Below, piece by piece: positions 1-64,000 of a stretch of 64,000 nucleotides of DNA (positions are counted from its first letter, which is position 1; every line of letters begins with the position of its first letter). A model generated the notes under the pieces. The model had not been told where the DNA came from and searched no databases. It worked only from the letters and a program-made list of their open reading frames with translations. The position numbers and the translations under genes were made by a program. Origin of the DNA: Acidimicrobiaceae bacterium (lineage in GTDB: Bacteria; Actinomycetota; Acidimicrobiia; Acidimicrobiales; RAAP-2). The stretch is taken from assembly GCA_003132305.1 (NCBI GenBank), contig PKXJ01000033.1, positions 1 through 64,000 on the forward strand. Direction: 5' to 3'.

Positions 1-2
1 CC

Positions 3-389
3 CGACTCGGAAAGGCCATGCGTGCGACGTCGGCGAACGCGAACCTCGCGCGTAACTCGGGGGTGCGCACCCAGTCGGTGATCTCCTCGACCTGGCTAAT
101 CTCGGGGGCGCTCTGCGGTCTCGCCGGCACGGTCTTTGCTATGAATACCGGGGTCTTCGCGGCGACGAGCGCCCAGCTCTACATTGTGCTGATGCTCGCC
201 GCGATGTTCCTGGGCGGACCGGGCTCGACGTACGGCGCGATGCTCGGGGCCCTCACCATCGGGGTCGCGACCGAGCTCAGCGCCGGCTATTTCAATCCCC
301 AGTACAAGGAAGTCATCGCCTTCGTCGTATTGCTCGGCATGCTCACCTTCCGTCCCTACGGTCTCTTCGGAAGCGAGAAAACCATCTGA
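3..389 (+). CDS. livH: LivH-type branched-chain amino acid ABC transporter permease, C-terminal part
   Basis: This is the 3' end of an inner-membrane permease; the reading frame is open through the left window edge, so the start is missing. The visible part carries the LivH-like segment around RLGKAMRATSANANLA, matching the cytoplasmic loop that contacts the ATPase, followed by about three hydrophobic helices and a basic tail ending FGSEKTI. The stop overlaps the next start (TGATG), so it is translationally coupled to the LivM-LivG fusion. Family knowledge gives uptake of branched-chain amino acids, amides or urea; the actual substrate cannot be told here, and no periplasmic binding protein gene is in view. 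Confidence 0.85.
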   Translation, partial: RLGKAMRATSANANLARNSGVRTQSVISSTWLISGALCGLAGTVFAMNTGVFAATSAQLYIVLMLAAMFLGGPGSTYGAMLGALTIGVATELSAGYFNPQYKEVIAFVVLLGMLTFRPYGLFGSEKTI

Positions 390-2224
390 TGAGCGCAATC
401 GCTTTCTACGCGGCGACGATTATCGTCTACGGCGCCGTTGACTCGATGGCGTGTCTCGCCCTCAACGTGCAGTTCGGATTCGCGGGCCTCTCGAACTTCG
501 GTTTCATCATCTTCCAGGCCGGTGGCGCCTACGTCGCGGCCATCCTCTCGATGGGGCCGTGGCAGAAGTCCAACAACGGCTTCCAGCAGTACGTCCTCGG
601 CTGGCACCTGGTGTGGCCCCTCCCGTGGATCGGGGCGGCCATCTTCGGGGGACTCCTGGCTCTACCGTTCGTATTCCTGGTGGGTAAGCGCCTGCGCGGT
701 GACTTCGCGGCGGTGGGCCTCCTCGTCTCGGCCGTACTGCTCAATCAGTTGGTGAACAACTTCGTGCCGCTGTTCAACGGCGCGGCCGGCATCTCGATCG
801 TGCCAGCGCCTTTTTCGGGAAAATGGAACCCCCAGGGGCTCGGCTACCAGTTCGCCTACGGAGGCGTCGCCGTCGTGCTGTGCGTGCTGGTCTACTTCTT
901 GTTGCGTCGAATGACCGAGTCACCCTACGGCCGGTCACTGCGAGCTATGCGTGACAACGACGTCGTGGCTGACGCGTTGGGCAAGAACGTGCGGGTCCAG
1001 CGCACGTCAATGTTGATCCTCGGCGGAATGATTGCCGGGCTTAGCGGGGCCATCCTGGTGGGCTTCATTAACCTCTGGGCGCCCGGCGCCTGGGGCTACG
1101 CCGAAACGATCGTCCTCTTTGCCGCCGTCATCGTTGGTGGTGCCGGTAATCACAAAGGCGCCGTCTTGGGGGCGATCTTGGTGCCCCTGGGATTCGAAGA
1201 GATAACACGCTTCCTGCCACCGATCGGGTCACCGTCGTTGGTGCCGGCGCTCGAGTGGGTCGCTATTGGACTCTTGATCATTCTCTTCCTCTGGTTTCGT
1301 CCCAACGGTGTTCTTCCCGAAAAGCGTCGCTTGCTCAGTAGCGTCATCGGCCGTGTTCCCGTCGAGGCCGTCTCCGGCGACGACGCCGAGACCTCAATCA
1401 ACATCGGTTCCGTCGATGAGTTCAACTTTCAAAGCGTGTTAAAGACCGCGCCGGTGGCCATCGACCATCACGCCATTCTCACGACGGAACTCCTCACGAA
1501 GAGCTTTAACGGTGTCACGGTCGTTTCCGACGTGAGTGTCACGATTGAACAGGGCCGTCTCACGGGAATGATCGGCCCCAACGGCGCAGGAAAATCAACG
1601 ACGTTGGCCATGCTCGCGGGAACCTTGCCGGCGACCTCGGGCAAGATCTTCTACGAGGGTCGCGACATTACGCACCTGCCGTCGTTCAAGCGAGCGCAAC
1701 TGGGCGTAGTTCGAACCTTCCAGTTGGCGAGCGAATTCAAGAAACTCACGGTCCTGGAAAACTTGGTTTGCGCGATTCCTCGCCAGTCCGGCGATTCGTT
1801 CCGGGGATCGGTTCGCGGACGTCGGTACTGGGGAGCGGAAGACAAAGCCAACATCGAACGAGCCGAGGAGATTCTGGAGGGCTTCGGACTCGCGCAGTAC
1901 GCGGACGCCTACGCCGGAGGACTCTCGGGGGGCCAGCGACGACTGGTCGAGATCATGCGCGCCCTGCTCGCCGAACCCAAGGTCCTGTTGCTCGACGAGC
2001 CCATGGCCGGGGTGCACGCGAATCTGGCCCGCAAGATTGGCAATCACCTCACGAAACTCTGCGACGGCGGGATGACCATCGTGATGGTCGAGCACGAACT
2101 CTCGATCACCGACGAGTTCTGTGATCCGGTGATCGTCTTGGCCGAAGGCAGGGTCCTGGCCCAGGGCACGATGGCGGAACTTCGGGCAAACTCTGAAGTG
2201 GTGGAGGCGTACCTTGTCGGTTGA
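389..2224 (+). CDS. LivM-LivG fusion: ABC permease joined to ATPase
   Basis: A 611-residue protein joining two subunits that are usually separate. Residues 1 to about 315 are a LivM-type permease with many hydrophobic helices and the signature region near GRSLRAMRDND. A linker of about 50 residues follows, and residues from about 365 onward form a LivG-type ATPase with Walker A GPNGAGKST (residues 396-404), signature LSGGQ (512-516) and Walker B LLLDEP (D536, E537). It is coupled to livH by TGATG and overlaps livF. Such fusions occur in some actinobacterial and proteobacterial Liv-like or urea-type systems; the substrate is unknown. Confidence 0.9.
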   Translation: MSAIAFYAATIIVYGAVDSMACLALNVQFGFAGLSNFGFIIFQAGGAYVAAILSMGPWQKSNNGFQQYVLGWHLVWPLPWIGAAIFGGLLALPFVFLVGKRLRGDFAAVGLLVSAVLLNQLVNNFVPLFNGAAGISIVPAPFSGKWNPQGLGYQFAYGGVAVVLCVLVYFLLRRMTESPYGRSLRAMRDNDVVADALGKNVRVQRTSMLILGGMIAGLSGAILVGFINLWAPGAWGYAETIVLFAAVIVGGAGNHKGAVLGAILVPLGFEEITRFLPPIGSPSLVPALEWVAIGLLIILFLWFRPNGVLPEKRRLLSSVIGRVPVEAVSGDDAETSINIGSVDEFNFQSVLKTAPVAIDHHAILTTELLTKSFNGVTVVSDVSVTIEQGRLTGMIGPNGAGKSTTLAMLAGTLPATSGKIFYEGRDITHLPSFKRAQLGVVRTFQLASEFKKLTVLENLVCAIPRQSGDSFRGSVRGRRYWGAEDKANIERAEEILEGFGLAQYADAYAGGLSGGQRRLVEIMRALLAEPKVLLLDEPMAGVHANLARKIGNHLTKLCDGGMTIVMVEHELSITDEFCDPVIVLAEGRVLAQGTMAELRANSEVVEAYLVG

Positions 2225-2963
2225 ACTTACGAAACCGGGATTGCAGCTTCGCACCGAAGGCCTCAGCGCCGGGTACGACGGCCGGGCCATCGTGAGCGAT
2301 ATCACCGTCGAAGCCACACCGGGAAAAGTCGTCTCCGTGGTGGGGCCGAACGGTTCGGGTAAGTCAACGCTTCTAAAGGCACTCGTCGGCGTGGTTCGGG
2401 TACTCGAAGGTCACGTGACGGTGGGCGAGAGTGAGATCACGAACCTCGCTCCCGAGGCGGTCGCCAAACTTGGCGTCGGCTACGTTCCCCAGGTTGACGA
2501 CGTGTTCCCGCCGTTGTCGGTGAAGGAGAACTTAGAGATCGGGGGCTACCTGCTTAGCCGCCACGAGATACCCGCTCGCATTGACGCAGTGCTCGACTTC
2601 TTTCCGAAACTGAAGTCCATGATGTCGAGGAAGGCTGGCAAGCTCTCCGGCGGTGAACGCAAGATGCTCGCCATGGGTCGGGTCTTGATGCTGTCGCCCT
2701 CGGTGTTGGTACTCGACGAGCCGACGGCGAACTTGGCTCCCATGGTCGCCACGCAACTGCTCGAAGAGTTCGTGCGGGGATTCGCCGATCACGGATCGAC
2801 GGTGCTACTCGTGGAGCAACGCGCGAGGGCCGCCCTGCGAATCTCTGACTGGACGTACGTGCTCGGCGGAGGCCGCGTCGTGCTCGCCGGGGCCCCCCAG
2901 GATCTCGAACAAAATCCCGACTTCATAGAGTCCTTTCTCGGAGGTTCCTCGACGCGTCGGTGA
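2214..2963 (+). CDS. livF: LivF-type ABC transporter ATPase
   Basis: A 249-residue ATPase starting at TTG inside the last codons of the LivM-LivG gene (11-nt overlap), the only start consistent with a complete N-terminus. It shows Walker A GPNGSGKST, a Q-loop near YVPQVDDVFPPLSVKENL, signature LSGGERKML, Walker B VLVLDEPTANLAP and a switch histidine region replaced by LLVEQRA, as is common in LivF. It would pair with the LivG half of the fusion to power the importer. It is the last gene of the operon; the next gene is convergent. Confidence 0.92.
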   Translation: MSVELTKPGLQLRTEGLSAGYDGRAIVSDITVEATPGKVVSVVGPNGSGKSTLLKALVGVVRVLEGHVTVGESEITNLAPEAVAKLGVGYVPQVDDVFPPLSVKENLEIGGYLLSRHEIPARIDAVLDFFPKLKSMMSRKAGKLSGGERKMLAMGRVLMLSPSVLVLDEPTANLAPMVATQLLEEFVRGFADHGSTVLLVEQRARAALRISDWTYVLGGGRVVLAGAPQDLEQNPDFIESFLGGSSTRR

Positions 2964-3058
2964 TCGCTCGCTCCAAGGAGTGACGTTCTCATGGTCGTCT
3001 TTTGCGGCTCGAACTGACCGCGTCTTCGTCGTTCGCCCAGCGCGTTCGTTCAACCGCG

Positions 3059-3841
3059 TTACGCGGTGAAGGCCAATCGAATGGTCGTCGCGACGCCGAC
3101 CACGATGACGAGGCCCCGTACCACTTTTGGCGACACCCGTCGGATGAGCAGCGTCCCGAGCCAGCCGCCGATCAACGTGCCGACCAAGAGTACGTACACC
3201 GCGTCGAGGGCCAAGTGCCCGCGCACGATGAAGACGATCGCCGCGACCGCGTTGATCATCATCGCCAGCGCGCTACGCAGACCCTGGAGTTCGTAGATCT
3301 CGAAGGGCAGCGTCAGCGCCATCACCGCCAGCAGGACGATTCCTAATCCGGCGCCAAAGTATCCGCCGTACACGGAGGCGAGAAAGATTCCGGCGAAGAG
3401 TGAACGGCGCCGCACCGGATTGACGTTGTCGGTGAGGTCGACCTTGGCCAGGCGCTTCGTGATGCGCGGCGCGAGCGCGAAGAGCAGTGTCGCCATTCCA
3501 ATGAGCCAGGGCACGACCACTTTAAAGGTCTGTTGCGAGCCCACGAGGAGGAGCGCGGTGCCCGCGACCGATCCCAAGACGCACGGTGGTACGAGCTCGC
3601 GCAACAGTTTTGAGTGCGTCGACAACTCTCTTCGAAATCCCCGAATTCCACCGAGCGAGCTCGGCAAGGTGCCTACCGTCGAAGAGACGTTTGCTTGCAA
3701 GGTCGGTATTCCGAGGGCCACCAAGGTGGGGAAACTCAAGAACGTGCCACCGCCGGCAATCCCATTGGAAATGCCGGCCGCGATGCCGGCGACAAAGATG
3801 ATTAAGAGGCGCCAACCAAGGGGAAGTGAGGTGGCGAGCAT
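3059..3841 (-). CDS. TauE/SafE-family membrane transporter
   Basis: A polytopic membrane protein of about 260 residues with seven to eight hydrophobic helices and the two TauE/SafE-like halves; the first half contains GISNGIAGGGTFLSFPTL and the second FGAGLGIVLLAVMAL. The family exports sulfite, sulfoacetate or other organic anions. The start was placed at the ATG at 3841, just before the first helix; an in-frame TTG at 3925 would add 28 hydrophilic residues. It is convergent with livF, and a short GC stem (ACCGCG-TTA-CGCGGT) overlaps its 3' end. The substrate is unknown. Confidence 0.82.
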   Translation of the reverse strand: MLATSLPLGWRLLIIFVAGIAAGISNGIAGGGTFLSFPTLVALGIPTLQANVSSTVGTLPSSLGGIRGFRRELSTHSKLLRELVPPCVLGSVAGTALLLVGSQQTFKVVVPWLIGMATLLFALAPRITKRLAKVDLTDNVNPVRRRSLFAGIFLASVYGGYFGAGLGIVLLAVMALTLPFEIYELQGLRSALAMMINAVAAIVFIVRGHLALDAVYVLLVGTLIGGWLGTLLIRRVSPKVVRGLVIVVGVATTIRLAFTA

Positions 3842-3925
3842 CCCTTTAATTCTACAAAATTTGGGGGCGTTGTCTCCATGAATTTCCCTGATGCTCTGGT
3901 ATTTTTCGAGTTCCTCGTGAGTCAA

Positions 3926-4483
3926 CAGTGTTGTTCGCGTCAGCCCGAAATTGGTCCGGCATCGAGTGGACTTCTGCCCCGAGGTCGACGGCGAGAAGTT
4001 CTCTCGCGGGGCCGCGCCGTAGTTCGATGACGGGATCGGAAACGTCGTGGCTCGCGTTCGTCTCGCGGCGCCACGAGAAGTCGGGGGTCAGCATCATCGT
4101 GGCTGGGCTCCCCTGGTACTGCGGTCGGTTTAGTTGTCGCCTTGACACGATCCATTCAGGTGTTTACTCTGAAGAGGTCGAAATTTGACTCGCTACTTCA
4201 TAAGGTCGACGCAAACGCGAACTGATCGTCGGGTTCGAGCGTTGTCCTACCAAGACCATCACTGTGCGACGCACCAAAATTATTCCGGCATCAATTCTTG
4301 GACTTCGTCTCCACTCAAAGGGCGAGGTGATTCGCGATCAAGAGGCAGCGACGGAGTCGCTTGACCATCTTGAGTTAACGGTTGCTCGAGATATCGAAGA
4401 GCGTGTGGCCAAGGAGCACGGTAGTTACTTCTCTATGCAATAATGTGAGCGAGAGCGGAGATACTGCTGAACGGACGAGTTCT
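3926..4483. other. Intergenic stretch with a possible coding remnant
   Basis: There is no convincing full-length gene. The only coding-like piece is a plus-strand reading frame open from 4204 to a stop at 4443, described separately. No hairpin, tRNA or repeat was recognised. Confidence 0.5.
4264..4443 (+). CDS. Possible small hypothetical protein or gene remnant
   Basis: From a GTG at 4264 a 59-residue frame ends in a TAA at 4443. It reads like protein (VRRTKIIPASILGLRL at the start, then an acidic, probably helical stretch, ending KEHGSYFSMQ). The same frame is open back to a stop at 4201-4203, but there is no good upstream start. It may be the 3' remnant of a larger gene or a small protein ahead of the CoA-ligase gene. 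I do not recognise a family. Confidence 0.25.
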   Translation: MRRTKIIPASILGLRLHSKGEVIRDQEAATESLDHLELTVARDIEERVAKEHGSYFSMQ

Positions 4484-5998
4484 ATGTCAGACATCAACGC
4501 GACCTCTGATCACTCGTCAATGCCTGACACCGTCCTCGACTTGCTTTCCTTGGATGCGAAGGGCCCCGCCTTGTTGAGTGTGGACGGCGACGTCGTCGAT
4601 CATGAGACTTTGCGTCAGGAGGTTGTTCGCCTCGCGGCGCAGTTGCGAAGTGCCGGACTAGGTCCGAAGGACCGGATCGCTATCGTTTTGCCGAACGGTC
4701 CGGAAATGGCGTTCGTGTTGTTGGCCGCCATGTCCGTCGGCTGCGCAGCGCCCCTGAATCCGAAGTATCGCGAGGAGGAGTTCCGGTTCTACCTCGACGA
4801 CCTCCACGCGTCGGCTCTACTCACTCTTGAGGGAGCCTCGCCCGCGGCCCACGCGGCCGCGCCGGAAGGAACTATCTCCATAGTGGTGCGCAGCGAGGGT
4901 CTAACGGTCGATCTAGTGGCGCCGTTCGCCCGAAAGAGCTCGTCGGCGCGCCCTACCGCCAACGACCACGCGCTGGTGCTGCACACTTCGGGCACGACGT
5001 CGCGGCCGAAGATCGTGCCGCTGCGCCAGCGCAACCTGGCCCGGTCGGCTCGCAACATCGCCTCTTCGCTCGACCTCACTGCTGTCGACCGTTCACTCAA
5101 CGTGATGCCGCTCTTTCACATCCACGGGATGATGGCCGGGCTCTTGGCACCGTTATCGGCCGGCGGATCCGTGGTGTGCACGCCCGGGTTTGACGCCTTC
5201 GCGTTCCACCGCTGGGTCGATGAGTTGCGTCCTAGCTACTACAGCGCCGTACCGACGATGCACCAAATGGTGCTGGCTCGCGCGCCCGCGGCCCGGCCAA
5301 CGACCCTGCGCTTCATTCGCTCGTCGTCGGCCGCCCTGCCGGGGCTGGTGTTAGAGGGACTGCGTGGGCTGTTCGACGTGCCCATCATGGAGGCCTACGG
5401 GATGACCGAGGCGTCGCATCAGATGTCCTCCAACCCGTTGCCGCCGGGCCAGGCGAAGCCGGGCTCGGTTGGCGTGGCGACGGGCATCGAGGTGGCTATC
5501 CTTGATGCGCAGAACAGCGTGCTGCCCCACGGCGTACGCGGCGAAGTGTCGGTCCGGGGTGAGACCATCGTCGACGGCTACGAGAACAACCCGTCCGCCA
5601 ACGCGTCCGCGTTCACCGCCGGTTGGTTCCGTACGGGTGACGAGGGCATGCTGGACGAGGATGGCTTTCTCTTCCTCACTGGCCGCCTGAAGGAGCAGAT
5701 CAATCGGGGTGGCGAGAAGATCTCACCGATCGAGATCGACGAAGTGCTCCTACGTCATCCGGCAGTTGCTGAGGCCGTTACCTTCGCGATCCCCCACGAC
5801 AAGCTCGGTGAGGAGATTGGCGCTGCCGTCGTGCTGGCGGAGGGCCAGGAAGCTACCGAGAGAGAGTTACGCTCCTACCTCGGCGAGCGACTCGCCGCGT
5901 TTAAGGTTCCCCGGCGGATCGTGTTCGTGGTTGAGATCCCCAAGGGCGCCACCGGCAAGATTCAGCGAATCGGTCTCGCCGAGAAGCTCGGCGTTTGA
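4484..5998 (+). CDS. Oxalate-CoA ligase-like AMP-forming acyl-CoA synthetase (AAE3/Pcs60 type)
   Basis: A 504-residue adenylate-forming enzyme. It has the P-loop LHTSGTTSRPK, the MPLFHIHGMMAGLLA segment, the motif EAYGMTEASHQM, the hinge region GWFRTGD followed by GRLKEQINRGGEKISP, and the C-terminal catalytic lysine in PKGATGKIQR. The set SAVPTMHQ, RSSSAALP, EAYGMTEASHQM and NPLPPGQAKPGSVG is what I associate with the AAE3/Pcs60 group, whose characterised members make oxalyl-CoA. The specificity here is inferred from that resemblance. The start is the ATG at 4484 (MSDINATSD); the frame extends upstream with non-conserved residues. Confidence 0.78.
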   Translation: MSDINATSDHSSMPDTVLDLLSLDAKGPALLSVDGDVVDHETLRQEVVRLAAQLRSAGLGPKDRIAIVLPNGPEMAFVLLAAMSVGCAAPLNPKYREEEFRFYLDDLHASALLTLEGASPAAHAAAPEGTISIVVRSEGLTVDLVAPFARKSSSARPTANDHALVLHTSGTTSRPKIVPLRQRNLARSARNIASSLDLTAVDRSLNVMPLFHIHGMMAGLLAPLSAGGSVVCTPGFDAFAFHRWVDELRPSYYSAVPTMHQMVLARAPAARPTTLRFIRSSSAALPGLVLEGLRGLFDVPIMEAYGMTEASHQMSSNPLPPGQAKPGSVGVATGIEVAILDAQNSVLPHGVRGEVSVRGETIVDGYENNPSANASAFTAGWFRTGDEGMLDEDGFLFLTGRLKEQINRGGEKISPIEIDEVLLRHPAVAEAVTFAIPHDKLGEEIGAAVVLAEGQEATERELRSYLGERLAAFKVPRRIVFVVEIPKGATGKIQRIGLAEKLGV

Positions 5999-6107
5999 GT
6001 GCTCCGCCTTGATCACTTAGCGAGTCGCTGATCATAACTTTCACTTCGAGGTGCGCGTGGTCGAGAACTCGAGACCGCAGGGCTACGACCTCGGCTACAG
6101 TGCGAAA

Positions 6108-7100
6108 ATGCGTGTGTGCATTGTGGGCGCGGGAGCCATTGGCGGCCTGCTCGGCGTTCGCCTAGCCGTCTCGGGTCAGCAGGTCAGCGTGCTCGCACGC
6201 GGAGACAACCTCGCCGCGATCCGCTCGCACGGAATGAGGCTGGAGGGGCCAGACGGCTCGGTGATCGTGGCCACCGATCTGATGGCTTCCAACGACCTCG
6301 CCCTGTTGGGGCCGCAGGACCTGGTTGTTCTGGCGCTCAAAGCACAGCAAATCGCTGAGATAGCCCACCAGCTCCCGCTCCTCTACCACGAGGAGACCGT
6401 CGTGCTCCCGTTGCAGAATGGTCTCCCGTGGTGGTTCTTCCAGAAGTTCCCTGGCCCGTTCAACGGTCGTCGCCTCCAGACTCTCGACCCCGACGGCACG
6501 CTCGAGCAGTACATTCCGGTCGATCGGATAGTCGCGGCGATCGCCTACCCTGCCGCCGTACGAGACGGCCCGGGGATGTTCCGCCTCGTCGAAGGCGACA
6601 GGTTTCCGGTGGGCGAGCTCGACGGAGAGCGATCGAATCGGGCAACCCAGATCGCCCACGTGCTCAGCGAAGCGGGATTCACGTCGCGGGTGCTCACTGA
6701 CATCAGGTCCCATCTGTGGGTGAAGGCGTGGGGCAACTTGGCGATGAACCCCATTAGCGCCCTCACGGGTGCCACCCTCGCTGAGATCTGTCGATATCCG
6801 CCCACTCGTGCGCTCGCCGCGCAGATGATGTTGGAGTCTTCCGAGGTTGCGGCAAAACTTGGGCTGCATCTCCGGCTGACCGTCGAGCAACGTATCGAGG
6901 GCGCGGAGAAAGTCGGCGATCACAAGACGTCAATGCTGCAAGACGTCGAAGCCGCCCGGGCGCTGGAGATCGATCCTCTCGTTGGAAGCTTCATCGAGTT
7001 GGGTCAACTCACCGAAACGGCTATGCCGGCTACGGAGATCGTGTACTCGCTGGTGTCGCTGCTCAGTTCGCGTCTGGCCGGGACGGCGACGAGCCAATAA
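6108..7100 (+). CDS. Ketopantoate reductase (ApbA/PanE)-family oxidoreductase
   Basis: A 330-residue NAD(P)-dependent reductase. The start at 6108 places the Rossmann nucleotide-binding glycine motif VGAGAIGGLLG right at the N-terminus; a GTG 57 bases upstream would add 19 unsupported residues. LALKAQQ and PLQNGLPWW follow, and the C-terminal helical domain carries the conserved KAWGNLAMNPISALTG (catalytic Lys and Asn region). The family reduces 2-dehydropantoate in coenzyme A synthesis, but many paralogues act on other 2-keto acids. Next to a CoA-ligase it may be catabolic rather than the pantothenate enzyme. Confidence 0.82.
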   Translation: MRVCIVGAGAIGGLLGVRLAVSGQQVSVLARGDNLAAIRSHGMRLEGPDGSVIVATDLMASNDLALLGPQDLVVLALKAQQIAEIAHQLPLLYHEETVVLPLQNGLPWWFFQKFPGPFNGRRLQTLDPDGTLEQYIPVDRIVAAIAYPAAVRDGPGMFRLVEGDRFPVGELDGERSNRATQIAHVLSEAGFTSRVLTDIRSHLWVKAWGNLAMNPISALTGATLAEICRYPPTRALAAQMMLESSEVAAKLGLHLRLTVEQRIEGAEKVGDHKTSMLQDVEAARALEIDPLVGSFIELGQLTETAMPATEIVYSLVSLLSSRLAGTATSQ

Positions 7101-7652
7101 CGACGTAGGCCACCAACGAAGATAGGGTCAAACCCACTGTCGGGTCAGCGTAATTCAAGTCGCGCCCCGGTCAATTCTCTTCGGTGGTCCGGCGCTGGGA
7201 TTAATGGACAGTGAACGAGCACGAGAGTTGCCGGTGGAGAAACGTTGTTGGAGTCGGGCGGTCTGTAAGTCGAGGGGCGCTGTTCGAAGACGTGAACGTT
7301 GAAGTTGCCCGGGCACGGGATTGTCGACGCCGCGATTCTGGGAGGGACTTTCGTCGACCGTTCACAAGTTGGTGCGGCGGCGTTGCGAGTCACATGCCGT
7401 TCGCGATCGCCGGCGGGAACTAATCGACACATGACGTCGCGAGCACGCGAGCGCACCCCAATACCACGCGCCGCCCTTCGTTTTCTTCACGTACGAGTTG
7501 ACGTGTGATAAGAGTTGTTACGTGCGCCGTCTCGTAGCATTGGCGGCGCGAGTGGGTTCATCGAAAATTCGACAACTAAGGGCTTGGCAATCTTCCATGT
7601 GCGACCTTCGTTTTATCTATGACATAGAATCCTGCGGTGAGATTGATACGCG
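7101..7652. other. Intergenic region upstream of malate synthase
   Basis: No supportable gene lies in these 552 bases. Near the 3' end a short palindrome (TCTATG-A-CATAGA, 7618-7630) lies 22 bases before the malate synthase start and could be a regulator site; this is weak evidence. Confidence 0.4.
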
Positions 7653-9863
7653 ATGACATCAGCGGATAACTATGTTCGACGAGGTGGTCTCCGCGTCGCC
7701 GGGACTCTCGATCGCTTCGTCACCGACGAGGTACTGCCTCCGCTCGCGATCGACCCAGAAGCTTTCTGGTCAGGCTTCGCCCAAATCGTCGCGACGTTTG
7801 GGCCCCGCAACACTGCGCTCCTCGAACATCGCTCGATGTTACAAGAGCAGCTCAACGAGTGGCATTCGGCGCATTCCGGTGCGGGCGACATTGCCGAGTA
7901 CCGTCGCTTCCTCACCGAGATTGGCTATCTCGAGCCCGCACTCGCACCTGTTTCCATCGATGTCGACAACGTCGACCCGGAGATCGCGCTCATCGCCGGA
8001 CCGCAGCTTGTCGTGCCACTCGATAACGCACGCTTCGCTCTCAACGCCGCGAACGCGCGCTGGAATAGCCTGTACGACGCGCTCTACGGTACCAACGTCA
8101 TTCCCGATCGCGAGGGTGCCGATCGCGGTTCTAGCTACAACCCGGTGCGTGGCGAGCGGGTCATTGCGTTCGTCAACGGTTTCCTTGATCAGGCGGTCCC
8201 GATCGCGAGCGGATCGTACGGCGAGGTTACGCAGTTCAATCTGAGCACCGAAACGCCGGTGGCCCTGACGGTGCAGCTGAGTGATGGTCGCGTCAGCGAA
8301 CTCGCTGACCCCACGCAGTTCGTGGGGTTTCATCGTGACCAGGACATCACGCAAATCTTGCTTCGCAACCACGGACTCCATATCGAGCTCGTCGTGGATC
8401 GACGACATCCGATCGGCCAACAGAATCTCGCGGGCGTCGCCGACGTCATCCTTGAAGCAGCGATCACGACTATCCAGGACTGCGAAGATTCAGTCGTGAC
8501 GGTCGACGCCTTCGACAAGACGTTGATCTACCGTAACTGGCTCGGACTTATGACCGGTGTTCTCGAAGCAACGTTTGAGAAAGACGGTGGCCAACTCACC
8601 CGTCGACTTCGAGCGGATCGCTCCTTTACTGCACCCGATGGAACGCCACTCACACTTCCGGGACGCAGCTTGCTCCTCATTCGTAACGTCGGGATGCACA
8701 TGATGACCGACATTGTTCAAACGAAGGACGGTGCTGCAATTCCGGAGGGCTTCCTCGACGCGCTGATGACTGTCACCATTGCGATGTACGAGCTACGTGA
8801 GCTCGGCGCCTTTCGCAACAGCGCAACTGGAAGCATCTATGTCGTGAAACCAAAGATGCACGGCAGTGCCGAGGTGGCCTTCATGGTCGAGGTTTTCGCC
8901 GCCGTGGAACGTCTCTTGGACCTCCCGGAGAACACCGTAAAGATCGGAATAATGGACGAGGAGCGACGGACGTCGCTGAATCTCGCCAACTGCATCGCGG
9001 CGGCCCGCCACCGGGTGATTTTCATCAATACCGGCTTCCTAGATCGCACCGGCGACGAAATTCACACAGCCATGAGGGCCGGACCAGTGGTGCGTAAAGG
9101 TGACATGCGTTCGACGGCGTGGCTACTCGCGTACGAACAGAACAACGTTGATGTCGCGCTCGCCATGGGCTTCCACGGCATCGCACAGATCGGCAAGGGT
9201 ATGTGGGCCATGCCCGACGCGATGGCGGAGCTCGTCGACACGAAGATCGCGCACCCGCGAGCCGGCGCGTCGTGCGCGTGGGTGCCCTCACCCACCGCGG
9301 CGGCCCTGCACGCCATGCATTACCACATCGTCGATGTTGCCGCGCGCCAAGACGAGATCGCGCTACATCCGTCGACCCAATTCGATGACCTCCTAGTACT
9401 TCCACTGCTCAAGAGCCAACCCACGAGCGTTGAGATTGCTGAGGAGCTGGCCAACAACGCACAAGGTATTCTCGGCTACGTCGTTCGGTGGGTTGGCCAA
9501 GGCATCGGATGTTCGAAAGTGCCCGACATCAAGGGTGTTGCGCTCATGGAAGACCGCGCGACGTTGCGCATCTCGAGCCAGCATATTGCCAACTGGCTGC
9601 TCCATGGCCTTCTTGAACGCGACGCGATTGTGTCAACTTTCGTGGAGATGGCGGCACTGGTCGACGAACAGAACGCGAATGACTCCGCCTACCAGCCCAT
9701 GCTGCCCGACGCGACGTCGAGCCCGGGCGTTTCGGCCGCCCTCGAGTTGGTCTTCGAGGGTGCGAAATCGCCGAACGGCTATACCGAAGATATTCTCAAT
9801 GCGTGGCGACGACGAGTCAAAACGCAAGAGGCAGACCGCGCAACTAAAGGAGCACCGACATGA
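7653..9863 (+). CDS. glcB: Malate synthase G
   Basis: A 736-residue enzyme that condenses glyoxylate with acetyl-CoA to malate in the cytoplasm. The length and motif order match the monomeric G isoform (about 720-740 residues). Visible are TIQDCEDSV, the glyoxylate-binding arginine in LLIRNVGMHMM (R344), VVKPKMHGS, the Mg-binding acidic pair region GIMDEERRTSLNL and FLDRTGDEIH, the redox-sensitive cysteine in GCSKVPD (C620) and the catalytic base aspartate in MEDRATLRISS (D634), at spacing close to the E. coli enzyme. The stop overlaps the next start (ATGA). No isocitrate lyase or glycolate oxidase gene is in the window. Confidence 0.96.
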   Translation: MTSADNYVRRGGLRVAGTLDRFVTDEVLPPLAIDPEAFWSGFAQIVATFGPRNTALLEHRSMLQEQLNEWHSAHSGAGDIAEYRRFLTEIGYLEPALAPVSIDVDNVDPEIALIAGPQLVVPLDNARFALNAANARWNSLYDALYGTNVIPDREGADRGSSYNPVRGERVIAFVNGFLDQAVPIASGSYGEVTQFNLSTETPVALTVQLSDGRVSELADPTQFVGFHRDQDITQILLRNHGLHIELVVDRRHPIGQQNLAGVADVILEAAITTIQDCEDSVVTVDAFDKTLIYRNWLGLMTGVLEATFEKDGGQLTRRLRADRSFTAPDGTPLTLPGRSLLLIRNVGMHMMTDIVQTKDGAAIPEGFLDALMTVTIAMYELRELGAFRNSATGSIYVVKPKMHGSAEVAFMVEVFAAVERLLDLPENTVKIGIMDEERRTSLNLANCIAAARHRVIFINTGFLDRTGDEIHTAMRAGPVVRKGDMRSTAWLLAYEQNNVDVALAMGFHGIAQIGKGMWAMPDAMAELVDTKIAHPRAGASCAWVPSPTAAALHAMHYHIVDVAARQDEIALHPSTQFDDLLVLPLLKSQPTSVEIAEELANNAQGILGYVVRWVGQGIGCSKVPDIKGVALMEDRATLRISSQHIANWLLHGLLERDAIVSTFVEMAALVDEQNANDSAYQPMLPDATSSPGVSAALELVFEGAKSPNGYTEDILNAWRRRVKTQEADRATKGAPT

Positions 9864-10285
9864 CCGAGTTGACCCTCGCTGAAGCAGACGCCATCGCACA
9901 GGGCGCCATTGACGGCGCGATACACCGGAACTTCAACCCGATTGCCGTCTGCGTGCTCGATCGTGGCGGCCACGCACTCGTCGTTAAGCGTCAAGAAAGT
10001 GCGACGTTTCTCCGCGTGGAAATCGCGACGGCCAAAGCCTGGACGGCAGTCTCGCTCGCCGCGCCTTCTAGGAACTTCGCCAAGATGGCCGAGACTCGTC
10101 CGCAGTTCGTCACGAGCCTCGTCTCGATCTCCCAGGGCCGTATGGCACCTGCGGCCGGAGGCGTTCTCGTGCTTCGCGAAGGCGAGATCATCGGGAGTGT
10201 CGGAGTGAGCGGCGATACGCCGGATAACGACGAAACCGCCGCGATCGACGGCGTGAGCGCCGCGGGACTTACCTCAAGCGAGTAA
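9860..10285 (+). CDS. glcG: GlcG/HbpS family (DUF336) protein
   Basis: A 141-residue protein of the GlcG/HbpS fold: the N-terminal helix TLAEADAIAQGAIDGA, then NPIAVCVLDRGGHALVVKRQE, a central ETRPQFVTSLVSIS and the glycine-rich GRMAPAAGGVLVLREGEIIG with GVSGDTPDNDE. Family members bind haem or small ligands or act in corrinoid or glycolate loci; the exact role is unclear. It overlaps glcB by four bases, and the pairing resembles the glc operon arrangement without glcDEF. Confidence 0.85.
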   Translation: MTELTLAEADAIAQGAIDGAIHRNFNPIAVCVLDRGGHALVVKRQESATFLRVEIATAKAWTAVSLAAPSRNFAKMAETRPQFVTSLVSISQGRMAPAAGGVLVLREGEIIGSVGVSGDTPDNDETAAIDGVSAAGLTSSE

Positions 10286-10785
10286 GCACGCGGACGAGTT
10301 CACGAGGGCCATGGCTTCTTCTTGAAACTCGGGCGGGCATCTGGATTAACGGGCCGTGATGGCTCCTCCTTGTCGAACTTGTAACAGCTTGGCTCCTGAC
10401 CAGGGTTCCCCTTACTTGGGCCAACCAGATGCACGTTACGAAGGTAGGATTCCTGAAATACTTACTGATGCGACCGTATCGCCAAGGTAGAGCCGTCTCC
10501 TAACGATCGTCCTCTACTGCGATGGCGACTGGTGTCAACGCGTTCCAGAAGGTTCGTATCCCGTTGATCTGCACGGCGTTCGGATCAGTTAGACGTGGCG
10601 AAGGTGTTGTCGGCGGACCAGCGCTGGGCAGAATTTAAGGATTGCCAACAGTCCCCACATCGTCACGAACTCCGGGAGTTCGCGCGCGAGCATCGAAAGT
10701 CGGGTCGATCCGATTGGCCGGCCCTAGACGCACATTGGCTGACCGGGACCAACGATCAGCGTTAGGGCTGTTCGCGGCAATTGTC
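10286..10785. other. Intergenic region holding a dispersed repeat
   Basis: No gene is supported here. About 170 bases at 10501-10670 are clearly related to another stretch at 24016-24185 (see repeat entries). The rest shows nothing I recognise. Confidence 0.5.
10501..10670 (+). repeat. Dispersed repeat, copy 1
   Basis: Aligns in the same orientation with 24016-24185: both begin TA(A/G)CGATCGTCCTCT, share GATGGCGA(C/T)TGGTGTCAA, TTCGGATCA, GGCGGACCA and ATTGCCAACA at matching spacing, and end CGAAC. Identity is partial (roughly two-thirds by eye, with a small indel). Each copy has an ATG at the same place followed by a similar short peptide, so it may be a decayed gene fragment or a small mobile or RNA element. 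Confidence 0.6.
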
Positions 10786-11643
10786 TCAGGGGGTACCGGT
10801 CTCTTCAGCTGTCTTCGCCGGGGCGCCGAATCGCAGCTGGTAACCGCCGAAGGCGATCGAGCACAGCGCGAACCACGCCCACCCCAGCGCTAACCCGCCG
10901 AGCACGTCGGTCAGCCAGTGCACGCCGAGCATGACCCGACACCAGGCAATGCCGGTGGCGAGACCGACGGCGAGACCAGCGAGCAGCGCCCGCACCTTTA
11001 GGGAACGCCTTCGACCGATCACCAGAGCGAATGCCGCCAAGCACGCCGCGGAAGCGACGGCGTGACCGGACGGAAAAGACGACCCGGAGAATCCGGTCAG
11101 TTGATCAAAGGCGGGCCGGGCTCGACCCACGATCGATTTGATGACGTTGGCGACGAGGAACTGTCCACCCACGACGAGGGTGAGGAACGCAATTATTGCG
11201 ACCGATCGCTGGCGTATCGTTTCGACGATCGCCACGATGACGGCGAGCGGGACAATGACCAGAGCGCCTCCGAGTTGCGTGTAGAAGCGTAGGAACCGAG
11301 TCGAGAGAGCCGTTGCGTGGTGTGCGCCAAACAAACTGGCGCTGCGATCGAGTCGCGCCAATCCGGAGTTGGTGTGAATCATGACGAGCACGAGCGCCAT
11401 CGAGACGGCTCCCACGACGAACACGACGATCGCGGCGCTGAAGAGCAGGCCCGTGGCGGAGCCTGGATCAAGCCGTGATCGAGTGAACGCGGCGAGTCTT
11501 GGGTGTCGACGAGTTTCGCTCTTGACCCGTTCGACACTCATTTTGGGAGCCGTCGGGGCGGCCTGGGGCCAACGGTACGCGATCACTCCGGCGACGAGGC
11601 CGGGGATAATGACCAAGAGCAGGGTGATCGAAAGAATGAGCAT
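10786..11643 (-). CDS. PAP2-family phosphatase, membrane-bound
   Basis: A 285-residue integral membrane phosphatase, the last gene of a lipid-related operon. The PAP2 signature is complete: KSIVGRARPAFD (motif 1), FPSGHAVASAA (motif 2, catalytic His) and CRVMLGVHWLTDVLGG (motif 3; Arg, His, Asp). A single hydrophobic helix at the extreme N-terminus is followed by a charged stretch of about 30 residues and about six more helices. Likely substrates are phosphatidate, undecaprenyl-pyrophosphate or similar lipid phosphates. It lies 11 bases after the PLD gene. Confidence 0.88.
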   Translation of the reverse strand: MLILSITLLLVIIPGLVAGVIAYRWPQAAPTAPKMSVERVKSETRRHPRLAAFTRSRLDPGSATGLLFSAAIVVFVVGAVSMALVLVMIHTNSGLARLDRSASLFGAHHATALSTRFLRFYTQLGGALVIVPLAVIVAIVETIRQRSVAIIAFLTLVVGGQFLVANVIKSIVGRARPAFDQLTGFSGSSFPSGHAVASAACLAAFALVIGRRRSLKVRALLAGLAVGLATGIAWCRVMLGVHWLTDVLGGLALGWAWFALCSIAFGGYQLRFGAPAKTAEETGTP

Positions 11644-11654
11644 CGGGTGACTTT

Positions 11655-12851
11655 CTAAGAGACGCCGCGCAGCGGAGCGACGAGTTGTTCTTTGACGTGT
11701 TGGAGTAGCGAGCGCCGCTTCCAGCGGTGCGGATCGATTCGGACACTTCGTTCGAGGTCACTGTCGAAGTGGCGATCAAGGGTGCGTACGACTGAAGGAT
11801 CGAAGACCACCATGTTGATTTCTTCATCGCAGTTGAGCGATCGGGCGTTGAAATTCGCCGAGCCCACGTTAGCGACCAGGCCGTCCACCGTCATGGTCTT
11901 GGCGTGCATCATCGACGGCTGGAAGTTCCACAGCTCGACACCCGATTCGATGAGGCCCTCATAGTCCACCTCAGCCGCAAGTTGCACGAAGCGCTTATCG
12001 GCGAAGGGCCCGGGCAGGAGGATCTGCACCTGCACCCCGCGCGTTGCCGCGTCGCAAAGACGCTTCGTCAGATCGTCGTCGGGCACGAAGTAGGCGGTCG
12101 TCACACGCAGTTGTCGTTGGGCTAACTCTAAGAGGGTCCGAAAGACACTGGCCAGATCGCTTCCGCCCGTTGCCGAAGCGCCGCGTACGCACTGGATAGC
12201 GCTGTGTCCGGGCGTGAGCTGATTTGGAAAGCGATCAATTTCAACGTCAAAGATGGCCGGGTCGGTCTCTGCCCAATTGTCCAGGAACGCGGCGCGCAGT
12301 CCGTCGACGGCCGGGCCCTCGACTTTGAAGTGCGTGTCGCGCCACTCGAGTTCGTTGCGCGCGTCGCCGCCCCAGAGATCTGAGATACCCACGCCGCCGG
12401 TAAAGGCCACGGACTCGTCGACCACGAGCACCTTGCGGTGCGTGCGGTGGTTGACCTCGCCAAGGCGGACCCGGCCTAGCGGACGGAACCAGCGCAGTTG
12501 GACCCCGGCCTCAATCATGTCGTCGATGAGATGGCTTTCAATCGGTCGCGATCCCCAAGCGTCCAAGAGCACCCGGACGCGTACCCCGGCCTTGGCTCGA
12601 AGACAGAGAGTCTCGGCCACCGCGGTGCCGATCTCGCCCTTCCAGTAGACGAAGGTGAGAAAGTCGATCGTGTGCTCGGCGTCACGAATGGCGTCCAGCA
12701 TCGCCGGAAAGATCTCGCACCCGTTGCGCAGCACCATAACGCGATTGCCCTCGGTCGCGGGAATCCCCACGACTCCTTCGAGCGTGCGTCTCGCCCGGTT
12801 TATCAGTTCGTTCGGAGCCAGCGCCGAACCTCGAGTGTCTTCATCGGTCAC
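11655..12851 (-). CDS. Phospholipase D-like protein / cardiolipin synthase
   Basis: A 398-residue protein with two HKD motifs: HRKVLVVD (H138, K140, D145) followed by GGVGISD, and HAKTMTVD (H316, K318, D323) followed by GSANFNARS. The GS(A)NFNxRS ending is typical of cardiolipin synthases, which join phosphatidylglycerol and another phosphatidyl donor. The N-terminal transmembrane helices of classical ClsA are absent, so it resembles the soluble ClsB/ClsC type. It overlaps the upstream BrkB gene by 11 bases. Confidence 0.87.
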   Translation of the reverse strand: MTDEDTRGSALAPNELINRARRTLEGVVGIPATEGNRVMVLRNGCEIFPAMLDAIRDAEHTIDFLTFVYWKGEIGTAVAETLCLRAKAGVRVRVLLDAWGSRPIESHLIDDMIEAGVQLRWFRPLGRVRLGEVNHRTHRKVLVVDESVAFTGGVGISDLWGGDARNELEWRDTHFKVEGPAVDGLRAAFLDNWAETDPAIFDVEIDRFPNQLTPGHSAIQCVRGASATGGSDLASVFRTLLELAQRQLRVTTAYFVPDDDLTKRLCDAATRGVQVQILLPGPFADKRFVQLAAEVDYEGLIESGVELWNFQPSMMHAKTMTVDGLVANVGSANFNARSLNCDEEINMVVFDPSVVRTLDRHFDSDLERSVRIDPHRWKRRSLLQHVKEQLVAPLRGVS

Positions 12852-13818
12852 GCGCTACGGCCCCTTGTCGAGAGGGATCACTCGCGGGATCTGACTCGGT
12901 GACCTTTTGGGCGTCCTGGGGTGCCGATTCGCCCGTTCTAAGCGCTTCGAGTTGGGCCGCCACCGCGGCGCCGTAAAACAGAGAAAAGCTCGACAATAAA
13001 CTCCACACGAGCAATGCCACGACACCGGCCAAAGGGCCGTACGTCGACCCGAACGAAGAACTCGACCCGTAGAACAGACCTAAGCCGATCGTTGACAACC
13101 CCCACAAGAGCACCGAGATTCCCGAGCCGAAGGCGAGCCACGACAAACTGGGCTGATGGCGTCGAGGCGACGAGCGAAAGAGGAGGGTGACCGCAATGGC
13201 CGTTAGTCCCACGCCGAGGGGCCAGCGCACGACCGACCAGACTGACGTGAGCGTGTGACTGTGCACGGAGAAGAACAAGTCCCGGCCAAAGGCCAAGCAC
13301 ACGAAGGCCGCCGCGCCGATCACGCCGACGCTCAGCGCGAGAAACAGTGCAAGTCCGTACTTCTTCAACGTGGGGCGGTCCTGTTCGACCCCGTAGATGC
13401 GATTGAGTCCGCGTTCGAGTTGCCCCATCGCCGTGGTCGCTACCACGAGTGCGCCAATCACGCCAAAGAGGAGAGCGCCGTAGTGGTGTTGCGCGGCGAC
13501 GCGGTGAGCCTGGGTCACGGCGGTGGTCAGTACGCGGCCCGCCGGTCCGGGAACGGTTCGGCGCACGGTGGCGTCGATCATCGCGCTGACGCCACCCTTT
13601 TTCAAGACGCTCGCGAGTCCGACAACGCCAATCAAGCCCTCGATGGCGACGAGTGAGATCAAAAAGGCCAACGAGCGAGCGTGACTGAAGCCATCCGCCA
13701 CGCGCATTCGTTTGAAGGCGTCCTTCGCGAGGCGGCCCCAACCGGTGCGCTTGAGAACCGCCCACGCGTCGTCCCCCGTCAGACCACGAGTCTCGGGCAC
13801 GAGTTTGGCTGTACTCAT
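12841..13818 (-). CDS. YihY/BrkB-family inner membrane protein
   Basis: A 325-residue polytopic membrane protein. The ATG at 13818 overlaps the stop of the lipid kinase (ATGA) and starts MSTAKLVPETRG; an upstream in-frame start would create a long non-conserved basic N-terminus. BrkB-like features are the N-terminal amphipathic stretch WGRLAKDAFKRM, about six hydrophobic helices, and the late segment SFGSTYGPLAGVVALLVW. The family function is debated (once called ribonuclease BN; some members are linked to lipid or solute transport). The lipid-gene neighbours support a membrane-lipid role. Confidence 0.85.
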   Translation of the reverse strand: MSTAKLVPETRGLTGDDAWAVLKRTGWGRLAKDAFKRMRVADGFSHARSLAFLISLVAIEGLIGVVGLASVLKKGGVSAMIDATVRRTVPGPAGRVLTTAVTQAHRVAAQHHYGALLFGVIGALVVATTAMGQLERGLNRIYGVEQDRPTLKKYGLALFLALSVGVIGAAAFVCLAFGRDLFFSVHSHTLTSVWSVVRWPLGVGLTAIAVTLLFRSSPRRHQPSLSWLAFGSGISVLLWGLSTIGLGLFYGSSSSFGSTYGPLAGVVALLVWSLLSSFSLFYGAAVAAQLEALRTGESAPQDAQKVTESDPASDPSRQGAVARDR

Positions 13819-14702
13819 TCTTCCTCCTTCTTTGGCACGCAGACGGTAATCGCACCGGGTTCGACGCTGGCTCGGAACTTCTTTCTCGCGTTCCGCGCGC
13901 CCCCGTCCAGTTCGTACGTCGTGGGCCGATCGAATCTGATCTCCACCTTGCGCCCTCGACCCATTTGAGCGAGCGGCGAGTGTTTGGCGTCCTCGACCAC
14001 CAGTCGACTGAGCACGCGCGTCCACTGCAGTGCGTTCTCCGCCGTGACCACGCCGACCTCGAGCAGTCCGTCATCGGGTTGAGCGTCGGGAAAGGCAACG
14101 ATGCCGGCCGCCAACGTGCCCATCTGGCCGAGCAGGACGCAACTCGCCATGCCCTTGAACCACGGCTCTCCGTCGATCTCGATGCGGACCTTGCGACTCG
14201 TCATGTGCGTGGCGCGTACGCCACTCCACACGTAGGCCAAGCGACCGAAGTGGCCCTTCAACTCGCCGTCGGCGTCGCGCATCATGATCGCGTCGAAACC
14301 AACGCCGGCCATCACCGCGAAGCGCTCGCCGTTCAAAACCCCGACGTCTAAGCGACGCCGGTCGCCGACGAGACCCACGTCAACGGCTGCGCTTAGATCG
14401 ATCGGAATTTTCAAATTGTTCGCCAGCAAGTTGGCGGTGCCCGCGGGCAAGATCGCTAAGTTCACGGCTTCTCCGGCCACCGCGTCGACGCAACGCTGGA
14501 GGGTGCCGTCTCCACCCCAAATGAAGAGCAGGTCCGCCCCCGCGGCCACCGCCTGACGCGCCCGTTCGGGCGCCTTGCGACTCTTGGGCACCTCGTACCA
14601 GAGAGGATCGGGAAAGCCCCGGTCGGCCAAGACTTGGCGCAACTCCACCAGACCGCCGCCGAGCGTCTTGCCCCTATGGGCAATGACGGCGATCGACGTC
14701 AC
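13815..14702 (-). CDS. Diacylglycerol kinase-like lipid kinase (DagK/YegS family)
   Basis: A 295-residue ATP-dependent lipid kinase. The nucleotide-binding GGDGT motif lies in LLFIWGGDGTLQRCVDAV, followed by LAILPAGTANLLANNL (the G(T/S)xN(D/L) segment) and, in the C-terminal beta-sandwich, DGLLEVGVV and the metal-site-like YELDGG. It phosphorylates diacylglycerol, sphingoid or phosphatidylglycerol-type lipids. It overlaps both neighbours by four bases and is preceded by a PAP2 phosphatase, giving a kinase and phosphatase acting on lipid phosphates in one operon. Confidence 0.9.
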   Translation of the reverse strand: MTSIAVIAHRGKTLGGGLVELRQVLADRGFPDPLWYEVPKSRKAPERARQAVAAGADLLFIWGGDGTLQRCVDAVAGEAVNLAILPAGTANLLANNLKIPIDLSAAVDVGLVGDRRRLDVGVLNGERFAVMAGVGFDAIMMRDADGELKGHFGRLAYVWSGVRATHMTSRKVRIEIDGEPWFKGMASCVLLGQMGTLAAGIVAFPDAQPDDGLLEVGVVTAENALQWTRVLSRLVVEDAKHSPLAQMGRGRKVEIRFDRPTTYELDGGARNARKKFRASVEPGAITVCVPKKEEE

Positions 14703-15559
14703 GGCGACGCCTGGTCCAATCGGGCCGCGCCCTCGGCAGAGATCTGTTTCTTCGACGTATCAGCTTTCGCGGAACGATTGACGCCGGCCACTCGAATGAT
14801 AAAGACGCCAGCCGTGAGAGACCCAATGCCCAACAGCAAACCGGCCATGACGTCCGTCGGGTAGTGCTCACCGCGATAGACCCGCGACAAGCCAACGGCC
14901 ACCGTTAAGGCCACCGCGAGGACCCACATCACGACGCGGGGCCACCACCGAGTCGTCGCCACCATAACGATCACCGCGATGCCACCGTAGAGAACGACGG
15001 TGGCAGCCGTGTGGCCTGAAGGAAAGCTGTACGTCGAGGGCGTTCCCCCCAAATGACTCACGGCCGGACGAGGCCTTGCGACGATTTTGTTAGCCGTGAT
15101 GAAGACGGAGAGCTCGATGGCGAGACCAGCGACGAGCAGGAACGCGTGTCGTCCCCACCGTCGAAAGAGGACCACGATAGTAACGATCGCGGCCACGCCG
15201 GCTACCTCGAACGTGTCGGCAATGTCGGTCACGTCGCCGGTGATCCGGTCCCAGCGAACGCTCCGATGCCGGTCGAACCACAGACTGACGTGGTGGTCCC
15301 ACACGCCGATGAAGCCGTGTGCGAGCACGTGGGTAACCAAGAGACCCAGAGCGACAATGAATACGCCCATTACGACGAATGAGGCAATCGTGGCGATCAC
15401 GAGAGCGATGACGCGGTGCCCTCGAGCAACACCTTTTACCAGGCGATTCGCCGATCCGTCGGTCCTCGGATCGAGAAAGGCGCGTCGGCTATCGATATCA
15501 TTGTCGCCCTTCGGGACAATTGAACCGGCACCCTTCGCGGTCGCGTCGGTCACCGACAC
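14699..15559 (-). CDS. PAP2-family phosphatase, first gene of the lipid operon
   Basis: A 286-residue membrane phosphatase with complete PAP2 motifs: KIVARPRPAVSHL, YSFPSGHTAATV and SRVYRGEHYPTDVMAG. A cytoplasmic N-terminus of about 50 residues precedes six or so helices. It is the first gene of a minus-strand block of five overlapping or abutting genes ending at 10786, so a promoter is expected in the 657-base gap upstream. The C-terminal tail is charged and overlaps the lipid kinase start. Confidence 0.88.
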   Translation of the reverse strand: MSVTDATAKGAGSIVPKGDNDIDSRRAFLDPRTDGSANRLVKGVARGHRVIALVIATIASFVVMGVFIVALGLLVTHVLAHGFIGVWDHHVSLWFDRHRSVRWDRITGDVTDIADTFEVAGVAAIVTIVVLFRRWGRHAFLLVAGLAIELSVFITANKIVARPRPAVSHLGGTPSTYSFPSGHTAATVVLYGGIAVIVMVATTRWWPRVVMWVLAVALTVAVGLSRVYRGEHYPTDVMAGLLLGIGSLTAGVFIIRVAGVNRSAKADTSKKQISAEGAARLDQASP

Positions 15560-16216
15560 CCTCCCACTTCGAAGTGGGTACGAGGTCGGGTCGAACGTCG
15601 TTGTCCGTCAAAAAAAGTCACTTTTTGGGTGAGCATCACGTGACGTGCACGCGTACAACGTGCGTCGCGCACGAACGGACTTGCGACTAACGCACACGAT
15701 GCGGGCCTGAACCGGCATTCAACGACGGTGTCGAGTGGGATGCTACAGACTTGAGTAGCCAGCGCGCAGTCCACTAAAATTCTCGCGTGACTGCGCCGAC
15801 GCCAAAGTCCGATTCGATCGTGTCCACTGTAGAGACTTCTCTCCTGTCGACCTGGTCATCGACCAAGACAGAAGGAAGCGGGGTCTAGGCGCCTTCAGAA
15901 TCACTATAGAGCCCAGCTGTGTGTTCGATCAGAGAACGTTGAGATTATGGTGTTTTGACCTTCAGATGAAGTCGCGTGACGAATTCGAGTCAAGTCGCGT
16001 TTGGCGCGGCTAGTGACAACGTCATGTTTCGCGCCTCCCCGGTACGAAGATGTCGACCGTGCTCAAAAGTTGTCCACGTCGATGCCGGTCGCCGAACGCT
16101 CGCGAGGGAAGTCGAATCCGAAGTGCATGGTCGACTTATCGACGATGGAGTCAATGATCAGGCGAGAGCCAGATGAAACTCGTTGGCCGGCCCGAGCGTC
16201 GCGCGGACGCGATTCA
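15560..16216. other. Intergenic region upstream of the lipid operon
   Basis: No gene is supported. It must hold the promoter of the minus-strand lipid operon. A run of seven A bases (from 15609) beside the GTCACTTTTTGGG segment and a GTGCAC/CACGTG-rich stretch near 15635-15670 are visible, but I cannot assign a site. Confidence 0.4.
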
Positions 16217-17818
16217 TCAGAACCGGCGCCGTAGTCGAAGCTTGAGCGGGCGACCGTCCGGATCGAAAATCAATCGGTAGGCGAGGCCGGCCCACCGCTG
16301 ACTAACAAAAGGAACCGGATCGATTTCGTGCGATCGAATCCGACCTGGTGGTCGGTTCTCTTCGCCGAGACGCGACGACCAGCCTTCCAGTGCGTTGGCG
16401 CTCTCGTACCAAAGAACCGAACTGTGGGCCAGATTCAAGAGTTCCGGGTCATCGGCCGATCGTCCGAGGTGCTCAGCCCAGAGCGACAGCCGCAACGCGC
16501 GCGCGAACTTGCGACTTCTATCACCGAGCCCGCCCGGATCAAGAGGTATCCGTTCGTCAAGTTCGCTGTCAATCACGGCGCAGGAAAGTTCCGAGTCATG
16601 AGTCCACGAGCGGCGATTCAGGTTGTCAGATCCGACAGTCGCCCAGACGTCATCGATAACGCAGACCTTGGCGTGAACGTAGATGGGAGTGCCGATTTCG
16701 TTCTCGACGTCGTAGATCCCGACGCGCTCGCCGCCGGCATTTTGTACGATCGCGAGGGCTCGCGCCTGGGCGAGCCGGCTCGGGGGCCCCGACACCTTGC
16801 TGTCCTTGTCCGGGTATCGCGGAACGACGCCGATGACTTGCAGTCCCGGTTGTCGACGCAACGCCTCGGCGAGCAGTCGCGCGATTTCGACGGACCAGAA
16901 GTACTGGTCTTCGATGTAGATCAAGGTGCGCGCTCGGTTAATCGCCTTGGCGAACGCTCGCGCGACGCTTCGCTCGCCGTTGGGCGCGAACGAATACCGA
17001 GGGCGTCTCGATGGATACGTTCGAAGCACTTGAACGGCGTGATCACCATGCGTCGGGGGGTCGCCCAGACGCGCGGGAAGGGGGCGAGCCACACGATCTC
17101 GCGACATGACGCGCGAGAACTGCGACCTGAGTCGACCTGCGTGATTGAGAGGAGTCGGATCTTCCCATCGTTCGCGGAAGGTGTGATCGAGCTCCGTCAC
17201 GGCTGGTCCACGGATTTCTAGTTGGACGTCGTGCCAGGGAGGGCGGCGGCCATAACGCGGATCTAATTTGATGACTTGTTGGTCTCCGTCGTGGCCGGCA
17301 TCATCTCGGCGACCATGGCTGAGGTCGATTCCCCCGATGAACGCGACGTCACGCTCAAGAGAAGCGGGATGGCGGATGAGCACCATCTTTTGGTGGTGCG
17401 ATCCGCCCCGGCGCACTCGCTCATCGAGCAGAACTTCGCCGCCCGCCTCGGTCACCTCAATGGCGAGGCGTCGATTTTCTTTCGAACTGAACGCGAACCG
17501 GTCGCTGTGCGAGCGCCAGAGCAAACCGCGAACGTCGACACCTCGTCGACACGAGTTGGCCAAGAGCGCCGCGATCGATGTTCCGTCACCGGACACGCGT
17601 TCGTCCCCGTCTCCTCGCCAATCGGTAAAGCGCACTTCGTCGTGAGGTTCGAGGCTCGAGATCACCCCCGCCAGACTCGTGAAGTACGAGACCCCGTCGA
17701 TAAGGAACGTAACGTGGTTCCCCTCGGTCCACGCAATCCCCTCTGTCCGGCGTGAGTCGATCTCGGTCATGGGGTTGCCCCGCTCTTCCGGGGTTAGGAA
17801 CCAGTCGTCAAGGCGCAT
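16217..17818 (-). CDS. Phospholipase D family protein, long form
   Basis: About 533 residues from the ATG that opens MRLDDWFLTPEERGNP, an N-terminus I associate with this long PLD family. Motif 1 is SHHQKMVLIRHP followed by RDVAFIGGIDLSHGRRDD, where the usual HKD aspartate is replaced by an Arg-containing loop as in family members. Motif 2 is HAKVCVIDDVWATVGSDNLNRR, a canonical HxKx4D. A long insert between the motifs contains SFAPNGERSVARAF and YIEDQYFW. It probably hydrolyses or transfers phosphatidyl groups. It stands alone on the minus strand. Confidence 0.85.
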   Translation of the reverse strand: MRLDDWFLTPEERGNPMTEIDSRRTEGIAWTEGNHVTFLIDGVSYFTSLAGVISSLEPHDEVRFTDWRGDGDERVSGDGTSIAALLANSCRRGVDVRGLLWRSHSDRFAFSSKENRRLAIEVTEAGGEVLLDERVRRGGSHHQKMVLIRHPASLERDVAFIGGIDLSHGRRDDAGHDGDQQVIKLDPRYGRRPPWHDVQLEIRGPAVTELDHTFRERWEDPTPLNHAGRLRSQFSRVMSRDRVARPLPARLGDPPTHGDHAVQVLRTYPSRRPRYSFAPNGERSVARAFAKAINRARTLIYIEDQYFWSVEIARLLAEALRRQPGLQVIGVVPRYPDKDSKVSGPPSRLAQARALAIVQNAGGERVGIYDVENEIGTPIYVHAKVCVIDDVWATVGSDNLNRRSWTHDSELSCAVIDSELDERIPLDPGGLGDRSRKFARALRLSLWAEHLGRSADDPELLNLAHSSVLWYESANALEGWSSRLGEENRPPGRIRSHEIDPVPFVSQRWAGLAYRLIFDPDGRPLKLRLRRRF

Positions 17819-17933
17819 CACGAGCCAACGTACTATGAGCATCACGGGTGCCAAGAAATGCCGAAACCCATCAGCCGTGACGACTGTCGGACGGTCACTC
17901 GGTCAATTGCGACGAGAAACGGTGGAACGGATG

Positions 17934-17970
17934 ACGAGAATCGAAACCGCGTTCTCCGCCTGGGAAGCTA
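17934..17970 (-). other. Decayed tRNA-Gly 3'-half fragment, copy 1
   Basis: The minus strand matches the anticodon-arm-to-T-arm part of the tRNA-Gly(CCC)-like fragments at 25083 and 30074, with about five substitutions (CGAGAATCGAAACCGCG versus CGGGAATCGAACCCGCG). The 5' half is absent. It lies just upstream of the long PLD gene. Confidence 0.5.
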
Positions 17971-18126
17971 GTGATTGCTGAACACTGTGCGTACTAAAAG
18001 CACTGATCAGGATATCTTTCACAAAGTTAATTTCTGGCGCGGGCTCAGTGCGGGAACTCCATGGGCGTTGGCACGGCGACGCGCGTTTTTCGAGCAGTAC
18101 CGGATTGGATAAGTTCCGGAACGAAG

Positions 18127-19011
18127 TTATCGCCTACGTCTCGATAGTTCCCTGAAAATCGCCTTCAGAGTGTATATAGGCGATAAGCAAAGGGCCCACG
18201 AAAGTGCGCCAATCGTCGTGACGTACGCGTGACTAGATCGTGCTTTACTCGCGAGGCCCATGGCCTTAGCTACGCGCTGAGGCGGGATTACCGACAAGCC
18301 ACGACGAACTGCCCTTAGATTTTCAACTTCCCCACGTGCTCGTGCAGCGAAATAGTGTTGCCTCAGTATCAGTGCCGTCTCTCCACTACCTGACGAGGTG
18401 CCTTGCCAGACATTTGAATCATGTAGACGATATTCGTACAACACTTCCGGAACGAAGGCAACTCTGCCCTCTCGGGCCACTCGATAAAAGAAATCCTGAC
18501 CTTCTCCGAGTGGAAGGAGTGAATTGTATCCGCCCACTTCTTGAAAACTTCGTTTTCTAAACATGGCGGTTGCCGACAAGATCTCGGATCTACCTCGAAG
18601 AAAATCGGTATACGAAGACGCCGTGGCCCCGCCTTCGCTTACGGTTACTCCACGTTGATCTATGATGCGATACTGCGTGTGACTAATGCTGATGGCGTCG
18701 TCGACCATAGCGGCTGACTGCAAAAGCAGCCGATCAGGGAGCATTCGATCGTCGTCATCAAGTAGCGCAATTAACTCGGATCGGGCGGAATGTATTCCTA
18801 CATTGCGCGCTACCGAAACACCGCGACGCGATTGGCGAATTGTTCGCACCCGCGTATCCGCGTGCTCAATATCGGCAAGATCTTCTTCACAACCATCTAG
18901 GACGATAATCAACTCCCAATCCGTCAAAGTCTGCGATTGCACTGACGCAATTGCTTCGCGGAGGAGCCAACCACCACGAAAACTGGGAATGACGACGCTC
19001 ACTGCTGGCAC
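18127..19011 (-). CDS. Family 2 glycosyltransferase
   Basis: A 294-residue GT-A fold enzyme starting at GTG. It begins VSVVIPSFRGGWLLREAI, has SVARNVGIHSA and the metal-binding acidic motif in LIALLDDDDRMLPDRLL, and later EVGGYNSLLPLGEGQDFFYR, the acceptor-side ED-like motif region. The C-terminus holds a hydrophobic segment (GALSWALCLSPIYTL) that could anchor it to the membrane. It transfers a sugar from a nucleotide donor to an unknown acceptor. It is isolated: no other polysaccharide genes are nearby, and tRNA debris lies downstream, suggesting acquired DNA. Confidence 0.88.
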   Translation of the reverse strand: MPAVSVVIPSFRGGWLLREAIASVQSQTLTDWELIIVLDGCEEDLADIEHADTRVRTIRQSRRGVSVARNVGIHSARSELIALLDDDDRMLPDRLLLQSAAMVDDAISISHTQYRIIDQRGVTVSEGGATASSYTDFLRGRSEILSATAMFRKRSFQEVGGYNSLLPLGEGQDFFYRVAREGRVAFVPEVLYEYRLHDSNVWQGTSSGSGETALILRQHYFAARARGEVENLRAVRRGLSVIPPQRVAKAMGLASKARSSHAYVTTIGALSWALCLSPIYTLKAIFRELSRRRR

Positions 19012-19579
19012 GCGTCTCCTTCCCCAAGTAGTTAATAGGGCCGGCTACATTGCGTCGACCGTAACGCGAAATTTTAACATCAGAAGTAGTCGCATCCGAC
19101 CGCAGGCCGTCACTTCAAATGTCTCCTAACCAAGTCAGTACCAGGAATCGGCGACGCCAGCGACGAATGGTTGAGTGCCACTGTCACGTGGCGAAAGTGC
19201 CGTGCCTGAGAGACGCAGCGAACTCGAGCGAATAGTGGCGACCCCAAGTGTGTGCAGTGACGTCGTCATTCGCTGCAACAGTGTCAAGTTTGGAGCAGGC
19301 GACGGGACTGGCCATGCACCTCGCGTTGGGCGAGACGGTCGTCCGCGACGAGATACCCCACGGCGACCGAGTGGCGTACTTGTTCTACGTACAAGCACCG
19401 GAAGAGTTACGAACGACAAGGGCGGTTGAGGGATTGAGCGAACTCCGAGCGGTCGCGCTGGCAACCGTGGCGACTTCGTCGTGACGTTTTGGCGCTCTAT
19501 GGTCACGACCGCGTTGGCCGAGAGCCCGACCGCGCGTCACGGGTGCGAAGGAACTGGCTCTCCTTCGCGTGAGCAAGTC
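19012..19579. other. Intergenic region with a small coding-like frame
   Basis: Between two minus-strand genes. The only coding-like piece is on the plus strand at 19248-19484 (listed separately). Nothing else is recognised. Confidence 0.4.
19248..19484 (+). CDS. Possible small hypothetical protein or gene remnant
   Basis: A GTG-started 78-residue frame whose middle (SLEQATGLAMHLALGETVV, then PHGDRVAYLFYVQAP) looks like an amphipathic helical protein segment rather than random sequence. No ribosome binding site stands out and no family is recognised. It may be a fragment of a larger regulator or enzyme. Confidence 0.25.
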   Translation: MCAVTSSFAATVSSLEQATGLAMHLALGETVVRDEIPHGDRVAYLFYVQAPEELRTTRAVEGLSELRAVALATVATSS

Positions 19580-21133
19580 TCAATCTGACGGCGCAGTGAC
19601 GCCGGGTGGGGCGGCGGGGCTTAACGGTCGCAAACTGGCCCCTAACAGAAGTAGTCGTTCGTCGAGCTTGTTTGACTTGTTGAGGGGAAGCGCCTTCACG
19701 AGTTCTATTCGATTGGGCATCATGCTTTCTGGGATGTGTTCTAGGGCCGCGCGGCGCAGGTCGAGGGCAGAGGCGGCCCCGTTGGTGACCACGAAGGCGA
19801 CGATACCGAGCTCGCCTTCGTTATCGAATGTCATACACGCGGCGCCAGTGACGCCGACCAAACTGCGCATTATTTCACTCAGCTCGACGAGCGATATCCG
19901 AACCCCGCTGCGTTTAATCACCCGGTCGGCGCGGTCCACGTAGACGTAACTGCCGTTCTTATTCCGGTAGACGAGATCGCCCGTGCGGTAGACGGTCTCG
20001 CCGGGCACCACGTCGGTGCGCATGACCTCTTTCGTGAGCGCCGGCGCCCCCCAGTATCCGTCCATTAGCTGATTCCCGCCGATGTACAGTTCGCCGACTC
20101 GGTCTGACTCTTCAATGACGACTCCGTCATCGTCCAAGAGGTGAAAGGACACACCGGGATGGGGGTATCCCATCGGCACCGTTCCCTCTTCGATCATGTC
20201 TGGTGTCAACTCCATGTTCGTGACGGCGATGGTGGTCTCCGTCGGTCCGTAGCGATTGAACAATCGGATCTCTGGCATATAGGACCACAACGACCGGAGG
20301 TCGGCGACGGGAAGGGCTTCACCGCCGAGCGCGATGATCTCGAGCGCCGAGCCGCCGAGTTCGGCCATCTGGGGGCTAGCGAGCAGCAGACGTAGATAGC
20401 TCGGTGTGAAGCCCGAAAAGTTGATCTCCTCCCCGGCGACCGTGTTGAAGAACGCCCGGGGAAACAACAGTGCGTCACGAGGTCGGATGACGACCGCCCC
20501 ACCGGAATACAAGGTCGGAAACAGATTGGCGTAGGAACCGTCGAAGTGGAACGCGGACACGCACAGCGTTCGGGTGGCTCGGTCGAGGCCGAGCGCGTTT
20601 GTCGTCGACTGCACCGCAGCGCCGAAAGCGGCGTTGCCGATCTGCACCCCTTTTGGCGTTCCGGTGGTACCCGACGTGTAAATCATGTAGGCCACTCGTG
20701 GTGAAGTAACGAGCGGCGCCGCCAAAGCCGGTTCTTCTGCCCGCAGCGCCGAGATCGGCACCAGCGTGAATCCGCCGAGCAACCTAGGAGGCGCCGCGTC
20801 TTCTCCGCTGGCGTCGGAGGTGACCACGATGGCCGGCGCGCAGTCAGCGACGATCGTCGCTAGTCGCGCCTCTGGATCGGTGACGGCGAGCGGGACGAAG
20901 ACGGCGCCGATCCAGAGACTCGCCAGTGCCGCGACGACGAAATCGACGGAGTTGGGAAGGAGGAGGGCGACCCGATCTCCCTCGGTTACGCCTCGACTGG
21001 CCAGACCTGTGGCGAGGCGCGATACTTCATCAACCAGTTCGGCGTAGCTCAGCTCGCGATCCAGATCCTTGGCGGCGGGAAGATCAGGTCCGGTACGAGC
21101 TTGTTCGACGATCTCGTGGAGCACGTCGGGCAT
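19580..21133 (-). CDS. Stand-alone amino-acid adenylation protein (NRPS A-domain type)
   Basis: A 517-residue adenylation enzyme. It has A3 YTSGTTGTPKGV, A5 LFNRYGPTETTI, A7 VYRTGDLVYR, A8-like RVIKRSGVRISLVELSEIM and the A10 lysine in LPLNKSNKLDER. The aspartate usual at the start of the A4 specificity region is present in AFHFDGSYANLF. It ends shortly after A10, so it has no carrier or condensation domain and would charge a separate carrier protein or release an adenylate. It follows the MetA-like gene after about 100 bases on the same strand. The substrate was not predicted. Confidence 0.87.
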   Translation of the reverse strand: MPDVLHEIVEQARTGPDLPAAKDLDRELSYAELVDEVSRLATGLASRGVTEGDRVALLLPNSVDFVVAALASLWIGAVFVPLAVTDPEARLATIVADCAPAIVVTSDASGEDAAPPRLLGGFTLVPISALRAEEPALAAPLVTSPRVAYMIYTSGTTGTPKGVQIGNAAFGAAVQSTTNALGLDRATRTLCVSAFHFDGSYANLFPTLYSGGAVVIRPRDALLFPRAFFNTVAGEEINFSGFTPSYLRLLLASPQMAELGGSALEIIALGGEALPVADLRSLWSYMPEIRLFNRYGPTETTIAVTNMELTPDMIEEGTVPMGYPHPGVSFHLLDDDGVVIEESDRVGELYIGGNQLMDGYWGAPALTKEVMRTDVVPGETVYRTGDLVYRNKNGSYVYVDRADRVIKRSGVRISLVELSEIMRSLVGVTGAACMTFDNEGELGIVAFVVTNGAASALDLRRAALEHIPESMMPNRIELVKALPLNKSNKLDERLLLLGASLRPLSPAAPPGVTAPSD

Positions 21134-21235
21134 CGTTAACTACGACTTCTCAGCGAAGGCCTGCGTGCGCACAACGGAGCGGCGTGTCCGGAAGTTGACC
21201 GGCCGCGACGCCCACCGTGGACGGCGATGGTCTCG

Positions 21236-22222
21236 TCATGCATCGATCTCGTCCCTCCTCTTCTTGGCGCTAGCCAACCAGTTGGCGTAAAAGCGTTGGG
21301 CCATCGAGCGCCAGGGCCACGGAGCTCGGGTGCCGACGTCATCGAACGGGTACGCGTCGAGGAGCGCTGGATCTCGCCGGCCCGCGATGATCAACCCGTG
21401 CATTTTCTCCAGTTGCTCCCAGTCCTCGGGCGCTACGCAGTGAAACGGCAAGATGGGCAAATCGTCGCGTTCGTGCAGTACGTAGCGGCGAGCGTCGCGA
21501 CGGTACTCACGCAGCAGGCTGGACGGCTCGTACTCGGGGTGGCCCTGGACGAACACCACGTTGCATCCGGCGATCTCTTTGGTGGCCACGCTCCATCCCA
21601 CGGTGGCGGACTGAATGGGCAGGCGGTAGCCGGAGTGCACCAGGGCGTCCTGGGGCACGGTGTTGTTGCGGGTATGAGGAAGAAGGATCTCCGGCTCCAA
21701 CCCAAGGGCGAGGGGATGGGTTCGATCGACCTGCTGAGAAAAGACACCGGTACACTTCGACGGCAGTCGGACACGCTCGATACCGTCGAAGATTGTCATG
21801 CCCGCATGAGCGGACAAGCAAGAGAGCAACATCGAGGCGACGTTCTCACTTCCCCACGAGAGCAACTCGGCTAGATCGGCCCAGTAGAGCTCGTCTCGCA
21901 TCTTCGTCTCGATAGGTTTCGATGCCGTCACGATCAAGAGGTCAGGTGGATCAAGGTACACGTCCGAGACGGGCGAGTACTCCGCGGCGATCCTGGCCGT
22001 CGTCGGTTCTCCCCTCGCCACGACGGCCATGGCGTAGCGACGAACCTCGATCACCTCGGACCCCGAACCCGCGTCGAGTAGTTCGAGATACTGTCGCTCG
22101 GTGGCTTCGAAGGCGCCGTCGGGCATGTTGTTCACGAACGCACAGGTCCAGCGCGTTTGATTGGCACTCCTCTCGGGTGAGCGGTTCCGGCGCGTAGCGT
22201 CGTGAACCAGCCGCACCGCCAC
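21236..22222 (-). CDS. MetA-family homoserine O-acyltransferase-like protein
   Basis: A 328-residue protein of the class-I-amidotransferase-like MetA fold. The nucleophile is C135 in LLSCLSAHAGMTIFDGI, the oxyanion and substrate region is LPHTRNN, and the His-Glu pair is in FVQGHPEYEPSSLL (H228, E230). Early motifs CAFVNNMPDGAFEATERQ fit MetA. The family acylates homoserine with succinyl- or acetyl-CoA. The start is a GTG overlapping the TAG of the 85-residue gene. Its operon with an adenylation enzyme and no other Met genes leaves room for a secondary-metabolite role. Confidence 0.85.
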   Translation of the reverse strand: MAVRLVHDATRRNRSPERSANQTRWTCAFVNNMPDGAFEATERQYLELLDAGSGSEVIEVRRYAMAVVARGEPTTARIAAEYSPVSDVYLDPPDLLIVTASKPIETKMRDELYWADLAELLSWGSENVASMLLSCLSAHAGMTIFDGIERVRLPSKCTGVFSQQVDRTHPLALGLEPEILLPHTRNNTVPQDALVHSGYRLPIQSATVGWSVATKEIAGCNVVFVQGHPEYEPSSLLREYRRDARRYVLHERDDLPILPFHCVAPEDWEQLEKMHGLIIAGRRDPALLDAYPFDDVGTRAPWPWRSMAQRFYANWLASAKKRRDEIDA

Positions 22223-22479
22223 TAGTCGTGGCTCACGTTGGCGTGCGTGACCGTTACCTCTTCGTGCAGCCGTCGATTCACCAATTGCACCTCGGCGTAG
22301 TCATGAACAGAGCCGACGACGGCCACGTTGTCGTTGCGAGATCCGTCCATCCAGTCCAGGTCGCCGACCCCCTGGGCTGCGTCAGCTAGTTGCGTCACCG
22401 GCACGCAGCGAAGCCCGTAACCGATGGCGACCAGTGGTCGCTTCTCACCGGACGTCGCATCGACCGTGTCCCTAACCAC
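22222..22479 (-). CDS. Small hypothetical protein coupled to the MetA-like gene
   Basis: An 85-residue frame whose TAG shares a base with the GTG start of the MetA-like gene, so coupling is likely. Residues RPLVAIGYGLRCVPVTQLAD look like a beta-alpha segment and the C-terminus EEVTVTHANVSHD is acidic and polar. No family is recognised; it could be a small subunit or the tail of a lost larger gene. Confidence 0.4.
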   Translation of the reverse strand: MVRDTVDATSGEKRPLVAIGYGLRCVPVTQLADAAQGVGDLDWMDGSRNDNVAVVGSVHDYAEVQLVNRRLHEEVTVTHANVSHD

Positions 22480-22741
22480 CTACCGGAGGTTAGCGTTGAA
22501 CTGGACGTTCCCTCGAGGGACGTGGGGCCCTTGGGGCGACGGAACCATGGGGTCCGGATATGAGGCTAAGACGTTGCACCTATTTCATACAACTTGGATC
22601 GCGACCGAGGCCTCGCTTGCTCGGCCTACCAGAAGGAGGCGTCGAGGAAGGCCGCCGACGACCCCAAGTTTGGGTCGGGATCATTGATGAGCTCCCTTTG
22701 GATTTTCGATGATGAGTAGCATCACCAAAATCGATAGGCGC

Positions 22742-23890
22742 CTAGCGAAGCGGATTCGATCCGGCCAGTGCGAGAAGTTCCCTACTGACGTAGAGCTTTG
22801 ACGGTTGCCCCCGGCCGCGGGTCACGGTCCCGTAATCCAGCAGTACGCCCGCTTCGGCAAGCTGCCGCAGGGCGTCGAGCGCACCCTTGTTCGTCACTCC
22901 CAACTCTTTCGTGAGTACGTCCGTGGTCAGAACCAGATGGCGAGGCAGTAGGTCGAGCACCACCCAGGCCGTGGCGTCACTGCGTAGGACGCGGTCCCCG
23001 CTGCGCAGTTGCTCGCGCCAACGCGTCTTCAAAACGCTCACCTCCGCGATGAGTTGACTCTGGGCACGGCCGCCGCCTCGCACGGTGTCGGCGAACCACT
23101 GCACCCACTGATCTAGTTGGCCGAAACGGTAGAGGACGAGTCCGGACGTGTAGCCACCCACGTCGGCGGCGATCGCAATGCTCACTGGGGGCGGGGTCAC
23201 CAGTGATAAGCGCTTCGCCAAGATCCACGCGACGAGGACTCGGCCCACTCGACCATTCCCGTCCGCAAAAGGGTGGATGGTCTCGAACTGCGCGTGAGCG
23301 ATACCGGCCTGGGCTACTGCATCGACGTCGTCGCGATTGGCGTAGCGAACAAGGTCGTTGAGCAAAGGGGCGAGCTCCTTAGGTGGAGCGGTCACGAGAT
23401 GCGCGTCGGTGGGGTCGTGGCCCCCGATCCAGCCCTGCTCGTCCCGGAACACGCCGACGTAACGTTCGGGTGTCGGACTGCCGGTCATGAGCGTGCGATG
23501 CCAGTGGCACAACGTCGCCAACGACAGGGACGTCGTCGCGGTCGCGATCGCCTCGGTGACGGCCGCGAGGTTCGATGCCACCCAGGCAGCGCTCGTATCC
23601 CCCGGCGCGAGGTTCTCCTCCGCCAGGACGATGTCGACGATCGGCGCCTTGATGCCTTCGATATAGGAGGAGGCGACACCTTCGGAGCGCAGCAGGAGGC
23701 GCGCGAGCACTTCGTAGTCCGCGGACAGCCCTTCGGCGGCGTGTGCGACTTCGGCCGCGGCGGTTGCGGTGCGAGCAACGGTTGCGGTGCTCAACGTCAG
23801 GTCGCGGTCCGCGAGCAGCGTCGGAACGAAGGCGCGGACTCTCCTCCCGTTCCATAGGACGTCGACTTCCCGCCCGGCTTGTACGTCCAT
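22742..23890 (-). CDS. Fic-family AMP-transferase, class II
   Basis: A 382-residue protein with the canonical catalytic loop HPFADGNGRVGR. Before it, SSYIEG in SEGVASSYIEGIKAPI fits the (S/T)xxxE(G/N) inhibitory helix that autoinhibits class II Fic proteins. The C-terminus, from about TTDVLTKELGVTNKGALDAL, is a winged-helix-like domain common in this architecture. Fic enzymes transfer AMP or another nucleotide part to protein hydroxyls. The ATG at 23890 was preferred over the GTG three bases earlier because of its spacing from GAGAAGG. No separate antitoxin is seen, consistent with built-in inhibition. Confidence 0.92.
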   Translation of the reverse strand: MDVQAGREVDVLWNGRRVRAFVPTLLADRDLTLSTATVARTATAAAEVAHAAEGLSADYEVLARLLLRSEGVASSYIEGIKAPIVDIVLAEENLAPGDTSAAWVASNLAAVTEAIATATTSLSLATLCHWHRTLMTGSPTPERYVGVFRDEQGWIGGHDPTDAHLVTAPPKELAPLLNDLVRYANRDDVDAVAQAGIAHAQFETIHPFADGNGRVGRVLVAWILAKRLSLVTPPPVSIAIAADVGGYTSGLVLYRFGQLDQWVQWFADTVRGGGRAQSQLIAEVSVLKTRWREQLRSGDRVLRSDATAWVVLDLLPRHLVLTTDVLTKELGVTNKGALDALRQLAEAGVLLDYGTVTRGRGQPSKLYVSRELLALAGSNPLR

Positions 23891-23893
23891 CAC

Positions 23894-24363
23894 GCGACCT
23901 TCTCTACCTTTTCAAATAACTTACCGTTCACAGTATATAGGTAAGTTAAACGAATCGGCCAAGATTCCGGAACTCCTTGCGGATCTGACCGCATCGGACC
24001 GGTAAAGGCACCTAGTAGCGATCGTCCTCTCCTGAGATGGCGATTGGTGTCAATGTCTTTTGGAAGAGCGAATCTCGTCGGTCCGCACTGCATTCGGATC
24101 AACCGGAAGTGACGACGTTGCTATTGGCGGACCAACGCCGGGCCGAAATGAAACGATTGCCAACAATCACCTCATCGTGGCGAACAGTGGCGAAAGCAAG
24201 CACCAGTATCCTTCACGACGCAGCCCGTCGTCGCCACAAAATCCAACGTGGGGCGGGTGACGCAGATCAAACCCACGTCCTCAGCTTGAGTTGCCGCATT
24301 CGTTCCGAGGTCCGTTGGGATGCTGGTACGAATCCAGGCCCGAAATGGATAAGTTGCTGTAAT
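23894..24363. other. Intergenic region with dispersed repeat
   Basis: No gene is supported. The region contains the second copy of the 170-base dispersed repeat (24016-24185). Confidence 0.45.
24016..24185 (+). repeat. Dispersed repeat, copy 2
   Basis: Partner of 10501-10670, same orientation and same overall length. This copy keeps a longer open frame after its ATG (beginning MAIGVNVFWKSESRRS), hinting that the repeat derives from a coding sequence, but a repeat of unknown nature is equally possible. Confidence 0.6.
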
Positions 24364-24396
24364 TGACAACTATAACGTGATACGTTATAGTTGTCA
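24364..24396. promoter_or_regulatory. Operator palindrome of the HigBA operon
   Basis: Two perfect 15-base arms (TGACAACTATAACGT and its reverse complement) separated by three bases end two bases before the toxin GTG. The arm contains TATAACG, which may serve as the -10 region. The position and symmetry fit autoregulation by the HTH antitoxin, as known for HigA. Confidence 0.8.
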
Positions 24397-24397
24397 T

Positions 24398-24679
24398 GTG
24401 CTGCAGTCCTTCGGCGACAAGACGACGGAGTGGGTGTGGTGCCGAGAGCAAGTTCGATCCTTTGATTCAGATCTTCTGAGATCAGCGGTAAGAAAGCTTC
24501 TGATTTTGGACGCTGCTGAAGAACTGCAAGATTTGACGGTGCCTCCTGGCAATCGGCTCGAGAAGCTACGAGGTGACGGTTCTGGTCAACACAGCATTCG
24601 AATCAATCAGCAATGGCGGATCTGCTTCCGGTGGACCGCTGCAGGGCCCGAAGACGTAACGATTGTGGACTATCACTGA
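24398..24679 (+). CDS. higB: HigB-type toxin (RelE superfamily mRNA interferase)
   Basis: A 93-residue toxin. The GTG start (VLQSFGDKTTEWVW) gives the usual N-terminus and length; an earlier in-frame GTG lies inside the operator palindrome. The typical HigB signature appears: LLILDAAEELQDLTVPPGNRLEKLRG, then QHSIRINQQWRICFRW, where the Arg and Trp residues belong to the RNase fold. It cleaves ribosome-bound mRNA. The antitoxin follows nine bases downstream (toxin-first order as in higBA). Confidence 0.93.
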   Translation: MLQSFGDKTTEWVWCREQVRSFDSDLLRSAVRKLLILDAAEELQDLTVPPGNRLEKLRGDGSGQHSIRINQQWRICFRWTAAGPEDVTIVDYH

Positions 24680-24688
24680 GGTGAAACT

Positions 24689-25018
24689 ATGACAAAGAAG
24701 AGTATGAATCCAATTCATCCAGGAGAGATTCTGAAAGAGGAGTTCCTGCTGCCACTTGGCATTAGCCAGAATGCTCTAGCTCGGGCCATCGGTGTCTCAC
24801 CACGGAGAGTTAACGAGATTGTTCTTGGCAAGCGTCGCATCACAGCCGATACGGCGCTACGTTTCTCCCGCTTCTTTTCTATGAGCGAGGGATTCTGGAT
24901 GAATCTTCAGGATCGATACGAACGAGATGTAGCGCGAGGCGAACTGGGCGATGTCTTATCCTCAATAAGGCCACTTGCGGAAACGCCAATGTCTTCTCGA
25001 GGACGGGTGGCGATCTAG
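24689..25018 (+). CDS. higA: HigA-type antitoxin (XRE family)
   Basis: A 109-residue antitoxin with the hallmark start [14 protein letters not shown] and a helix-turn-helix at about residues 26-60 ([20 protein letters not shown]), followed by [18 protein letters not shown]. It neutralises HigB and, with it, should bind the palindrome upstream. GAGGTGAAAC precedes the ATG and serves as its ribosome binding site, overlapping the toxin stop region. Confidence 0.95.
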
Positions 25019-25394
25019 AAGCGGGTTCGTTAGTCCTCCATGTCGCGACAGATCGCAATGGAGCGGGCGACGTGTGGGCGCTACGGGAATCGAACCCGCG
25101 TTCTCAACTTGGGAAACTGAAGTCGCTCAGGCGAGTCGTTACGCAAAAGTTCTGAGTTTCGAACTCTAGGTCCAGACCGTGCCCCGGTTGGCCGGTGAGG
25201 ATGACAGAAAAGGTTCGGCGAGTGTCGTGCCGACATTCACGTTGATCGTGGCGAGACGCGGGCCCGGCAGCGCAAATGCGGTACGGTCACTATAGGGTCC
25301 GATTCTCCTTCTCCGGTGATCCTTCGCGACGATGCGGGCGGGGCGATCGAACTTGGTGCTGAGAGTACTAACTCGATCAGATTGAAGAAGGAAA
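25019..25394. other. Intergenic region with tRNA-Gly fragment
   Basis: Separates higBA from the oxidoreductase operon. It contains the tRNA-Gly fragment at 25083-25122; no gene is seen. The oxidoreductase operon promoter must lie in its right half. Confidence 0.5.
25083..25122 (-). other. tRNA-Gly(CCC) 3'-half fragment, copy 2
   Basis: Forty bases nearly identical (two differences) to 30074-30113 in the same orientation. Read on the minus strand they give the anticodon arm with loop TTCCCAA and the T-arm GCGGGTTCGATTCCCG. The acceptor 5' strand and D-arm are absent, so it is not a functional tRNA. Such 3' halves are typical remnants of site-specific integration. Confidence 0.75.
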
Positions 25395-25985
25395 ATGTTT
25401 CAGATTCGTATCCATGGTCGTGGGGGTCAAGGCGTGGTGACCGCGGCCGAGTTGCTCTCGGTCGCCGCGTTCGCCGAAGGCCGTCACGCGCAGGCCTTTC
25501 CGAGCTTCGGGTCTGAACGCATGGGCGCTCCCGTTGTCTCTTTTTGTCGCATCGATGATCGAGAGATTCGTACTCGCGAGCCGGTGATGGTTCCCGACGC
25601 ACTCATCATCCAAGACGTCACGCTCTTGCACCAAGTGGACCTCTTCTCGGGACTCTCTTCCGAGGGCTACGTGCTCGTCAACTCCTCGAAAAGTTTCGAC
25701 GAGCTCGGACTCGGGGAGTTTCTCCGTACGTTTCACTCCGAGCGCCTGCTCACCTGTCCGGCGACCGAATTCGCGCTGGAACATCTCGGGCGACCTCTGC
25801 CGAACGCAGCGCTGTTGGGCGGATTCGCGGCGTTGACCCACCAGATTACGCTCGACGCCCTCGATCGGGCGCTTCGGGACCGATTCGACGGTGTCGTCGG
25901 CGAGCGCAACGCCGTGGCAGCAGCCGCGGCGTTCCAGTACGTCATAGAGCAAGAAGAGGGGTTGGTTCGTGCTTCGCCAAATTGA
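25395..25985 (+). CDS. 2-oxoacid:ferredoxin oxidoreductase, gamma subunit
   Basis: A 196-residue subunit starting MFQIRIHGRGGQGVVTAAELL, the strongly conserved PorG/KorC N-terminus, followed by SFGSERMGAPVVSFCRI. It is the first gene of a four-gene overlapping operon. The gamma subunit completes the catalytic heterotetramer that oxidatively decarboxylates a 2-oxoacid with CoA and passes electrons to ferredoxin (or runs in reverse). The next start (GTG, 25969) lies inside its 3' end. Confidence 0.92.
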   Translation: MFQIRIHGRGGQGVVTAAELLSVAAFAEGRHAQAFPSFGSERMGAPVVSFCRIDDREIRTREPVMVPDALIIQDVTLLHQVDLFSGLSSEGYVLVNSSKSFDELGLGEFLRTFHSERLLTCPATEFALEHLGRPLPNAALLGGFAALTHQITLDALDRALRDRFDGVVGERNAVAAAAAFQYVIEQEEGLVRASPN

Positions 25986-27231
25986 GGGCTCTCGGGCCGT
26001 CGCCGAAACGGTCGCGCTTTGTCGACCCGAAGTGGTCTGCGCGTATCCCATCTCGCCCCAGACCCACATCATCGAGGCGGTCGGCGCGATGGTGAAGGAG
26101 GGCTTGCTCTCTCCATGTGAGTTCATCAACGTGGAGTCTGAGTTTGCGGCGATGTCGGTGTCGATCGGGGCCTCGGCGGCCGGTGCGCGCACGTACACCG
26201 CGACAGCGAGTCAGGGTCTGCTCTTCATGATTGAAGCGGTGTACAACGCGGCGGGACTGGGGCTACCGATCGTGATGACGCTCGCCAATCGTGCCATTGG
26301 CGCCCCCATCAACATTTGGAACGACCACAGTGACGCCATGGCGGTGCGCGACTCGGGATGGATCCAACTCTTTGCCGAGACGAACCAGGAGGCCGCCGAT
26401 CTGCACGTGCAGGCCTTTAGGTTGGCCGAAGAACTCTCGGTGCCGGTGATGGTGTGCATGGACGGGTTCATCCTCACCCACGCGGTAGAAGGTGTGGACA
26501 TGCTCGAACAGTCAGTTGTCGACGGGTTCCTCCCTCCCTACGAGCCTCGTCAAGTGCTCGATCCCGACGATCCGGTCTCCATCGGCGCCATGGTCGGCCC
26601 CGAGGCCTTCGAAGAGGTTCGTTACCTCGCGCACCTGCGCCAGATGGACGCCCTGGTGAGGATTCCCGCAATCGCCAAGGCTTTCGAGGAGGTCACCGGG
26701 CGGGCGAGCGGTGGACTGCTGCGTTCGTATCGCACCGAGGACGCCGACACCATCGTCGTCGCGCTGGGATCGGTGCTCGGCACGATCAAGGACGCCGTTG
26801 ACATTCGACGCGATGCGGGCGAGCGTGTGGGCGTCGTCGGGATCACGTCGTTTCGTCCCTTCCCCCGTGAGGCCGTTCGCGAGGCCCTATCGAAGGCGAG
26901 TCGGATCATCGTCATTGAGAAGGCCTTTAGCATCGGGTTCGGAGGCGTCCTCGCGACTGACGTTGCCCTGGTGGTGCAGGGGTCGAACTCCAAGGTATTC
27001 AGTGTCGTGGCGGGACTCGGTGGTCGTGCGATCACCCGTCGCTCGCTCGAGGATCTACTGGCTCAGTCGGCCCGGGGAGATCTGAAATCGCTCACCTTCC
27101 TCGATCTCGATGGGGCCGCGGTGGATCGTGAACGCACCCGCATGGCCAACACGCGACGCTCGGGGCCATCGGCGGAGAACCTGCTCCGAGACGTCGGGAC
27201 TGAACACGCGGCGTCGAAGGTGAAGTCGTGA
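25969..27231 (+). CDS. 2-oxoacid:ferredoxin oxidoreductase, alpha subunit (PorA-like)
   Basis: A 420-residue subunit from a GTG overlapping the gamma gene by 17 bases. It contains EGSRAVAETVALCRPEVVCAYPISPQT, then INVESEFAAMSVSIGASAAGAR and TATASQGLLFMIEAVYNAAG, typical of the pyrimidine-binding PorA domain, plus the CoA-side domain (TSFRPFPREAVREAL). Overall it resembles pyruvate-type enzymes more than 2-oxoglutarate-type, whose gamma and alpha are often fused; the substrate remains inferred. GTGA overlap with the beta gene. Confidence 0.92.
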   Translation: MLRQIEGSRAVAETVALCRPEVVCAYPISPQTHIIEAVGAMVKEGLLSPCEFINVESEFAAMSVSIGASAAGARTYTATASQGLLFMIEAVYNAAGLGLPIVMTLANRAIGAPINIWNDHSDAMAVRDSGWIQLFAETNQEAADLHVQAFRLAEELSVPVMVCMDGFILTHAVEGVDMLEQSVVDGFLPPYEPRQVLDPDDPVSIGAMVGPEAFEEVRYLAHLRQMDALVRIPAIAKAFEEVTGRASGGLLRSYRTEDADTIVVALGSVLGTIKDAVDIRRDAGERVGVVGITSFRPFPREAVREALSKASRIIVIEKAFSIGFGGVLATDVALVVQGSNSKVFSVVAGLGGRAITRRSLEDLLAQSARGDLKSLTFLDLDGAAVDRERTRMANTRRSGPSAENLLRDVGTEHAASKVKS

Positions 27232-28256
27232 CGAGGCAACCGGTTCGCTTCTACCAGGTCGGTAGCTTTGCCGTCGGCAATCGTCTCTTGGACGACGAAG
27301 ACCGAACGGTCCAGTCCAACCCCAATCGGACTAACTCCATCGACTCGGGGCATCGAGCGTGCCAGGGCTGCGGTGAGGTATTGGGCGCACGCTACGCCCT
27401 CGACGCCGCGATGCGCGCGAGCAACGGCCAACTCGTGGCCGTGAACGCGACGGGCTGTCTCGAGGTGTTCTCCACTCCTTATCCCGAGACGTCGTGGCGC
27501 ATCGCGTGGTTGCACTCACTATTTGGCAACGCTCCCGCGGTGGCGACGGGCGTGGCCGCCGCCATGAGAGTCAAGGGCAAGTCCGAGGTGCGGGTGGTTG
27601 CCCAAGCCGGCGACGGGGGAACGGTCGATATCGGTTTCGGTTGCCTTTCGGGGATGTTCGAGCGCAACGACGACGTTTTGTTTATCTGTTACGACAACCA
27701 GGGTTATATGAATACCGGGGTGCAACGCTCGGCCGCCACGCCGCCCGCTGCTCGTACCGCCACGACCGTCACGGCGGGGCCTGAACCGGGCAACGTGTTT
27801 GGTCAGGGCAAGGATCTGCCGCGCATCGCGATGGCCCACGACATCCCCTACGTCGCCACCGCCACCGTGGCCGACCTGCACGATCTGGAACAGAAGGTCG
27901 AGCGCGCCATGGAGATTCATGGCGCGCGCTACTTACACGTCCTCGTGCCCTGTCCGCTGGGCTGGGGATCCGCGTCGAACGAAACAATCCATATCGCGCG
28001 TCTGGCCAAGGAGACCGGACTCTTCCCGGTCTTCGAGGCGGAGCACGGCACGGTGACGGCCGTGTCGCCAATCCGGCGCCGAACGCCGGTCGAGGAGTAT
28101 CTGAAACTCCAGCGCCGCTACGCGCATCTCTTTGGCCAGACTCCGCGGCCCGACATCGTCGCTCGCTTACAGGAAATCGCCGATGAGAATATTGCGCGTT
28201 ACGGGCTCATTACCAATGACTCCGAAGATAGCGTTTCGACGGGGGTGACGGCCTGA
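27228..28256 (+). CDS. 2-oxoacid:ferredoxin oxidoreductase, beta subunit (PorB-like)
   Basis: A 342-residue thiamine-diphosphate subunit. The iron-sulfur cysteines appear in HRACQGCGEVLGARYA and in the later NATGCLEVF and CLSGMF segments. The TPP-Mg motif is GDGGTVDIGFGCLSGM with CYDNQGYMNTG. It carries out decarboxylation and electron relay through its 4Fe-4S cluster. It starts at GTG and its stop shares a base with the ATG of the following flavoprotein (TGATG). Confidence 0.93.
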   Translation: MTRQPVRFYQVGSFAVGNRLLDDEDRTVQSNPNRTNSIDSGHRACQGCGEVLGARYALDAAMRASNGQLVAVNATGCLEVFSTPYPETSWRIAWLHSLFGNAPAVATGVAAAMRVKGKSEVRVVAQAGDGGTVDIGFGCLSGMFERNDDVLFICYDNQGYMNTGVQRSAATPPAARTATTVTAGPEPGNVFGQGKDLPRIAMAHDIPYVATATVADLHDLEQKVERAMEIHGARYLHVLVPCPLGWGSASNETIHIARLAKETGLFPVFEAEHGTVTAVSPIRRRTPVEEYLKLQRRYAHLFGQTPRPDIVARLQEIADENIARYGLITNDSEDSVSTGVTA

Positions 28257-29881
28257 TGGAGACGCCGTTCGCCATCACTCTCGACGCCGGAACGAGCCGC
28301 GCCAACCACACTGGCTCGTGGCGCATTGAACGACCCCTCTACGTGGACCGGCTGCCGCCGTGCAACAACGCCTGCCCCGCGGGCGAGGACATTCAGGGCT
28401 GGCTTTACGAGGCCGAGTCGGGCAACTACGAAGCGGCGTGGCGAAAACTGGTTGAAGTTAATCCGTTACCGGCCGTCATGGGCCGAATCTGTTTTCACCC
28501 GTGCGAGACGGCGTGCAACCGGGTACAGGTAGATGACGCGGTCGGCATCAACGCGGTCGAACGGTTCCTCGGTGACCTCGCCATCGAGCACGGCTGGACG
28601 CTGCCGGCGACCGCCTTGGATACCGGCAAACGGATTCTCGTCGTGGGCGCCGGTCCCGCGGGACTCAGCGCGACGTACCACCTTCGCCGCCTCGGCCACC
28701 AGGTCCGTCTCGTCGATTCGGCCGAACAACTCGGCGGCATGATGCGCTATGGCATCCCCGCCTACCGACTCCCGCGCGCCACGCTCGACGCCGAAATAGC
28801 GCGCATTGTGGATGTCGGAGTTGAGGTCGTGGTAGGACACGCGGTGCGCGACATCGAAGCCGAACGTCGCGCCGGTAAGTTCGACGCGGTCTTTTTAGCG
28901 GTCGGCGCCCAGATCGGCAAGCGAGTCGACATTCCCGCCGGGGACTCGTCCAAGGTCATCGACGCGGTGTCGTTCCTCCATCAAGTGGCCCAGGGTGATC
29001 CACCGTTGCTCGGTCGGCGGGTTGCCGTCTACGGCGGCGGCGACACGGCGCTGGACGCCGCGCGTACCGCCCGGCGCCTCGGGGCGACCGACGCCGTCAT
29101 TATCTACCGGCGCAACCGCGAGCGCATGCCCGCCCACGGTGAAGAGCTTGAGCAGGCACTTGGCGAAGGAGTAACGATGCGCTGGCTCTCGACGGTTGAT
29201 CGTTTTGAAGACGGCCGACTGGTGCTCGAGACCATGCGCCTGGGCGATCAGGGCTCCCCCGAGCCGACCGGCGAGTATGAGGAGTTGGACGCCGACGCAC
29301 TCTTGCTGGCACTCGGTCAGGACACCGACCTGTCGTTGCTCGAGGGGGCCCACGACGTGGTGGTGAACGATGGCGTGGTCGAGGTGCAGCCCACGATGAT
29401 GACCGGCGAGGACGGCGTCTTCGCCGGTGGCGACGCGGTACCCGCGGACCGCACGGCGACGGTCGCCGTCGGGCACGGCAAACGCGCGGCACGGGGCATC
29501 GACGCGTACGTCATGGGTACTGCGCTCGAGAGCGCACCCAAGCACGAGCTCGCGACGTTCGACACACTGAATACCTGGTACTACACGGACGCCCCTAGGA
29601 CCCAGCGTCCCGAACTCGAACGCATCCGGCGCCAGACCAATTTCGAGGAGGTCGTGGGGGGACTGACTGAGGAGAACGCTCTCTTTGAAGCGAGACGGTG
29701 CCTGTCATGTGGGAACTGCTTCGAGTGCGACAACTGCTATGGGGTCTGTCCGGATAACGCGGTCATCAAACTCGGCGCTGGCCAGCGCTACCAGTTCGAC
29801 TTCGATTTCTGCAAGGGATGTGGGATCTGCGTGAAGGAGTGTCCGTGCGGCGCCATCACCATGGTCCCGGAGAGAATCTGA
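28256..29881 (+). CDS. GltD-like FAD/NAD(P) oxidoreductase fused to a 2[4Fe-4S] ferredoxin
   Basis: A 541-residue electron-transfer subunit. Residues 1-120 carry a GltD-type cysteine domain (PPCNNACPAGEDIQGW, ICFHPCETACNR). Residues of about 125-460 are the pyridine-nucleotide oxidoreductase with FAD motif VVGAGPAGLSATYHL and NAD(P) motif VAVYGGGDTALDAAR. The C-terminus has CLSCGNCFECDNCYGVCP and CKGCGICVKECPCGA, a delta-type ferredoxin. It probably connects the 2-oxoacid oxidoreductase to NAD(P)H instead of relying only on free ferredoxin. Fusions of this kind are known; the direction of electron flow is not shown. Confidence 0.9.
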   Translation: METPFAITLDAGTSRANHTGSWRIERPLYVDRLPPCNNACPAGEDIQGWLYEAESGNYEAAWRKLVEVNPLPAVMGRICFHPCETACNRVQVDDAVGINAVERFLGDLAIEHGWTLPATALDTGKRILVVGAGPAGLSATYHLRRLGHQVRLVDSAEQLGGMMRYGIPAYRLPRATLDAEIARIVDVGVEVVVGHAVRDIEAERRAGKFDAVFLAVGAQIGKRVDIPAGDSSKVIDAVSFLHQVAQGDPPLLGRRVAVYGGGDTALDAARTARRLGATDAVIIYRRNRERMPAHGEELEQALGEGVTMRWLSTVDRFEDGRLVLETMRLGDQGSPEPTGEYEELDADALLLALGQDTDLSLLEGAHDVVVNDGVVEVQPTMMTGEDGVFAGGDAVPADRTATVAVGHGKRAARGIDAYVMGTALESAPKHELATFDTLNTWYYTDAPRTQRPELERIRRQTNFEEVVGGLTEENALFEARRCLSCGNCFECDNCYGVCPDNAVIKLGAGQRYQFDFDFCKGCGICVKECPCGAITMVPERI

Positions 29882-30302
29882 GGGGACGGCGAACGTGGGC
29901 CGTGCCGTGGCCGAAGTGTCCAGCGGCGTGACGTGGCTCGTCCTTGGTTCGGTTGGTCTCTTTGACAACGATGCCGATACGAGCAAGGTGTACACATGTT
30001 CAAGGTGCCTCCGGCCGACAATTCACCAGTAGTCCCCACGATTCAAGCCGAGAGCGGGCGACGAGAGCGGGCGACGGGAATCGAACCCGCGTTCTCAGCT
30101 TGGGAAGCTGAAGACTGGTGGTTTGGTGTTAAATGATAATTCCTGATGAATGACGAGTTCTAACAACTTCAATGGAAGTTTTCGTTGACGTGGGCGCTTC
30201 ACGGGCGCTAAGGCTGGGAATTGTTCCGACGAATGAGCCTTGCCATATTGAGAGTAACGGGAGGCTCCGACTCGTGCGCTGACCATCACGGCATCGAGAG
30301 TC
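29882..30302. other. Intergenic region with tRNA-Gly fragment
   Basis: Downstream of the oxidoreductase operon. It contains the tRNA-Gly fragment at 30074-30113 and no supportable gene. Confidence 0.5.
30074..30113 (-). other. tRNA-Gly(CCC) 3'-half fragment, copy 3
   Basis: The best preserved of three fragments. The minus strand gives anticodon stem CAGC/GCTG around TTCCCAA and T-arm CGGGTTCGATTCCCG continuing into CGCCCGC, the 3' acceptor strand. The 5' half is replaced by unrelated sequence. It is a direct repeat of 25083-25122 (38 of 40 bases) on the other side of the oxidoreductase operon. Confidence 0.8.
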
Positions 30303-31031
30303 TCAAAGTACCTCGCTCGATCTCTCGGAATGAGTTCCACAGCGGGCGCAGAACCTGGATTCCGGACTCAGTGGTTCCGCGCACTTAGAGCACCGCGGTC
30401 CCTTGCTCGAATGCAAAGTGATGACGAAGATAGCAACGCCAACGCCCAGCAGAATGAGTCCCGCGCCGAGCCACAGCCAGGGGTTCCATTCCTGTCCGCA
30501 CGTCTGGCCCACTCCTGCCGTGCTTTGTGTTGTCCTGCAGATCATGCCGGGACCATCACGATTCAGATAAGCGACGTAGAACAATGGAAGCGCGAGCCCT
30601 CCGAACAGCCCTGGAGCGCCTCGCATTGAAGATGGTCTGCGGACAAGGAATACGGTGGCGATGACCGCAATCGGGACGAAGAAGATACCAATCGAAAACG
30701 CTCCAACAATGACCATGGCGTACGAGCCACCGACGAGCATCCAGAGAACGAGATAGATCCAAGGTCGGCGCGACACGACGGGAGGGGACTTCGTCACCGG
30801 ATTGCACGACCAGTTCCTCACCTTGGGTCGTATGGAGAGCAGGTAGACGAGCGCCAAAATGAATCCAACGATGCCGAGGGCCAAGGCGGAGATTGCGATC
30901 AGGGTTATCCATAGCGCTTTGGAGTCACCAACGGCGACAAACGCCTCTGGAGGCCTCAGCGCCGCATCAACTAGAGCCCAGATCGATGTGCCCAGGAACA
31001 CGATCAGCAGCGCGATGAGAATGAACAACAC
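30303..31031 (-). CDS. Membrane protein with DUF2516-like start and C-terminal zinc ribbon
   Basis: A 242-residue protein with about five hydrophobic helices. The N-terminus IWALVDAALRPPEAFVAVGD followed by a helix resembles the actinobacterial DUF2516 pattern. After the last helix comes a zinc-ribbon, CSKCAEPLSPESRFCARCG, close to the C-terminus, as in zinc_ribbon_2 proteins. Its function is unknown; it is plausibly a membrane sensor or assembly protein. It is monocistronic on the minus strand. Confidence 0.65.
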   Translation of the reverse strand: MLFILIALLIVFLGTSIWALVDAALRPPEAFVAVGDSKALWITLIAISALALGIVGFILALVYLLSIRPKVRNWSCNPVTKSPPVVSRRPWIYLVLWMLVGGSYAMVIVGAFSIGIFFVPIAVIATVFLVRRPSSMRGAPGLFGGLALPLFYVAYLNRDGPGMICRTTQSTAGVGQTCGQEWNPWLWLGAGLILLGVGVAIFVITLHSSKGPRCSKCAEPLSPESRFCARCGTHSERSSEVL

Positions 31032-31196
31032 GTGGACTACTCAGCCCTCTCGGAATTCGCTCGGTGGTCTTGCACCACAAAGGGCCTTTCGCCGACATGC
31101 GATTGGTGGTGTCGGTTCGAAGTGGAAGATTGCGTTGCCGCTGACAACGGTCGACGGAGACGACTGCTTCGGCGAGGGGCAGCCATACACTCGCTT

Positions 31197-32168
31197 TCAC
31201 CGCCGACCACTCGTCGTATCAAAGTGGCGCTTGAGTTCGTTGGCGTAGGTGAGCCCCAGGACGGGTGCGTGTTCGACCAGCCAGTCCGAGAGCGCCGTCG
31301 CTCCGGTCGCCGGGCCCTCAGTGTCAGCAAGTCCATCGGCCATGGCCCGGTACTCGTCGCGGGTCAAGAGCACGTCGCCGAGGGCCGCTCCGACGACCCG
31401 GGAGAAGATGGGCAGGATGGAACCGGGCACGTGGACCAACAGCGAGCGGCTCCCGACGGCGTCCTTGATCGAGTTGACCAGCTCAACGAACGTCGGCCGT
31501 TCTGGTCCCACCGCGTCGCCCACGCTATCGAAGCGCTGGGCACCCTTTTCGAGACAGAGCTGAGCGAGGTCTTCGACGTGGATCCCCCGGATCCGGTAGT
31601 CGGCCCTTCCGCCGATGGCGAAGACCGGAAGGTGGCGGAGCAGCCAAGCGATGTTGTTGAGCAGCACTCCGTCGCCGCCAAAGAGGATGGCGGGTCGCAA
31701 CACCGCGTACGAGACGCCGGTCTCGGCGAGGGCACGCTCGACCAGGGCCTTGCCTCGAAAGTACGGCAGCGGGGAGTCGACACTGGGGTGCGTAATGCTG
31801 ACGTGGACGATTCGCTCGACTCCGGCGCGCCGAGCCGCCTGGAAGAGCGCCCGGGAGTTCTCCACCGCCAGGTCGTGGTCGATGCGCTGGTGAGCGAAGC
31901 GCACCCAGTAGGTGTTGTAGAGCGTGGTGACACCTTCGAGCGACGCGACCAAACCAATCTGGTCGTCGAAGTCGAGCGAGCGAATCTCAATGGGGGACGC
32001 GCCCGTCGCCCGGTTGGGGTGCCCGGTCAGGGTGCGGACCTGGCGCCCCGAGTCGGTAAGCGCCCTGGCGATGGCTCGGCCCGAGTAGCTGAAGGCCCCG
32101 GTCACCGCATCCAGGCCAGTATCGGTCACGCGGGCGGACTGAATTCCAGAGGCGGAATCTGTGGTCAT
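31197..32168 (-). CDS. NmrA/atypical SDR-family NAD(P)-binding protein
   Basis: A 323-residue Rossmann protein. The nucleotide motif is AVTGAFSYSGRAIARAL (GxxxxxG type) and the sequence continues RTLTGHP and YNTYWVRFAH. The active-site region VHVSITHPSVDSPLPYFRGKALVERAL holds a Tyr-x6-Lys-like segment (YFRGK) typical of NAD(P)-binding NmrA-like or NDUFA9-like epimerases. The substrate is unknown. It overlaps the upstream TetR gene by four bases, so that regulator probably controls it; the two form a redox- or xenobiotic-response pair. Confidence 0.83.
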   Translation of the reverse strand: MTTDSASGIQSARVTDTGLDAVTGAFSYSGRAIARALTDSGRQVRTLTGHPNRATGASPIEIRSLDFDDQIGLVASLEGVTTLYNTYWVRFAHQRIDHDLAVENSRALFQAARRAGVERIVHVSITHPSVDSPLPYFRGKALVERALAETGVSYAVLRPAILFGGDGVLLNNIAWLLRHLPVFAIGGRADYRIRGIHVEDLAQLCLEKGAQRFDSVGDAVGPERPTFVELVNSIKDAVGSRSLLVHVPGSILPIFSRVVGAALGDVLLTRDEYRAMADGLADTEGPATGATALSDWLVEHAPVLGLTYANELKRHFDTTSGRR

Positions 32169-32818
32169 GAAATCTCCTTTGGTGGTGCGAATGCGCTGAA
32201 GGCTCCGAGCATTGTGACAAGTTGCTGAGCGCGAACGAAGATGGCGAGCGCGCGCTCGCGATCGCCATCGAGGTGGGTGAGCATTTCGAGCCCGAGAAAG
32301 AGCGCCACGATGGTGTAGGCAACGTCGTCTGCCGGTAGCAACGAGGCGAACGGTGAGTCGCCGAAGGTCTTGTCAATCGCGTCTTTCGTGAAGGTGAACC
32401 ACGGACCGATGCGAGTGGCGACTTCAGCACCGAGGCCGGGAGTTGAAGAAGCGCCGGCGATCATCTCCACCAGGACGGTGACGTGTCCCGTGTCGAGGTC
32501 TTCTCGGAATATCTGTGCAGCGACGTCCATGAGTTCATTGGGCGACGACACGTTCTCGAGCGCTGCGCTGAACCTGACCATCCGGTCATCACTGACCGCG
32601 TCGAGGGCGGCGAGGAGGAGATTGGCTACTGAGCCGAAATGGTAGAAGACGAGTCCCTGGTTCAGCCCGGCTCGTTCGGAAATCGCTCGGGCACTGGCGC
32701 CTGCGAAACCATGCTCCTTCAGCGTCTCGATGGCGGCCTCGACGAGCGCTTGGCGAGTATTCGCCGATCGCTCCGTGCTGGCTGTCGCGACCTTGCTGGG
32801 GGATCCTGACTTAGCCAT
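32165..32818 (-). CDS. TetR-family transcriptional regulator
   Basis: A 217-residue regulator. The HTH lies at about residues 24-66 (ALVEAAIETLKEHGFAGAS, ARAISERAGLNQGLVFYHFGS), followed by an all-helical ligand domain. It is first in a two-gene operon with an NmrA-like reductase (ATGA overlap), and a near-palindrome just upstream of its start is a likely autoregulatory site. Confidence 0.92.
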   Translation of the reverse strand: MAKSGSPSKVATASTERSANTRQALVEAAIETLKEHGFAGASARAISERAGLNQGLVFYHFGSVANLLLAALDAVSDDRMVRFSAALENVSSPNELMDVAAQIFREDLDTGHVTVLVEMIAGASSTPGLGAEVATRIGPWFTFTKDAIDKTFGDSPFASLLPADDVAYTIVALFLGLEMLTHLDGDRERALAIFVRAQQLVTMLGAFSAFAPPKEIS

Positions 32819-32837
32819 TCGGCCCCCTTTCCTAAAC

Positions 32838-32851
32838 TGAGTAATTGCTCA
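32838..32851. promoter_or_regulatory. Probable TetR operator
   Basis: TGAGTAATTGCTCA is a 14-base near-palindrome (12 of 14 symmetric positions), 20 bases upstream of the TetR-family start. On the minus strand a TTTGAG half-site repeats at 11 bases further upstream. The position suits autorepression. Confidence 0.5.
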
Positions 32852-32952
32852 AAGCATACACTCAAAGTAGTGAAAGTCAAGTGGGGCGAAGTGACTCTCG
32901 GTCCTCATGGTTCCAGGTCTGATCTCGGTGTCGACCGAATATGAGCGTTCGG

Positions 32953-32981
32953 TTGACTTTGTACTAATTCACTAGTACATT
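32953..32981 (+). promoter_or_regulatory. Promoter with overlapping GntR operator
   Basis: TTGACT and TACATT are spaced 17 bases apart, and the -10 ends six bases before the ATG, so the transcript would be leaderless. Between them a 7-base inverted repeat (TGTACTA / TAGTACA, 32960-32979, six-base spacer) occupies the spacer and -10, as expected for autorepression by the YtrA-type regulator it precedes. Confidence 0.6.
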
Positions 32982-32987
32982 TCGAAT

Positions 32988-33386
32988 ATGACGTCTGGAC
33001 CAATGATTGAGTTTCGCCTCGATCGTCGCTCCGGCGTTCCCGCTTATCGCCAAATCATCGATCAAGTTCGCCATGCCATCCACTTGGGGATACTGCAGCC
33101 CGGCGACCAACTGCCCACGGTCCGCGAGGTCGTGAAGCAGATCACCATCAATCCCAACACCGTGCACCGGGCTTACCTGGAGCTTGAACTGCAGGGCTTG
33201 ACCGAAGGCCGGATCGGTAGCGGCACGTTCGTTCGACAGTCTCTCTCGGAGGTATCCAATCAGCAGCCCAAACTGCTCAGCCAACTCGAACTGTGGATAC
33301 GAAGGGCCCAGAAGGCGGGGCTCGGCAGTGAGGCGATCGAAGCGCTCATCGCAGAAGCAATGCACTCAATGAAGGAAGAGGAATAG
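32988..33386 (+). CDS. GntR-family regulator, YtrA subfamily
   Basis: A 132-residue regulator with the winged-helix domain at about residues 5-80 (GVPAYRQIIDQVRHAIHLG, QLPTVREVVKQITINPNTVHRAY) and only a short C-terminal helical tail, the YtrA pattern. Such proteins repress the ABC operon they head and often respond to cell-envelope antibiotics. It is followed two bases later by the ATPase gene. The start coincides with the predicted transcription start. Confidence 0.9.
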   Translation: MTSGPMIEFRLDRRSGVPAYRQIIDQVRHAIHLGILQPGDQLPTVREVVKQITINPNTVHRAYLELELQGLTEGRIGSGTFVRQSLSEVSNQQPKLLSQLELWIRRAQKAGLGSEAIEALIAEAMHSMKEEE

Positions 33387-33388
33387 CT

Positions 33389-34297
33389 ATGACGGCCGCA
33401 CTTGAAACGGTGGATCTGGGACGGCGTTACATGACCAACTGGGGACTGCGCAACTGCACCCTACGAGTGCCCGAAGGCTCGATTACCGGCCTGGTCGGCC
33501 CGAACGGAGCCGGCAAGTCAACGCTGCTGCGACTCGCCGCGGGTGTGTCGCGACCATCGGAGGGTTCCGTGACTGTATTTGGCCAAAAGGCTGACCAGAA
33601 CTCAGCCTCGTTTCTCGCCAGAGTCGGTTACCTCGATCAAGACCGCCCTCTCTACAAGCAGTTCCGTGTCGAGGAGATGCTGAAGCTTGGACAGAAACTT
33701 AATGCTTCCTGGGATCAGGAGAGCGCAACTCAATGGCTCATGGACCTGGAGATTCCTCTTGATTGGAAGGTCAGTCTGCTCTCGACTGGCCAGCAAGCCC
33801 AGGTGGCCTTGGCGGTGTGCATGGGGAAGCGCCCCGACTTGATGCTGCTGGACGAGCCAATGGCCAGTCTGGACCCCTTGGCGCGACGTGGCGTCACGCA
33901 AATGCTGCTGGATTCGGTGGCGGTGCGCGGAGCCACGGTCCTGCTCTCCTCGCAAATAGTGAGCGAACTGGAACCAATCTGCGACCACCTCATCATTCTC
34001 TCGAAATCGCAGGTTCAGGTCTCGGCGTCCATTGGATCACTGCTCGCCAATCATCACGTGCTCGTTGGCCCCGAAGGTTCCATGTCATTCAATTTGGTCA
34101 ACGTCATCTCCTCGAAGGTGGCGGGACGCCAGGCCACCCTCTTGGTCGAAGGCGACCCGGGGACGCTGGGAAGTGGTTGGCAGGTGCTGTCGCCAGATCT
34201 CGAAGAGATTGTCCTCGCCTATCTGGCCAAGCCCAACGCTAGGCAAGTTGCTACATCAGAGGCGCCAACCGAAACAATCGATCGAGATCTCTCATGA
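33389..34297 (+). CDS. ABC transporter ATPase of a YtrA-type cassette
   Basis: A 302-residue ATPase with Walker A GPNGAGKSTLLRL. The signature is LLSTGQQAQVALA, where the first Gly of the usual SGGQ is Thr; this is a visible deviation but seen in this subclass. Walker B is LMLLDEPMASLDP. The C-terminal extension of about 80 residues ends DLEEIVLAYLAKP, a segment repeated in a ghost downstream. It energises the two permeases that follow. The stop overlaps the first permease start (ATGATG). Confidence 0.9.
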   Translation: MTAALETVDLGRRYMTNWGLRNCTLRVPEGSITGLVGPNGAGKSTLLRLAAGVSRPSEGSVTVFGQKADQNSASFLARVGYLDQDRPLYKQFRVEEMLKLGQKLNASWDQESATQWLMDLEIPLDWKVSLLSTGQQAQVALAVCMGKRPDLMLLDEPMASLDPLARRGVTQMLLDSVAVRGATVLLSSQIVSELEPICDHLIILSKSQVQVSASIGSLLANHHVLVGPEGSMSFNLVNVISSKVAGRQATLLVEGDPGTLGSGWQVLSPDLEEIVLAYLAKPNARQVATSEAPTETIDRDLS

Positions 34298-35283
34298 TGT
34301 GGCTGACGTGGCGCCGCTACCGAGTCCGGATCATCTTGCTGGCGCTGTACGTGGTCGCCTTGATCGTTTTCATGATCATCACCGAACATGCGTATCAAAG
34401 TGCTTTGACCAGTTGCGGGTTTCGTGCAACAGGTACTCAACTGAGTGCTTGCAGCGGTGTTATCTCTGGGGCGAAGAGTCACGCTTCCTACGTTGTCGAT
34501 GGACTGCAGATTTTGCCATTCCTAATTGGGCTCATTCTGGGCACGCCACTCATCGCGAGCGAACTGGAAGCCAAGACGAATCGCCTCGCGTGGGCCCAGG
34601 GAGTTACTCGCACCAGGTGGCTTCTCATGTCGTGGTTGACGTTAGTCATACCGGTGGCAATCGCGATGTCACTGCTGGCCCTGACCGTTCAGTGGTGGCT
34701 GACGCACGTTCACGCGTCCGTCTTCGTCGGAACCAGTTTGATTCAATCAAGTCAATTCAGCATTTCCGGAGTTGCGCCGATTGCTGCTGCCGTCTTTGCA
34801 CTGAGTTTCGGCGCTGGTGTCGGTGCGCTCTGGGGTCGAATTTCGTGGTCTATCGCGGCAACGTCTGTAGGGTTCTGGCTGGTTGTGGGAGTGATGATGG
34901 GATGGATCGTGCCGTCGCTTGCGCCCCAGGTTGCGGTGCCCTTGTCGGCGGCAAAGTTGCCAAGTTCGTTGGGGTGGTTGGTAAGCGAGGGTTTCCGCCG
35001 AAACCCCGGTGTTCATGTGGGACCTCACATGTCGTCGGTAACTTCGATTGTTCAACACTGTACGAACATCGCGAATTCCAGTTCGAACATGCAAACGGGT
35101 GGCGGAAACGAAAGCCTCGTCTACTTGAATTGTCTGAAGAGTCACAGCCTGCAGGCCGTCAACTTCTATCAACCCGCAAGTCACTACTGGATTCTTCAAT
35201 GGAGAGAAGCCGGGGTCTACCTCGCCTTGGTCGCTGCACTTCTTGGACTCTCGGTGTGGGTAGTCAGGAGATGGCGTGCCTAG
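34294..35283 (+). CDS. ABC transporter permease 1 of the YtrA-type cassette
   Basis: A 329-residue membrane protein with six hydrophobic helices. It starts MMWLTWRRYRVRIILLALY and has the conserved GTPLIASELEAKTNRLAWAQGVTRTRWL segment shared with permease 2 and, more distantly, the permease at 41759. A large outer loop lies between helices 5 and 6. The family exports or extracts an unknown compound, commonly linked to antibiotic resistance. It ends with VWVVRRWRA. Confidence 0.82.
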   Translation: MMWLTWRRYRVRIILLALYVVALIVFMIITEHAYQSALTSCGFRATGTQLSACSGVISGAKSHASYVVDGLQILPFLIGLILGTPLIASELEAKTNRLAWAQGVTRTRWLLMSWLTLVIPVAIAMSLLALTVQWWLTHVHASVFVGTSLIQSSQFSISGVAPIAAAVFALSFGAGVGALWGRISWSIAATSVGFWLVVGVMMGWIVPSLAPQVAVPLSAAKLPSSLGWLVSEGFRRNPGVHVGPHMSSVTSIVQHCTNIANSSSNMQTGGGNESLVYLNCLKSHSLQAVNFYQPASHYWILQWREAGVYLALVAALLGLSVWVVRRWRA

Positions 35284-35299
35284 AAACCCGCGGACTGAA

Positions 35300-35413
35300 C
35301 TGCCGTTGACCGATCTCGAAGAGAGCGTTGATGCATATCTTCCCGATTCCAACCACGAACAAGTCATGTCGCTAGAAACTCGGACCGATGGAAGCAAAGG
35401 AGACCTTTCGTGA
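35300..35413 (+). pseudogene. Ghost of a second ABC ATPase gene, 3' end only
   Basis: This reads LTDLEESVDAYLPDSNHEQV and ends GDLS before a TGA, aligning with the C-terminus of the upstream ATPase (SPDLEEIVLAYLAKPNARQV and ending RDLS). The stop/start junction with permease 2 is also the same (TCGTGATG versus TCATGATG). The simplest reading is that an ATPase-permease pair was duplicated in tandem and all but the last 37 codons of the second ATPase were deleted. Confidence 0.7.
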
Positions 35414-36129
35414 TGTGGATTACGTGGCGCCGCTACCGATTGCGCCTTATCTTGCTGGCGCTCTACGTTTTGGCGCTAATTGTCTGCATGCTCCTTACCG
35501 AACATGAAATTCCAAACTTGGTGACGAGTTGCGGCAGTGTCGTAACGCTGACTGCACATGGGCGTGCCTGCGTCGCGGCAGGCTCACGCGTCTTCAATCG
35601 TGACCGGGTCATCGTCCTGGGAATCGTCTTTGTGCCAGTTCTCATGGCGGTGTCCTTGGGTGCGCCGCTCATTGCGTCTGAGTTTGAAGCTAAGACCAAC
35701 CGTCTCGCGTGGGCCCAAGGAGTCACTCGAACAAGGTGGCTGCTAGTTGCGTGGTTAACGCTGACGATTCCGGCGGTGGTGATGATGTCACTGCTGGAAC
35801 TCACCACTGGTTGGTGGGCTGCCCACGTGTACGGAATCGCTTTCGCAGGTCAAATACAGGGTGCTCCGACCCGCCTAACTGGGGTGGCTCCAGTGGCGAT
35901 AGCTCTCTTTGGTTTGAGTTTCGGCGCATGTATTGGTGCATTCTTCCGGAGTAGTTCAATGTCAGCCGCTGCTACATTGATTGGACTAGTCGTCGTTTTG
36001 ACCTACATTTCGATCAAGGTGAACGGCCCGCAACCACTGCCTCAATGGGGTGTGGCCGGCATCTATGTGTTGCTAGCGGGAGCGTTTCTTGGACTGTCGG
36101 TGTGGGCGGTCAGAAGGCGGCGTGCCTAG
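35410..36129 (+). CDS. ABC transporter permease 2 of the YtrA-type cassette
   Basis: A 239-residue paralogue of permease 1, starting MMWITWRRYRLRLILLALY with LGAPLIASEFEAKTNRLAWAQGVTRTRWL. It has six helices but a much shorter fifth loop. The start is GTG at 35410 or ATG at 35413, overlapping the stop of the ATPase ghost. It probably forms a heterodimer with permease 1 on the single remaining ATPase. It ends VWAVRRRRA like its paralogue. Confidence 0.8.
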   Translation: MMWITWRRYRLRLILLALYVLALIVCMLLTEHEIPNLVTSCGSVVTLTAHGRACVAAGSRVFNRDRVIVLGIVFVPVLMAVSLGAPLIASEFEAKTNRLAWAQGVTRTRWLLVAWLTLTIPAVVMMSLLELTTGWWAAHVYGIAFAGQIQGAPTRLTGVAPVAIALFGLSFGACIGAFFRSSSMSAAATLIGLVVVLTYISIKVNGPQPLPQWGVAGIYVLLAGAFLGLSVWAVRRRRA

Positions 36130-36501
36130 CCACACTCAATCATCCTGAATCGCGCGGGGAAACGGGAGACCGCTTCATTTCCAATACGGTGTTGTCGCTC
36201 GTCACTCGGGAATTGAAGGGTTGTGAAAATGTGAGGCCTGAAATGAGGCTTGTTCGGACCTAGAGGTTCGCAATCTTCTCGGCAAGTCTCAAGATCGGAT
36301 TGTTTCGGTTGGCGTGCGGGTCCGGCCATCGGCCCCTCGACATTAAGTAATCGGGTCGTTAACAGAGTCACGTAGTTTGGGGATAGATTTCGTCGGGCAT
36401 CCATAAGTCCATGACTGCGTGGACGCGTCCTTGTCTTCTGTCGCAGCCGCCCTTCCGAACTCGCCCGTCCCGTTTGTTTTGCGCGAAGTCGACGTAGGCC
36501 G
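36130..36501. other. Intergenic region
   Basis: Between a plus-strand permease and a minus-strand propeller gene (convergent). No gene, strong hairpin or repeat was recognised. Confidence 0.4.
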
Positions 36502-38502
36502 TCATTTGATGAGGCGCACCAGGGAGCCGTCACCCGCGTTCAGTTCAGTGATTGACTCGAAGTTGAAATTGGTTACCCACAAGTGGGAGCCGCTCACCGA
36601 GATGGCCTGAGGTCCATGGAGACCGTCGGCCTTGGCGTTGATCACGCGCACCATGGCACCATTCGACGAATTGAGCTCGGTGACCGAGTTGACGTTCGCC
36701 ACCCATACGTGTGATCCGTTGGTGGCAATCGCGACGGGGGAGTTGAAGTTGAGCTTGTCGGCGCTGGCGCTGATGACACGCACGAACGAGCCATTCGAGT
36801 CTCTCAGCTCGGTGACCGAGTCCCGTTGAGTGGAGGGATTGACGTTCGCCACCCACACGTAGGCGTCGCTTGCGGCCATGCCGAGTGGCGCATTGAGTCC
36901 ATCGGACGCCGTATTGATTACCCGCACCAGCGAGCCGTTCGATGCGTTGAGCTCGGTGATCGAGTTGACGTTCGCCACCCATACGTGTGAGCCGATGGCG
37001 GCAATCGCGAAAGGTGAATCGAACCCATCAGCTCGGGCCTTGATCACGCGCACGAGCGAGCCGTCGGAGGAGTTCAGTTCAGTCACCGAGTCCTTGTTCG
37101 CCACCCACACGTGGGCACCGCGTACGGTGATTGCCTGCGCATGGTCCAGACCGTCGGCCTTGGCGTTGATCACGCGCACCAGGGCACCAGTTGACGAGTT
37201 GAGCTCGGTGACCGAATTGAGCTTGATGATCTGGTTAATCCCCTTCGAGCGTACGTATTGCACGTATTGACCGTTGTAATTGGTTATCCACACGTGGGGG
37301 CCGCTCACGGCCATGGCGGTCGTGTAGTTGAAATTGTCCGCTGAGTCGTTCACGACCCGGACCAAGGAACCGTTCGACGAGTTGAACTCCCGGACCGACT
37401 GGTTGTCGCCATTCATTATCCACACGTGGGGGCCGCTCACGCCAACGGCGGCGGGCGAAATGAAGTTGAACAGGTCGCCCGCGATGCCGCACACGCGCAG
37501 CACCTCGCCGTTCGAGGCGTTCAATTCAGTAATCATGCCGACCTGGTTGCTCGTCACCCAGACGTGGTTTCCACTAGTGGAAATGCCGTAAGGAAAGTTC
37601 AAGCCGTCGGCTCGGTTCTTTATCACGCGCATCACCGCACCGTCGGACGTGTCGAGTTCCGTAACTGACGTCACGCTCGCCACCCAAAGATCTTGTCCAT
37701 TGAAGGCGAAGCCGATGGGTCCAATGAGCCCGCCCTTGCTAGCCCTAATGACGCGCACCAACGAGCCGTCGGAGGCGTTGAGCTCAGTGACCGAGTTGTT
37801 GTGGTCGTTCGCCACCCACACGCGGGCGCCATTGGCGGCTATTGCGGAGGAGAAATTGAAGTCGTCGGCGGGTGCCTGGATGACGCGCACCAGCGAGCCG
37901 TCGGACGCGTTGAGCTCGGTGACTGAATCTGTGTTCGCCACCCACACGTGGGAACCGGCAACTGCGATCGCTAGGGGCGAGTTGAACTCGTCAGCAGGGG
38001 ACCTGATGATACGCACCAGGGAGCCGTCGGACGCGTTGAGCTCGGTGACCCAATTGTTGAAATTGTTCGTCACCCACACATGGGGGCCGCTCGCTGCGAT
38101 CGCCCAAGGCGAGTTGAGTCCATCGATCTTCGCGTTGATGACCCGAACCAACGAACCGTTCGAGGTGTTGAGCTCAGTGACCGAGGAGCCCGACTGGTTC
38201 GCCACCCATACGTGAGTGCCGCTGACGGCGATGTTAAACGGTCCGTTGAGGCTGTCGGCTAGCGCGCTGATGTCGCGCACGAGCGAACCGTCGGTCGCAT
38301 TCAGTTCTGCGACCGAGTTGTTCACACCGTCGGTCACCCAAACGTGTCCGTTCCCTGCGGCGATGGCGAGGGGTCCGCTGAGGTGCACCACGATTGGCGA
38401 TGGAGCCGCAGATGACGATGTGGCGAGAGATGACAACGTGGCGCCTATCAAGAGTGAACAAGGAAGGATCACGCCGCGAGGAAGGATTGTCAAACGGCCC
38501 AC
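36502..38502 (-). CDS. Secreted 14-repeat beta-propeller-like protein
   Basis: A 666-residue protein with a signal peptide (basic MGRLTILPRG, a hydrophobic stretch, then SSSAAPSP). The mature part is 14 repeats of about 45 residues with consensus SVTELNASDGSLVRVI, then ADGLNxPxAIA and SGxHVWVAN. The number equals two seven-bladed propellers. The pattern resembles NHL/virginiamycin-B-lyase-like propellers, but catalytic residues cannot be judged. It is probably exported and binds a ligand or other protein. The DNA repeats strongly (about 135 bases), so copy-number change by recombination is possible. Confidence 0.75.
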   Translation of the reverse strand: MGRLTILPRGVILPCSLLIGATLSSLATSSSAAPSPIVVHLSGPLAIAAGNGHVWVTDGVNNSVAELNATDGSLVRDISALADSLNGPFNIAVSGTHVWVANQSGSSVTELNTSNGSLVRVINAKIDGLNSPWAIAASGPHVWVTNNFNNWVTELNASDGSLVRIIRSPADEFNSPLAIAVAGSHVWVANTDSVTELNASDGSLVRVIQAPADDFNFSSAIAANGARVWVANDHNNSVTELNASDGSLVRVIRASKGGLIGPIGFAFNGQDLWVASVTSVTELDTSDGAVMRVIKNRADGLNFPYGISTSGNHVWVTSNQVGMITELNASNGEVLRVCGIAGDLFNFISPAAVGVSGPHVWIMNGDNQSVREFNSSNGSLVRVVNDSADNFNYTTAMAVSGPHVWITNYNGQYVQYVRSKGINQIIKLNSVTELNSSTGALVRVINAKADGLDHAQAITVRGAHVWVANKDSVTELNSSDGSLVRVIKARADGFDSPFAIAAIGSHVWVANVNSITELNASNGSLVRVINTASDGLNAPLGMAASDAYVWVANVNPSTQRDSVTELRDSNGSFVRVISASADKLNFNSPVAIATNGSHVWVANVNSVTELNSSNGAMVRVINAKADGLHGPQAISVSGSHLWVTNFNFESITELNAGDGSLVRLIK

Positions 38503-38632
38503 GTGACCACCTCCCTCGTGGATGGGTTCGCGACTGGTTTACCGATTTCTCGGAGCATACAGATTGCCGAAGAGACTCTTGGTCCGGAGTAGATACTTGA
38601 CATGAGTACCTTTGTGTGGCAAAGTAGTTTGC

Positions 38633-39418
38633 ATGACAGACACTAGTGAGCAAGTTATAGATGTCCTGGAGTACGCCAATCAGTTGCGCAGTCGAACCCG
38701 AACTGCACGCGACGGCAGCTGGTTCGCCCTCATCGTCTTTGGTCTCGTTGTCTTAGGGGCGACGATGTTTTACCATTCTCGCTACTTCCCGGTGAACACC
38801 TCTGGGTGTCGTTCAACCATCAATGGCTTAATCTGCCCGGGCCTCACGTCCTCGAAAGGACCGTTCGGAAGCGGACTTGGCTCTCCGGCCGGAACCATTC
38901 TCAACGTGAGCCCGTGGGCGACGACCTACTGGGTGATCAGCATCTTCGTTGGAATCTGCGCAGTTGTTGCCTTCTACTGGCTGCGTTCACGATCGTCGGG
39001 AGTCGCTGGGCGGATTTGGCCTTTTGCGACCGTTGGCGTTACGGTCCTGGCGCTCGCCGTAGTGAGTCGAGGATGGCAGACGCTCCACATCCCGGGGGAC
39101 TTTTGGATACGAGGAATGCAGGCGCTCTTGGTAATAGCTCTCGGACTGGTGGCGCTGGCGATCATTGAGCGAAGTTGGCCGTTCTTGCTCTTCGTCGCGG
39201 GTTTCTTTGGTCTTGCATTGCTGTCGTGTCTCTATAACGTGAGCAATCTGTTCATTCGGTTCGGTATTGGTGCGACGTGGAACGGGAATGATCAAGATTT
39301 GCCGAACCTGATCTTGCCGGGGGTATATCTACTCGTCGGTGGCGCGGCGTTCTACCTATTTCGGCGCACGGGAATCGTGTTCTACATTGCGCGTCGGAGG
39401 ATCAGCGATGGTAAGTGA
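38633..39418 (+). CDS. Multi-helix membrane protein, probable partner of a wHTH regulator
   Basis: A 261-residue protein starting at the ATG of MTDTSEQVIDVLEYANQLRSR. It has a cytoplasmic N-terminus and about six hydrophobic helices, with a Cys-containing extracytoplasmic loop (SGCRSTINGLICPG) after the first. No family is recognised. It overlaps the following regulator by 11 bases, an arrangement in which the regulator often controls the membrane protein gene or the membrane protein modulates the regulator. Confidence 0.6.
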   Translation: MTDTSEQVIDVLEYANQLRSRTRTARDGSWFALIVFGLVVLGATMFYHSRYFPVNTSGCRSTINGLICPGLTSSKGPFGSGLGSPAGTILNVSPWATTYWVISIFVGICAVVAFYWLRSRSSGVAGRIWPFATVGVTVLALAVVSRGWQTLHIPGDFWIRGMQALLVIALGLVALAIIERSWPFLLFVAGFFGLALLSCLYNVSNLFIRFGIGATWNGNDQDLPNLILPGVYLLVGGAAFYLFRRTGIVFYIARRRISDGK

Positions 39419-39746
39419 GCAAATTGACCCGGGAACTGAAGACACAAGCCCGACTGTTCGCCTAGACGAGACCGTGCATCAACGGGTTCGCCTCGGCGTA
39501 CTCACCATTGCCAACGAAGCACGCCGAGTTGAGTTTCGGTTTCTTCAAGAGACAATGGGGCTAACTGCGGGCAACCTTTCCCAGCACATCAGGGTTTTGG
39601 AAGAGGCTGGTTTCGTGAAGGTTGAGAAGGGATTGGAAGGCCGTCGCCCTCGAACATGGGTGGTAATTACACGAGATGGTAAGTCCGCACTGCGTCAGGA
39701 GATCGCCGCATTGAAGGTGTTGGTGGATCGCTTCGAGGGAACTTAG
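39408..39746 (+). CDS. Winged-helix transcriptional regulator (MarR/ArsR-like)
   Basis: A 112-residue protein beginning MVSEQIDPGTED, inside the end of the membrane protein gene. The wHTH core is RLGVLTIANEARRVEFRFL, MGLTAGNLSQHIRVLEEAGF then EGRRPRTWVVITRDGKSAL, the wing and final helix of the short winged-helix family that resembles MarR (HTH_27-like). It probably regulates its own operon. Confidence 0.85.
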   Translation: MVSEQIDPGTEDTSPTVRLDETVHQRVRLGVLTIANEARRVEFRFLQETMGLTAGNLSQHIRVLEEAGFVKVEKGLEGRRPRTWVVITRDGKSALRQEIAALKVLVDRFEGT

Positions 39747-39998
39747 AACTCACTCACTGAGCTTTCCCGTCGCATTTTCGAGACCGGATCGCTGCGGTTC
39801 GCGTGCTGGTTCGCGTCGGGCCGTTACACCACTGATCTGCTACCAACGCGCAACTCAAATGAGTCGAGTACCACGACTGTTTTCCGACTTACCGTATGCA
39901 AGGGTCCGACTTGTCGCCAAAATGTCGTTTGGCCAACGTCGATGTCGTAAAAGTCCGTTGCTCGAGGGTTTATATGGGTAGGGACAGTAAGGAGACCA

Positions 39999-40457
39999 GT
40001 GGAAGATGCCTTGCGCGCGGAGTTCGAGGCATTCGTCTACGACGTTGAGCCACCCCTGCGCCGCGCCCTTATTGCTGCCTATGGCTTCGAGCGTGGCCGT
40101 GATGCCACCGCTGAGGCGCTGGGTTGGGCGTGGGAGCATTGGGATCGAGCGAAGGGCCTCGACAACAAGGTCGCCTACCTCTTCCGCGTAGGTCAGAGCA
40201 AGAGCCGGGACCGCATGACGCCAGTCACCTTCGAGCGAGGTGATTCGTCCGAACCTTGGTTCGACCCCGGCTTGGCACCGGCGCTGGGCTCGTTGACGGA
40301 GCACCAGCGCGTCGCAGTTGTACTGGTCAACGGATTTGATTGGAAGCTCCGCGAGGTAGCGGAACTCTTGAACGTCGGTGTTTCGACGGTTCAGAGCCAC
40401 CTGGAGCGGGGGATGCGTTCCCTTCGAAACGCCTTGGAGGTGGTCGAGAATGACTGA
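39999..40457 (+). CDS. ECF-type RNA polymerase sigma factor
   Basis: A 152-residue small sigma factor from a GTG. Region 2 is short (YDVEPPLRRALIAAYGFERG, ATAEALGWAWEHWDR), and region 4 is clear (LTEHQRVAVVLVNGFDWKLREVAELLNVGVSTVQSHLERGMRSLR). It overlaps the following membrane-anchored protein by eight bases, the usual sigma/anti-sigma arrangement. The target promoters are unknown. Confidence 0.85.
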   Translation: MEDALRAEFEAFVYDVEPPLRRALIAAYGFERGRDATAEALGWAWEHWDRAKGLDNKVAYLFRVGQSKSRDRMTPVTFERGDSSEPWFDPGLAPALGSLTEHQRVAVVLVNGFDWKLREVAELLNVGVSTVQSHLERGMRSLRNALEVVEND

Positions 40458-41556
40458 ACTGAACGAAAGTATTCGCGATTTTATTGACACCGGCGCTACG
40501 CCGGTGTCCGCTGAGGAGATCTTCGCCACGGGTCTCTCGGTGCAGATGAGGATGGCTGCTGATCGATCCCGACCGCGCTTGCGGCGTCGTCGACTACTGG
40601 TGCTGAGCGGCGTGGCGGCCCTGGTAGTCGCGCTCGTGAGCGTGGGTCTGATCACGGTTCCAGGCACGAAGAACGTCAGTATCATCCCGGCCTCTGCCGC
40701 AACGTTCCTCGAGTCAGTCGCGGCCAAGGCAGCGAGTGAAAAGCCCATGGTGCCGGGGCCGGGCCAGTACCTCTACGTCGCGACGATCGCGTCGATGACC
40801 AACGGCGCTTCTCAGCACCCTTCGCCGAAGATGTTCTTCTACGCCGTAAACGAACTCCATCAGGTGTGGACTTCGCCACAAGCACCGGGCCATCAAACAT
40901 ATGAAATCGTCGGCAGACCAGAGTTTCTCTCGGCTGCCGATCGCGCGATCTGGGTGGTGGACGGATCCATGCCCCTCGGCAGTGGGAACGCTTCGTACGG
41001 ACCGCCCCTGTACTACAACGTCGCCGGGTTGCCCACCAAAGCGTCGCAGATGGTGGCCTACTTCAAGAGTCAGAACTACCTACCATCCGAATCTTCGTAT
41101 GGACCGCTGCCATCGTGGGAATTCAACATGGCATTGGGGTTCCTACAGAATGGGGCTTCGTCTGCTCAACGGGCGGCTCTCTTGAAGTTCGTGGCCACAA
41201 TTCCAGGTGTGCGGCTAATGGGCCATGCGACGTCGATAGTGACTCGTGAGAGGGGATCAGTGATTGCACTGCCCCTTGGGGAGTCTGGCATGACGGAAAA
41301 AGCTATATTCGACCCATCAACTTCGAAGCTGATTGAGATTCGTTACGTCTTCACTGCCTTGCCGTTGAAGGCATCGCCTATGCCTGGGCCCACTCCCACT
41401 CCATTCGTGGGCGAAATTCAGTCCTACTCCGACTTCGTTTTTGCGGGGATCACTCGTGTCAACTCGAGGTATTCGCTACCTGTTGGGACTCCGAAGTTCC
41501 CCCGAGTTTGGCCTTTTGGTTCAGTCAGAGAGCCACTTCCCGGGTGGCTGGGATAG
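40450..41556 (+). CDS. Membrane-anchored protein, probable sigma-factor partner (CU044_5270-like)
   Basis: A 368-residue protein. A cytoplasmic N-terminus of about 45 residues is followed by one transmembrane helix (LLVLSGVAALVVALVSVGLI), then a large external domain with GPGQYLYVATIASM and LPTKASQMVAYFKSQNYLP, close to the pattern seen in actinobacterial CU044_5270-type proteins encoded beside sigma factors. No zinc HxxxCxxC anti-sigma motif is present. It may modulate the sigma factor or be its output. Confidence 0.65.
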   Translation: MTELNESIRDFIDTGATPVSAEEIFATGLSVQMRMAADRSRPRLRRRRLLVLSGVAALVVALVSVGLITVPGTKNVSIIPASAATFLESVAAKAASEKPMVPGPGQYLYVATIASMTNGASQHPSPKMFFYAVNELHQVWTSPQAPGHQTYEIVGRPEFLSAADRAIWVVDGSMPLGSGNASYGPPLYYNVAGLPTKASQMVAYFKSQNYLPSESSYGPLPSWEFNMALGFLQNGASSAQRAALLKFVATIPGVRLMGHATSIVTRERGSVIALPLGESGMTEKAIFDPSTSKLIEIRYVFTALPLKASPMPGPTPTPFVGEIQSYSDFVFAGITRVNSRYSLPVGTPKFPRVWPFGSVREPLPGWLG

Positions 41557-41758
41557 GCGACACGGTGAGCTGCAACTGATTCGGTCAATCGTGCCGAGTT
41601 TCCTGGAGACTCTCCAACAATCCCTGCGTGATTCACCCCTTGAATTGCCGAACCCTCCTCCACAGGATTCAGAGTTCATCGACGACCGATCAGCGCGCTT
41701 GGCCGTAAAGCTGGTTATTGATCAGGGCCCTCCGCGAACAGCTGTTGATGGATTGTCT

Positions 41759-42865
41759 CTATGCTCGTCGTCGAATCAACGACGCTGTTCCCCAGGCCAA
41801 GACCAGAGCAAGTCCAACGAGAATGACTGCCTCAACGCTTTGAAACATCCAGAATCGATTGGCCGGCTGGTAACTCACCCAATAGGCATCGTGATGTTGA
41901 GCGAGCCAGACCGCCGGACTCTTCGAGAGGTTCGCCGAATACATCTTGTCCACGAGCTTGCGCACTTGAAGTGAATCAAGGACCTCTCCTTTCGCGCCGG
42001 TGTACCAACCGTTGACCACCCAACTGCCGACAGGCTCATGGAAAACCTTGGCGCCGTAGCGGCCGTTTCCGAAGGAACCGCTATCGGCGGCGGTGTTCAA
42101 GGCGCCGAAGCCACTTCCCGAAGGTGTGGTCTTCATTGCCTTGGTGCCGATGCCTAACAGAAAGTAATCAAGCTTCCAGAACGTGGCGATGAGCAAACCG
42201 CCAATGCTCGCGCCCGTGACTGCCATGGCGCTCACCGTGCGCTTGATAAGCGAACCAACAAAAGTGCCCAGCGCCAACCCAAAGAGCGTCCACGCGGAGA
42301 GCGTGAGTACCGTGACGTCGAACTCACCGGACTGCCAGCGACTGAGTAAACCTAGGGCGTTGAAGGGACCCGAGTAGGAGCTCGCGAGCAGGCCAAGAAC
42401 GCACGTCCCCGAAGTAATGACGACGGCGAGGAGGGTGAACTTCAACGCGAACCAAACCGTCCGGGGCATTCCCTGCGTCCAGGTGAATCGATACGTCCCT
42501 GACTCGAATTCACGAGCGATGAGTGGCGCTCCGACGAACATTCCGAGGACGACTGGCAGCACGTGCAAGGCAATGTCGATAAATGTCATCGTGACGGCTG
42601 AGTGCTGGATTTGGCTCTCAAGACCGACGCACGCGCCCACATTCGCGGAGTTAGGCGTCGGGCATCCTTGAGAGACGTACTGGCTGTAAAGGGCGTGCAG
42701 CGGCGGTCCGACGAACAGGATGTACGCCGCCAGGCAGCCAAAGAGTCCAAGCGCGCCGAGAACCATAAATCGATGCTGAAGCCACGTAACCCGTGTCATT
42801 GGCCTCCATGGCAACACACTTCGTTTCTTCATTGACGTAGGTTCCGCCAGAGCGACGGCATTCAT
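41759..42865 (-). CDS. ABC transporter permease, second YtrA-type cassette
   Basis: A 368-residue permease with six hydrophobic helices. The ATG at 42865 overlaps the ATPase stop (ATGA). The region MTRVTWLQHRFMVLGALGLF and FVGAPLIAREFESGTYRFTWTQGMPRTVW parallels the permeases at 34294 and 35410. The large fifth loop contains GFGALNTAADSGSFGN and a WYTGAKGEVLDSLQ stretch. It exports or extracts an unknown substrate with the ATPase below. Confidence 0.82.
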   Translation of the reverse strand: MNAVALAEPTSMKKRSVLPWRPMTRVTWLQHRFMVLGALGLFGCLAAYILFVGPPLHALYSQYVSQGCPTPNSANVGACVGLESQIQHSAVTMTFIDIALHVLPVVLGMFVGAPLIAREFESGTYRFTWTQGMPRTVWFALKFTLLAVVITSGTCVLGLLASSYSGPFNALGLLSRWQSGEFDVTVLTLSAWTLFGLALGTFVGSLIKRTVSAMAVTGASIGGLLIATFWKLDYFLLGIGTKAMKTTPSGSGFGALNTAADSGSFGNGRYGAKVFHEPVGSWVVNGWYTGAKGEVLDSLQVRKLVDKMYSANLSKSPAVWLAQHHDAYWVSYQPANRFWMFQSVEAVILVGLALVLAWGTASLIRRRA

Positions 42866-43776
42866 GCCGACACCCCACGAATACTGGGATGGCCGTCGCC
42901 CATCGCTTCCGAGATCGACGAGGATTCCGGATCTCGCAGGTAGGCGAGAATCAGCTCTTCTAGCGTTACGGCCGTTGCTTCCCAGTTCGGGCCGATGTTG
43001 CTCGTGTCAAAGGAGCGCACGAGCAGGCGCGCCTGACGATCTCCCCGGTAGGTCTCTACGACAGGAAAGACTCGACTCATTTCGTCGACTTCGTCGGCCG
43101 GACCGGTTAGCAACCAGTGGCTCTGCATGAGCTCGTCGATCTCACTGGCGATTTGAACACGACCCGAATTGAGCACTATCAAGTAGTTAGCGACACGCTC
43201 GAGTTCTGAAACAACGTGGGACGACAGAACGACCGAAAGACCTTCTTCGGCAACCGCGGTCATGACGACGCCCATGAACTCATAGCGCGCGAGCGGATCA
43301 AGACGGGCGAGCGGTTCGTCGAGTACCAATAGTTCCGGATGCCGGGCCAGGGCTAACGCCAGGGCGAGTTGGGCTTGCTGGCCTCCGGAGAGCTTGCCGA
43401 CCTTCTGATCGAGTCCGATTCCGAGTCCGTCCAGCCGTTGCCTAATCAGTTTGGTATCGAAGGAACGGTTGAGATTGCGAGTTAGCTCAATCATGTGCGT
43501 CACCGACAAGTACTTGTAGAGGGGAGCGTCCTGCGCTACAAAGGCAACACGGTCGAGCGCCTGCGGCGATCCTGCAACGAGACCATCGAGCACAGTGGCA
43601 TGCCCCGTGCTCGGTTCGACGAGGCCAATGGCGCAGTGCAGCAGCGTGGTCTTACCCGCACCGTTGGGCCCGACAAGCGCCACGACGTGGCCGGCCGGTA
43701 TCGAAAGAGAACAGTCCTGGAGTGCCCAACGTTTGCCGTAGCGCTTGCCCAAGCCCGCTACTTCGATGATGCTCAT
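42862..43776 (-). CDS. ABC transporter ATPase, second YtrA-type cassette
   Basis: A 304-residue ATPase with Walker A GPNGAGKTTLLHC, signature KLSGGQQAQLALALALA, Walker B LLVLDEPLARLDP and switch region LSSHVVSELERV. Unlike the first cassette, the signature is canonical. Its C-terminal extension (AVTLEELILAYLRDPE) aligns with the same segment of the first cassette ATPase, confirming relatedness. Overlaps by four bases link it to the regulator before and the permease after. Confidence 0.92.
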   Translation of the reverse strand: MSIIEVAGLGKRYGKRWALQDCSLSIPAGHVVALVGPNGAGKTTLLHCAIGLVEPSTGHATVLDGLVAGSPQALDRVAFVAQDAPLYKYLSVTHMIELTRNLNRSFDTKLIRQRLDGLGIGLDQKVGKLSGGQQAQLALALALARHPELLVLDEPLARLDPLARYEFMGVVMTAVAEEGLSVVLSSHVVSELERVANYLIVLNSGRVQIASEIDELMQSHWLLTGPADEVDEMSRVFPVVETYRGDRQARLLVRSFDTSNIGPNWEATAVTLEELILAYLRDPESSSISEAMGDGHPSIRGVSA

Positions 43777-44264
43777 GCCACCACCTCGCCTTGGTCAACA
43801 TCGGGGTCCGTCGAAGCCACTTGTTCGGCCATGAACTCTCCGAGCGTGCGCATGAAGAGCGCCACTATTGCGTTCTCATCGAGTCCCGCTTCCTTGGCCG
43901 CGCGCAACCAGCTTCGTTTCAGTGAACGGCGCAGCGTATTGAGTTGGGCCATGGCAATGGTCTCGGGAACAGAAATTATGAACGTTCCCTGTCCCGGTCG
44001 GCCCACGGCGATCCCCTTTCCTTCAAGGTCGGCGTACGCTTTAATCACCGTGTTTGGGTTGATGGAAAGTGAGCCCACCACGTCCTTCACCCGAGGCAAT
44101 TGATCGCCGAGCTGTAGGTAACCAAGTCGCAGCGCGTGCTCCACTTGATGGACGAGCTGTAGGTACGTGGGGACGCCAGATTTGCCATCGAGTCGGAATT
44201 CAATGGGAGACCTAGATCGTGAGTCGCTTCCAATTGTGGGGCTTTGTTGTTTATCTGTCTTCAT
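43773..44264 (-). CDS. GntR-family regulator (YtrA-like), second cassette
   Basis: A 163-residue regulator. The winged helix spans about residues 22-95 (SGVPTYLQLVHQVEHALRLG, QLPRVKDVVGSLSINPNTVIKAYADLE), and the C-terminal tail of about 60 residues is helical and acidic. It is longer than the YtrA homologue at 32988 but has the same operon position. A palindrome overlaps its start codon and its -10 region. Confidence 0.9.
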   Translation of the reverse strand: MKTDKQQSPTIGSDSRSRSPIEFRLDGKSGVPTYLQLVHQVEHALRLGYLQLGDQLPRVKDVVGSLSINPNTVIKAYADLEGKGIAVGRPGQGTFIISVPETIAMAQLNTLRRSLKRSWLRAAKEAGLDENAIVALFMRTLGEFMAEQVASTDPDVDQGEVVA

Positions 44265-44301
44265 AGATAAATAACATTAGTGCCCATTTCAAAAATGTCA
44301 A
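44246..44301 (-). promoter_or_regulatory. Promoter and operator of the second GntR-ABC cassette
   Basis: On the minus strand TTGACA (44301-44296) and TAATGT (44279-44274) are 16 bases apart, with the ATG only nine bases after the -10. An 11-base inverted repeat with one mismatch (GTTATTTATCT / AGATAAACAAC, 44246-44275, eight-base spacer) covers the start codon. This mirrors the arrangement at 32953. Confidence 0.6.
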
Positions 44302-45079
44302 GATGTAACTCGAAATTCTTTTTCGGATGGCGACTTAAAGCAGTTAGCCCAATCGTTCGACGGGCGCTCGAGCCGGAGGCCGACGCTGCAGTCCCGTCCG
44401 CTTTGTTGAGGTTCGATCCTCAGAGAGTTTGGTCTCCAACTTTTCCGGCACGATTCAGAGGGTCATCGAAACGTATGGCTGTTTCCTAATACTGTGACGG
44501 TTGTTCAGCACTTGAGCACGGCCGATTCCGCGACTCCCCCACCGAGAACAACAACTTTGTGCGGAATCATCGCCCCACCATAACAACGCATAATCCGCAG
44601 TGAAATTATGACGAGATGAATTCGATAGTGGACACTCGAATCAACCAATGAATGCGTTCTGATTTATACAACGATCCGTGGGCCGTGCAGGACTTGAACC
44701 TGCGACCCCTTGCGTGTCATGCCCATCTTTCCTGTTCACCGCTGCTTTCTGACGTCCAAATCTCGCCAAACCGTAGCACTTCTTGTCCACTGACATTCGC
44801 CATTGCGTGGACATATTCTCCGGTGTTGCTGACGGTGTTGCTGACGGACGGCCTTTACAAACCACGCAAGGGGTCATAAACCTACCTTGCGAACTCGAGG
44901 TTCAGGAGCCTGAAGATCTCCTGTTCTGGGATAGAAACTCCTCCCACTTACTGACGAAAAGCTTGCATGGAATGTGGGAGGCACAAGTCCCCAATCCGTG
45001 ACGGAACTGCCGTCCGTTTAGTTTGACAAACTGTCACTTGAAGGGACGGCAGTCATTTCGCTCTCGAATTCAGCTTGAT
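44302..45079. other. Long intergenic region at the island boundary
   Basis: No gene is supported. It holds the tRNA-Val fragment at 44679-44720 and a short tandem duplication (GGTGTTGCTGAC twice near 44822-44845). Confidence 0.45.
44679..44720 (-). other. tRNA-Val(GAC)-like 3'-half fragment
   Basis: The minus strand gives loop ATGACAC (anticodon GAC), a variable region, a T-arm GCAGGTTCAAGTCCTGC and the acceptor 3' strand ACGGCCC. The 5' side of the anticodon stem does not pair and no D-arm exists, so this is only the 3' part. It lies where the sequence passes from housekeeping-type genes to mobile and accessory genes, as expected for an attachment-site remnant. Confidence 0.65.
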
Positions 45080-45583
45080 TCACCCACTCCCGAGTTTCTG
45101 CCATTGGGAGATCAAATTCATCAGTGCCAGGAGGCTGTTGGTCAGCAACATCGCAGCGGCAAAACCGACTAGAGATCTCGAGGTCGCGGTCGTGATATCT
45201 CCGGAGAAAGCTTGATAGGCCGCGAGACAGCTCGCGATGAAGGAGACCAACGCAACCGCACCTGTTAGGGCCGTACCGGGAATGAACCGCAGTTTGTCCA
45301 TAGTCGTGGCAGCACGGTACTGGCACACCAGGTTCGCACTTCCTCGGCCGCCCAAAGTTGAAAACAGAATCGGATTTACCCCAGCAGGTGTATTTTCTCC
45401 TGCGCGACTGACCGAAACTACGACACTGCATTTCTTCTTCTCTGCCTTGTTCCATAGCAAGATCTGACTCGGAGGATTTGGTGACTTACTGAACGCACTT
45501 GGTGGAAAGTAAAGTGCCTTTGTACTCGTGGCCTCTAAGATGACTCCGACCGTCACCTCGCTAGCGACTTCGCCAGCCTTCAT
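45080..45583 (-). CDS. Hypothetical membrane protein
   Basis: A 167-residue protein overlapping the upstream cysteine-rich gene by four bases (ATGA). The N-terminal 100 residues are soluble-looking (ALYFPPSAFSKSPNPPSQ, a beta-rich pattern), and two hydrophobic helices follow (ALTGAVALVSFIASCLAAY and SLVGFAAAMLLTNSLLALM). No family is recognised. It is probably the second gene of a two-gene accessory operon whose first gene has been hit by IS21. Confidence 0.45.
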   Translation of the reverse strand: MKAGEVASEVTVGVILEATSTKALYFPPSAFSKSPNPPSQILLWNKAEKKKCSVVVSVSRAGENTPAGVNPILFSTLGGRGSANLVCQYRAATTMDKLRFIPGTALTGAVALVSFIASCLAAYQAFSGDITTATSRSLVGFAAAMLLTNSLLALMNLISQWQKLGSG

Positions 45584-46125
45584 CCAGGCACCATCGCCTT
45601 TTCCATTCCCATCCCCATTGCGTTCACCAATACTGGATGTGCGTAACTCTTGATGAAATCATCCTCATTCTCAGTCGGTCGATCCGTCAACCATTCAGAA
45701 GTTCCCAAGCATGCCGATAAGAGTGCCGCCCCGAGACGAATGAGATTCGTTGTTCGATCGCGCGAGGCATCATCTTGGGCGAATACAAGATTCTGTCGCC
45801 TAAACACTGATTCCACAAAATCCGGAGAGACTAGGTTTGTGAACTGCTCGAAGTGGTGACTTACTGCGGCTCGCCGCGACACATGAATTTCCAAGTAAGC
45901 GATGTCCTCCGCTGACAAATTTTCGGCGTGACCAGTCACGCGCCCAGTTGCACTTTCCACAACCGCAAATCCAAGACAGATGAAGCACCAGAATTCGCCC
46001 TTTCTTAGGCGATCACTGTGATCATCGCATGCCATTATGCAGCAAGATTTACAACAGCCGATGGGCTCAACATGATTTGAGGGGGCACCATGAACACATA
46101 TCCAACTGTCGTTTGCCAGTGACAT
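45580..46125 (-). CDS. Cysteine-rich hypothetical protein, 5' end replaced by an IS21 end
   Basis: About 181 residues. The cysteine and histidine cluster WICVHGAPSNHVEPIGCC, KSCCIMACDDH and FWCFIC suggests metal binding, followed by a helical domain ending HPVLVNAMGMGM. The first eight residues (MSLANDSW) come from the IS21 terminal repeat. Removing the element and one copy of the 5-base duplication joins it in frame to GTG ACC GCT TGT TGG on the far side (about 52235), giving the start VTACWICVHG. The insertion therefore cost only four or so native residues, and the IS supplies a new ATG. Its function is unknown. Confidence 0.5.
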   Translation of the reverse strand: MSLANDSWICVHGAPSNHVEPIGCCKSCCIMACDDHSDRLRKGEFWCFICLGFAVVESATGRVTGHAENLSAEDIAYLEIHVSRRAAVSHHFEQFTNLVSPDFVESVFRRQNLVFAQDDASRDRTTNLIRLGAALLSACLGTSEWLTDRPTENEDDFIKSYAHPVLVNAMGMGMEKAMVPG

Positions 46126-46191
46126 GGGACCACTAGTCGGGTGATTTTGCCAGTGACATGGGACCACCCCCGTTGCCAGTTATGGGACCAC
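46107..46191. repeat. IS21 left terminal repeats
   Basis: Three copies of TGCCAGTGACATGGGACCAC or a shortened form (46114-46133, 46148-46167, 46174-46191). IS21-family ends usually carry such multiple transposase-binding repeats. Confidence 0.85.
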
Positions 46192-46262
46192 CCTGAGGGT
46201 CCGCCACCACCAGCCGAAGAAGTATTCGGCTGGGTCTCCAGAGTCGTTGACGAGGAGACCCC

Positions 46263-46907
46263 ATGGCGTTCAGGGAGGTATCGGTGGTGCAGATCAAGGA
46301 GTTGTTGCGGCTCTGGCTAAAGGGTTCGGGAGAACGAACGATTGCCGAGAGCGTGGGTATCGATCGAAAGACGGTGCGGCGTTACCTTGAGGCCGCGAAG
46401 GCACTCGGACTCGAACGTTCGAGCAGTGAAGCGCAGCTGACCGACGAGTTAATTGGTCAACTCGTGGAACGCGTGCGACCCCACCGGCCCGACGGACACG
46501 GTGACGCGTGGCGAGTCCTTCTCAAGGAAGAAGCACGAATTAAAGCCTGGGTCGATCAGGACCTCACCGTCGTCAAGATCGGCGTGCTACTCGGACGCAA
46601 TGGGATCGTGGTGCCTCATCGCACCCTGGCGCGGTTCTGCGTCGAACGCCTGGGCACCGCGAAGCGTGCCACGACGACGGTGCGAGTGAACGACCCACCG
46701 CCCGGCGTTGAACTGCAAGTCGACTTCGGTCGTCTCGGACTCGTCCCCGACGGTGAGCGTCGCCGGGTCTGCCAGGGACTCATCTTCACCGCGTGCTTCA
46801 GTCGTCACTCGTTCGTGTGGCCGACGTTCAAGCAAACGACCGAAGAAGTCATCAAGGGCTTCGAGGCCGCGTGGGGCTTCTTCGGTGGGGTCTTTCCCGT
46901 CGTCATC
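46263..46907 (+). pseudogene. istA: istA transposase, 5' part, interrupted by the RIT-type element
   Basis: The first 215 codons of an IS21 transposase: HTH region RTIAESVGIDRKTVRRYLEAA, second HTH-like stretch, and the first catalytic aspartate in ELQVDFGRLG (D154). The native frame stops making sense after GGVFPVVI at 46907; from there translation runs into the inserted element. Joined to 50403 it restores IPDNMKS and a 518-residue IstA. Confidence 0.9.
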
Positions 46908-46910
46908 AGC

Positions 46911-46934
46911 GAATATGTTCCGCGGAACATATTC
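46911..46934. repeat. Perfect 24-bp palindrome at the left edge of the RIT-type element
   Basis: The half-site GAATATGTTCCG is followed directly by its reverse complement. It lies between the istA junction and the left inverted repeat and has no counterpart on the right side. It may be a recombinase core or crossover site. Confidence 0.75.
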
Positions 46935-46938
46935 GGGC

Positions 46939-47033
46939 TTATGTGCCCAGTTGCGTTATGTGGCGCATTCGGAGTTGAGCCGCCCAATCACGGTGGTGGG
47001 CGGGCCGGCGACGGCGATCGAGGGCACATAACG
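46939..47033. repeat. Left 95-bp inverted repeat of the RIT-type element
   Basis: Begins TTATGTGCCCAGTTGCG and ends GAGGGCACATAACG; the reverse complement matches 50307-50401 without a mismatch. Within it the outer and inner ends are themselves complementary (TTATGTGCCC / GGGCACATAA). Confidence 0.95.
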
Positions 47034-47088
47034 CTCAACTTCAGCAAAGGTGACTTCTTTATCCCCTACAGGGAGAAGGGAAGTTGTC

Positions 47089-48351
47089 ATGTTGGAGGAA
47101 TACTTCATGAAGCCGGCGACGGTCGATCGCCTTCACGGGTCGTGGATCGGTGCCGAGATCGAAACGTACGTTGCCTGGCTCGTCGACCAGGGTTACGGCA
47201 CGAAGAGTATCTGGCGTCGTGTGCCGATCGCGTTCGCCTTCGGCGAATTCGCGCGGGCTCAGGGGGCAAACGTTCTCGGTGAGTTGCCCGCGCACGTCGA
47301 GGCGTTCGTCACCGAGCGCGTCGAGCGACACCACGCGCGAACCGGGTCGACGAGAGTAATGGCGAAGGAGATCCGGGGTCCGGTGGAGCAGCTGCTCTCC
47401 GTCGTGCTTAGCGACTTTGAGTCCACTGGTCGAGCGCACCACGCGCAGCCCTTCGCCGACGACGCCCCGGGCTTCTTCGATTATTTGGTCGAAGAACGCG
47501 GCCTTCGCCCGGCGTCCGTGAACGGTTATCGCTTCCATCTCGACCGCTTCGAGGCCTACCTCTCGCGCATTGGTGTGGCGACGATCGCCGAACTCTCGCC
47601 AGCGATTCTCAGCGCCTTCGTGGTCGAACGCGCCAGCACGGGACTGTCCAAGAGCACGGTCGGCAGCGCCGCGGGGGTCCTACGAGTGTTCCTGCGCTAC
47701 GTCCACCGCCAGGGCGTACTTACGATCGACCTGAGCGACAGCGTCGGCTGGCCCCAGGTTTACCGACTCTCGAGCATCCCGCGCTCCATCTCCTGGGCCG
47801 ACGTCAACCGGGTCCTCGAAGGCGTCGAGCGCCGGAGCGAATCGGGTCGGCGCGACTACGCCATCTTGCTCCTGCTCGTCACCTACGGACTACGCGCCCG
47901 CGAGATCGCCGCGCTCACACTGGACGACATCGACTGGAAGCGCGAACGTCTGGCCATCCCCGAGCGCAAGGCCGGCCACTCGACAGCGTTCCCACTCTCG
48001 GTCGTCGTCGGTGAGGCTCTCCTCGACTACTTGCGCCAGGGTCGTCCGTCAACGACCGATCGTCACGTGTTCTTTCGCGCCGCGGCGCCACGACGTCCCA
48101 TTGGAGCCGCCGCGGTGTCGTCGCTCGCGCGTGCTCATCTGCTCAAAGCGGGCGTCGACGTTCCGCGACCGGGGTCGCATACCCTGCGCCACTCGGCGGT
48201 CCAACGTCTCGTCGACGCCGACTTCGATCTCAAGACCATCGGTGACTTCGTCGGACACCGCTCGGCCCGCTCCACCGAGGTCTACGCCAAGGTCGCCGTC
48301 GAGGCGCTGCGCGAGGTCGCCCTGGGCGACGGTGAGGAGGTCCTTCGATGA
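47089..48351 (+). CDS. Tyrosine recombinase A of the RIT-type element
   Basis: A 420-residue integrase. The ATG at 47089 follows GGGAGAAGGG at good spacing; an earlier in-frame start lies next to the inverted repeat. An N-terminal SAM-like DNA-binding region (LVEERGLRPASVNGYRFHLDRF) is followed by the catalytic domain with Arg in TYGLRAREIAAL, Lys in ERKAGHS, HTLRH, the second His in GHRSARST and nucleophile Tyr in EVYAK. It has an extra N-terminal domain of about 130 residues relative to the other two. ATGA overlap with recombinase B. Confidence 0.93.
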   Translation: MLEEYFMKPATVDRLHGSWIGAEIETYVAWLVDQGYGTKSIWRRVPIAFAFGEFARAQGANVLGELPAHVEAFVTERVERHHARTGSTRVMAKEIRGPVEQLLSVVLSDFESTGRAHHAQPFADDAPGFFDYLVEERGLRPASVNGYRFHLDRFEAYLSRIGVATIAELSPAILSAFVVERASTGLSKSTVGSAAGVLRVFLRYVHRQGVLTIDLSDSVGWPQVYRLSSIPRSISWADVNRVLEGVERRSESGRRDYAILLLLVTYGLRAREIAALTLDDIDWKRERLAIPERKAGHSTAFPLSVVVGEALLDYLRQGRPSTTDRHVFFRAAAPRRPIGAAAVSSLARAHLLKAGVDVPRPGSHTLRHSAVQRLVDADFDLKTIGDFVGHRSARSTEVYAKVAVEALREVALGDGEEVLR

Positions 48352-49301
48352 ACGACCACCTCGCCACTGCCGCCACCGACTTCCTCGCTCACCAGCGAGC
48401 CCTCGGGCGCAAATACCGGACCGAGGAGGCCACACTGCGCCTGCTGCTCGCCTTCGCCGACGAGCGTCACGTGAAGGATCTGCACGAGCTGACGCCCGCG
48501 GTCCTCGACGATTTCGTCGCGTCGCGGCCACGGACCCGAGCGCGCAGTTTCAACCACCTCGTCGGGATCCTCGGCTGCTTCCTTGACTGGGCCGTGAGCC
48601 AACAGCGCTTGGCCGTGTCACCGCGGCGCCCGACTCGGCGACGCGAAACCGATCAACGCTTACCGTTCCTCTTTGACGTCGCGCAGGCTCGTCGACTGCT
48701 CGAGGCGGCCGCGGCCCTGCCCGACAACGCGAGAGCGACGAATCGCGGACCGACCTATCACGCCATCTTCGCCCTCTGTTACGGCCTGGGTCTGCGTGCC
48801 GGAGAGGCGTGTGGCCTTCGCCGCGGCGACGTCGACACCGAGCGCCAACTCCTCGTCGTGCGCGGTGGAAAATTCAACAAGAGCCGCCTCGTTCCCTACG
48901 GGCCGCGCGTCGGCGAACTTCTCGCTCGCCAGGTCGAGCGGCGCGGCGGGAGCGACGACGATCCGCTGTTCAGCTTCGACGGCCAGCGTGGCGTGCACCC
49001 CGGCAGCGCCAGCCAGACGTTCCACCGTCTCGTCGTCGAGTTGGTCCTCCCCGTCCCCGACGGCGTCGGCGCACCTCATCTGCACTCGCTTCGCCACTCC
49101 TTCGCGGTGGGGTGCCTGTCGCGCTGGTATCGCGAGGACGTCGACCCCCAGAGTCGCCTCTACCGACTCTCCACGTTCATGGGACACGTCGACCCCGCGT
49201 CCACGGCCGTCTATCTGACCATCACGCCGCAACTACTCGCCGAGGCGCATCGACGGTTCGAGGCCTTCGCTCACCCGGTCTGGTCGGAGGTGACGCCGTG
49301 A
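48348..49301 (+). CDS. Tyrosine recombinase B of the RIT-type element
   Basis: A 317-residue integrase with the N-terminal core-binding domain (FLAHQRALGRKYRTEEATL). The catalytic set is Arg in YGLGLRAGEACGLR, Lys in GGKFNKSRLV, HSLRHSFAV, GHVDPAST and Tyr in AVYLTI. It overlaps A and C by four bases each, so the three are translated from one message. Family knowledge is that all three are needed together in RIT elements, though individual roles are unresolved. Confidence 0.93.
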   Translation: MNDHLATAATDFLAHQRALGRKYRTEEATLRLLLAFADERHVKDLHELTPAVLDDFVASRPRTRARSFNHLVGILGCFLDWAVSQQRLAVSPRRPTRRRETDQRLPFLFDVAQARRLLEAAAALPDNARATNRGPTYHAIFALCYGLGLRAGEACGLRRGDVDTERQLLVVRGGKFNKSRLVPYGPRVGELLARQVERRGGSDDDPLFSFDGQRGVHPGSASQTFHRLVVELVLPVPDGVGAPHLHSLRHSFAVGCLSRWYREDVDPQSRLYRLSTFMGHVDPASTAVYLTITPQLLAEAHRRFEAFAHPVWSEVTP

Positions 49302-50305
49302 GTGGCGCACGGCCTCTCGGGCCGCTCATCCAGTCCTTCTTCATCGACCATTTGGTCACGGTGAAGGGCCTGCGACCGACGTCGGTGCGCAGTTACCGCG
49401 ACACCATCCGGCTGCTGCTGTGTTTCGTGGCCACGGACAAGGGAACAAAGATTACGAAACTCGCCATCACGGACCTGAGCTTCGAACGAGTTCTCGGCTT
49501 TCTCTCGCACCTGGAAAACGAACGGCACAACCACGTCCGGACCCGCAATCAGCGTCTGGCGGTGCTTCACGCACTCTTTGACTACCTCGCCAGCCGAGAT
49601 CCCGAGATGCTCGGCGTCGGCCAGCGGGTGGCGGCCATCCCCATGAAGCGATCGGCCCCCGGTGAGACGCACTTCTTGGAACGCGACGAAGTCGAGGCGC
49701 TGTGGCGACAGCTTCCCCGCACGGGACGTTGGGCGTCGCGCGATCGGACCCTGCTGCTGTTCCTCTACAACACCGGGGCGCGGGTGCAAGAGGTCGCCGA
49801 CTTGAGAGTTGAACACCTTGAGCTTGGAGAGAACGCCGTGGTCCGTCTTCACGGCAAGGGCGACAAGTGGCGGAGTTGTCCGCTGTGGCACCAGACCGCG
49901 GCGCTGCTGGCCGAGTTGATCGTGTCGGACGCACCTCGAGGGACGGACGTGCCCGTGTTCACGTCGGCGAATGGCGAAGCCTTGACTCGCTCGGGCCTCT
50001 ACAAGATCGTGCGACGTCACGCCGGCCACCTCGACGACCCTCGCACCAACCGCAGGGTGAGCCCCCACCTGTTTCGTCACACTGCGGCGATGCACCTGCT
50101 CGAAGCTGGCGTTGAAATTAACGTCATACGAGGCTGGCTGGGTCACGCCGACCTCACTACGACCAACCGCTACGCCGAGATCACTACCAGAGCGAAGATC
50201 GAGGCACTCCGAAACACCGAACCTCCAGGTGCTTCGGCGGGACTCCGTCCTCGCCCTGTCTGGCGGTCCGACGAGTCACTGCTCAATTGGCTCTCCTCGC
50301 TCTGA
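49298..50305 (+). CDS. Tyrosine recombinase C of the RIT-type element
   Basis: A 335-residue integrase starting at GTG overlapping the B stop (GTGA). The core-binding part is FFIDHLVTVKGLRPTSVRSYRDTI; the catalytic residues are Arg in NTGARVQEVADLR, Lys in HGKGDKWRSCPL, HLFRHTAAMHLL, GHADLTTTNRYAE with nucleophile Tyr. It is close to XerC/D-like integrases. It ends two bases before the right inverted repeat. Confidence 0.93.
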   Translation: MSGARPLGPLIQSFFIDHLVTVKGLRPTSVRSYRDTIRLLLCFVATDKGTKITKLAITDLSFERVLGFLSHLENERHNHVRTRNQRLAVLHALFDYLASRDPEMLGVGQRVAAIPMKRSAPGETHFLERDEVEALWRQLPRTGRWASRDRTLLLFLYNTGARVQEVADLRVEHLELGENAVVRLHGKGDKWRSCPLWHQTAALLAELIVSDAPRGTDVPVFTSANGEALTRSGLYKIVRRHAGHLDDPRTNRRVSPHLFRHTAAMHLLEAGVEINVIRGWLGHADLTTTNRYAEITTRAKIEALRNTEPPGASAGLRPRPVWRSDESLLNWLSSL

Positions 50306-50306
50306 A

Positions 50307-50401
50307 CGTTATGTGCCCTCGATCGCCGTCGCCGGCCCGCCCACCACCGTGATTGGGCGGCTCAACTCCGAATGCGCCACATAACGCAACTGGGCACATA
50401 A
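50307..50401. repeat. Right 95-bp inverted repeat of the RIT-type element
   Basis: Exact reverse complement of 46939-47033. One base separates it from the resumed istA reading frame. Confidence 0.95.
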
Positions 50402-50402
50402 T

Positions 50403-51314
50403 CCGGACAACATGAAGTCGATCGTGACGACGGCCGAACACACCGCGCCACGACTCAACGACGTGTTCCTCGAATACGCACAGGCTCGCGGGTTCAGCGT
50501 CGACGCGGCGCGCGTGCGCACCCCAACCGACAAGCCCCGGGTCGAACGGACCGTTCCCTACGTGCGAAACAACTTCTTCGCTGGCGAAGTGTTCCGCGAC
50601 CTCGAGCACTGTCGCGCCCTCGCCGAGACCTGGTGCAGCGACACCGCGGGCATGAGGCTGCACGGCACCACCCAACTACGCCCGATAGAGGCGTTCCGAG
50701 CCGAAGAGTTGTGGCGTCTTCTGCCGTTGCCTGGATCCCCGTTCGACACGCCGGTCTGGAGCGAACCCAAGGTGCATCGCGATCTGCACGTCGAGGTTGA
50801 CCGGGCTCTCTATTCAATGCCGCACCAGTTTCTGGGTCAACGCGTGCGGGCTCGTCGCGACGCGACGACCGTCAAGTTCTACGTGCGTGGTGAACTAGTG
50901 AAGTTGCACCCGAGAGTGAAGCCGGGCCAGCGCTCGAGTGACTCCGCGGACTTTCCTCCGGGCACCTCGATCTACGCCACGCGTGACGTCGAGAGTCTGG
51001 CGAGAATGGCCGCTCTGCACGGGACCTTCGTCGAAACGTTCGCGCGGGCGCTGCTCGAACACCCGTTGCCCTGGACGAAAATGCGCCAGGTCTACCGACT
51101 ACTCGGTCTCGCGAAGAAGTGGGGTTCATCACGTCTCGACGACGCGTGCGCTCGCGCCCTCGACGCCGAGAGCACGGACGTGAACCTGGTGACCCGCATG
51201 CTCGAGCGCGCCAAGGAATCAACCGAGCACGACGAGCGCTTCGCGCCCGTCCTCGTTCAGGGTCGCTTCGCGCGCGACGCGGCAGAGTTTGCGGCCAAGC
51301 GAGCGAACTCGTGA
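50403..51314 (+). pseudogene. istA: istA transposase, 3' part
   Basis: Resumes with codons for PDNMKSIVTTAEHT, the second catalytic aspartate (D217 of the rebuilt protein), then PRVERTVPYVRNNFF with the glutamate (E263), and the C-terminal DNA-binding region (VDRALYSMPHQFLGQRVRARRD). An internal ATG at 50412 might still yield a 300-residue fragment, but it lacks D154 and the DNA-binding N-terminus. The stop overlaps istB. Confidence 0.9.
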
Positions 51315-52114
51315 GCCTCACGCCGACGGTCTCACCAGAACTCAAGTCGCTCATGCGTCGTCTCAAACTCGGCCAGTTGCTCGACACGTTGCCCGAGCGT
51401 CTGGCGCTTAGCCGCGCGCACCACCTCGGCGCCGCCGAGTTCTTAGAGCAACTCTTCAGTGACGAGGTGCAGCGCCGCGACGCCGCGTCGGCCGGGCTAC
51501 GCGCCAAAAAAGCTCACCTGGACTTCGCCATGGTGCTCGAGCACTGGGACGACACCGCACCCGTCACCTACGACCACGCGGTCTTGGAGGAACTCGCGTC
51601 GCTGCGCTTCGTCGACGCGGCCCAGAACGCCTTCCTGCTCGGACCCGTCGGGGTCGGCAAGACGTTCTTGGCGTCGGCGCTCGGTCACGTGGCGATTCGC
51701 CGGCGCGTGAGCGTGCACTTCGAACGAAGCGATCGGCTCTTCAAGCGTCTGAAGGCTTCACGACTCGACGCCAGCTACGACCAAGAGTTGCGCAAACTCA
51801 TCGGGGTTGACTTACTCATCCTCGACGACTTCTGTCTCACGCCCCTCGACGCGACGGAGACCAGCGATCTCTACGACCTCGTCGTCGAACGCCACCACCG
51901 CGCCTCGACGATCGTGACCTCAAACCGGGACCCGAGCGAATGGCTCGCCGTCATGGCCGACGCGCTCCTCGCTCAATCAGCGATCGACCGGTTGAAGAGC
52001 GCGGCCTACGAGCTCGTCATTGAAGGTCCCTCCTACCGCGAGCGCGAGAAGCCCACGCTCGAAGTGGAGCCTACGGAACCACGACGTTTGTCGGCATCGA
52101 GACGGACAACTTGA
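51311..52114 (+). CDS. istB: IstB, helper ATPase of the IS21 element
   Basis: A 267-residue AAA+ protein starting GTG over the istA stop. Walker A is LLGPVGVGKTFLASAL, Walker B LLILDDFCLTPLD, and sensor region IVTSNRDPSEWL. IstB regulates IstA strand transfer. It is intact, so this copy could in principle act with an IstA supplied by another IS21 of the same type. Confidence 0.93.
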   Translation: MSLTPTVSPELKSLMRRLKLGQLLDTLPERLALSRAHHLGAAEFLEQLFSDEVQRRDAASAGLRAKKAHLDFAMVLEHWDDTAPVTYDHAVLEELASLRFVDAAQNAFLLGPVGVGKTFLASALGHVAIRRRVSVHFERSDRLFKRLKASRLDASYDQELRKLIGVDLLILDDFCLTPLDATETSDLYDLVVERHHRASTIVTSNRDPSEWLAVMADALLAQSAIDRLKSAAYELVIEGPSYREREKPTLEVEPTEPRRLSASRRTT

Positions 52115-52168
52115 CAGAAAGGAGTGCGCCTTAGATAATCAACACGGCTGGTTGCGACGGACCCGAAG

Positions 52169-52219
52169 TGGTCCCATGCTTCTGGCAACGAGGTGGTCCC
52201 TTAAGACTGGCAAACGACA
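52169..52219. repeat. IS21 right terminal repeats
   Basis: Two inverted copies of the terminal motif (GTGGTCCCATGCTTCTGGCA at 52169-52188 and GTGGTCCTTAAGACTGGCA at 52194-52212), with the outer end ACTGGCAAACGACA finishing at 52219. Confidence 0.85.
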
Positions 52220-52268
52220 CCAACAAGCGGTCACGAATCCGACTGTATCGCTTGTGAAGTACAAGAAC

Positions 52269-52321
52269 GGGGCTGCTGAAGGTTCAGGTCTCAACCTGAG
52301 ACCCATATCGTCAGCAGCCCC
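52269..52321. terminator. Double hairpin, possible terminator
   Basis: An 11-base outer stem (GGGGCTGCTGA / TCAGCAGCCCC) encloses a 7-base inner stem (GGTCTCA-ACC-TGAGACC). No long T-run follows. It lies between the IS21 target site and the next gene and shares GGGGCTGCTGA...AGGTCTCA with 58930-58956. Confidence 0.5.
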
Positions 52322-52388
52322 TTTCGAGTCATTCTTTAGTGATGTATCGTTATACGGCCAATTTAGGTCTGGAGAGTTACGATTCAGC

Positions 52389-53243
52389 ATGAATGATGAC
52401 GCCTCAGTAGGTCAATCCTTCTCCCGGCAAGGGCATATCGTGAGGACCTACCGAGATGCGTCGTGGTGGCTCAAACTTGATCGGGCCGAGAAGCACCTAG
52501 TCGAGTTGAATGATGCCATTGCCGCCTACGAAAGCCGCCGCCTCCACGAAGTGAGCAAGCGGGTGGAGTCCAAACGCAAACCAAACGAGTGGGTGTATCG
52601 CTTGGCTATCCGAGGCAACCTCGATGATCGCTGGGCTATCATCGCAGGGGACTACCTCTCTTGCGTCCGGGCTGCGTTGGATCACATGATGGTCGCGCTT
52701 CAGCCTCCTAAGTACCGGCGGGACCTCATCTATTTCCCAATCTCTGAGTGCAACCCATGGGAGCGCGTCAAAGGCGGCAGGGCGTATGTCACGCGAGACC
52801 CATCCAGTCGCCGAGCCTTTCTAACAGCTCTCGAACACGTTAAGCCCGACGCGGCGGCATTCATTAAGGGGGTGCAGCCCTATCAACACGGATCGCGCAC
52901 CTCGGAGCACGTGCTGCTGACCCTCAGGCGGCTCAACAACGCCGACAAACACCGTAAACTGCTCGTCCAAGAGCACGGACTGACAGAAGGCGTCCGACGA
53001 TTCCTTCTTCCCCCCAACAGGACCCGGGTGCAGGACGTTTTCAACATTGCCGCTGGGCATGCACTTGCAGACGGCGCAGAAATACATCGCTTGCCATTCG
53101 AAGTGGACATGAAGGTCCATGGAACCGCGAAGGTAGCCATCGGAAGTAGTGCGGAGCATGTGTGCGAACTGAGGGACACTTTTGAAGCGCTCTTCCAGTT
53201 CGTGTCAATCACTATCGCCACTCTAGAATTGTGGGTGTCGTAA
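52389..53243 (+). CDS. Hypothetical protein with an LDH-type central motif
   Basis: A 284-residue protein starting MNDDASVGQSFSRQG. The segment GDYLSCVRAALDHMMVAL with later LIYFPISE resembles a widespread uncharacterised family (pattern LRxALDHxVW) found in accessory regions. ADKHRKLLVQEHG and the following beta-rich C-terminus fit that family too. There are no membrane helices. The function is unknown. It lies just right of the IS21 target site. Confidence 0.6.
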   Translation: MNDDASVGQSFSRQGHIVRTYRDASWWLKLDRAEKHLVELNDAIAAYESRRLHEVSKRVESKRKPNEWVYRLAIRGNLDDRWAIIAGDYLSCVRAALDHMMVALQPPKYRRDLIYFPISECNPWERVKGGRAYVTRDPSSRRAFLTALEHVKPDAAAFIKGVQPYQHGSRTSEHVLLTLRRLNNADKHRKLLVQEHGLTEGVRRFLLPPNRTRVQDVFNIAAGHALADGAEIHRLPFEVDMKVHGTAKVAIGSSAEHVCELRDTFEALFQFVSITIATLELWVS

Positions 53244-53541
53244 TGACGCACTCATCGCGCATCGCGGTGCCAAGGCACGGTCGCTAAGCCCAGCCCTTCG
53301 TGGACAAGGACCCGTCCCAGCGCGTTCTGATAATCGTGACCGGGGCCGGGGCCCGCCGTGGCCTCGAGCACCGCTTCACCTCAAGGGGACGAAGAACGGC
53401 TCGGACATGCCAAATGGGAATACGTTGGAGTCTGGCTCAACCTTTTTAACCCGACCTCTTGAAAGAAGCTGAGTCATGCAGCTCTCGCGATCATCATCCT
53501 CGCACCGAAGAACGAATAACTTTGAAACTTCCGGACACTAA

Positions 53542-54378
53542 GTGTCAGTTCTACCTCCAAACCAGATCGACATAGTTCTGATTGCCGTTGGCCTAGCTCT
53601 CCTCCTGATTGTTAGCATTCTCTGGGTTGTCTGGAGCCGCGGATTGATTCACGGGAAACGAATTGGCCGTGTTAACAAGAACAAACCACCGAGGCTCATC
53701 GGTAGACTGACGCTCGGTTCGTGGATTGCGGCGGTAATCCTGACACACTCCTGGAGTTCCGGCTTCCGGAAGAACGATGAAGTCAGATTTATTGCCATCG
53801 CAATATCAATCGTGTCAGTGGAACTCCTTCTGACTTGGATCTTTTTTTGGCTTGTCACTTGGAAGAGCCGCTTCGGGATGAAGAATCCTAAAGTGGGAGA
53901 AATCGGCCTCGATGAAGGCGACTTTCAACCTTTGATTAATCAATTGAATGGCGTGAAACTGCGGACCGACCTGATGTTGTTTGGAAGCGTCACACTTGGT
54001 GCAGTGTGGTGGGCGCATTTTGCAAATTTCCTGCAGGCCAATGAAAGGCTGATGCGAGTCATTACGTTGTGCGGAGAGTTATCCCTGGGAATGCTTTCGC
54101 TTGGAATCATTGCACTCATATCAATTGGGATTGATGTGTACGTTCTAAAATTCACGGGCATGGCGCGCGAGGCGCATGATCAGCCACTTGCGAAATTTGC
54201 CCACCTCGTCAGCGTTGTGATGTCAAAGTTTGGGACGTTAATTCTCATCACCTCGGTCATTGCATGGGCCCTGAAGGTCTACTTCACGGAGCCGCTGGCT
54301 CCGCTAGATGTCTTCGTCTTGTCTATTCCACTTGGAGTGATTTGGGAGTCGGCAGGAAACAAGCGCAGAGATTCATAA
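53542..54378 (+). CDS. Hypothetical multi-helix membrane protein
   Basis: A 278-residue protein from a GTG, with about six hydrophobic helices (first IVLIAVGLALLLIVSILWVV; last pair LILITSVIAWALKVYF and APLDVFVLSIPLGVIW) and a basic loop after the first (GKRIGRVNKNKPPRLIGRL). No recognised family. The composition is less GC-rich than the left half of the window, as for other genes on this side. Confidence 0.5.
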   Translation: MSVLPPNQIDIVLIAVGLALLLIVSILWVVWSRGLIHGKRIGRVNKNKPPRLIGRLTLGSWIAAVILTHSWSSGFRKNDEVRFIAIAISIVSVELLLTWIFFWLVTWKSRFGMKNPKVGEIGLDEGDFQPLINQLNGVKLRTDLMLFGSVTLGAVWWAHFANFLQANERLMRVITLCGELSLGMLSLGIIALISIGIDVYVLKFTGMAREAHDQPLAKFAHLVSVVMSKFGTLILITSVIAWALKVYFTEPLAPLDVFVLSIPLGVIWESAGNKRRDS

Positions 54379-54609
54379 ATGAATCGCGAGAGAATCTCAA
54401 GTACGGCGCTCAAGCGACACGAAACTGAGCATCAACAACAGAAGTTCGTTGCTGGCGAGTTAGTCGGCGAATCGAACGATTGCCCTCACATTGTCGGAAA
54501 CTCGATGAGGTGTACGAGGGAGACGTATTAGAAGGTCGTTGATAGCCATCCCAATCTTGATCTCCTCGGCACAACGAAATTCAATGGGTACAGGAAGCGC
54601 GCGCAATCC

Positions 54610-54891
54610 TTGCACGGCTTGCTCCTCGTCTTCTATGAGTTGACTCTTCTCTTGCAAGATCGAGACTCGGCCAACTTTTCCGACGCGCTCGCGATCTCTC
54701 GCGCGGTTCAGAAAGACGCCAGCACTTGGATGCTGTTCGTCCAGGACACGCCACCAATATCTCTCCGCGACTTTAGGATGGCAAACGCATACTCAGAACT
54801 CGGAGGCAAGATACAGGTGAAGTCCTTCGAGTACCAAACGGCGATGCAATCAGAAATCGCGAGTTGGGGACCCGTGCCATCGTCGAGTTGA
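54610..54891 (+). pseudogene. Fragment of an unknown gene
   Basis: A TTG-started 93-residue frame (LHGLLLVFYELTLLL, then KIQVKSFEYQTAMQSEIASW) that continues upstream without a start to a TAG near 54529. A different frame ending at 54541 reads CRKLDEVYEGDVLEGR, so a frameshift may separate the two. Probably a decaying accessory gene; no family is recognised. Confidence 0.35.
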
Positions 54892-55062
54892 AGAATTGAC
54901 TTCGTCGCAACAAGAGGACGCATCGAGCGACCGCAAACGGTTTCCGAACAACACGTTTGCTTGAGTCTTAAAGACTCAATCTACTTACGAAACTTTGATC
55001 CCTAGAGCAGTGTCGGGACTGCATCGAAATCTGACGCTCAACTCGTAGGAGCCCTCGTCTAG

Positions 55063-58000
55063 TCACTCACCGAATTCTTCTGGAACCAAGCGCCGTACAG
55101 CCAAATGCGCATCGCTTCTAAGCCTCTGGCGAAGGGATTCTGGAAGTTCCTTCCAACGACTTGCGAGTGCTTGACGAACTTCGACCGCAGGATCGTTTAC
55201 AAATTCACCGAACATTTCGACGTCGGCGGGCATCGTCTCGACACCCCAAGCTCTTACGTTTGCGTCTTCATGTGTAACGAGGCACTTAGATATCCACGAG
55301 TTTTCTTCCGACGACCGTGACAATGCAACGCACGCGAGCCCACCTAGGCGACGAACATTGGCTTTTTCGTGACGAAGAAGGGTGAGGGCGGGGGCCAAAA
55401 TCTTCGAAATCAACTGCCGGCCAGCGACGGTGTCAGATTCCCCGTTCGAAATTGCGGTGCTAAGTGTCTCGGCAGATACAAGCAGTGCGTAGGCGGGTAA
55501 ATCTTCACTTCCGGTATTGATCTGAAACCGACCAAGGCCAGAGGACGGGCTCATTTCAATTCGATCCAATTCTGTAAATTCTGGATTACGAAAAACATTG
55601 AAAAGCCGCTGAGCCAAATCGATCGAGGAAGAGGCATGCGCCAGCAATCTGCGTAATGCCAGAATCGCTTGCATGCGTGGCCCCGCTCCGCTGAGAGGAT
55701 CTTCGGCCACCTTCATAAAGTGCTCGGCAATTGTTTCGACAAGGCTTTCTACCGGACCCGCAGCGGCGAGAGCAGCCTCGTCCGGTACCTGTATTTCTGC
55801 ATTCTCGCTGCCGTCTTCACCATCTTGCGCAGGTGGGGCCACCGCCTCAACAACAGGTAATCCTGCCGATGGAAGTGATGTCACCGGTCCCGATTGCATG
55901 ATGATTCCACCGGGAAGTCTTGCTTTTTCAGGGCTCAACTCCTCTGGACCACACTCCGTCAATACTGTTGATCGCATTAAAGCGAGAAGTAATTCGACAG
56001 TTGCCGACTCTTGAGTGCCGATAGTAAAAACCCTTCGTTCGACGCCCACAGGTTGGCGAAGAAGTGCGGCCGCGGCTCTCCTCGCAGCAAGTTGGACCGC
56101 GTCCGTTGGCTCCCCCCACCTCGCCAGCGCGGCAACGCCGTACACATTTCCACTCTCGGCAAGAGCTCGCACTACGGGACGTAACGGTTCACGTCCGGAC
56201 TCTGGTACCTCTTGTACGAGTGCCCATATTTGATAAGAGGGATTTGGCAGCTGCAGCATTTGGCCGATCGCAACCGCAACATCGTTCCTTCGATTTTCGA
56301 CGCTCCAATACGTCTGTACTAAGAGATTTGCTACGTCATCGCTAATGCCTGTCAACTGCTCCAGAGCAGGACCAGCAATCTCCAGAATTTCATCCACCGC
56401 GGAGGGAGGAATCCGCACTCCGAATTGTGAAATTGCTTTCACCGCGTCGGCTTCTGGCCTGGGCGACACAATGGTGGTAGCCCACAGCCCAGCGGTATTG
56501 TCGAGCAAAACTCTTACTCGCTCTTCAACTTCCAAATCCGCCACGAGAGCCGCCTGGGACCCGATTACTTGCACGGCAGCGGCGCGGCGGCGGCGTAACG
56601 GAGACTTAGCCCAAGCCATCACGTCAACTTCTTCGCGCAATTCAGATGCGAGTTCCACCGCTTTATCGGCCTTCCCAGCTTTTACATAAGTCCAAATCGC
56701 TGCGGGCAAATGTCCGCCAGCGGCAAAGATATCGCCGAGCAATTCTTCCGCAAGGAACTCGTCTTGAAGATGTCCTGAGATTCGACTCTCGAACAAGTAT
56801 CGACGCGCATCACCCAGGGCGTCGGGCAACTTACCTCTGTGCGCGTATTCGAAGGCCGATGAGGCAGGTTCGAAGGCTCCCGAGATTATGCGTCGGCGAT
56901 TTGGTAGAGCAGTAGCGGCAACATCAATTTCTGCAATATTGATGTTGCCTGTTTCCCATGCGAAAAGTCGTAGAGCATGAAGCGCATTTCGAGAATCTCC
57001 GTAGTATTGATTCTCGCTTGAGCCGAGAATAGATTGACGCCATAAATTCTCAGATCTTTCGAGGTCCCCCGATTTTGCAAAGGCATTCGCTGCGCGAGAC
57101 GCAATCAAACCTCGAGCCTGGTGGAAGCGTCCCGCCAAAGCGTCCTCTACCAACTCGTCATATGCAACACCCACATCCTCGCTCGTTGAATTCGTCAACA
57201 AGACCGAATCGGCCACTGCGCAACCGAGTCGAGCTCGATATATCGCGTCCGTGGTTTCACAAGAATGCGCTAGAGTGCGTAATTCTCTTGCGAGGTCCTT
57301 GCTTTCCTCATCCAGTTTCGCCATGGTCGAGAAGGGTGGATTGAAGTCATATATGCCGTCTACAATCGCCTGCTCAAGCGTTAGGCAGGCGAGCACCGGA
57401 GCGTGGGCGTCGCCAACTTCAACAAGCTCGCGTAACGAGGGCATCGTGGCAGAGAGATTCGAACCGCGTTCGTACCAATTCGCTAGAAAGACAAGAATAT
57501 TCTGTTTCGCATTTTGAAGACTGCTTATGCCCGAAGATGCTTTGCCCAATCTGTGGATCTGGCTGGGAGCCAGTACGTCTCCCGAAGAAACTCTCTTCAA
57601 GCCCAGATCAAATGAAATTTCAGCGCTGGCTTGCAAATCCCCCGCCTGAGCCAGAGCGTCAGCTTGTCTCTGCTTCATCCCCGCAGCATTGGAAGGGAAA
57701 TTGCCCTGCTCCAATTTTGTCGAAATTATTCCAAATAGCCGAGCGGATTCTCTTGGATTCGCTTCCTGATCTTCGGTCGCTTCAATCTCTAGAGTCGCTA
57801 GGCCCAACGTTGTTATGGGTCCGTTGACAAGTCCATACGGATCTGGAAGCGAAAGAGCGTTTGCCTCAGATTCGTAGCCGCAAAACGCCTTAGCCCAATC
57901 CTTCCCAAACGCCGCAAACACCAGTGTGGGTACGTCCCGTAATTTCGCACTTATGGCTTCTGCACCCCACGCCAATACATCAATATCCCCGCGGTACTCA

Positions 58001-58494
58001 CCCTGAAGCGCGTCTAGTCCATCGACCAGCGCAGTGTCATTATCGAACGGCGCGGACGTGACCAGCACAAATTGCTTTGCATCAAATTTTCGCTTCTCAG
58101 GTGAATCGTCTTGTGATCGCGGGGCCCCTGCGTACTCCACAACTGATGCTCGAAGGTCATTACTGGTGATTGTTTGGTACCTCTTAACTTGATAGAGGCA
58201 AGTACTACGATCCATTCGCCGTTCGACGATATCTAGTCCAAACTGTTTTTGGCCGCGTCGTCCATAAAAATGCGCATCAAGATTATGCTGGCGCGTAACT
58301 AGTTCAGCTATCAATCTCTCAAACACTTCCGGCTCCAATGATGAGAGCGGGAGAAGTGCAGAATTTTGAATTGGTATAGGTGATCTCGTTGAGTCATAAC
58401 TCGCTATCTCCGCCAACGCGAGCGAAGTTTCGTCTCCTTTCACGTCACCGTTTGACCCGGGACGTCGATCTTCGCCAATCAAGTTTTGATCCAT
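55063..58494 (-). CDS. Large Mrr-like PD-(D/E)XK nuclease with long repeat-like C-terminus
   Basis: A 1143-residue protein. Residues of about 50-200 carry a restriction-endonuclease-like core: FERLIAELV, FYGRRGQKQFGLDIV with D88, and LYQVKRYQ with Q102/K104, the D...QxK variant of the PD-(D/E)XK fold, then FVLVTSAPF. Residues of about 250-620 look like TPR-type helical pairs (FAKSGDLERSENLWRQSI; LPAAIWTYVKAGKADKAVELA). Residues of about 640-1143 look like HEAT-type repeats, ending HEDANVRAWGVETMPA and DPAVEVRQALASRWKEL. No Walker motif is visible. It lies seven bases after a wHTH gene. An anti-invader nuclease is a plausible role; it is not proven. Confidence 0.65.
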   Translation of the reverse strand: MDQNLIGEDRRPGSNGDVKGDETSLALAEIASYDSTRSPIPIQNSALLPLSSLEPEVFERLIAELVTRQHNLDAHFYGRRGQKQFGLDIVERRMDRSTCLYQVKRYQTITSNDLRASVVEYAGAPRSQDDSPEKRKFDAKQFVLVTSAPFDNDTALVDGLDALQGEYRGDIDVLAWGAEAISAKLRDVPTLVFAAFGKDWAKAFCGYESEANALSLPDPYGLVNGPITTLGLATLEIEATEDQEANPRESARLFGIISTKLEQGNFPSNAAGMKQRQADALAQAGDLQASAEISFDLGLKRVSSGDVLAPSQIHRLGKASSGISSLQNAKQNILVFLANWYERGSNLSATMPSLRELVEVGDAHAPVLACLTLEQAIVDGIYDFNPPFSTMAKLDEESKDLARELRTLAHSCETTDAIYRARLGCAVADSVLLTNSTSEDVGVAYDELVEDALAGRFHQARGLIASRAANAFAKSGDLERSENLWRQSILGSSENQYYGDSRNALHALRLFAWETGNINIAEIDVAATALPNRRRIISGAFEPASSAFEYAHRGKLPDALGDARRYLFESRISGHLQDEFLAEELLGDIFAAGGHLPAAIWTYVKAGKADKAVELASELREEVDVMAWAKSPLRRRRAAAVQVIGSQAALVADLEVEERVRVLLDNTAGLWATTIVSPRPEADAVKAISQFGVRIPPSAVDEILEIAGPALEQLTGISDDVANLLVQTYWSVENRRNDVAVAIGQMLQLPNPSYQIWALVQEVPESGREPLRPVVRALAESGNVYGVAALARWGEPTDAVQLAARRAAAALLRQPVGVERRVFTIGTQESATVELLLALMRSTVLTECGPEELSPEKARLPGGIIMQSGPVTSLPSAGLPVVEAVAPPAQDGEDGSENAEIQVPDEAALAAAGPVESLVETIAEHFMKVAEDPLSGAGPRMQAILALRRLLAHASSSIDLAQRLFNVFRNPEFTELDRIEMSPSSGLGRFQINTGSEDLPAYALLVSAETLSTAISNGESDTVAGRQLISKILAPALTLLRHEKANVRRLGGLACVALSRSSEENSWISKCLVTHEDANVRAWGVETMPADVEMFGEFVNDPAVEVRQALASRWKELPESLRQRLRSDAHLAVRRLVPEEFGE

Positions 58495-58501
58495 GGGAAC
58501 G

Positions 58502-58909
58502 TCACAACCCAGATTTCAATGAATCAATCATCGCATTGAGTTTGGATGTCACGGCGTTGGCGTTGTCCGCCTTACTCACATCGGGATGTGTAATCCGTCG
58601 AGCCATATCCAGTAGTTCGATCAATTCGATCCGCTTCGAATCGCTTAATTGATCCCCCTCATCTTTTTGGCGCGGTGGCGTATCGCTACGAGTTTCTTTG
58701 CGTCTCCAAATCCAAGCACTTGAGTCCGCTGCGGTGCGATCGCAGACGAGAAAGCCTTCGAATTCCAATTCTCGTATGGCACTGTGCACGAGACCCCGTG
58801 TTAGTTTCGCCTTCTTTCTAAGCAGACGAATATCCGCCCAATTATATGCCGCTGTATCATCCTGAAAGGTTCCTCGCAGCCACTTGGTTTCTTCAGAATC
58901 CTTCTCCAT
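58502..58909 (-). CDS. Small winged-helix-like protein, partner of the nuclease gene
   Basis: A 135-residue protein. Residues 22-65 (NWADIRLLRKKAKLTRGLVHSAIRELEFEGFLVCDR) look like a winged helix with a recognition helix and wing. A polar linker and a helical C-terminus (RIELIELLDMARRITHPDVSKAD, ending NAMIDSLKSGL) follow. It could be a repressor, an antitoxin-like control protein or a DNA-binding subunit of the nuclease encoded seven bases downstream. No exact family is recognised. Confidence 0.6.
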   Translation of the reverse strand: MEKDSEETKWLRGTFQDDTAAYNWADIRLLRKKAKLTRGLVHSAIRELEFEGFLVCDRTAADSSAWIWRRKETRSDTPPRQKDEGDQLSDSKRIELIELLDMARRITHPDVSKADNANAVTSKLNAMIDSLKSGL

Positions 58910-58970
58910 TCGACCATTATTAGTCCGAGGGGGCTGCTGACGCTTTAGGTCTCAGGTTGGGTCTTTAGTT

Positions 58971-59250
58971 TTAGGCGACTTTCAACACCAGGTCAAGTGC
59001 TTCAAATTCGATTGGTGTCATCTTGCCGAGCGCACGTTGACGACGTCGACGGTGATAGGTCCGTTCGATCCAGGTGACGATCGCGAGGTGCAGATCCTCT
59101 CTCGTTTCCCAACGTCGCGTGTCGAGCACGTTGTTCTGCAACAGCGAGTTGAACGACTCCATCGCGGCGTTGTCGCCCGCCGACGCCACCCGTCCCATCG
59201 AGCCGACGAGTCCGTTATTGCGCAGCACGCGGACGAAGGCTTTGGAACGA
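58971..59250 (-). pseudogene. C-terminal fragment of an IS3-family transposase
   Basis: About the last 90 codons of an OrfB: FRSKAFVRVL, NNGLVGSMGRVASAGDNAAMESF and IVTWIERTYHRRRRQRALGKMTPIEFE, including the final catalytic glutamate. Homology starts abruptly near 59250, beside the end of a second, different IS3-family unit. The rest of the gene is not found on the other side of that unit, so this is debris. Confidence 0.8.
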
Positions 59251-59285
59251 AATATAAGGGAGGTCCTTTGGCCGGACCCCGAAAC

Positions 59286-60129
59286 CTAAGCCACTAACTC
59301 TGCGAGTCGCTGCTGGTTCCTGAACTTCCAGGTCTCGGCAAACTTGACCGGCGTGAGCCGACGAAGTGCGCTGTGGGTTCTCTCGTGATTGTATTCGTCG
59401 CGCCAGTCGGCGAGGAGCACCTTCGCTTCGAGCAGACTGTCGAACTGCTGACCGTTCAAGAACTCGTCGCGAAGACGGGCGTTGAACGACTCGATCCAGC
59501 CGTTCTGCCAGGGTGAACCGGGATCGATGAAGAGCGATCCAGACTTGTTGAATCGACACCAGTCGTTGAGCGCGTGCGCGACGAACTCAGGCCCGTTGTC
59601 CATGCGCAGGTAGTGCGGTGCGCCTCGCTCCTTCACCAGTTCGTCGAGTCGACGAACGACGTCGTCGGCGGTGATCGAACGTGCCACGTCGATCGTGAGG
59701 CACTCGCGGGTGAACTCGTCGATGATGTTGAGCATCTTGATGGTGCGCAGGTCGCTCGTTTGGTCAAACTGAAAGTCCATGGCCCAGATGACGTTGGGGG
59801 CGATGGGACGCATCGCGCCCACGACCACGCCGACGCCCGTGAGGCGCTTCTTCTTCTTGCGATAGGGCACCTTGAGCCCCTCTTCTCGCCAGAGACGCTG
59901 GACTTTCTTGTGGTTCACACCCCAGCCGGCCTCGCGCAGTGCGTCGAGACCGCGGCGCCAGCCCCAGCGCGGGTGCTGCTTGGCGAACTGGCGCAAGAAC
60001 GCGCGGATCTCCTCTTCGTGACACGGAGTGACGCGGTGCGCGTAGCCGCTGGGTGGCGCGACTTTGACCAATGACGACGCAGGCGCGGCGCTGGGACACC
60101 CCGAACTCCTCTTCGAGTGCAACGACCAC
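59286..60129 (-). pseudogene. IS3-family OrfB transposase with a frameshift
   Basis: A DDE integrase: VIWAMDFQFDQTSD (first D), LRMDNGPEFVAHAL (second D) and SPWQNGWIESFNARLRDEF (E). The N-terminus is split: VVVALEEEFGVSQRRACVVIGQSRATQR is in one frame and YAHRVTPCHEEEIRAFL in another, an extra C near 60044-60048 separating them. The normal junction would be ATQRY. The copy is therefore probably inactive unless rescued by frameshifting. Confidence 0.85.
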
Positions 60130-60149
60130 TCGACGACGTGAGCTCGGGG

Positions 60150-60428
60150 TCAGAATTTTCCCTCGGCCACGAACTTCAACATGTCGATGTCCAGGGCCTG
60201 GTTCGCGACGATGCGCTTGAGGCTCGTGTTCTCCTTCTCGAGCTCCTTGAGGCGCTTGGCGTCGTTGGCCTTCATGCCGCCATATTGATTCCGCCAGCGG
60301 TGCCAGGTCGACTCAGTGATCTCGAGTTGGCGGCAGACCTCGGCCACGTCGTGACCCTGGTTGAGCAACTTCTCACCTTCGGCGAGTTTTCTGATCACCT
60401 GTTCGGGTGTGTGACGCCTTTGCTTCAT
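60150..60428 (-). CDS. IS3-family OrfA
   Basis: About 92 residues from MKQRRHTPEQVIRKLAEGE. It has the HTH of IS3 OrfA (VAEVCRQLEITESTWHRWRNQYGG) and a coiled-coil tail (RLKELEKENTSLKRIVANQALDIDMLK). It ends with an AAAATTC run before TGA, the usual place for -1 programmed frameshifting into OrfB, whose frame begins LTPSSRRR there. Inverted repeats of the element could not be fixed. Confidence 0.88.
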   Translation of the reverse strand: MKQRRHTPEQVIRKLAEGEKLLNQGHDVAEVCRQLEITESTWHRWRNQYGGMKANDAKRLKELEKENTSLKRIVANQALDIDMLKFVAEGKF

Positions 60429-60623
60429 TGCTGTCCTCCTCGCTCCATTTTGGAGCATCGGGACTCGCATTACTAGTGGATCAGTTCACGGGGATCAGGC
60501 CAAAACCGACAGCAGCGCCCCCATCATTCAATTGAAATGTCTCGGGGTCGTCGATATGATGCAAAAGGAGCGGAACGTGCACTGGAGCAGCCGATGCGGG
60601 GATTCGCAAAGTCTGGAGAAGAT

Positions 60624-61241
60624 ATGTCTCGCAAGATGCTTCTACCCTTCGTTGCAGCAACTCTGCTGGAAACGCTATTTCTGCCTTCGAATGCAATGGC
60701 AGATACTGGGACAAATACAAGTGGAGCGATGATTCCCAGTGTCCCGGCCGGTGCTATTACTGTGCAGCTCACGGCGGCGGCGGCTACCGCTGTCAATTAT
60801 CTTGGAAATGGTATGTCGAGCATCACTTACTCGAATGGCCAGATCCTTACGGTGCCGACGAGTGTGGCAGCCCGGGTCACTGTTTCATCTTCATCCGGCC
60901 CTTCGCCGGACAACACAGTGACCGGTAATTGTGGTTCTTCTTGGGTATACCTCTACAAGAATGGCACTACTGGAGTAACGGGAAATACGGGCTATAACGT
61001 GAATTCGCGGGTCGGTGTGCCGGTGGCCTTTCAATGGGTGCTTGACACCGACAACGTGACTTGGAACCAATCACAGCGGAATCAGTGGGACGGTGCAACC
61101 AACAAAAGTAATTGGACAGGGCATTTCGCGGTCAGTTACGGTTTCGGAACTTATGAGTCACATCTGTTTGAAGGGTATGTCATCGGCACGCTAAACACCT
61201 GCTTCAGTGTCGGCGTGCGCGATACCATCACCACCCCGTGA
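60624..61241 (+). CDS. Secreted hypothetical protein
   Basis: A 205-residue protein from the ATG of MSRKMLLPFVAATLLETLFL, a signal peptide with cleavage probably after SNAMA. The mature part is rich in Ser, Thr, Asn and Gly with beta-strand-like stretches (GAITVQLTAAAATAVNYLG, HFAVSYGFGTYESHLF) and two well-separated cysteines (GNCGSSW and NTCFSVG) that may form a disulfide. No family is recognised. It is an exported protein of unknown role, alone on the plus strand after IS3 debris. Confidence 0.55.
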   Translation: MSRKMLLPFVAATLLETLFLPSNAMADTGTNTSGAMIPSVPAGAITVQLTAAAATAVNYLGNGMSSITYSNGQILTVPTSVAARVTVSSSSGPSPDNTVTGNCGSSWVYLYKNGTTGVTGNTGYNVNSRVGVPVAFQWVLDTDNVTWNQSQRNQWDGATNKSNWTGHFAVSYGFGTYESHLFEGYVIGTLNTCFSVGVRDTITTP

Positions 61242-61368
61242 GTTCAACGCCAGACGCGAATCGGTCCATGAGCACGCAGAGTAAAAGCGAGATGGGGCTG
61301 CGTAAGTGAGTAGTCCCAGTCGGTTGAATTGAGCGCATGACCCAGTTGGATACCGCGCTCCAGCCGCT

Positions 61369-61515
61369 ATGGACGTATCCACAATTGCATTGGAAAAAGT
61401 CCCGGCTAGGCTGTTACTGATTATCGTGGCTTCGTACATATCGATTATGGTTCTGGCATCTGAAATCGGGTGGGCGCCTACTTCCTATTGCGCGGCTAGA
61501 AGAGAGGTATTTTGA
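61369..61515 (+). CDS. Small single-helix membrane protein (48 residues)
   Basis: An ATG frame starting MDVSTIALEKVPARLLLIIV with a hydrophobic helix (about residues 14-31) and a short tail ending CAARREVF. Its TGA shares a base with the ATG of the next gene (TGATG), which argues that it is real and coupled. The charge pattern (Lys, Arg before the helix; Arg-Arg near the end) fits a one-pass inner-membrane peptide. No family is recognised; small toxins, anchors and regulatory peptides all look like this. Confidence 0.45.
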   Translation: MDVSTIALEKVPARLLLIIVASYISIMVLASEIGWAPTSYCAARREVF

Positions 61516-62681
61516 TGGAACGAGGCGCTGATTCGTGGCGCGTAATCTTCGATCCGCTATCAATTCCCCTTCACCAGGCCCTTTTCGTTCGCGATACAGC
61601 GGGTCTAGAAATTGAGTCCAAAGCAGAGGTCCCACCGCGACTTCGAGGTGACCTACCGGATTGCAGGGACTACTTGTCTTCCGATTTGAGAGTTGGTGCG
61701 GGCCTGCGGTGGATCAGTTGGTGGCACGAACTTGTTCACAGCGTGGCCGCCCGTCAACAAATCTCACTTTCAGCGAACTCAGGCCCGCTTCCCCAGCAGT
61801 TGCCGTTCGGGATGTCGGGAATATTGCCGCCAATGTATCTCGACGGTGAACTGGACGAGTCCTCCATGGTCGCTCTTGATCGTATATTTGAACTCGCTTC
61901 TCAGTGGAGTGCCACATTGAGGACGAATGTCGGCGCGAGTCGTCCTCCCACGTTGGTCTCTTCAGACATGCACAATCGTTTTTCTTCCATCGCGAGCGAG
62001 ACTGCGACCCAACTCGGGGTGTCAACTGGCGCAATGAAAGCGGCAATCCTCACGTTAGCGGTGAGCGGCAAATGGTCACGTAGGCCCATTGCTGGCGTGT
62101 TGTTGTGCTCTGAGAGTGTGCTTGAGGACGATGGCCAATTTGCAGGGTTGCTCGCAGATACCTTCATATCTGGACTCAACCCTCAGGTGGTGGAAGCTTT
62201 GCTCGAGAGGCCAGCAGAGCGCAGTGCAGCGCGCTCTGTTCTCGACTCGCCGTTACTTATTGCAAGAGTGGGCGAAATGACATTGCGGCTTGAAGGTGTG
62301 TACGTGCGCCAAGGTGGCTTTGAACTCGAACTGTCCCGAAACGGAGATTTGACTGGTATTCCACCGCGACCCTATTCAAAGATAGAAGGTTTGCCTTCGG
62401 ATCCGGAAGGTTCCCTTAATCATTTCGACGGTTTGGAGCTAGAAGTTCGCTTCACTTCCGAATTGCTCGACGAGAAGAAGTCTGTGTCAACGCAAAGCAG
62501 CACTTTCGTCAATCGCTTTTGGCGGCCCGGGCGCAGCCCGGACACGCTTTGGCTGTGGGTGCGTGTCGAATCACCGTTAGGTCAAGTGATGATGTCGAAT
62601 CGGGGCATCGTGACGGTCACCGCGACGTGGCCGGAATCTCAAATCTACCGCTGTTCTGTCGAATTTGAGATGAGATCATAG
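61515..62681 (+). CDS. Hypothetical protein coupled to a small membrane peptide
   Basis: A 388-residue soluble protein beginning MERGADSWRVIFDPLSIPLH. The middle is mainly helical (GAMKAAILTLAVSGKW; FISGLNPQVVEALLERPAERSAARSVL), and the C-terminal half is beta-rich and acidic (LELEVRFTSELLDEKKSV; VTVTATWPESQIYRCSVEF). No enzyme motif was recognised. Overlap with the one-helix gene upstream and a protein kinase 250 bases downstream suggest a multi-gene system. Confidence 0.5.
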   Translation: MERGADSWRVIFDPLSIPLHQALFVRDTAGLEIESKAEVPPRLRGDLPDCRDYLSSDLRVGAGLRWISWWHELVHSVAARQQISLSANSGPLPQQLPFGMSGILPPMYLDGELDESSMVALDRIFELASQWSATLRTNVGASRPPTLVSSDMHNRFSSIASETATQLGVSTGAMKAAILTLAVSGKWSRRPIAGVLLCSESVLEDDGQFAGLLADTFISGLNPQVVEALLERPAERSAARSVLDSPLLIARVGEMTLRLEGVYVRQGGFELELSRNGDLTGIPPRPYSKIEGLPSDPEGSLNHFDGLELEVRFTSELLDEKKSVSTQSSTFVNRFWRPGRSPDTLWLWVRVESPLGQVMMSNRGIVTVTATWPESQIYRCSVEFEMRS

Positions 62682-62930
62682 GAGCCGACGCGCAGGCGCT
62701 AATTGGATTGGCGACAACGTAAAGAATTGAACTTACATCTGTGATCCAGTCCCCCCAACTCCTTTCGTCGGAGTCACTTTTGGCAACAACAAAAACCCCG
62801 AGGGGTCGAGTGATCAATTTGCGGCAGATTTAAATCTCGAAAGTCAGAGTTCTTCACATGTCCGCGTCGTTATTTAGTTTCTGAATGTAGGCTGCAATCA
62901 GTTTCCGGTTGAAAGGCGAGGAGAGGTCAA

Positions 62931-64000
62931 TTGGCGGTATTGCCATCTCCAGGCGCCCCAATCGTGGGGACTGGTCCCGCATATCAACTTCTTGGGTTAA
63001 CACTTAATAATCGATGGCTAGTGACGGAGCTTCGGTCTTCGAGCCCTGACGATACGGGCGGGTATTTCTCAGTTGGATATTTCGCCGAAGATCTTGATAG
63101 CCCCACAAATGATGAAGTATTTGTCAAGGCCCTTGACTACTCACGCTGGAATGAACTCCGGTTCTCCAGTTTGGCTGACGCCGTGAGCTACCTGACCGAG
63201 GGATACCGCTTCGAAAGAGACATCGTTATGGAGTGCGCTGGGCTGCGAATGCGTAACGTCGTGAAGGGTTTCGACTCGGGTTCCATTGAAGTTGCGGGCT
63301 TCGAGATATTCAACTATGTCGACTTCATTGTGTTTGAGAAGGCAGAGTGTGATGTTCGCGGACGACTGAGAACGGTCGAGGCGTTTGATGTTGCTTGGAA
63401 GTTGCACGTTCTGCACAATGTTGCGAAAGGCCTTCAGCAACTTCATCAGTCCAAGAAAGCACACCTTGATCTGAAACCGTCGAACGTGCTCTGTTTCGAA
63501 GAATCTGATCTTGAGACAATGGCGAAAATTGGCGACCTCGGAAGAGCGCACGATGCTTCCCGAACAGGACCTCACTCGAACTTGCCGTTTCCTGGTGATC
63601 GGACGTACGCGCCGCCTGAAGTTCTCTATGGACACAACGAGAGCAACCGAATTTTGCAGACTCGTCAAATTGACATGTATTTACTCGGAAGCATGATGAC
63701 CTTCATGTTTACGGGTATCGGAGTGACGGCGGGGATGCTGATGTTTCTTGATCCATCTCTCTTGCCAAATTCTTGGAGAGGAACGTATTTGGAGGTGCTG
63801 CCGTACCTACGTGAAGCATACGAGTCGCACATGGATGAAATTGAACGGACCATCCCGGCGGCGATGAGGGAAAGCTTGACTCTGACGATTAGGGAATTGA
63901 CTGATCCCGATGTTGCGCAACGCGGCCATCGTAGAGATCCCTTCGGCTCAAGAAGTCGATTCAGCATGGAGAAATATGTATCGATACTAAATCGACTTTC
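62931..64000 (+). CDS. Serine/threonine protein kinase, runs off the right edge
   Basis: Starts at TTG, preceded by a strong ribosome binding site (AGGCGAGGAGAGG). Kinase residues are in place: beta-3 lysine in VFVKALD (K66), catalytic loop HLDLKPSNVL (D180, K182, N185; the usual HRD is HLD), Mg loop IGDLGRA (D202) and TYAPPE (E230). The glycine loop is degenerate. At least 356 residues are visible with no stop before the window end; the part after about 290 is helical. It is a eukaryotic-like Hanks-type kinase, probably catalytically active, of unknown target. Confidence 0.85.
   Translation, partial: MAVLPSPGAPIVGTGPAYQLLGLTLNNRWLVTELRSSSPDDTGGYFSVGYFAEDLDSPTNDEVFVKALDYSRWNELRFSSLADAVSYLTEGYRFERDIVMECAGLRMRNVVKGFDSGSIEVAGFEIFNYVDFIVFEKAECDVRGRLRTVEAFDVAWKLHVLHNVAKGLQQLHQSKKAHLDLKPSNVLCFEESDLETMAKIGDLGRAHDASRTGPHSNLPFPGDRTYAPPEVLYGHNESNRILQTRQIDMYLLGSMMTFMFTGIGVTAGMLMFLDPSLLPNSWRGTYLEVLPYLREAYESHMDEIERTIPAAMRESLTLTIRELTDPDVAQRGHRRDPFGSRSRFSMEKYVSILNRL

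Follow-up and report, generated by a model that had tools for sequence, protein, structure and literature searches.

An Mrr-type nuclease domain joined to a TPR-HEAT solenoid: a candidate NTPase-free defence protein of actinobacteria

The locus described here raises the question of whether a large protein that joins a nuclease-like domain to a long helical-repeat region is an immune effector complete in a single chain, and whether the small gene in front of it belongs to the same system. We addressed this question in a stretch of 64,000 nucleotides (the window) from a contig of an Acidimicrobiaceae bacterium. The large protein, P0001, is probably an undescribed immune protein because several of its relatives adjoin known virus-defence genes.

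The gene pair and its surroundings

On the minus strand, a small open reading frame (ORF) is followed after seven bases by a large one, in agreement with the preliminary description in position, length and spacing:

58502 to 58909, minus strand: P0002, 135 aa, probable HTH/winged-helix protein (ORF, below-cut-off Pfam match, single-sequence model, BLASTP)
55063 to 58494, minus strand: P0001, Mrr-solenoid protein, 1143 aa, intact (ORF calls, full-length relatives)

There is no doubt that the large ORF is a gene, as it has relatives over its full length at 44-45% identity. The pair is surrounded by ORFs that, by eye, resemble recombinases and IS transposases, and it is flanked by two copies of an inverted repeat. 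Between positions 52000 and 64000, no Rfam element reached the gathering score, and scans for promoters and terminators returned matches at chance level only. The defence role suggested earlier for the pair is supported by surroundings in its own contig, where a second candidate locus begins 4 kb from the P0001 gene:

62931 to 64000, plus strand: start of the candidate defence pair PDC-M71A/B, extending past the window edge (PADLOC matches L026:2931-4037, E 3.4e-100, and L026:4037-5557, E 1.4e-114)

No mention of PDC-M71 was found in the open-access literature searched. Neither P0001 nor P0002 matched any PADLOC 2.0.0 family at E<=1, and L082, the one relative scanned in the same way, matched none at E<=1e-5. 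P0001 has no match in NCBIfam, so that its earlier placement outside the named systems holds in both collections. Furthermore, a sequence search of the PDB with P0001 gave nothing at E<=1, phage records contained no relative of P0001, and IMG/VR contained none of P0001, of its alignment or of P0002. No Mrr-TPR-HEAT defence family is named in the titles or abstracts of the open-access literature searched.

An Mrr-type nuclease domain

The N-terminal part of P0001 contains the following features:

57880 to 58362, minus strand: nuclease domain of the Mrr type, residues 45-205, element order a-b-b-b-a-b (AlphaFold2 model, Mrr_cat profile, hhalign)
58231 to 58233, minus strand: codon of D88, identical in 17 of 17 members (alignments)
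58183 to 58191, minus strand: codons of Q102-V103-K104 (QxK), the last being lysine in 9 of the 20 members that carry Mrr

Comparison of residues 45-205 with 11 Mrr_cat members, a yardstick made up of 11 of the 16 matches retrieved, yielded an hhalign probability of 98.2 (E 4.7e-14, 110 columns), and in this alignment D88, Q102 and K104 fall on the GxD and QxK columns of Mrr_cat. The Mrr_cat profile also matches 7 of the 17 domain members (best 3.3e-6). P0001 itself scores 13.9 bits against Pfam Mrr_cat (PF04471) as a whole protein and 18.4 bits as the domain alone; both values lie under the curated cut-off of 21, and the window domain is therefore classed as a divergent relative outside the Pfam family proper. 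In the modelled domain, helices and strands follow one another in an order that fits the PD-(D/E)XK fold, with the active-site loops 77-86 and 92-96 below pLDDT 50, and the hits listed by Foldseek and VIA were all to the solenoid. Taken from profile comparison, the homology of residues 45-205 to the restriction-nuclease domain of Mrr is clear, and cleavage of DNA is predicted. The D...QxK core and the Mrr-like nuclease domain proposed in the preliminary description are thus borne out, and the profile homology, together with the helix and strand order of the whole-protein model, speaks against the absence of a nuclease fold. A PDB search with the nuclease-domain profile returned chance chains only (E 0.48 or worse). 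RPB5 matches in BFVD, none of them better than E 0.37, were not relied on.

E59, D88 and Q102 are identical in all 17 domain members. Position 104 is more variable: it is lysine in 6 of these 17, or in 9 of 20 once L079, L080 and L081 are added, and arginine in the other 11 of the 20, so that members of that branch may have a domain that binds without cutting; E59, D88 and Q102 are nevertheless unchanged in them. The window protein retains the lysine. A family-specific GQxQ precedes the GxD motif. Conservation along the protein is highest in the Mrr domain, with 54-57% identity to the four nearest relatives as against 31-37% in the second HEAT part described below, a pattern of the kind that a fixed effector and a diverging sensor would produce.

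A TPR- and HEAT-like solenoid

The AlphaFold2 model of P0001, built from an alignment of 11 rows (mean pLDDT 76.4), consists only of helices after residue 226. Four parts can be delineated:

56875 to 57819, minus strand: TPR-like helical repeats, residues 226-540 (AlphaFold2 model, VIA-align matches)
55915 to 56874, minus strand: HEAT/ARM-like repeats part I, residues 541-860 (model, VIA-align)
55783 to 55914, minus strand: variable disordered linker, residues 861-904 (pLDDT, identity of relatives)
55090 to 55782, minus strand: HEAT/ARM-like repeats part II, residues 905-1135 (model, VIA-align, HEAT_2)

With VIA-align, the TPR-like part matches 7t7t (Z 13.0, rmsd 6.3, 267 aligned) and LGN in 5a7d (Z 11.8, rmsd 6.1, 290 aligned), and the HEAT/ARM-like part, over model positions 539..1120, matches 5owu (Z 12.8, rmsd 6.4, 462 aligned); Z scores of this size (maximum 13.2 for TPR and HEAT) are also reached by common helical repeats. 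The HEAT_2 profile matches 2 of 11 members (best 3.8e-6), and a PDB search with the family profile gave weak matches to designed helical repeats and to tubulin chaperone D. In the linker, block pLDDT is 29-35 over residues 861-900 and identity to the four nearest relatives is 16-29%. The succession of TPR- and then HEAT-like helices noted earlier is accordingly found again in the model and in its structure matches.

The Walker A pattern GxxxxGK[ST], which detected three NTPase proteins used as controls, is absent from the window protein and from 22 relatives, of which two are truncated where their contigs end, and P0001 matched no Pfam NTPase family at E<=1. Thus, the protein does lack a visible ATPase motif, as first described, and Walker A is missing from these relatives too.

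Relatives and exchange of the front end

P0001 belongs to an undescribed actinobacterial family with a patchy distribution. Of the 148 genomes searched from its genus and order, 4 have a match, its own among them; apart from its own genome, only G091 matches along the entire protein. Genomes with short matches only (18 of 23 in one search, 5 of 8 in another) were not counted as family. Among 11 plasmid records, eight match only 17-19% of the query, and two of these eight, L009 and L010, were counted. Of two relatives cut at contig ends, L024 was excluded from the tree and from the counts of 20 and 22, whereas L019 was counted.

At 20 of 22 loci the Mrr domain and the solenoid are in the same chain. 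In L029, the solenoid is retained (E 4.2e-58), the Mrr core is absent, and a bSEFIR gene (2.3e-62) starts 21 bases after the solenoid gene; in L082, the solenoid extends over 797 columns (E 2.3e-44) behind a different N-terminus. Because the solenoid thus also occurs without Mrr, its front end is exchangeable. L012 and L013 combine an XRE HTH, Mrr_cat, nSTAND and HEAT in one protein; a solenoid common to P0001 and the STAND-Mrr protein L012 was rejected (hhalign probability 0.9).

Defence genes beside the relatives

The neighbourhoods of the relatives contain unrelated defence families. Immediately upstream of the relative's gene are an OLD/GajA-like gene in L008 (2.4e-23), HmaC in L010 (2e-259, with DUF1156), CBASS phospholipase and cyclase genes in L080, and type I hsdR, hsdS and hsdM on the same strand in L079, where a CBASS cyclase lies downstream. 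A STAND_TPR gene is next downstream in L015 (3.8e-108), PDC-S06 is nearby in L021 (2.8e-115), and a SAM methyltransferase is annotated nearby in L006. Some defence genes, among them SspD in L011 (2.6e-114, about 4 kb) and PDC-M30A in L020 (1.1e-21, about 5 kb), are farther away, at 4-5 kb, and are separated from the relative's gene by others. In addition, L009 has an adjacent weak HEPN match under the Pfam cut-off. Mobile-element genes occur here too, namely an integrase after the relative's gene in L011 and, by eye, a recombinase-like ORF before it in L022.

At E<=1e-20, 16 of 29 hand-picked neighbours match PADLOC, a fraction that is biased upward because the neighbours were chosen by eye and that includes several genes from one operon; as background, 12 stretches of 10 kb taken at random held 59 genes, of which 1 or 2 matched. 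Counted by locus, 10 of the 22 have a PADLOC neighbour at this threshold, 6 scanned loci have none, and the other 6 were outside the scan. The relatives are therefore not confined to housekeeping loci, and their surroundings agree with the defence context seen in the window.

The small upstream gene

Evidence that the P0002 ORF is a real gene is mixed, and we consider it probably one. With the island genes as training set for a codon model, its own frame alone of the six scored positive and was free of internal stops, whereas with a model trained on the whole window it was not selected at threshold; its length is unremarkable, a mean of 5.0 ORFs of at least 135 aa being found per 12 kb of Markov sequence. 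Of the earlier winged-helix assignment, what stands is a suggestion of such a fold: the Pfam match to HTH_34 is below the cut-off (E 0.031), and the single-sequence model, with an HTH and a two-strand wing, has a pLDDT of 55.8. A fold search with this model gave no match above Z 4.2, and the PDB sequence matches, to HIV Nef chains at E 0.25 or worse, were taken as chance. An HPD motif lies between two predicted helices at the C-terminus; a J-domain was not supported by a profile of 11 J-domains, since scores as high arose in 64 of 2000 shuffles and in 546 of 2000 shuffles with HPD fixed.

The preliminary description had paired the two proteins as a cassette. BLASTP with P0002 gave no credible match at 19 loci (best E 0.33) or in six further records covering five places (best E 0.19), and, by eye, no P0002-like gene is present beside 16 relatives. 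Within the set of 148 genomes from the genus and order, P0002 matches itself only, and in 396 genomes of the phylum it matches itself and one stretch at E 4.4e-4, taken as chance because it is in another frame than the ORF that contains it, which by eye resembles glutamyl-tRNA synthetase. On the basis of these comparisons and genome searches, we reject the pair as a conserved two-gene system. P0002 is not a conserved partner of P0001 and is better regarded as an accessory or regulator, most likely a local regulator that this lineage alone has recruited.

Proposed function and alternatives

In many repeat-bearing bacterial immune proteins a STAND NTPase converts recognition into effector activation; DSR2 is not known to have one. 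We propose, and give about an even chance, that P0001 is a single-chain innate-immune effector that likewise works with no NTPase. Its TPR-then-HEAT solenoid of some 900 residues would bind a trigger from an invading phage or plasmid and, before binding, would restrain the N-terminal Mrr-type nuclease; with the trigger bound, P0001 would rearrange or multimerise, and the released nuclease would cut DNA. Because no NTPase would be needed, P0001 would act like DSR2 with a nuclease in place of its enzyme. A wider proposal is possible, although we hold it only tentatively. The family would be a new class of immune receptor, independent of NTPases, whose TPR-HEAT solenoid acts as a common sensor platform on which the effector can be changed: an Mrr nuclease within the chain, a different and perhaps nuclease-like front end in L082, or a bSEFIR protein in trans in L029. 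CBASS, type I R-M, Hma and perhaps Ssp systems would also carry the protein as an accessory, which may protect them from phage inhibitors.

The Mrr of E. coli is modification-dependent, and P0001 could be a modification-dependent or modification-assisted restriction enzyme whose Mrr domain cuts by modification state and whose solenoid clamps DNA or docks on host Ssp, Hma or type I R-M systems as an auxiliary nuclease. SspD (L011), HmaC with DUF1156 (L010), hsdMSR (L079) and the methyltransferase of L006 lie near relatives as such a role would have it, and parts of PMC12839542 report auxiliary nuclease effectors in BREX and DUF499-centred BREX-related loci. We nevertheless judge this unlikely, given that no modification gene was recognised among the scanned neighbours at L080, L021 and the window, and that L029 has a front end other than Mrr next to its bSEFIR gene. 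Alternatively, the REase-like domain might be a non-catalytic sensor of a ligand or nucleic acid on a solenoid scaffold that recruits separately encoded effectors nearby, for which bSEFIR (L029), phospholipase (L080) and the weak HEPN match (L009) would be candidates. The arginine branch of the family would suit this idea, as would the proposal, in parts of PMC12839542, that inactive REase domains paired with NTPases are frequent nucleotide sensors. However, that proposal, as far as those parts go, concerns NTPase-coupled proteins, the P0001 family is without an NTPase motif, 9 of the 20 members, the window protein among them, keep D...QxK, and the remaining core residues are identical even in the arginine branch; this makes a purely sensory domain distinctly less probable.

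The mobile DNA around the pair, including the inverted-repeat copies, and the recombinase-like and integrase genes of L022 and L011 would also fit a protein that is not antiviral at all, such as a nuclease for mobile-element maintenance, competition or stress that hitch-hikes in islands. This seems improbable in view of the unrelated defence families that adjoin relatives in different genera against a low background and of the bSEFIR gene, a PADLOC-listed defence protein, beside a solenoid relative. We give even less credence to an obligate two-component system of winged-helix protein and nuclease. The shared strand, the seven-base spacing and the fusion of an XRE HTH before Mrr_cat in the NTPase-bearing L012 and L013 are in its favour, but P0002 has no counterpart at the relatives examined and no credible relative in either genome set, and the solenoid of P0001 is not common to L012.

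If P0001 is the single-chain nuclease effector that we favour, its family, whose solenoid is also found behind different front ends and next to CBASS and R-M genes, would offer a testable model of phage sensing by large solenoids and of effector swapping. The value of NTPase-free proteins like DSR2 is that a single chain gives access to both recognition and killing.

Comparison with known systems

A close architectural parallel is DSR2, in which an N-terminal enzyme (residues 1-298) is followed by roughly 700 residues of helical structure that include HEAT repeats (parts of PMC11263360). The enzyme of DSR2 is a SIR2 NADase and that of P0001 is of the Mrr type; furthermore, P0001 has a TPR-like part, whereas the sections of PMC11263360 used here describe HTH, helix-bundle, HEAT and C-terminal domains with no TPR-like part. 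The trigger of DSR2 is a tail tube protein. The likeness is one of architecture, and no sequence relation is claimed. With the Mrr/Mrr_cat nucleases (PF04471), P0001 shares a homologous domain and the GxD...QxKR signature; its family differs in GQxQ, in the long solenoid and in the QxR of 11 of 20 members.

Among Avs/NLR-like STAND NTPases, effectors are exchanged among TIR, SIR2, Mrr_cat and BpuSI_N, according to parts of PMC9122126, and those with Mrr_cat resemble P0001 in having this effector, exchangeable, in front of C-terminal repeats. P0001 differs from them in the absence of a STAND NTPase between effector and repeats, and the solenoid of L012 is not common to it. Mrr-like REases among the effectors, and TPR and HEAT repeats as scaffolds, also occur in multi-component conflict systems, which are described in parts of PMC7159879 as NTPase-regulated and multi-gene; at the window locus, none of these components was identified. 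With respect to Hma and DUF499-centred BREX-related systems, no core genes were recognised at the window locus and P0001 is not a core component, although Gordonia pGKT2 has the gene of one relative 22 bases downstream of DUF499/HmaC. Similarly, where the solenoid relative of L029 is followed by a separate bSEFIR protein, the window protein carries Mrr in the same chain instead.

An Mrr-solenoid protein and its upstream neighbour

The preliminary description had proposed a two-gene defence cassette consisting of a winged-helix protein and an Mrr-like nuclease with repeats. The two adjacent minus-strand ORFs on which it was based are confirmed:

58502-58909 (-), small ORF, 135 aa (P0002), called in the window
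55063-58494 (-), large ORF, 1143 aa (P0001), called in the window, seven bases after the small ORF

The 1143-aa ORF is intact. The 135-aa ORF is probably coding, judging from sequence: under the island-gene codon model, its own frame alone among the six scores positive without an internal stop. It was not selected at the threshold of the whole-window codon model, and chance ORFs of its length are not rare (mean 5.0 per 12 kb). Pfam matches of P0002 lie below the cut-off (HTH_34, E 0.031; HTH_41, E 0.24), and its single-sequence model (pLDDT 55.8) has a pair of HTH helices with a wing of two strands, and a further two helices flanking HPD; a J-domain reading did not pass its null. The nuclease homology, the solenoid and the defence context of the proposed cassette hold, but not the pairing, because no P0002-like gene was found at the loci examined for the nuclease's relatives. 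In 148 genomes sampled from the genus and order of the window, P0002 matched only itself, and among 396 genomes of the phylum there was nothing beyond one chance-like match. We infer that P0002 is a lineage-specific regulator or adaptor.

Nuclease domain and solenoid of P0001

Mrr_cat matches the whole P0001 protein weakly (Pfam, E 0.059). In the nuclease-domain alignment of 17 family members (A4), Pfam detected Mrr_cat in seven (best E 3.3e-6) and Mrr_cat_2 in two. Homology to Mrr_cat is evident from an hhalign comparison of this alignment with 11 Mrr_cat yardstick proteins (11 of 16 matches, from 41 genomes in the genus and order of the window), which gave a probability of 98.2 and E 4.7e-14 over 110 columns; the GxD and QxK columns coincide in hhalign and in a joint alignment. 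The AlphaFold2 model of the domain comprises a helix (55-70), three strands (74-78, 87-92, 98-104), a helix (111-122) and a strand (139-146), with pLDDT <50 in loops 77-86 and 92-96. This is the order of helices and strands in PD-(D/E)XK enzymes. E59, D88 and Q102 are invariant in all 17 members, and position 104 is K in six and R in 11; K104 is kept in nine of 20 once L079, L080 and L081 are included. In the tree, the window protein groups with L011, L015, L016 and L025 (support 100/100), a further branch (99/99) unites the ten R104 members apart from L011, and the K-bearing L009 and L010 fall outside both, on long branches. K at position 104 would be the ancestral state.

The rest of P0001 is helical from residue 226 to 1135 in the AlphaFold2 model, with a linker at 861-904 that is disordered in the model and variable among relatives. 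In VIA-align 2, residues 228-519 match the TPR protein 7t7t (Z 13.0, rmsd 6.3, 267 aligned) and residues 539-1120 the HEAT protein 5owu (Z 12.8, rmsd 6.4, 462 aligned); Z values of about 13 are common among helical repeats and indicate architecture, not kinship. HEAT_2 was detected in two of 11 family members. A pattern search found no Walker A motif in P0001 or 22 relatives; the same search did detect it in L012, in L013 and in a NACHT protein encoded beside the L007 gene.

L012 (4192-8265, -) and L013 (2-3508, -), the latter from the window's own genus (G035), combine an XRE-type HTH, Mrr_cat, an nSTAND NTPase and HEAT in a single chain and are NTPase-bearing cousins of the P0001 nuclease domain. 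That L012 shares the family solenoid was rejected (hhalign probability 0.9), and this result serves as a negative control for the solenoid comparison.

Distribution and genomic context

A GTDB scan yielded 11 loci, in Streptomyces, Nonomuraea, Gordonia, Rhodococcus, Pseudonocardia and one Acidimicrobiales MAG. Among 72,556 plasmid records, 11 match P0001, all actinobacterial, three covering 67-68% of the query and eight 17-19%. P0001 has matches in four of the 148 genus-and-order genomes, its own included (G091 over the whole protein, G115 and G035 over the nuclease domain only), and in eight of the 396 phylum genomes, three of which (its own, G091 and G527) match most of the profile. No relatives were found in phage records, nor in two scans of IMG/VR with the large protein. 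In the order of G527, a solenoid profile that contains the G527 row matches 23 of 397 genomes, five nearly full length. The family as counted comprises 22 loci: the window, 16 tree relatives, L029, L079, L080, L081 and L082.

Several members of the family lie near defence genes. At the window itself, a candidate defence pair begins 4 kb to the right of the gene on the opposite strand, separated from it by ORFs that are IS-like and by two that are unassigned:

62931-64000, continuing to position 5557 of L026 (+), PDC-M71A (kinase-like) and PDC-M71B (TPR), PADLOC E 3.4e-100 and 1.4e-114

The name PDC-M71 was not found in the literature searched. Elsewhere, the neighbours include an integrase and, about 4 kb away, SspD (L011), STAND_TPR as the next gene downstream (L015), PDC-S06 (L021), HmaC after DUF1156 (L010) and PDC-M30A about 5 kb away (L020). 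At L008, L017, L018 and L020 the next gene upstream, on the same strand, is OLD/GajA-like; the copies are 86-89% identical to that of L008, the one copy included in the PADLOC scan, and are therefore not independent. In L079, which also carries a CBASS cyclase, type I hsdM, hsdS and hsdR are followed 13 bases on (longest reading) by the family ORF. At its beginning this ORF (5961-9335) has an HTH_Tnp_1 segment (E 2e-7), which reflects either a genuine fusion to an HTH or a start miscalled after an IS remnant. In L080, the two genes immediately upstream, in the same orientation, encode a CBASS phospholipase and cyclase, with 227 bases between the cyclase gene and the family gene; two ORFs (3154-6172, -; 564 and 433 aa) that follow the Mrr-solenoid gene had no Pfam match at E<=0.01 and no PADLOC match at E<=1e-5. 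By Pfam or annotation alone, L007 has a NACHT neighbour, and L009 has a HEPN match that lies below threshold.

Overall, 16 of 29 distinct neighbours, picked by eye, have PADLOC matches at E<=1e-20, compared with 1 or 2 of 59 genes in 12 random 10-kb control stretches of G788, G527 and G091; the control matches were to two WYL families, with a single member matching each. Such neighbours occur at 10 of the 22 loci. Six scanned loci have none (L006, L007, L009, L016, L018, where the scan excluded the OLD-like gene, and L025), and six were outside the scan (L017, L019, L022, L023, L081, L082).

An exchangeable front end

The Mrr core is present in 20 of the 22 loci, and the front end is exchangeable. 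In L029 (G527), the solenoid is matched at profile positions 211-1055 (E 4.2e-58, profile without L029), and the N-terminus differs from the Mrr core and has no Pfam match. A TIR/SEFIR protein is encoded 21 bases after this gene (TIR_2, Pfam E 9.1e-18; bSEFIR, PADLOC E 2.3e-62), and a DUF4041/T5orf172-type ORF lies directly upstream (L052 7305-8483, +, corresponding to L029 up to 987). In L082 (G894), the solenoid extends over 797 columns (E 2.3e-44); its N-terminus has no Pfam match and carries the pattern GGAxxxFEY...DD...FQVKR, which we take to resemble Cap4-type nucleases.

Possible mechanism

The large gene is very probably a defence gene. The solenoid would detect an invader product and then activate the nuclease, a scheme that we give an even chance of being right. 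Its closest working model is DSR2, in which a SIR2 enzyme (residues 1-298) precedes a helical region with HEAT repeats (299-1005), the part to which the tail tube protein of the phage binds (PMC11263360). For STAND proteins with repeats, it has been described that TIR, SIR2 and Mrr_cat replace one another at the front (PMC9122126), whereas P0001 has no STAND module; Mrr-like REase effectors and TPR/HEAT scaffolds also occur in multi-gene conflict systems (PMC7159879). P0001 would be a new version of the enzyme-plus-repeat-sensor design, built on a known nuclease family. A less probable alternative makes P0001 an auxiliary nuclease linked to modification; it draws on the several relatives that accompany Ssp, Hma or type I genes.

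Probable mobile DNA around the genes

The two ORFs lie among stretches that look like mobile DNA:

47050-50305, three overlapping tandem ORFs, read by eye
52292-52321 (+) and 58930-58959 (-), 30-nt motif, inverted pair, identical outside the 5-nt middle
58971-60470, IS3-like transposase fragments, identified by eye, immediately 5' of the P0002 gene

The inverted copies bound 6.6 kb containing the Mrr gene, and 100 shuffles gave no match. A third copy, standing alone, is found at 12434-12467 of contig C8. No transposase was recognised by eye inside this segment, and the motifs may be the ends of a non-autonomous element. The tandem ORFs read like tyrosine recombinases and presumably resemble a recombinase-in-trio element; what we take to be IS21-like istA/istB pieces follow them, reaching 52114. 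A stretch 86% identical to the IS3-like region is found at C21:96070-97300.
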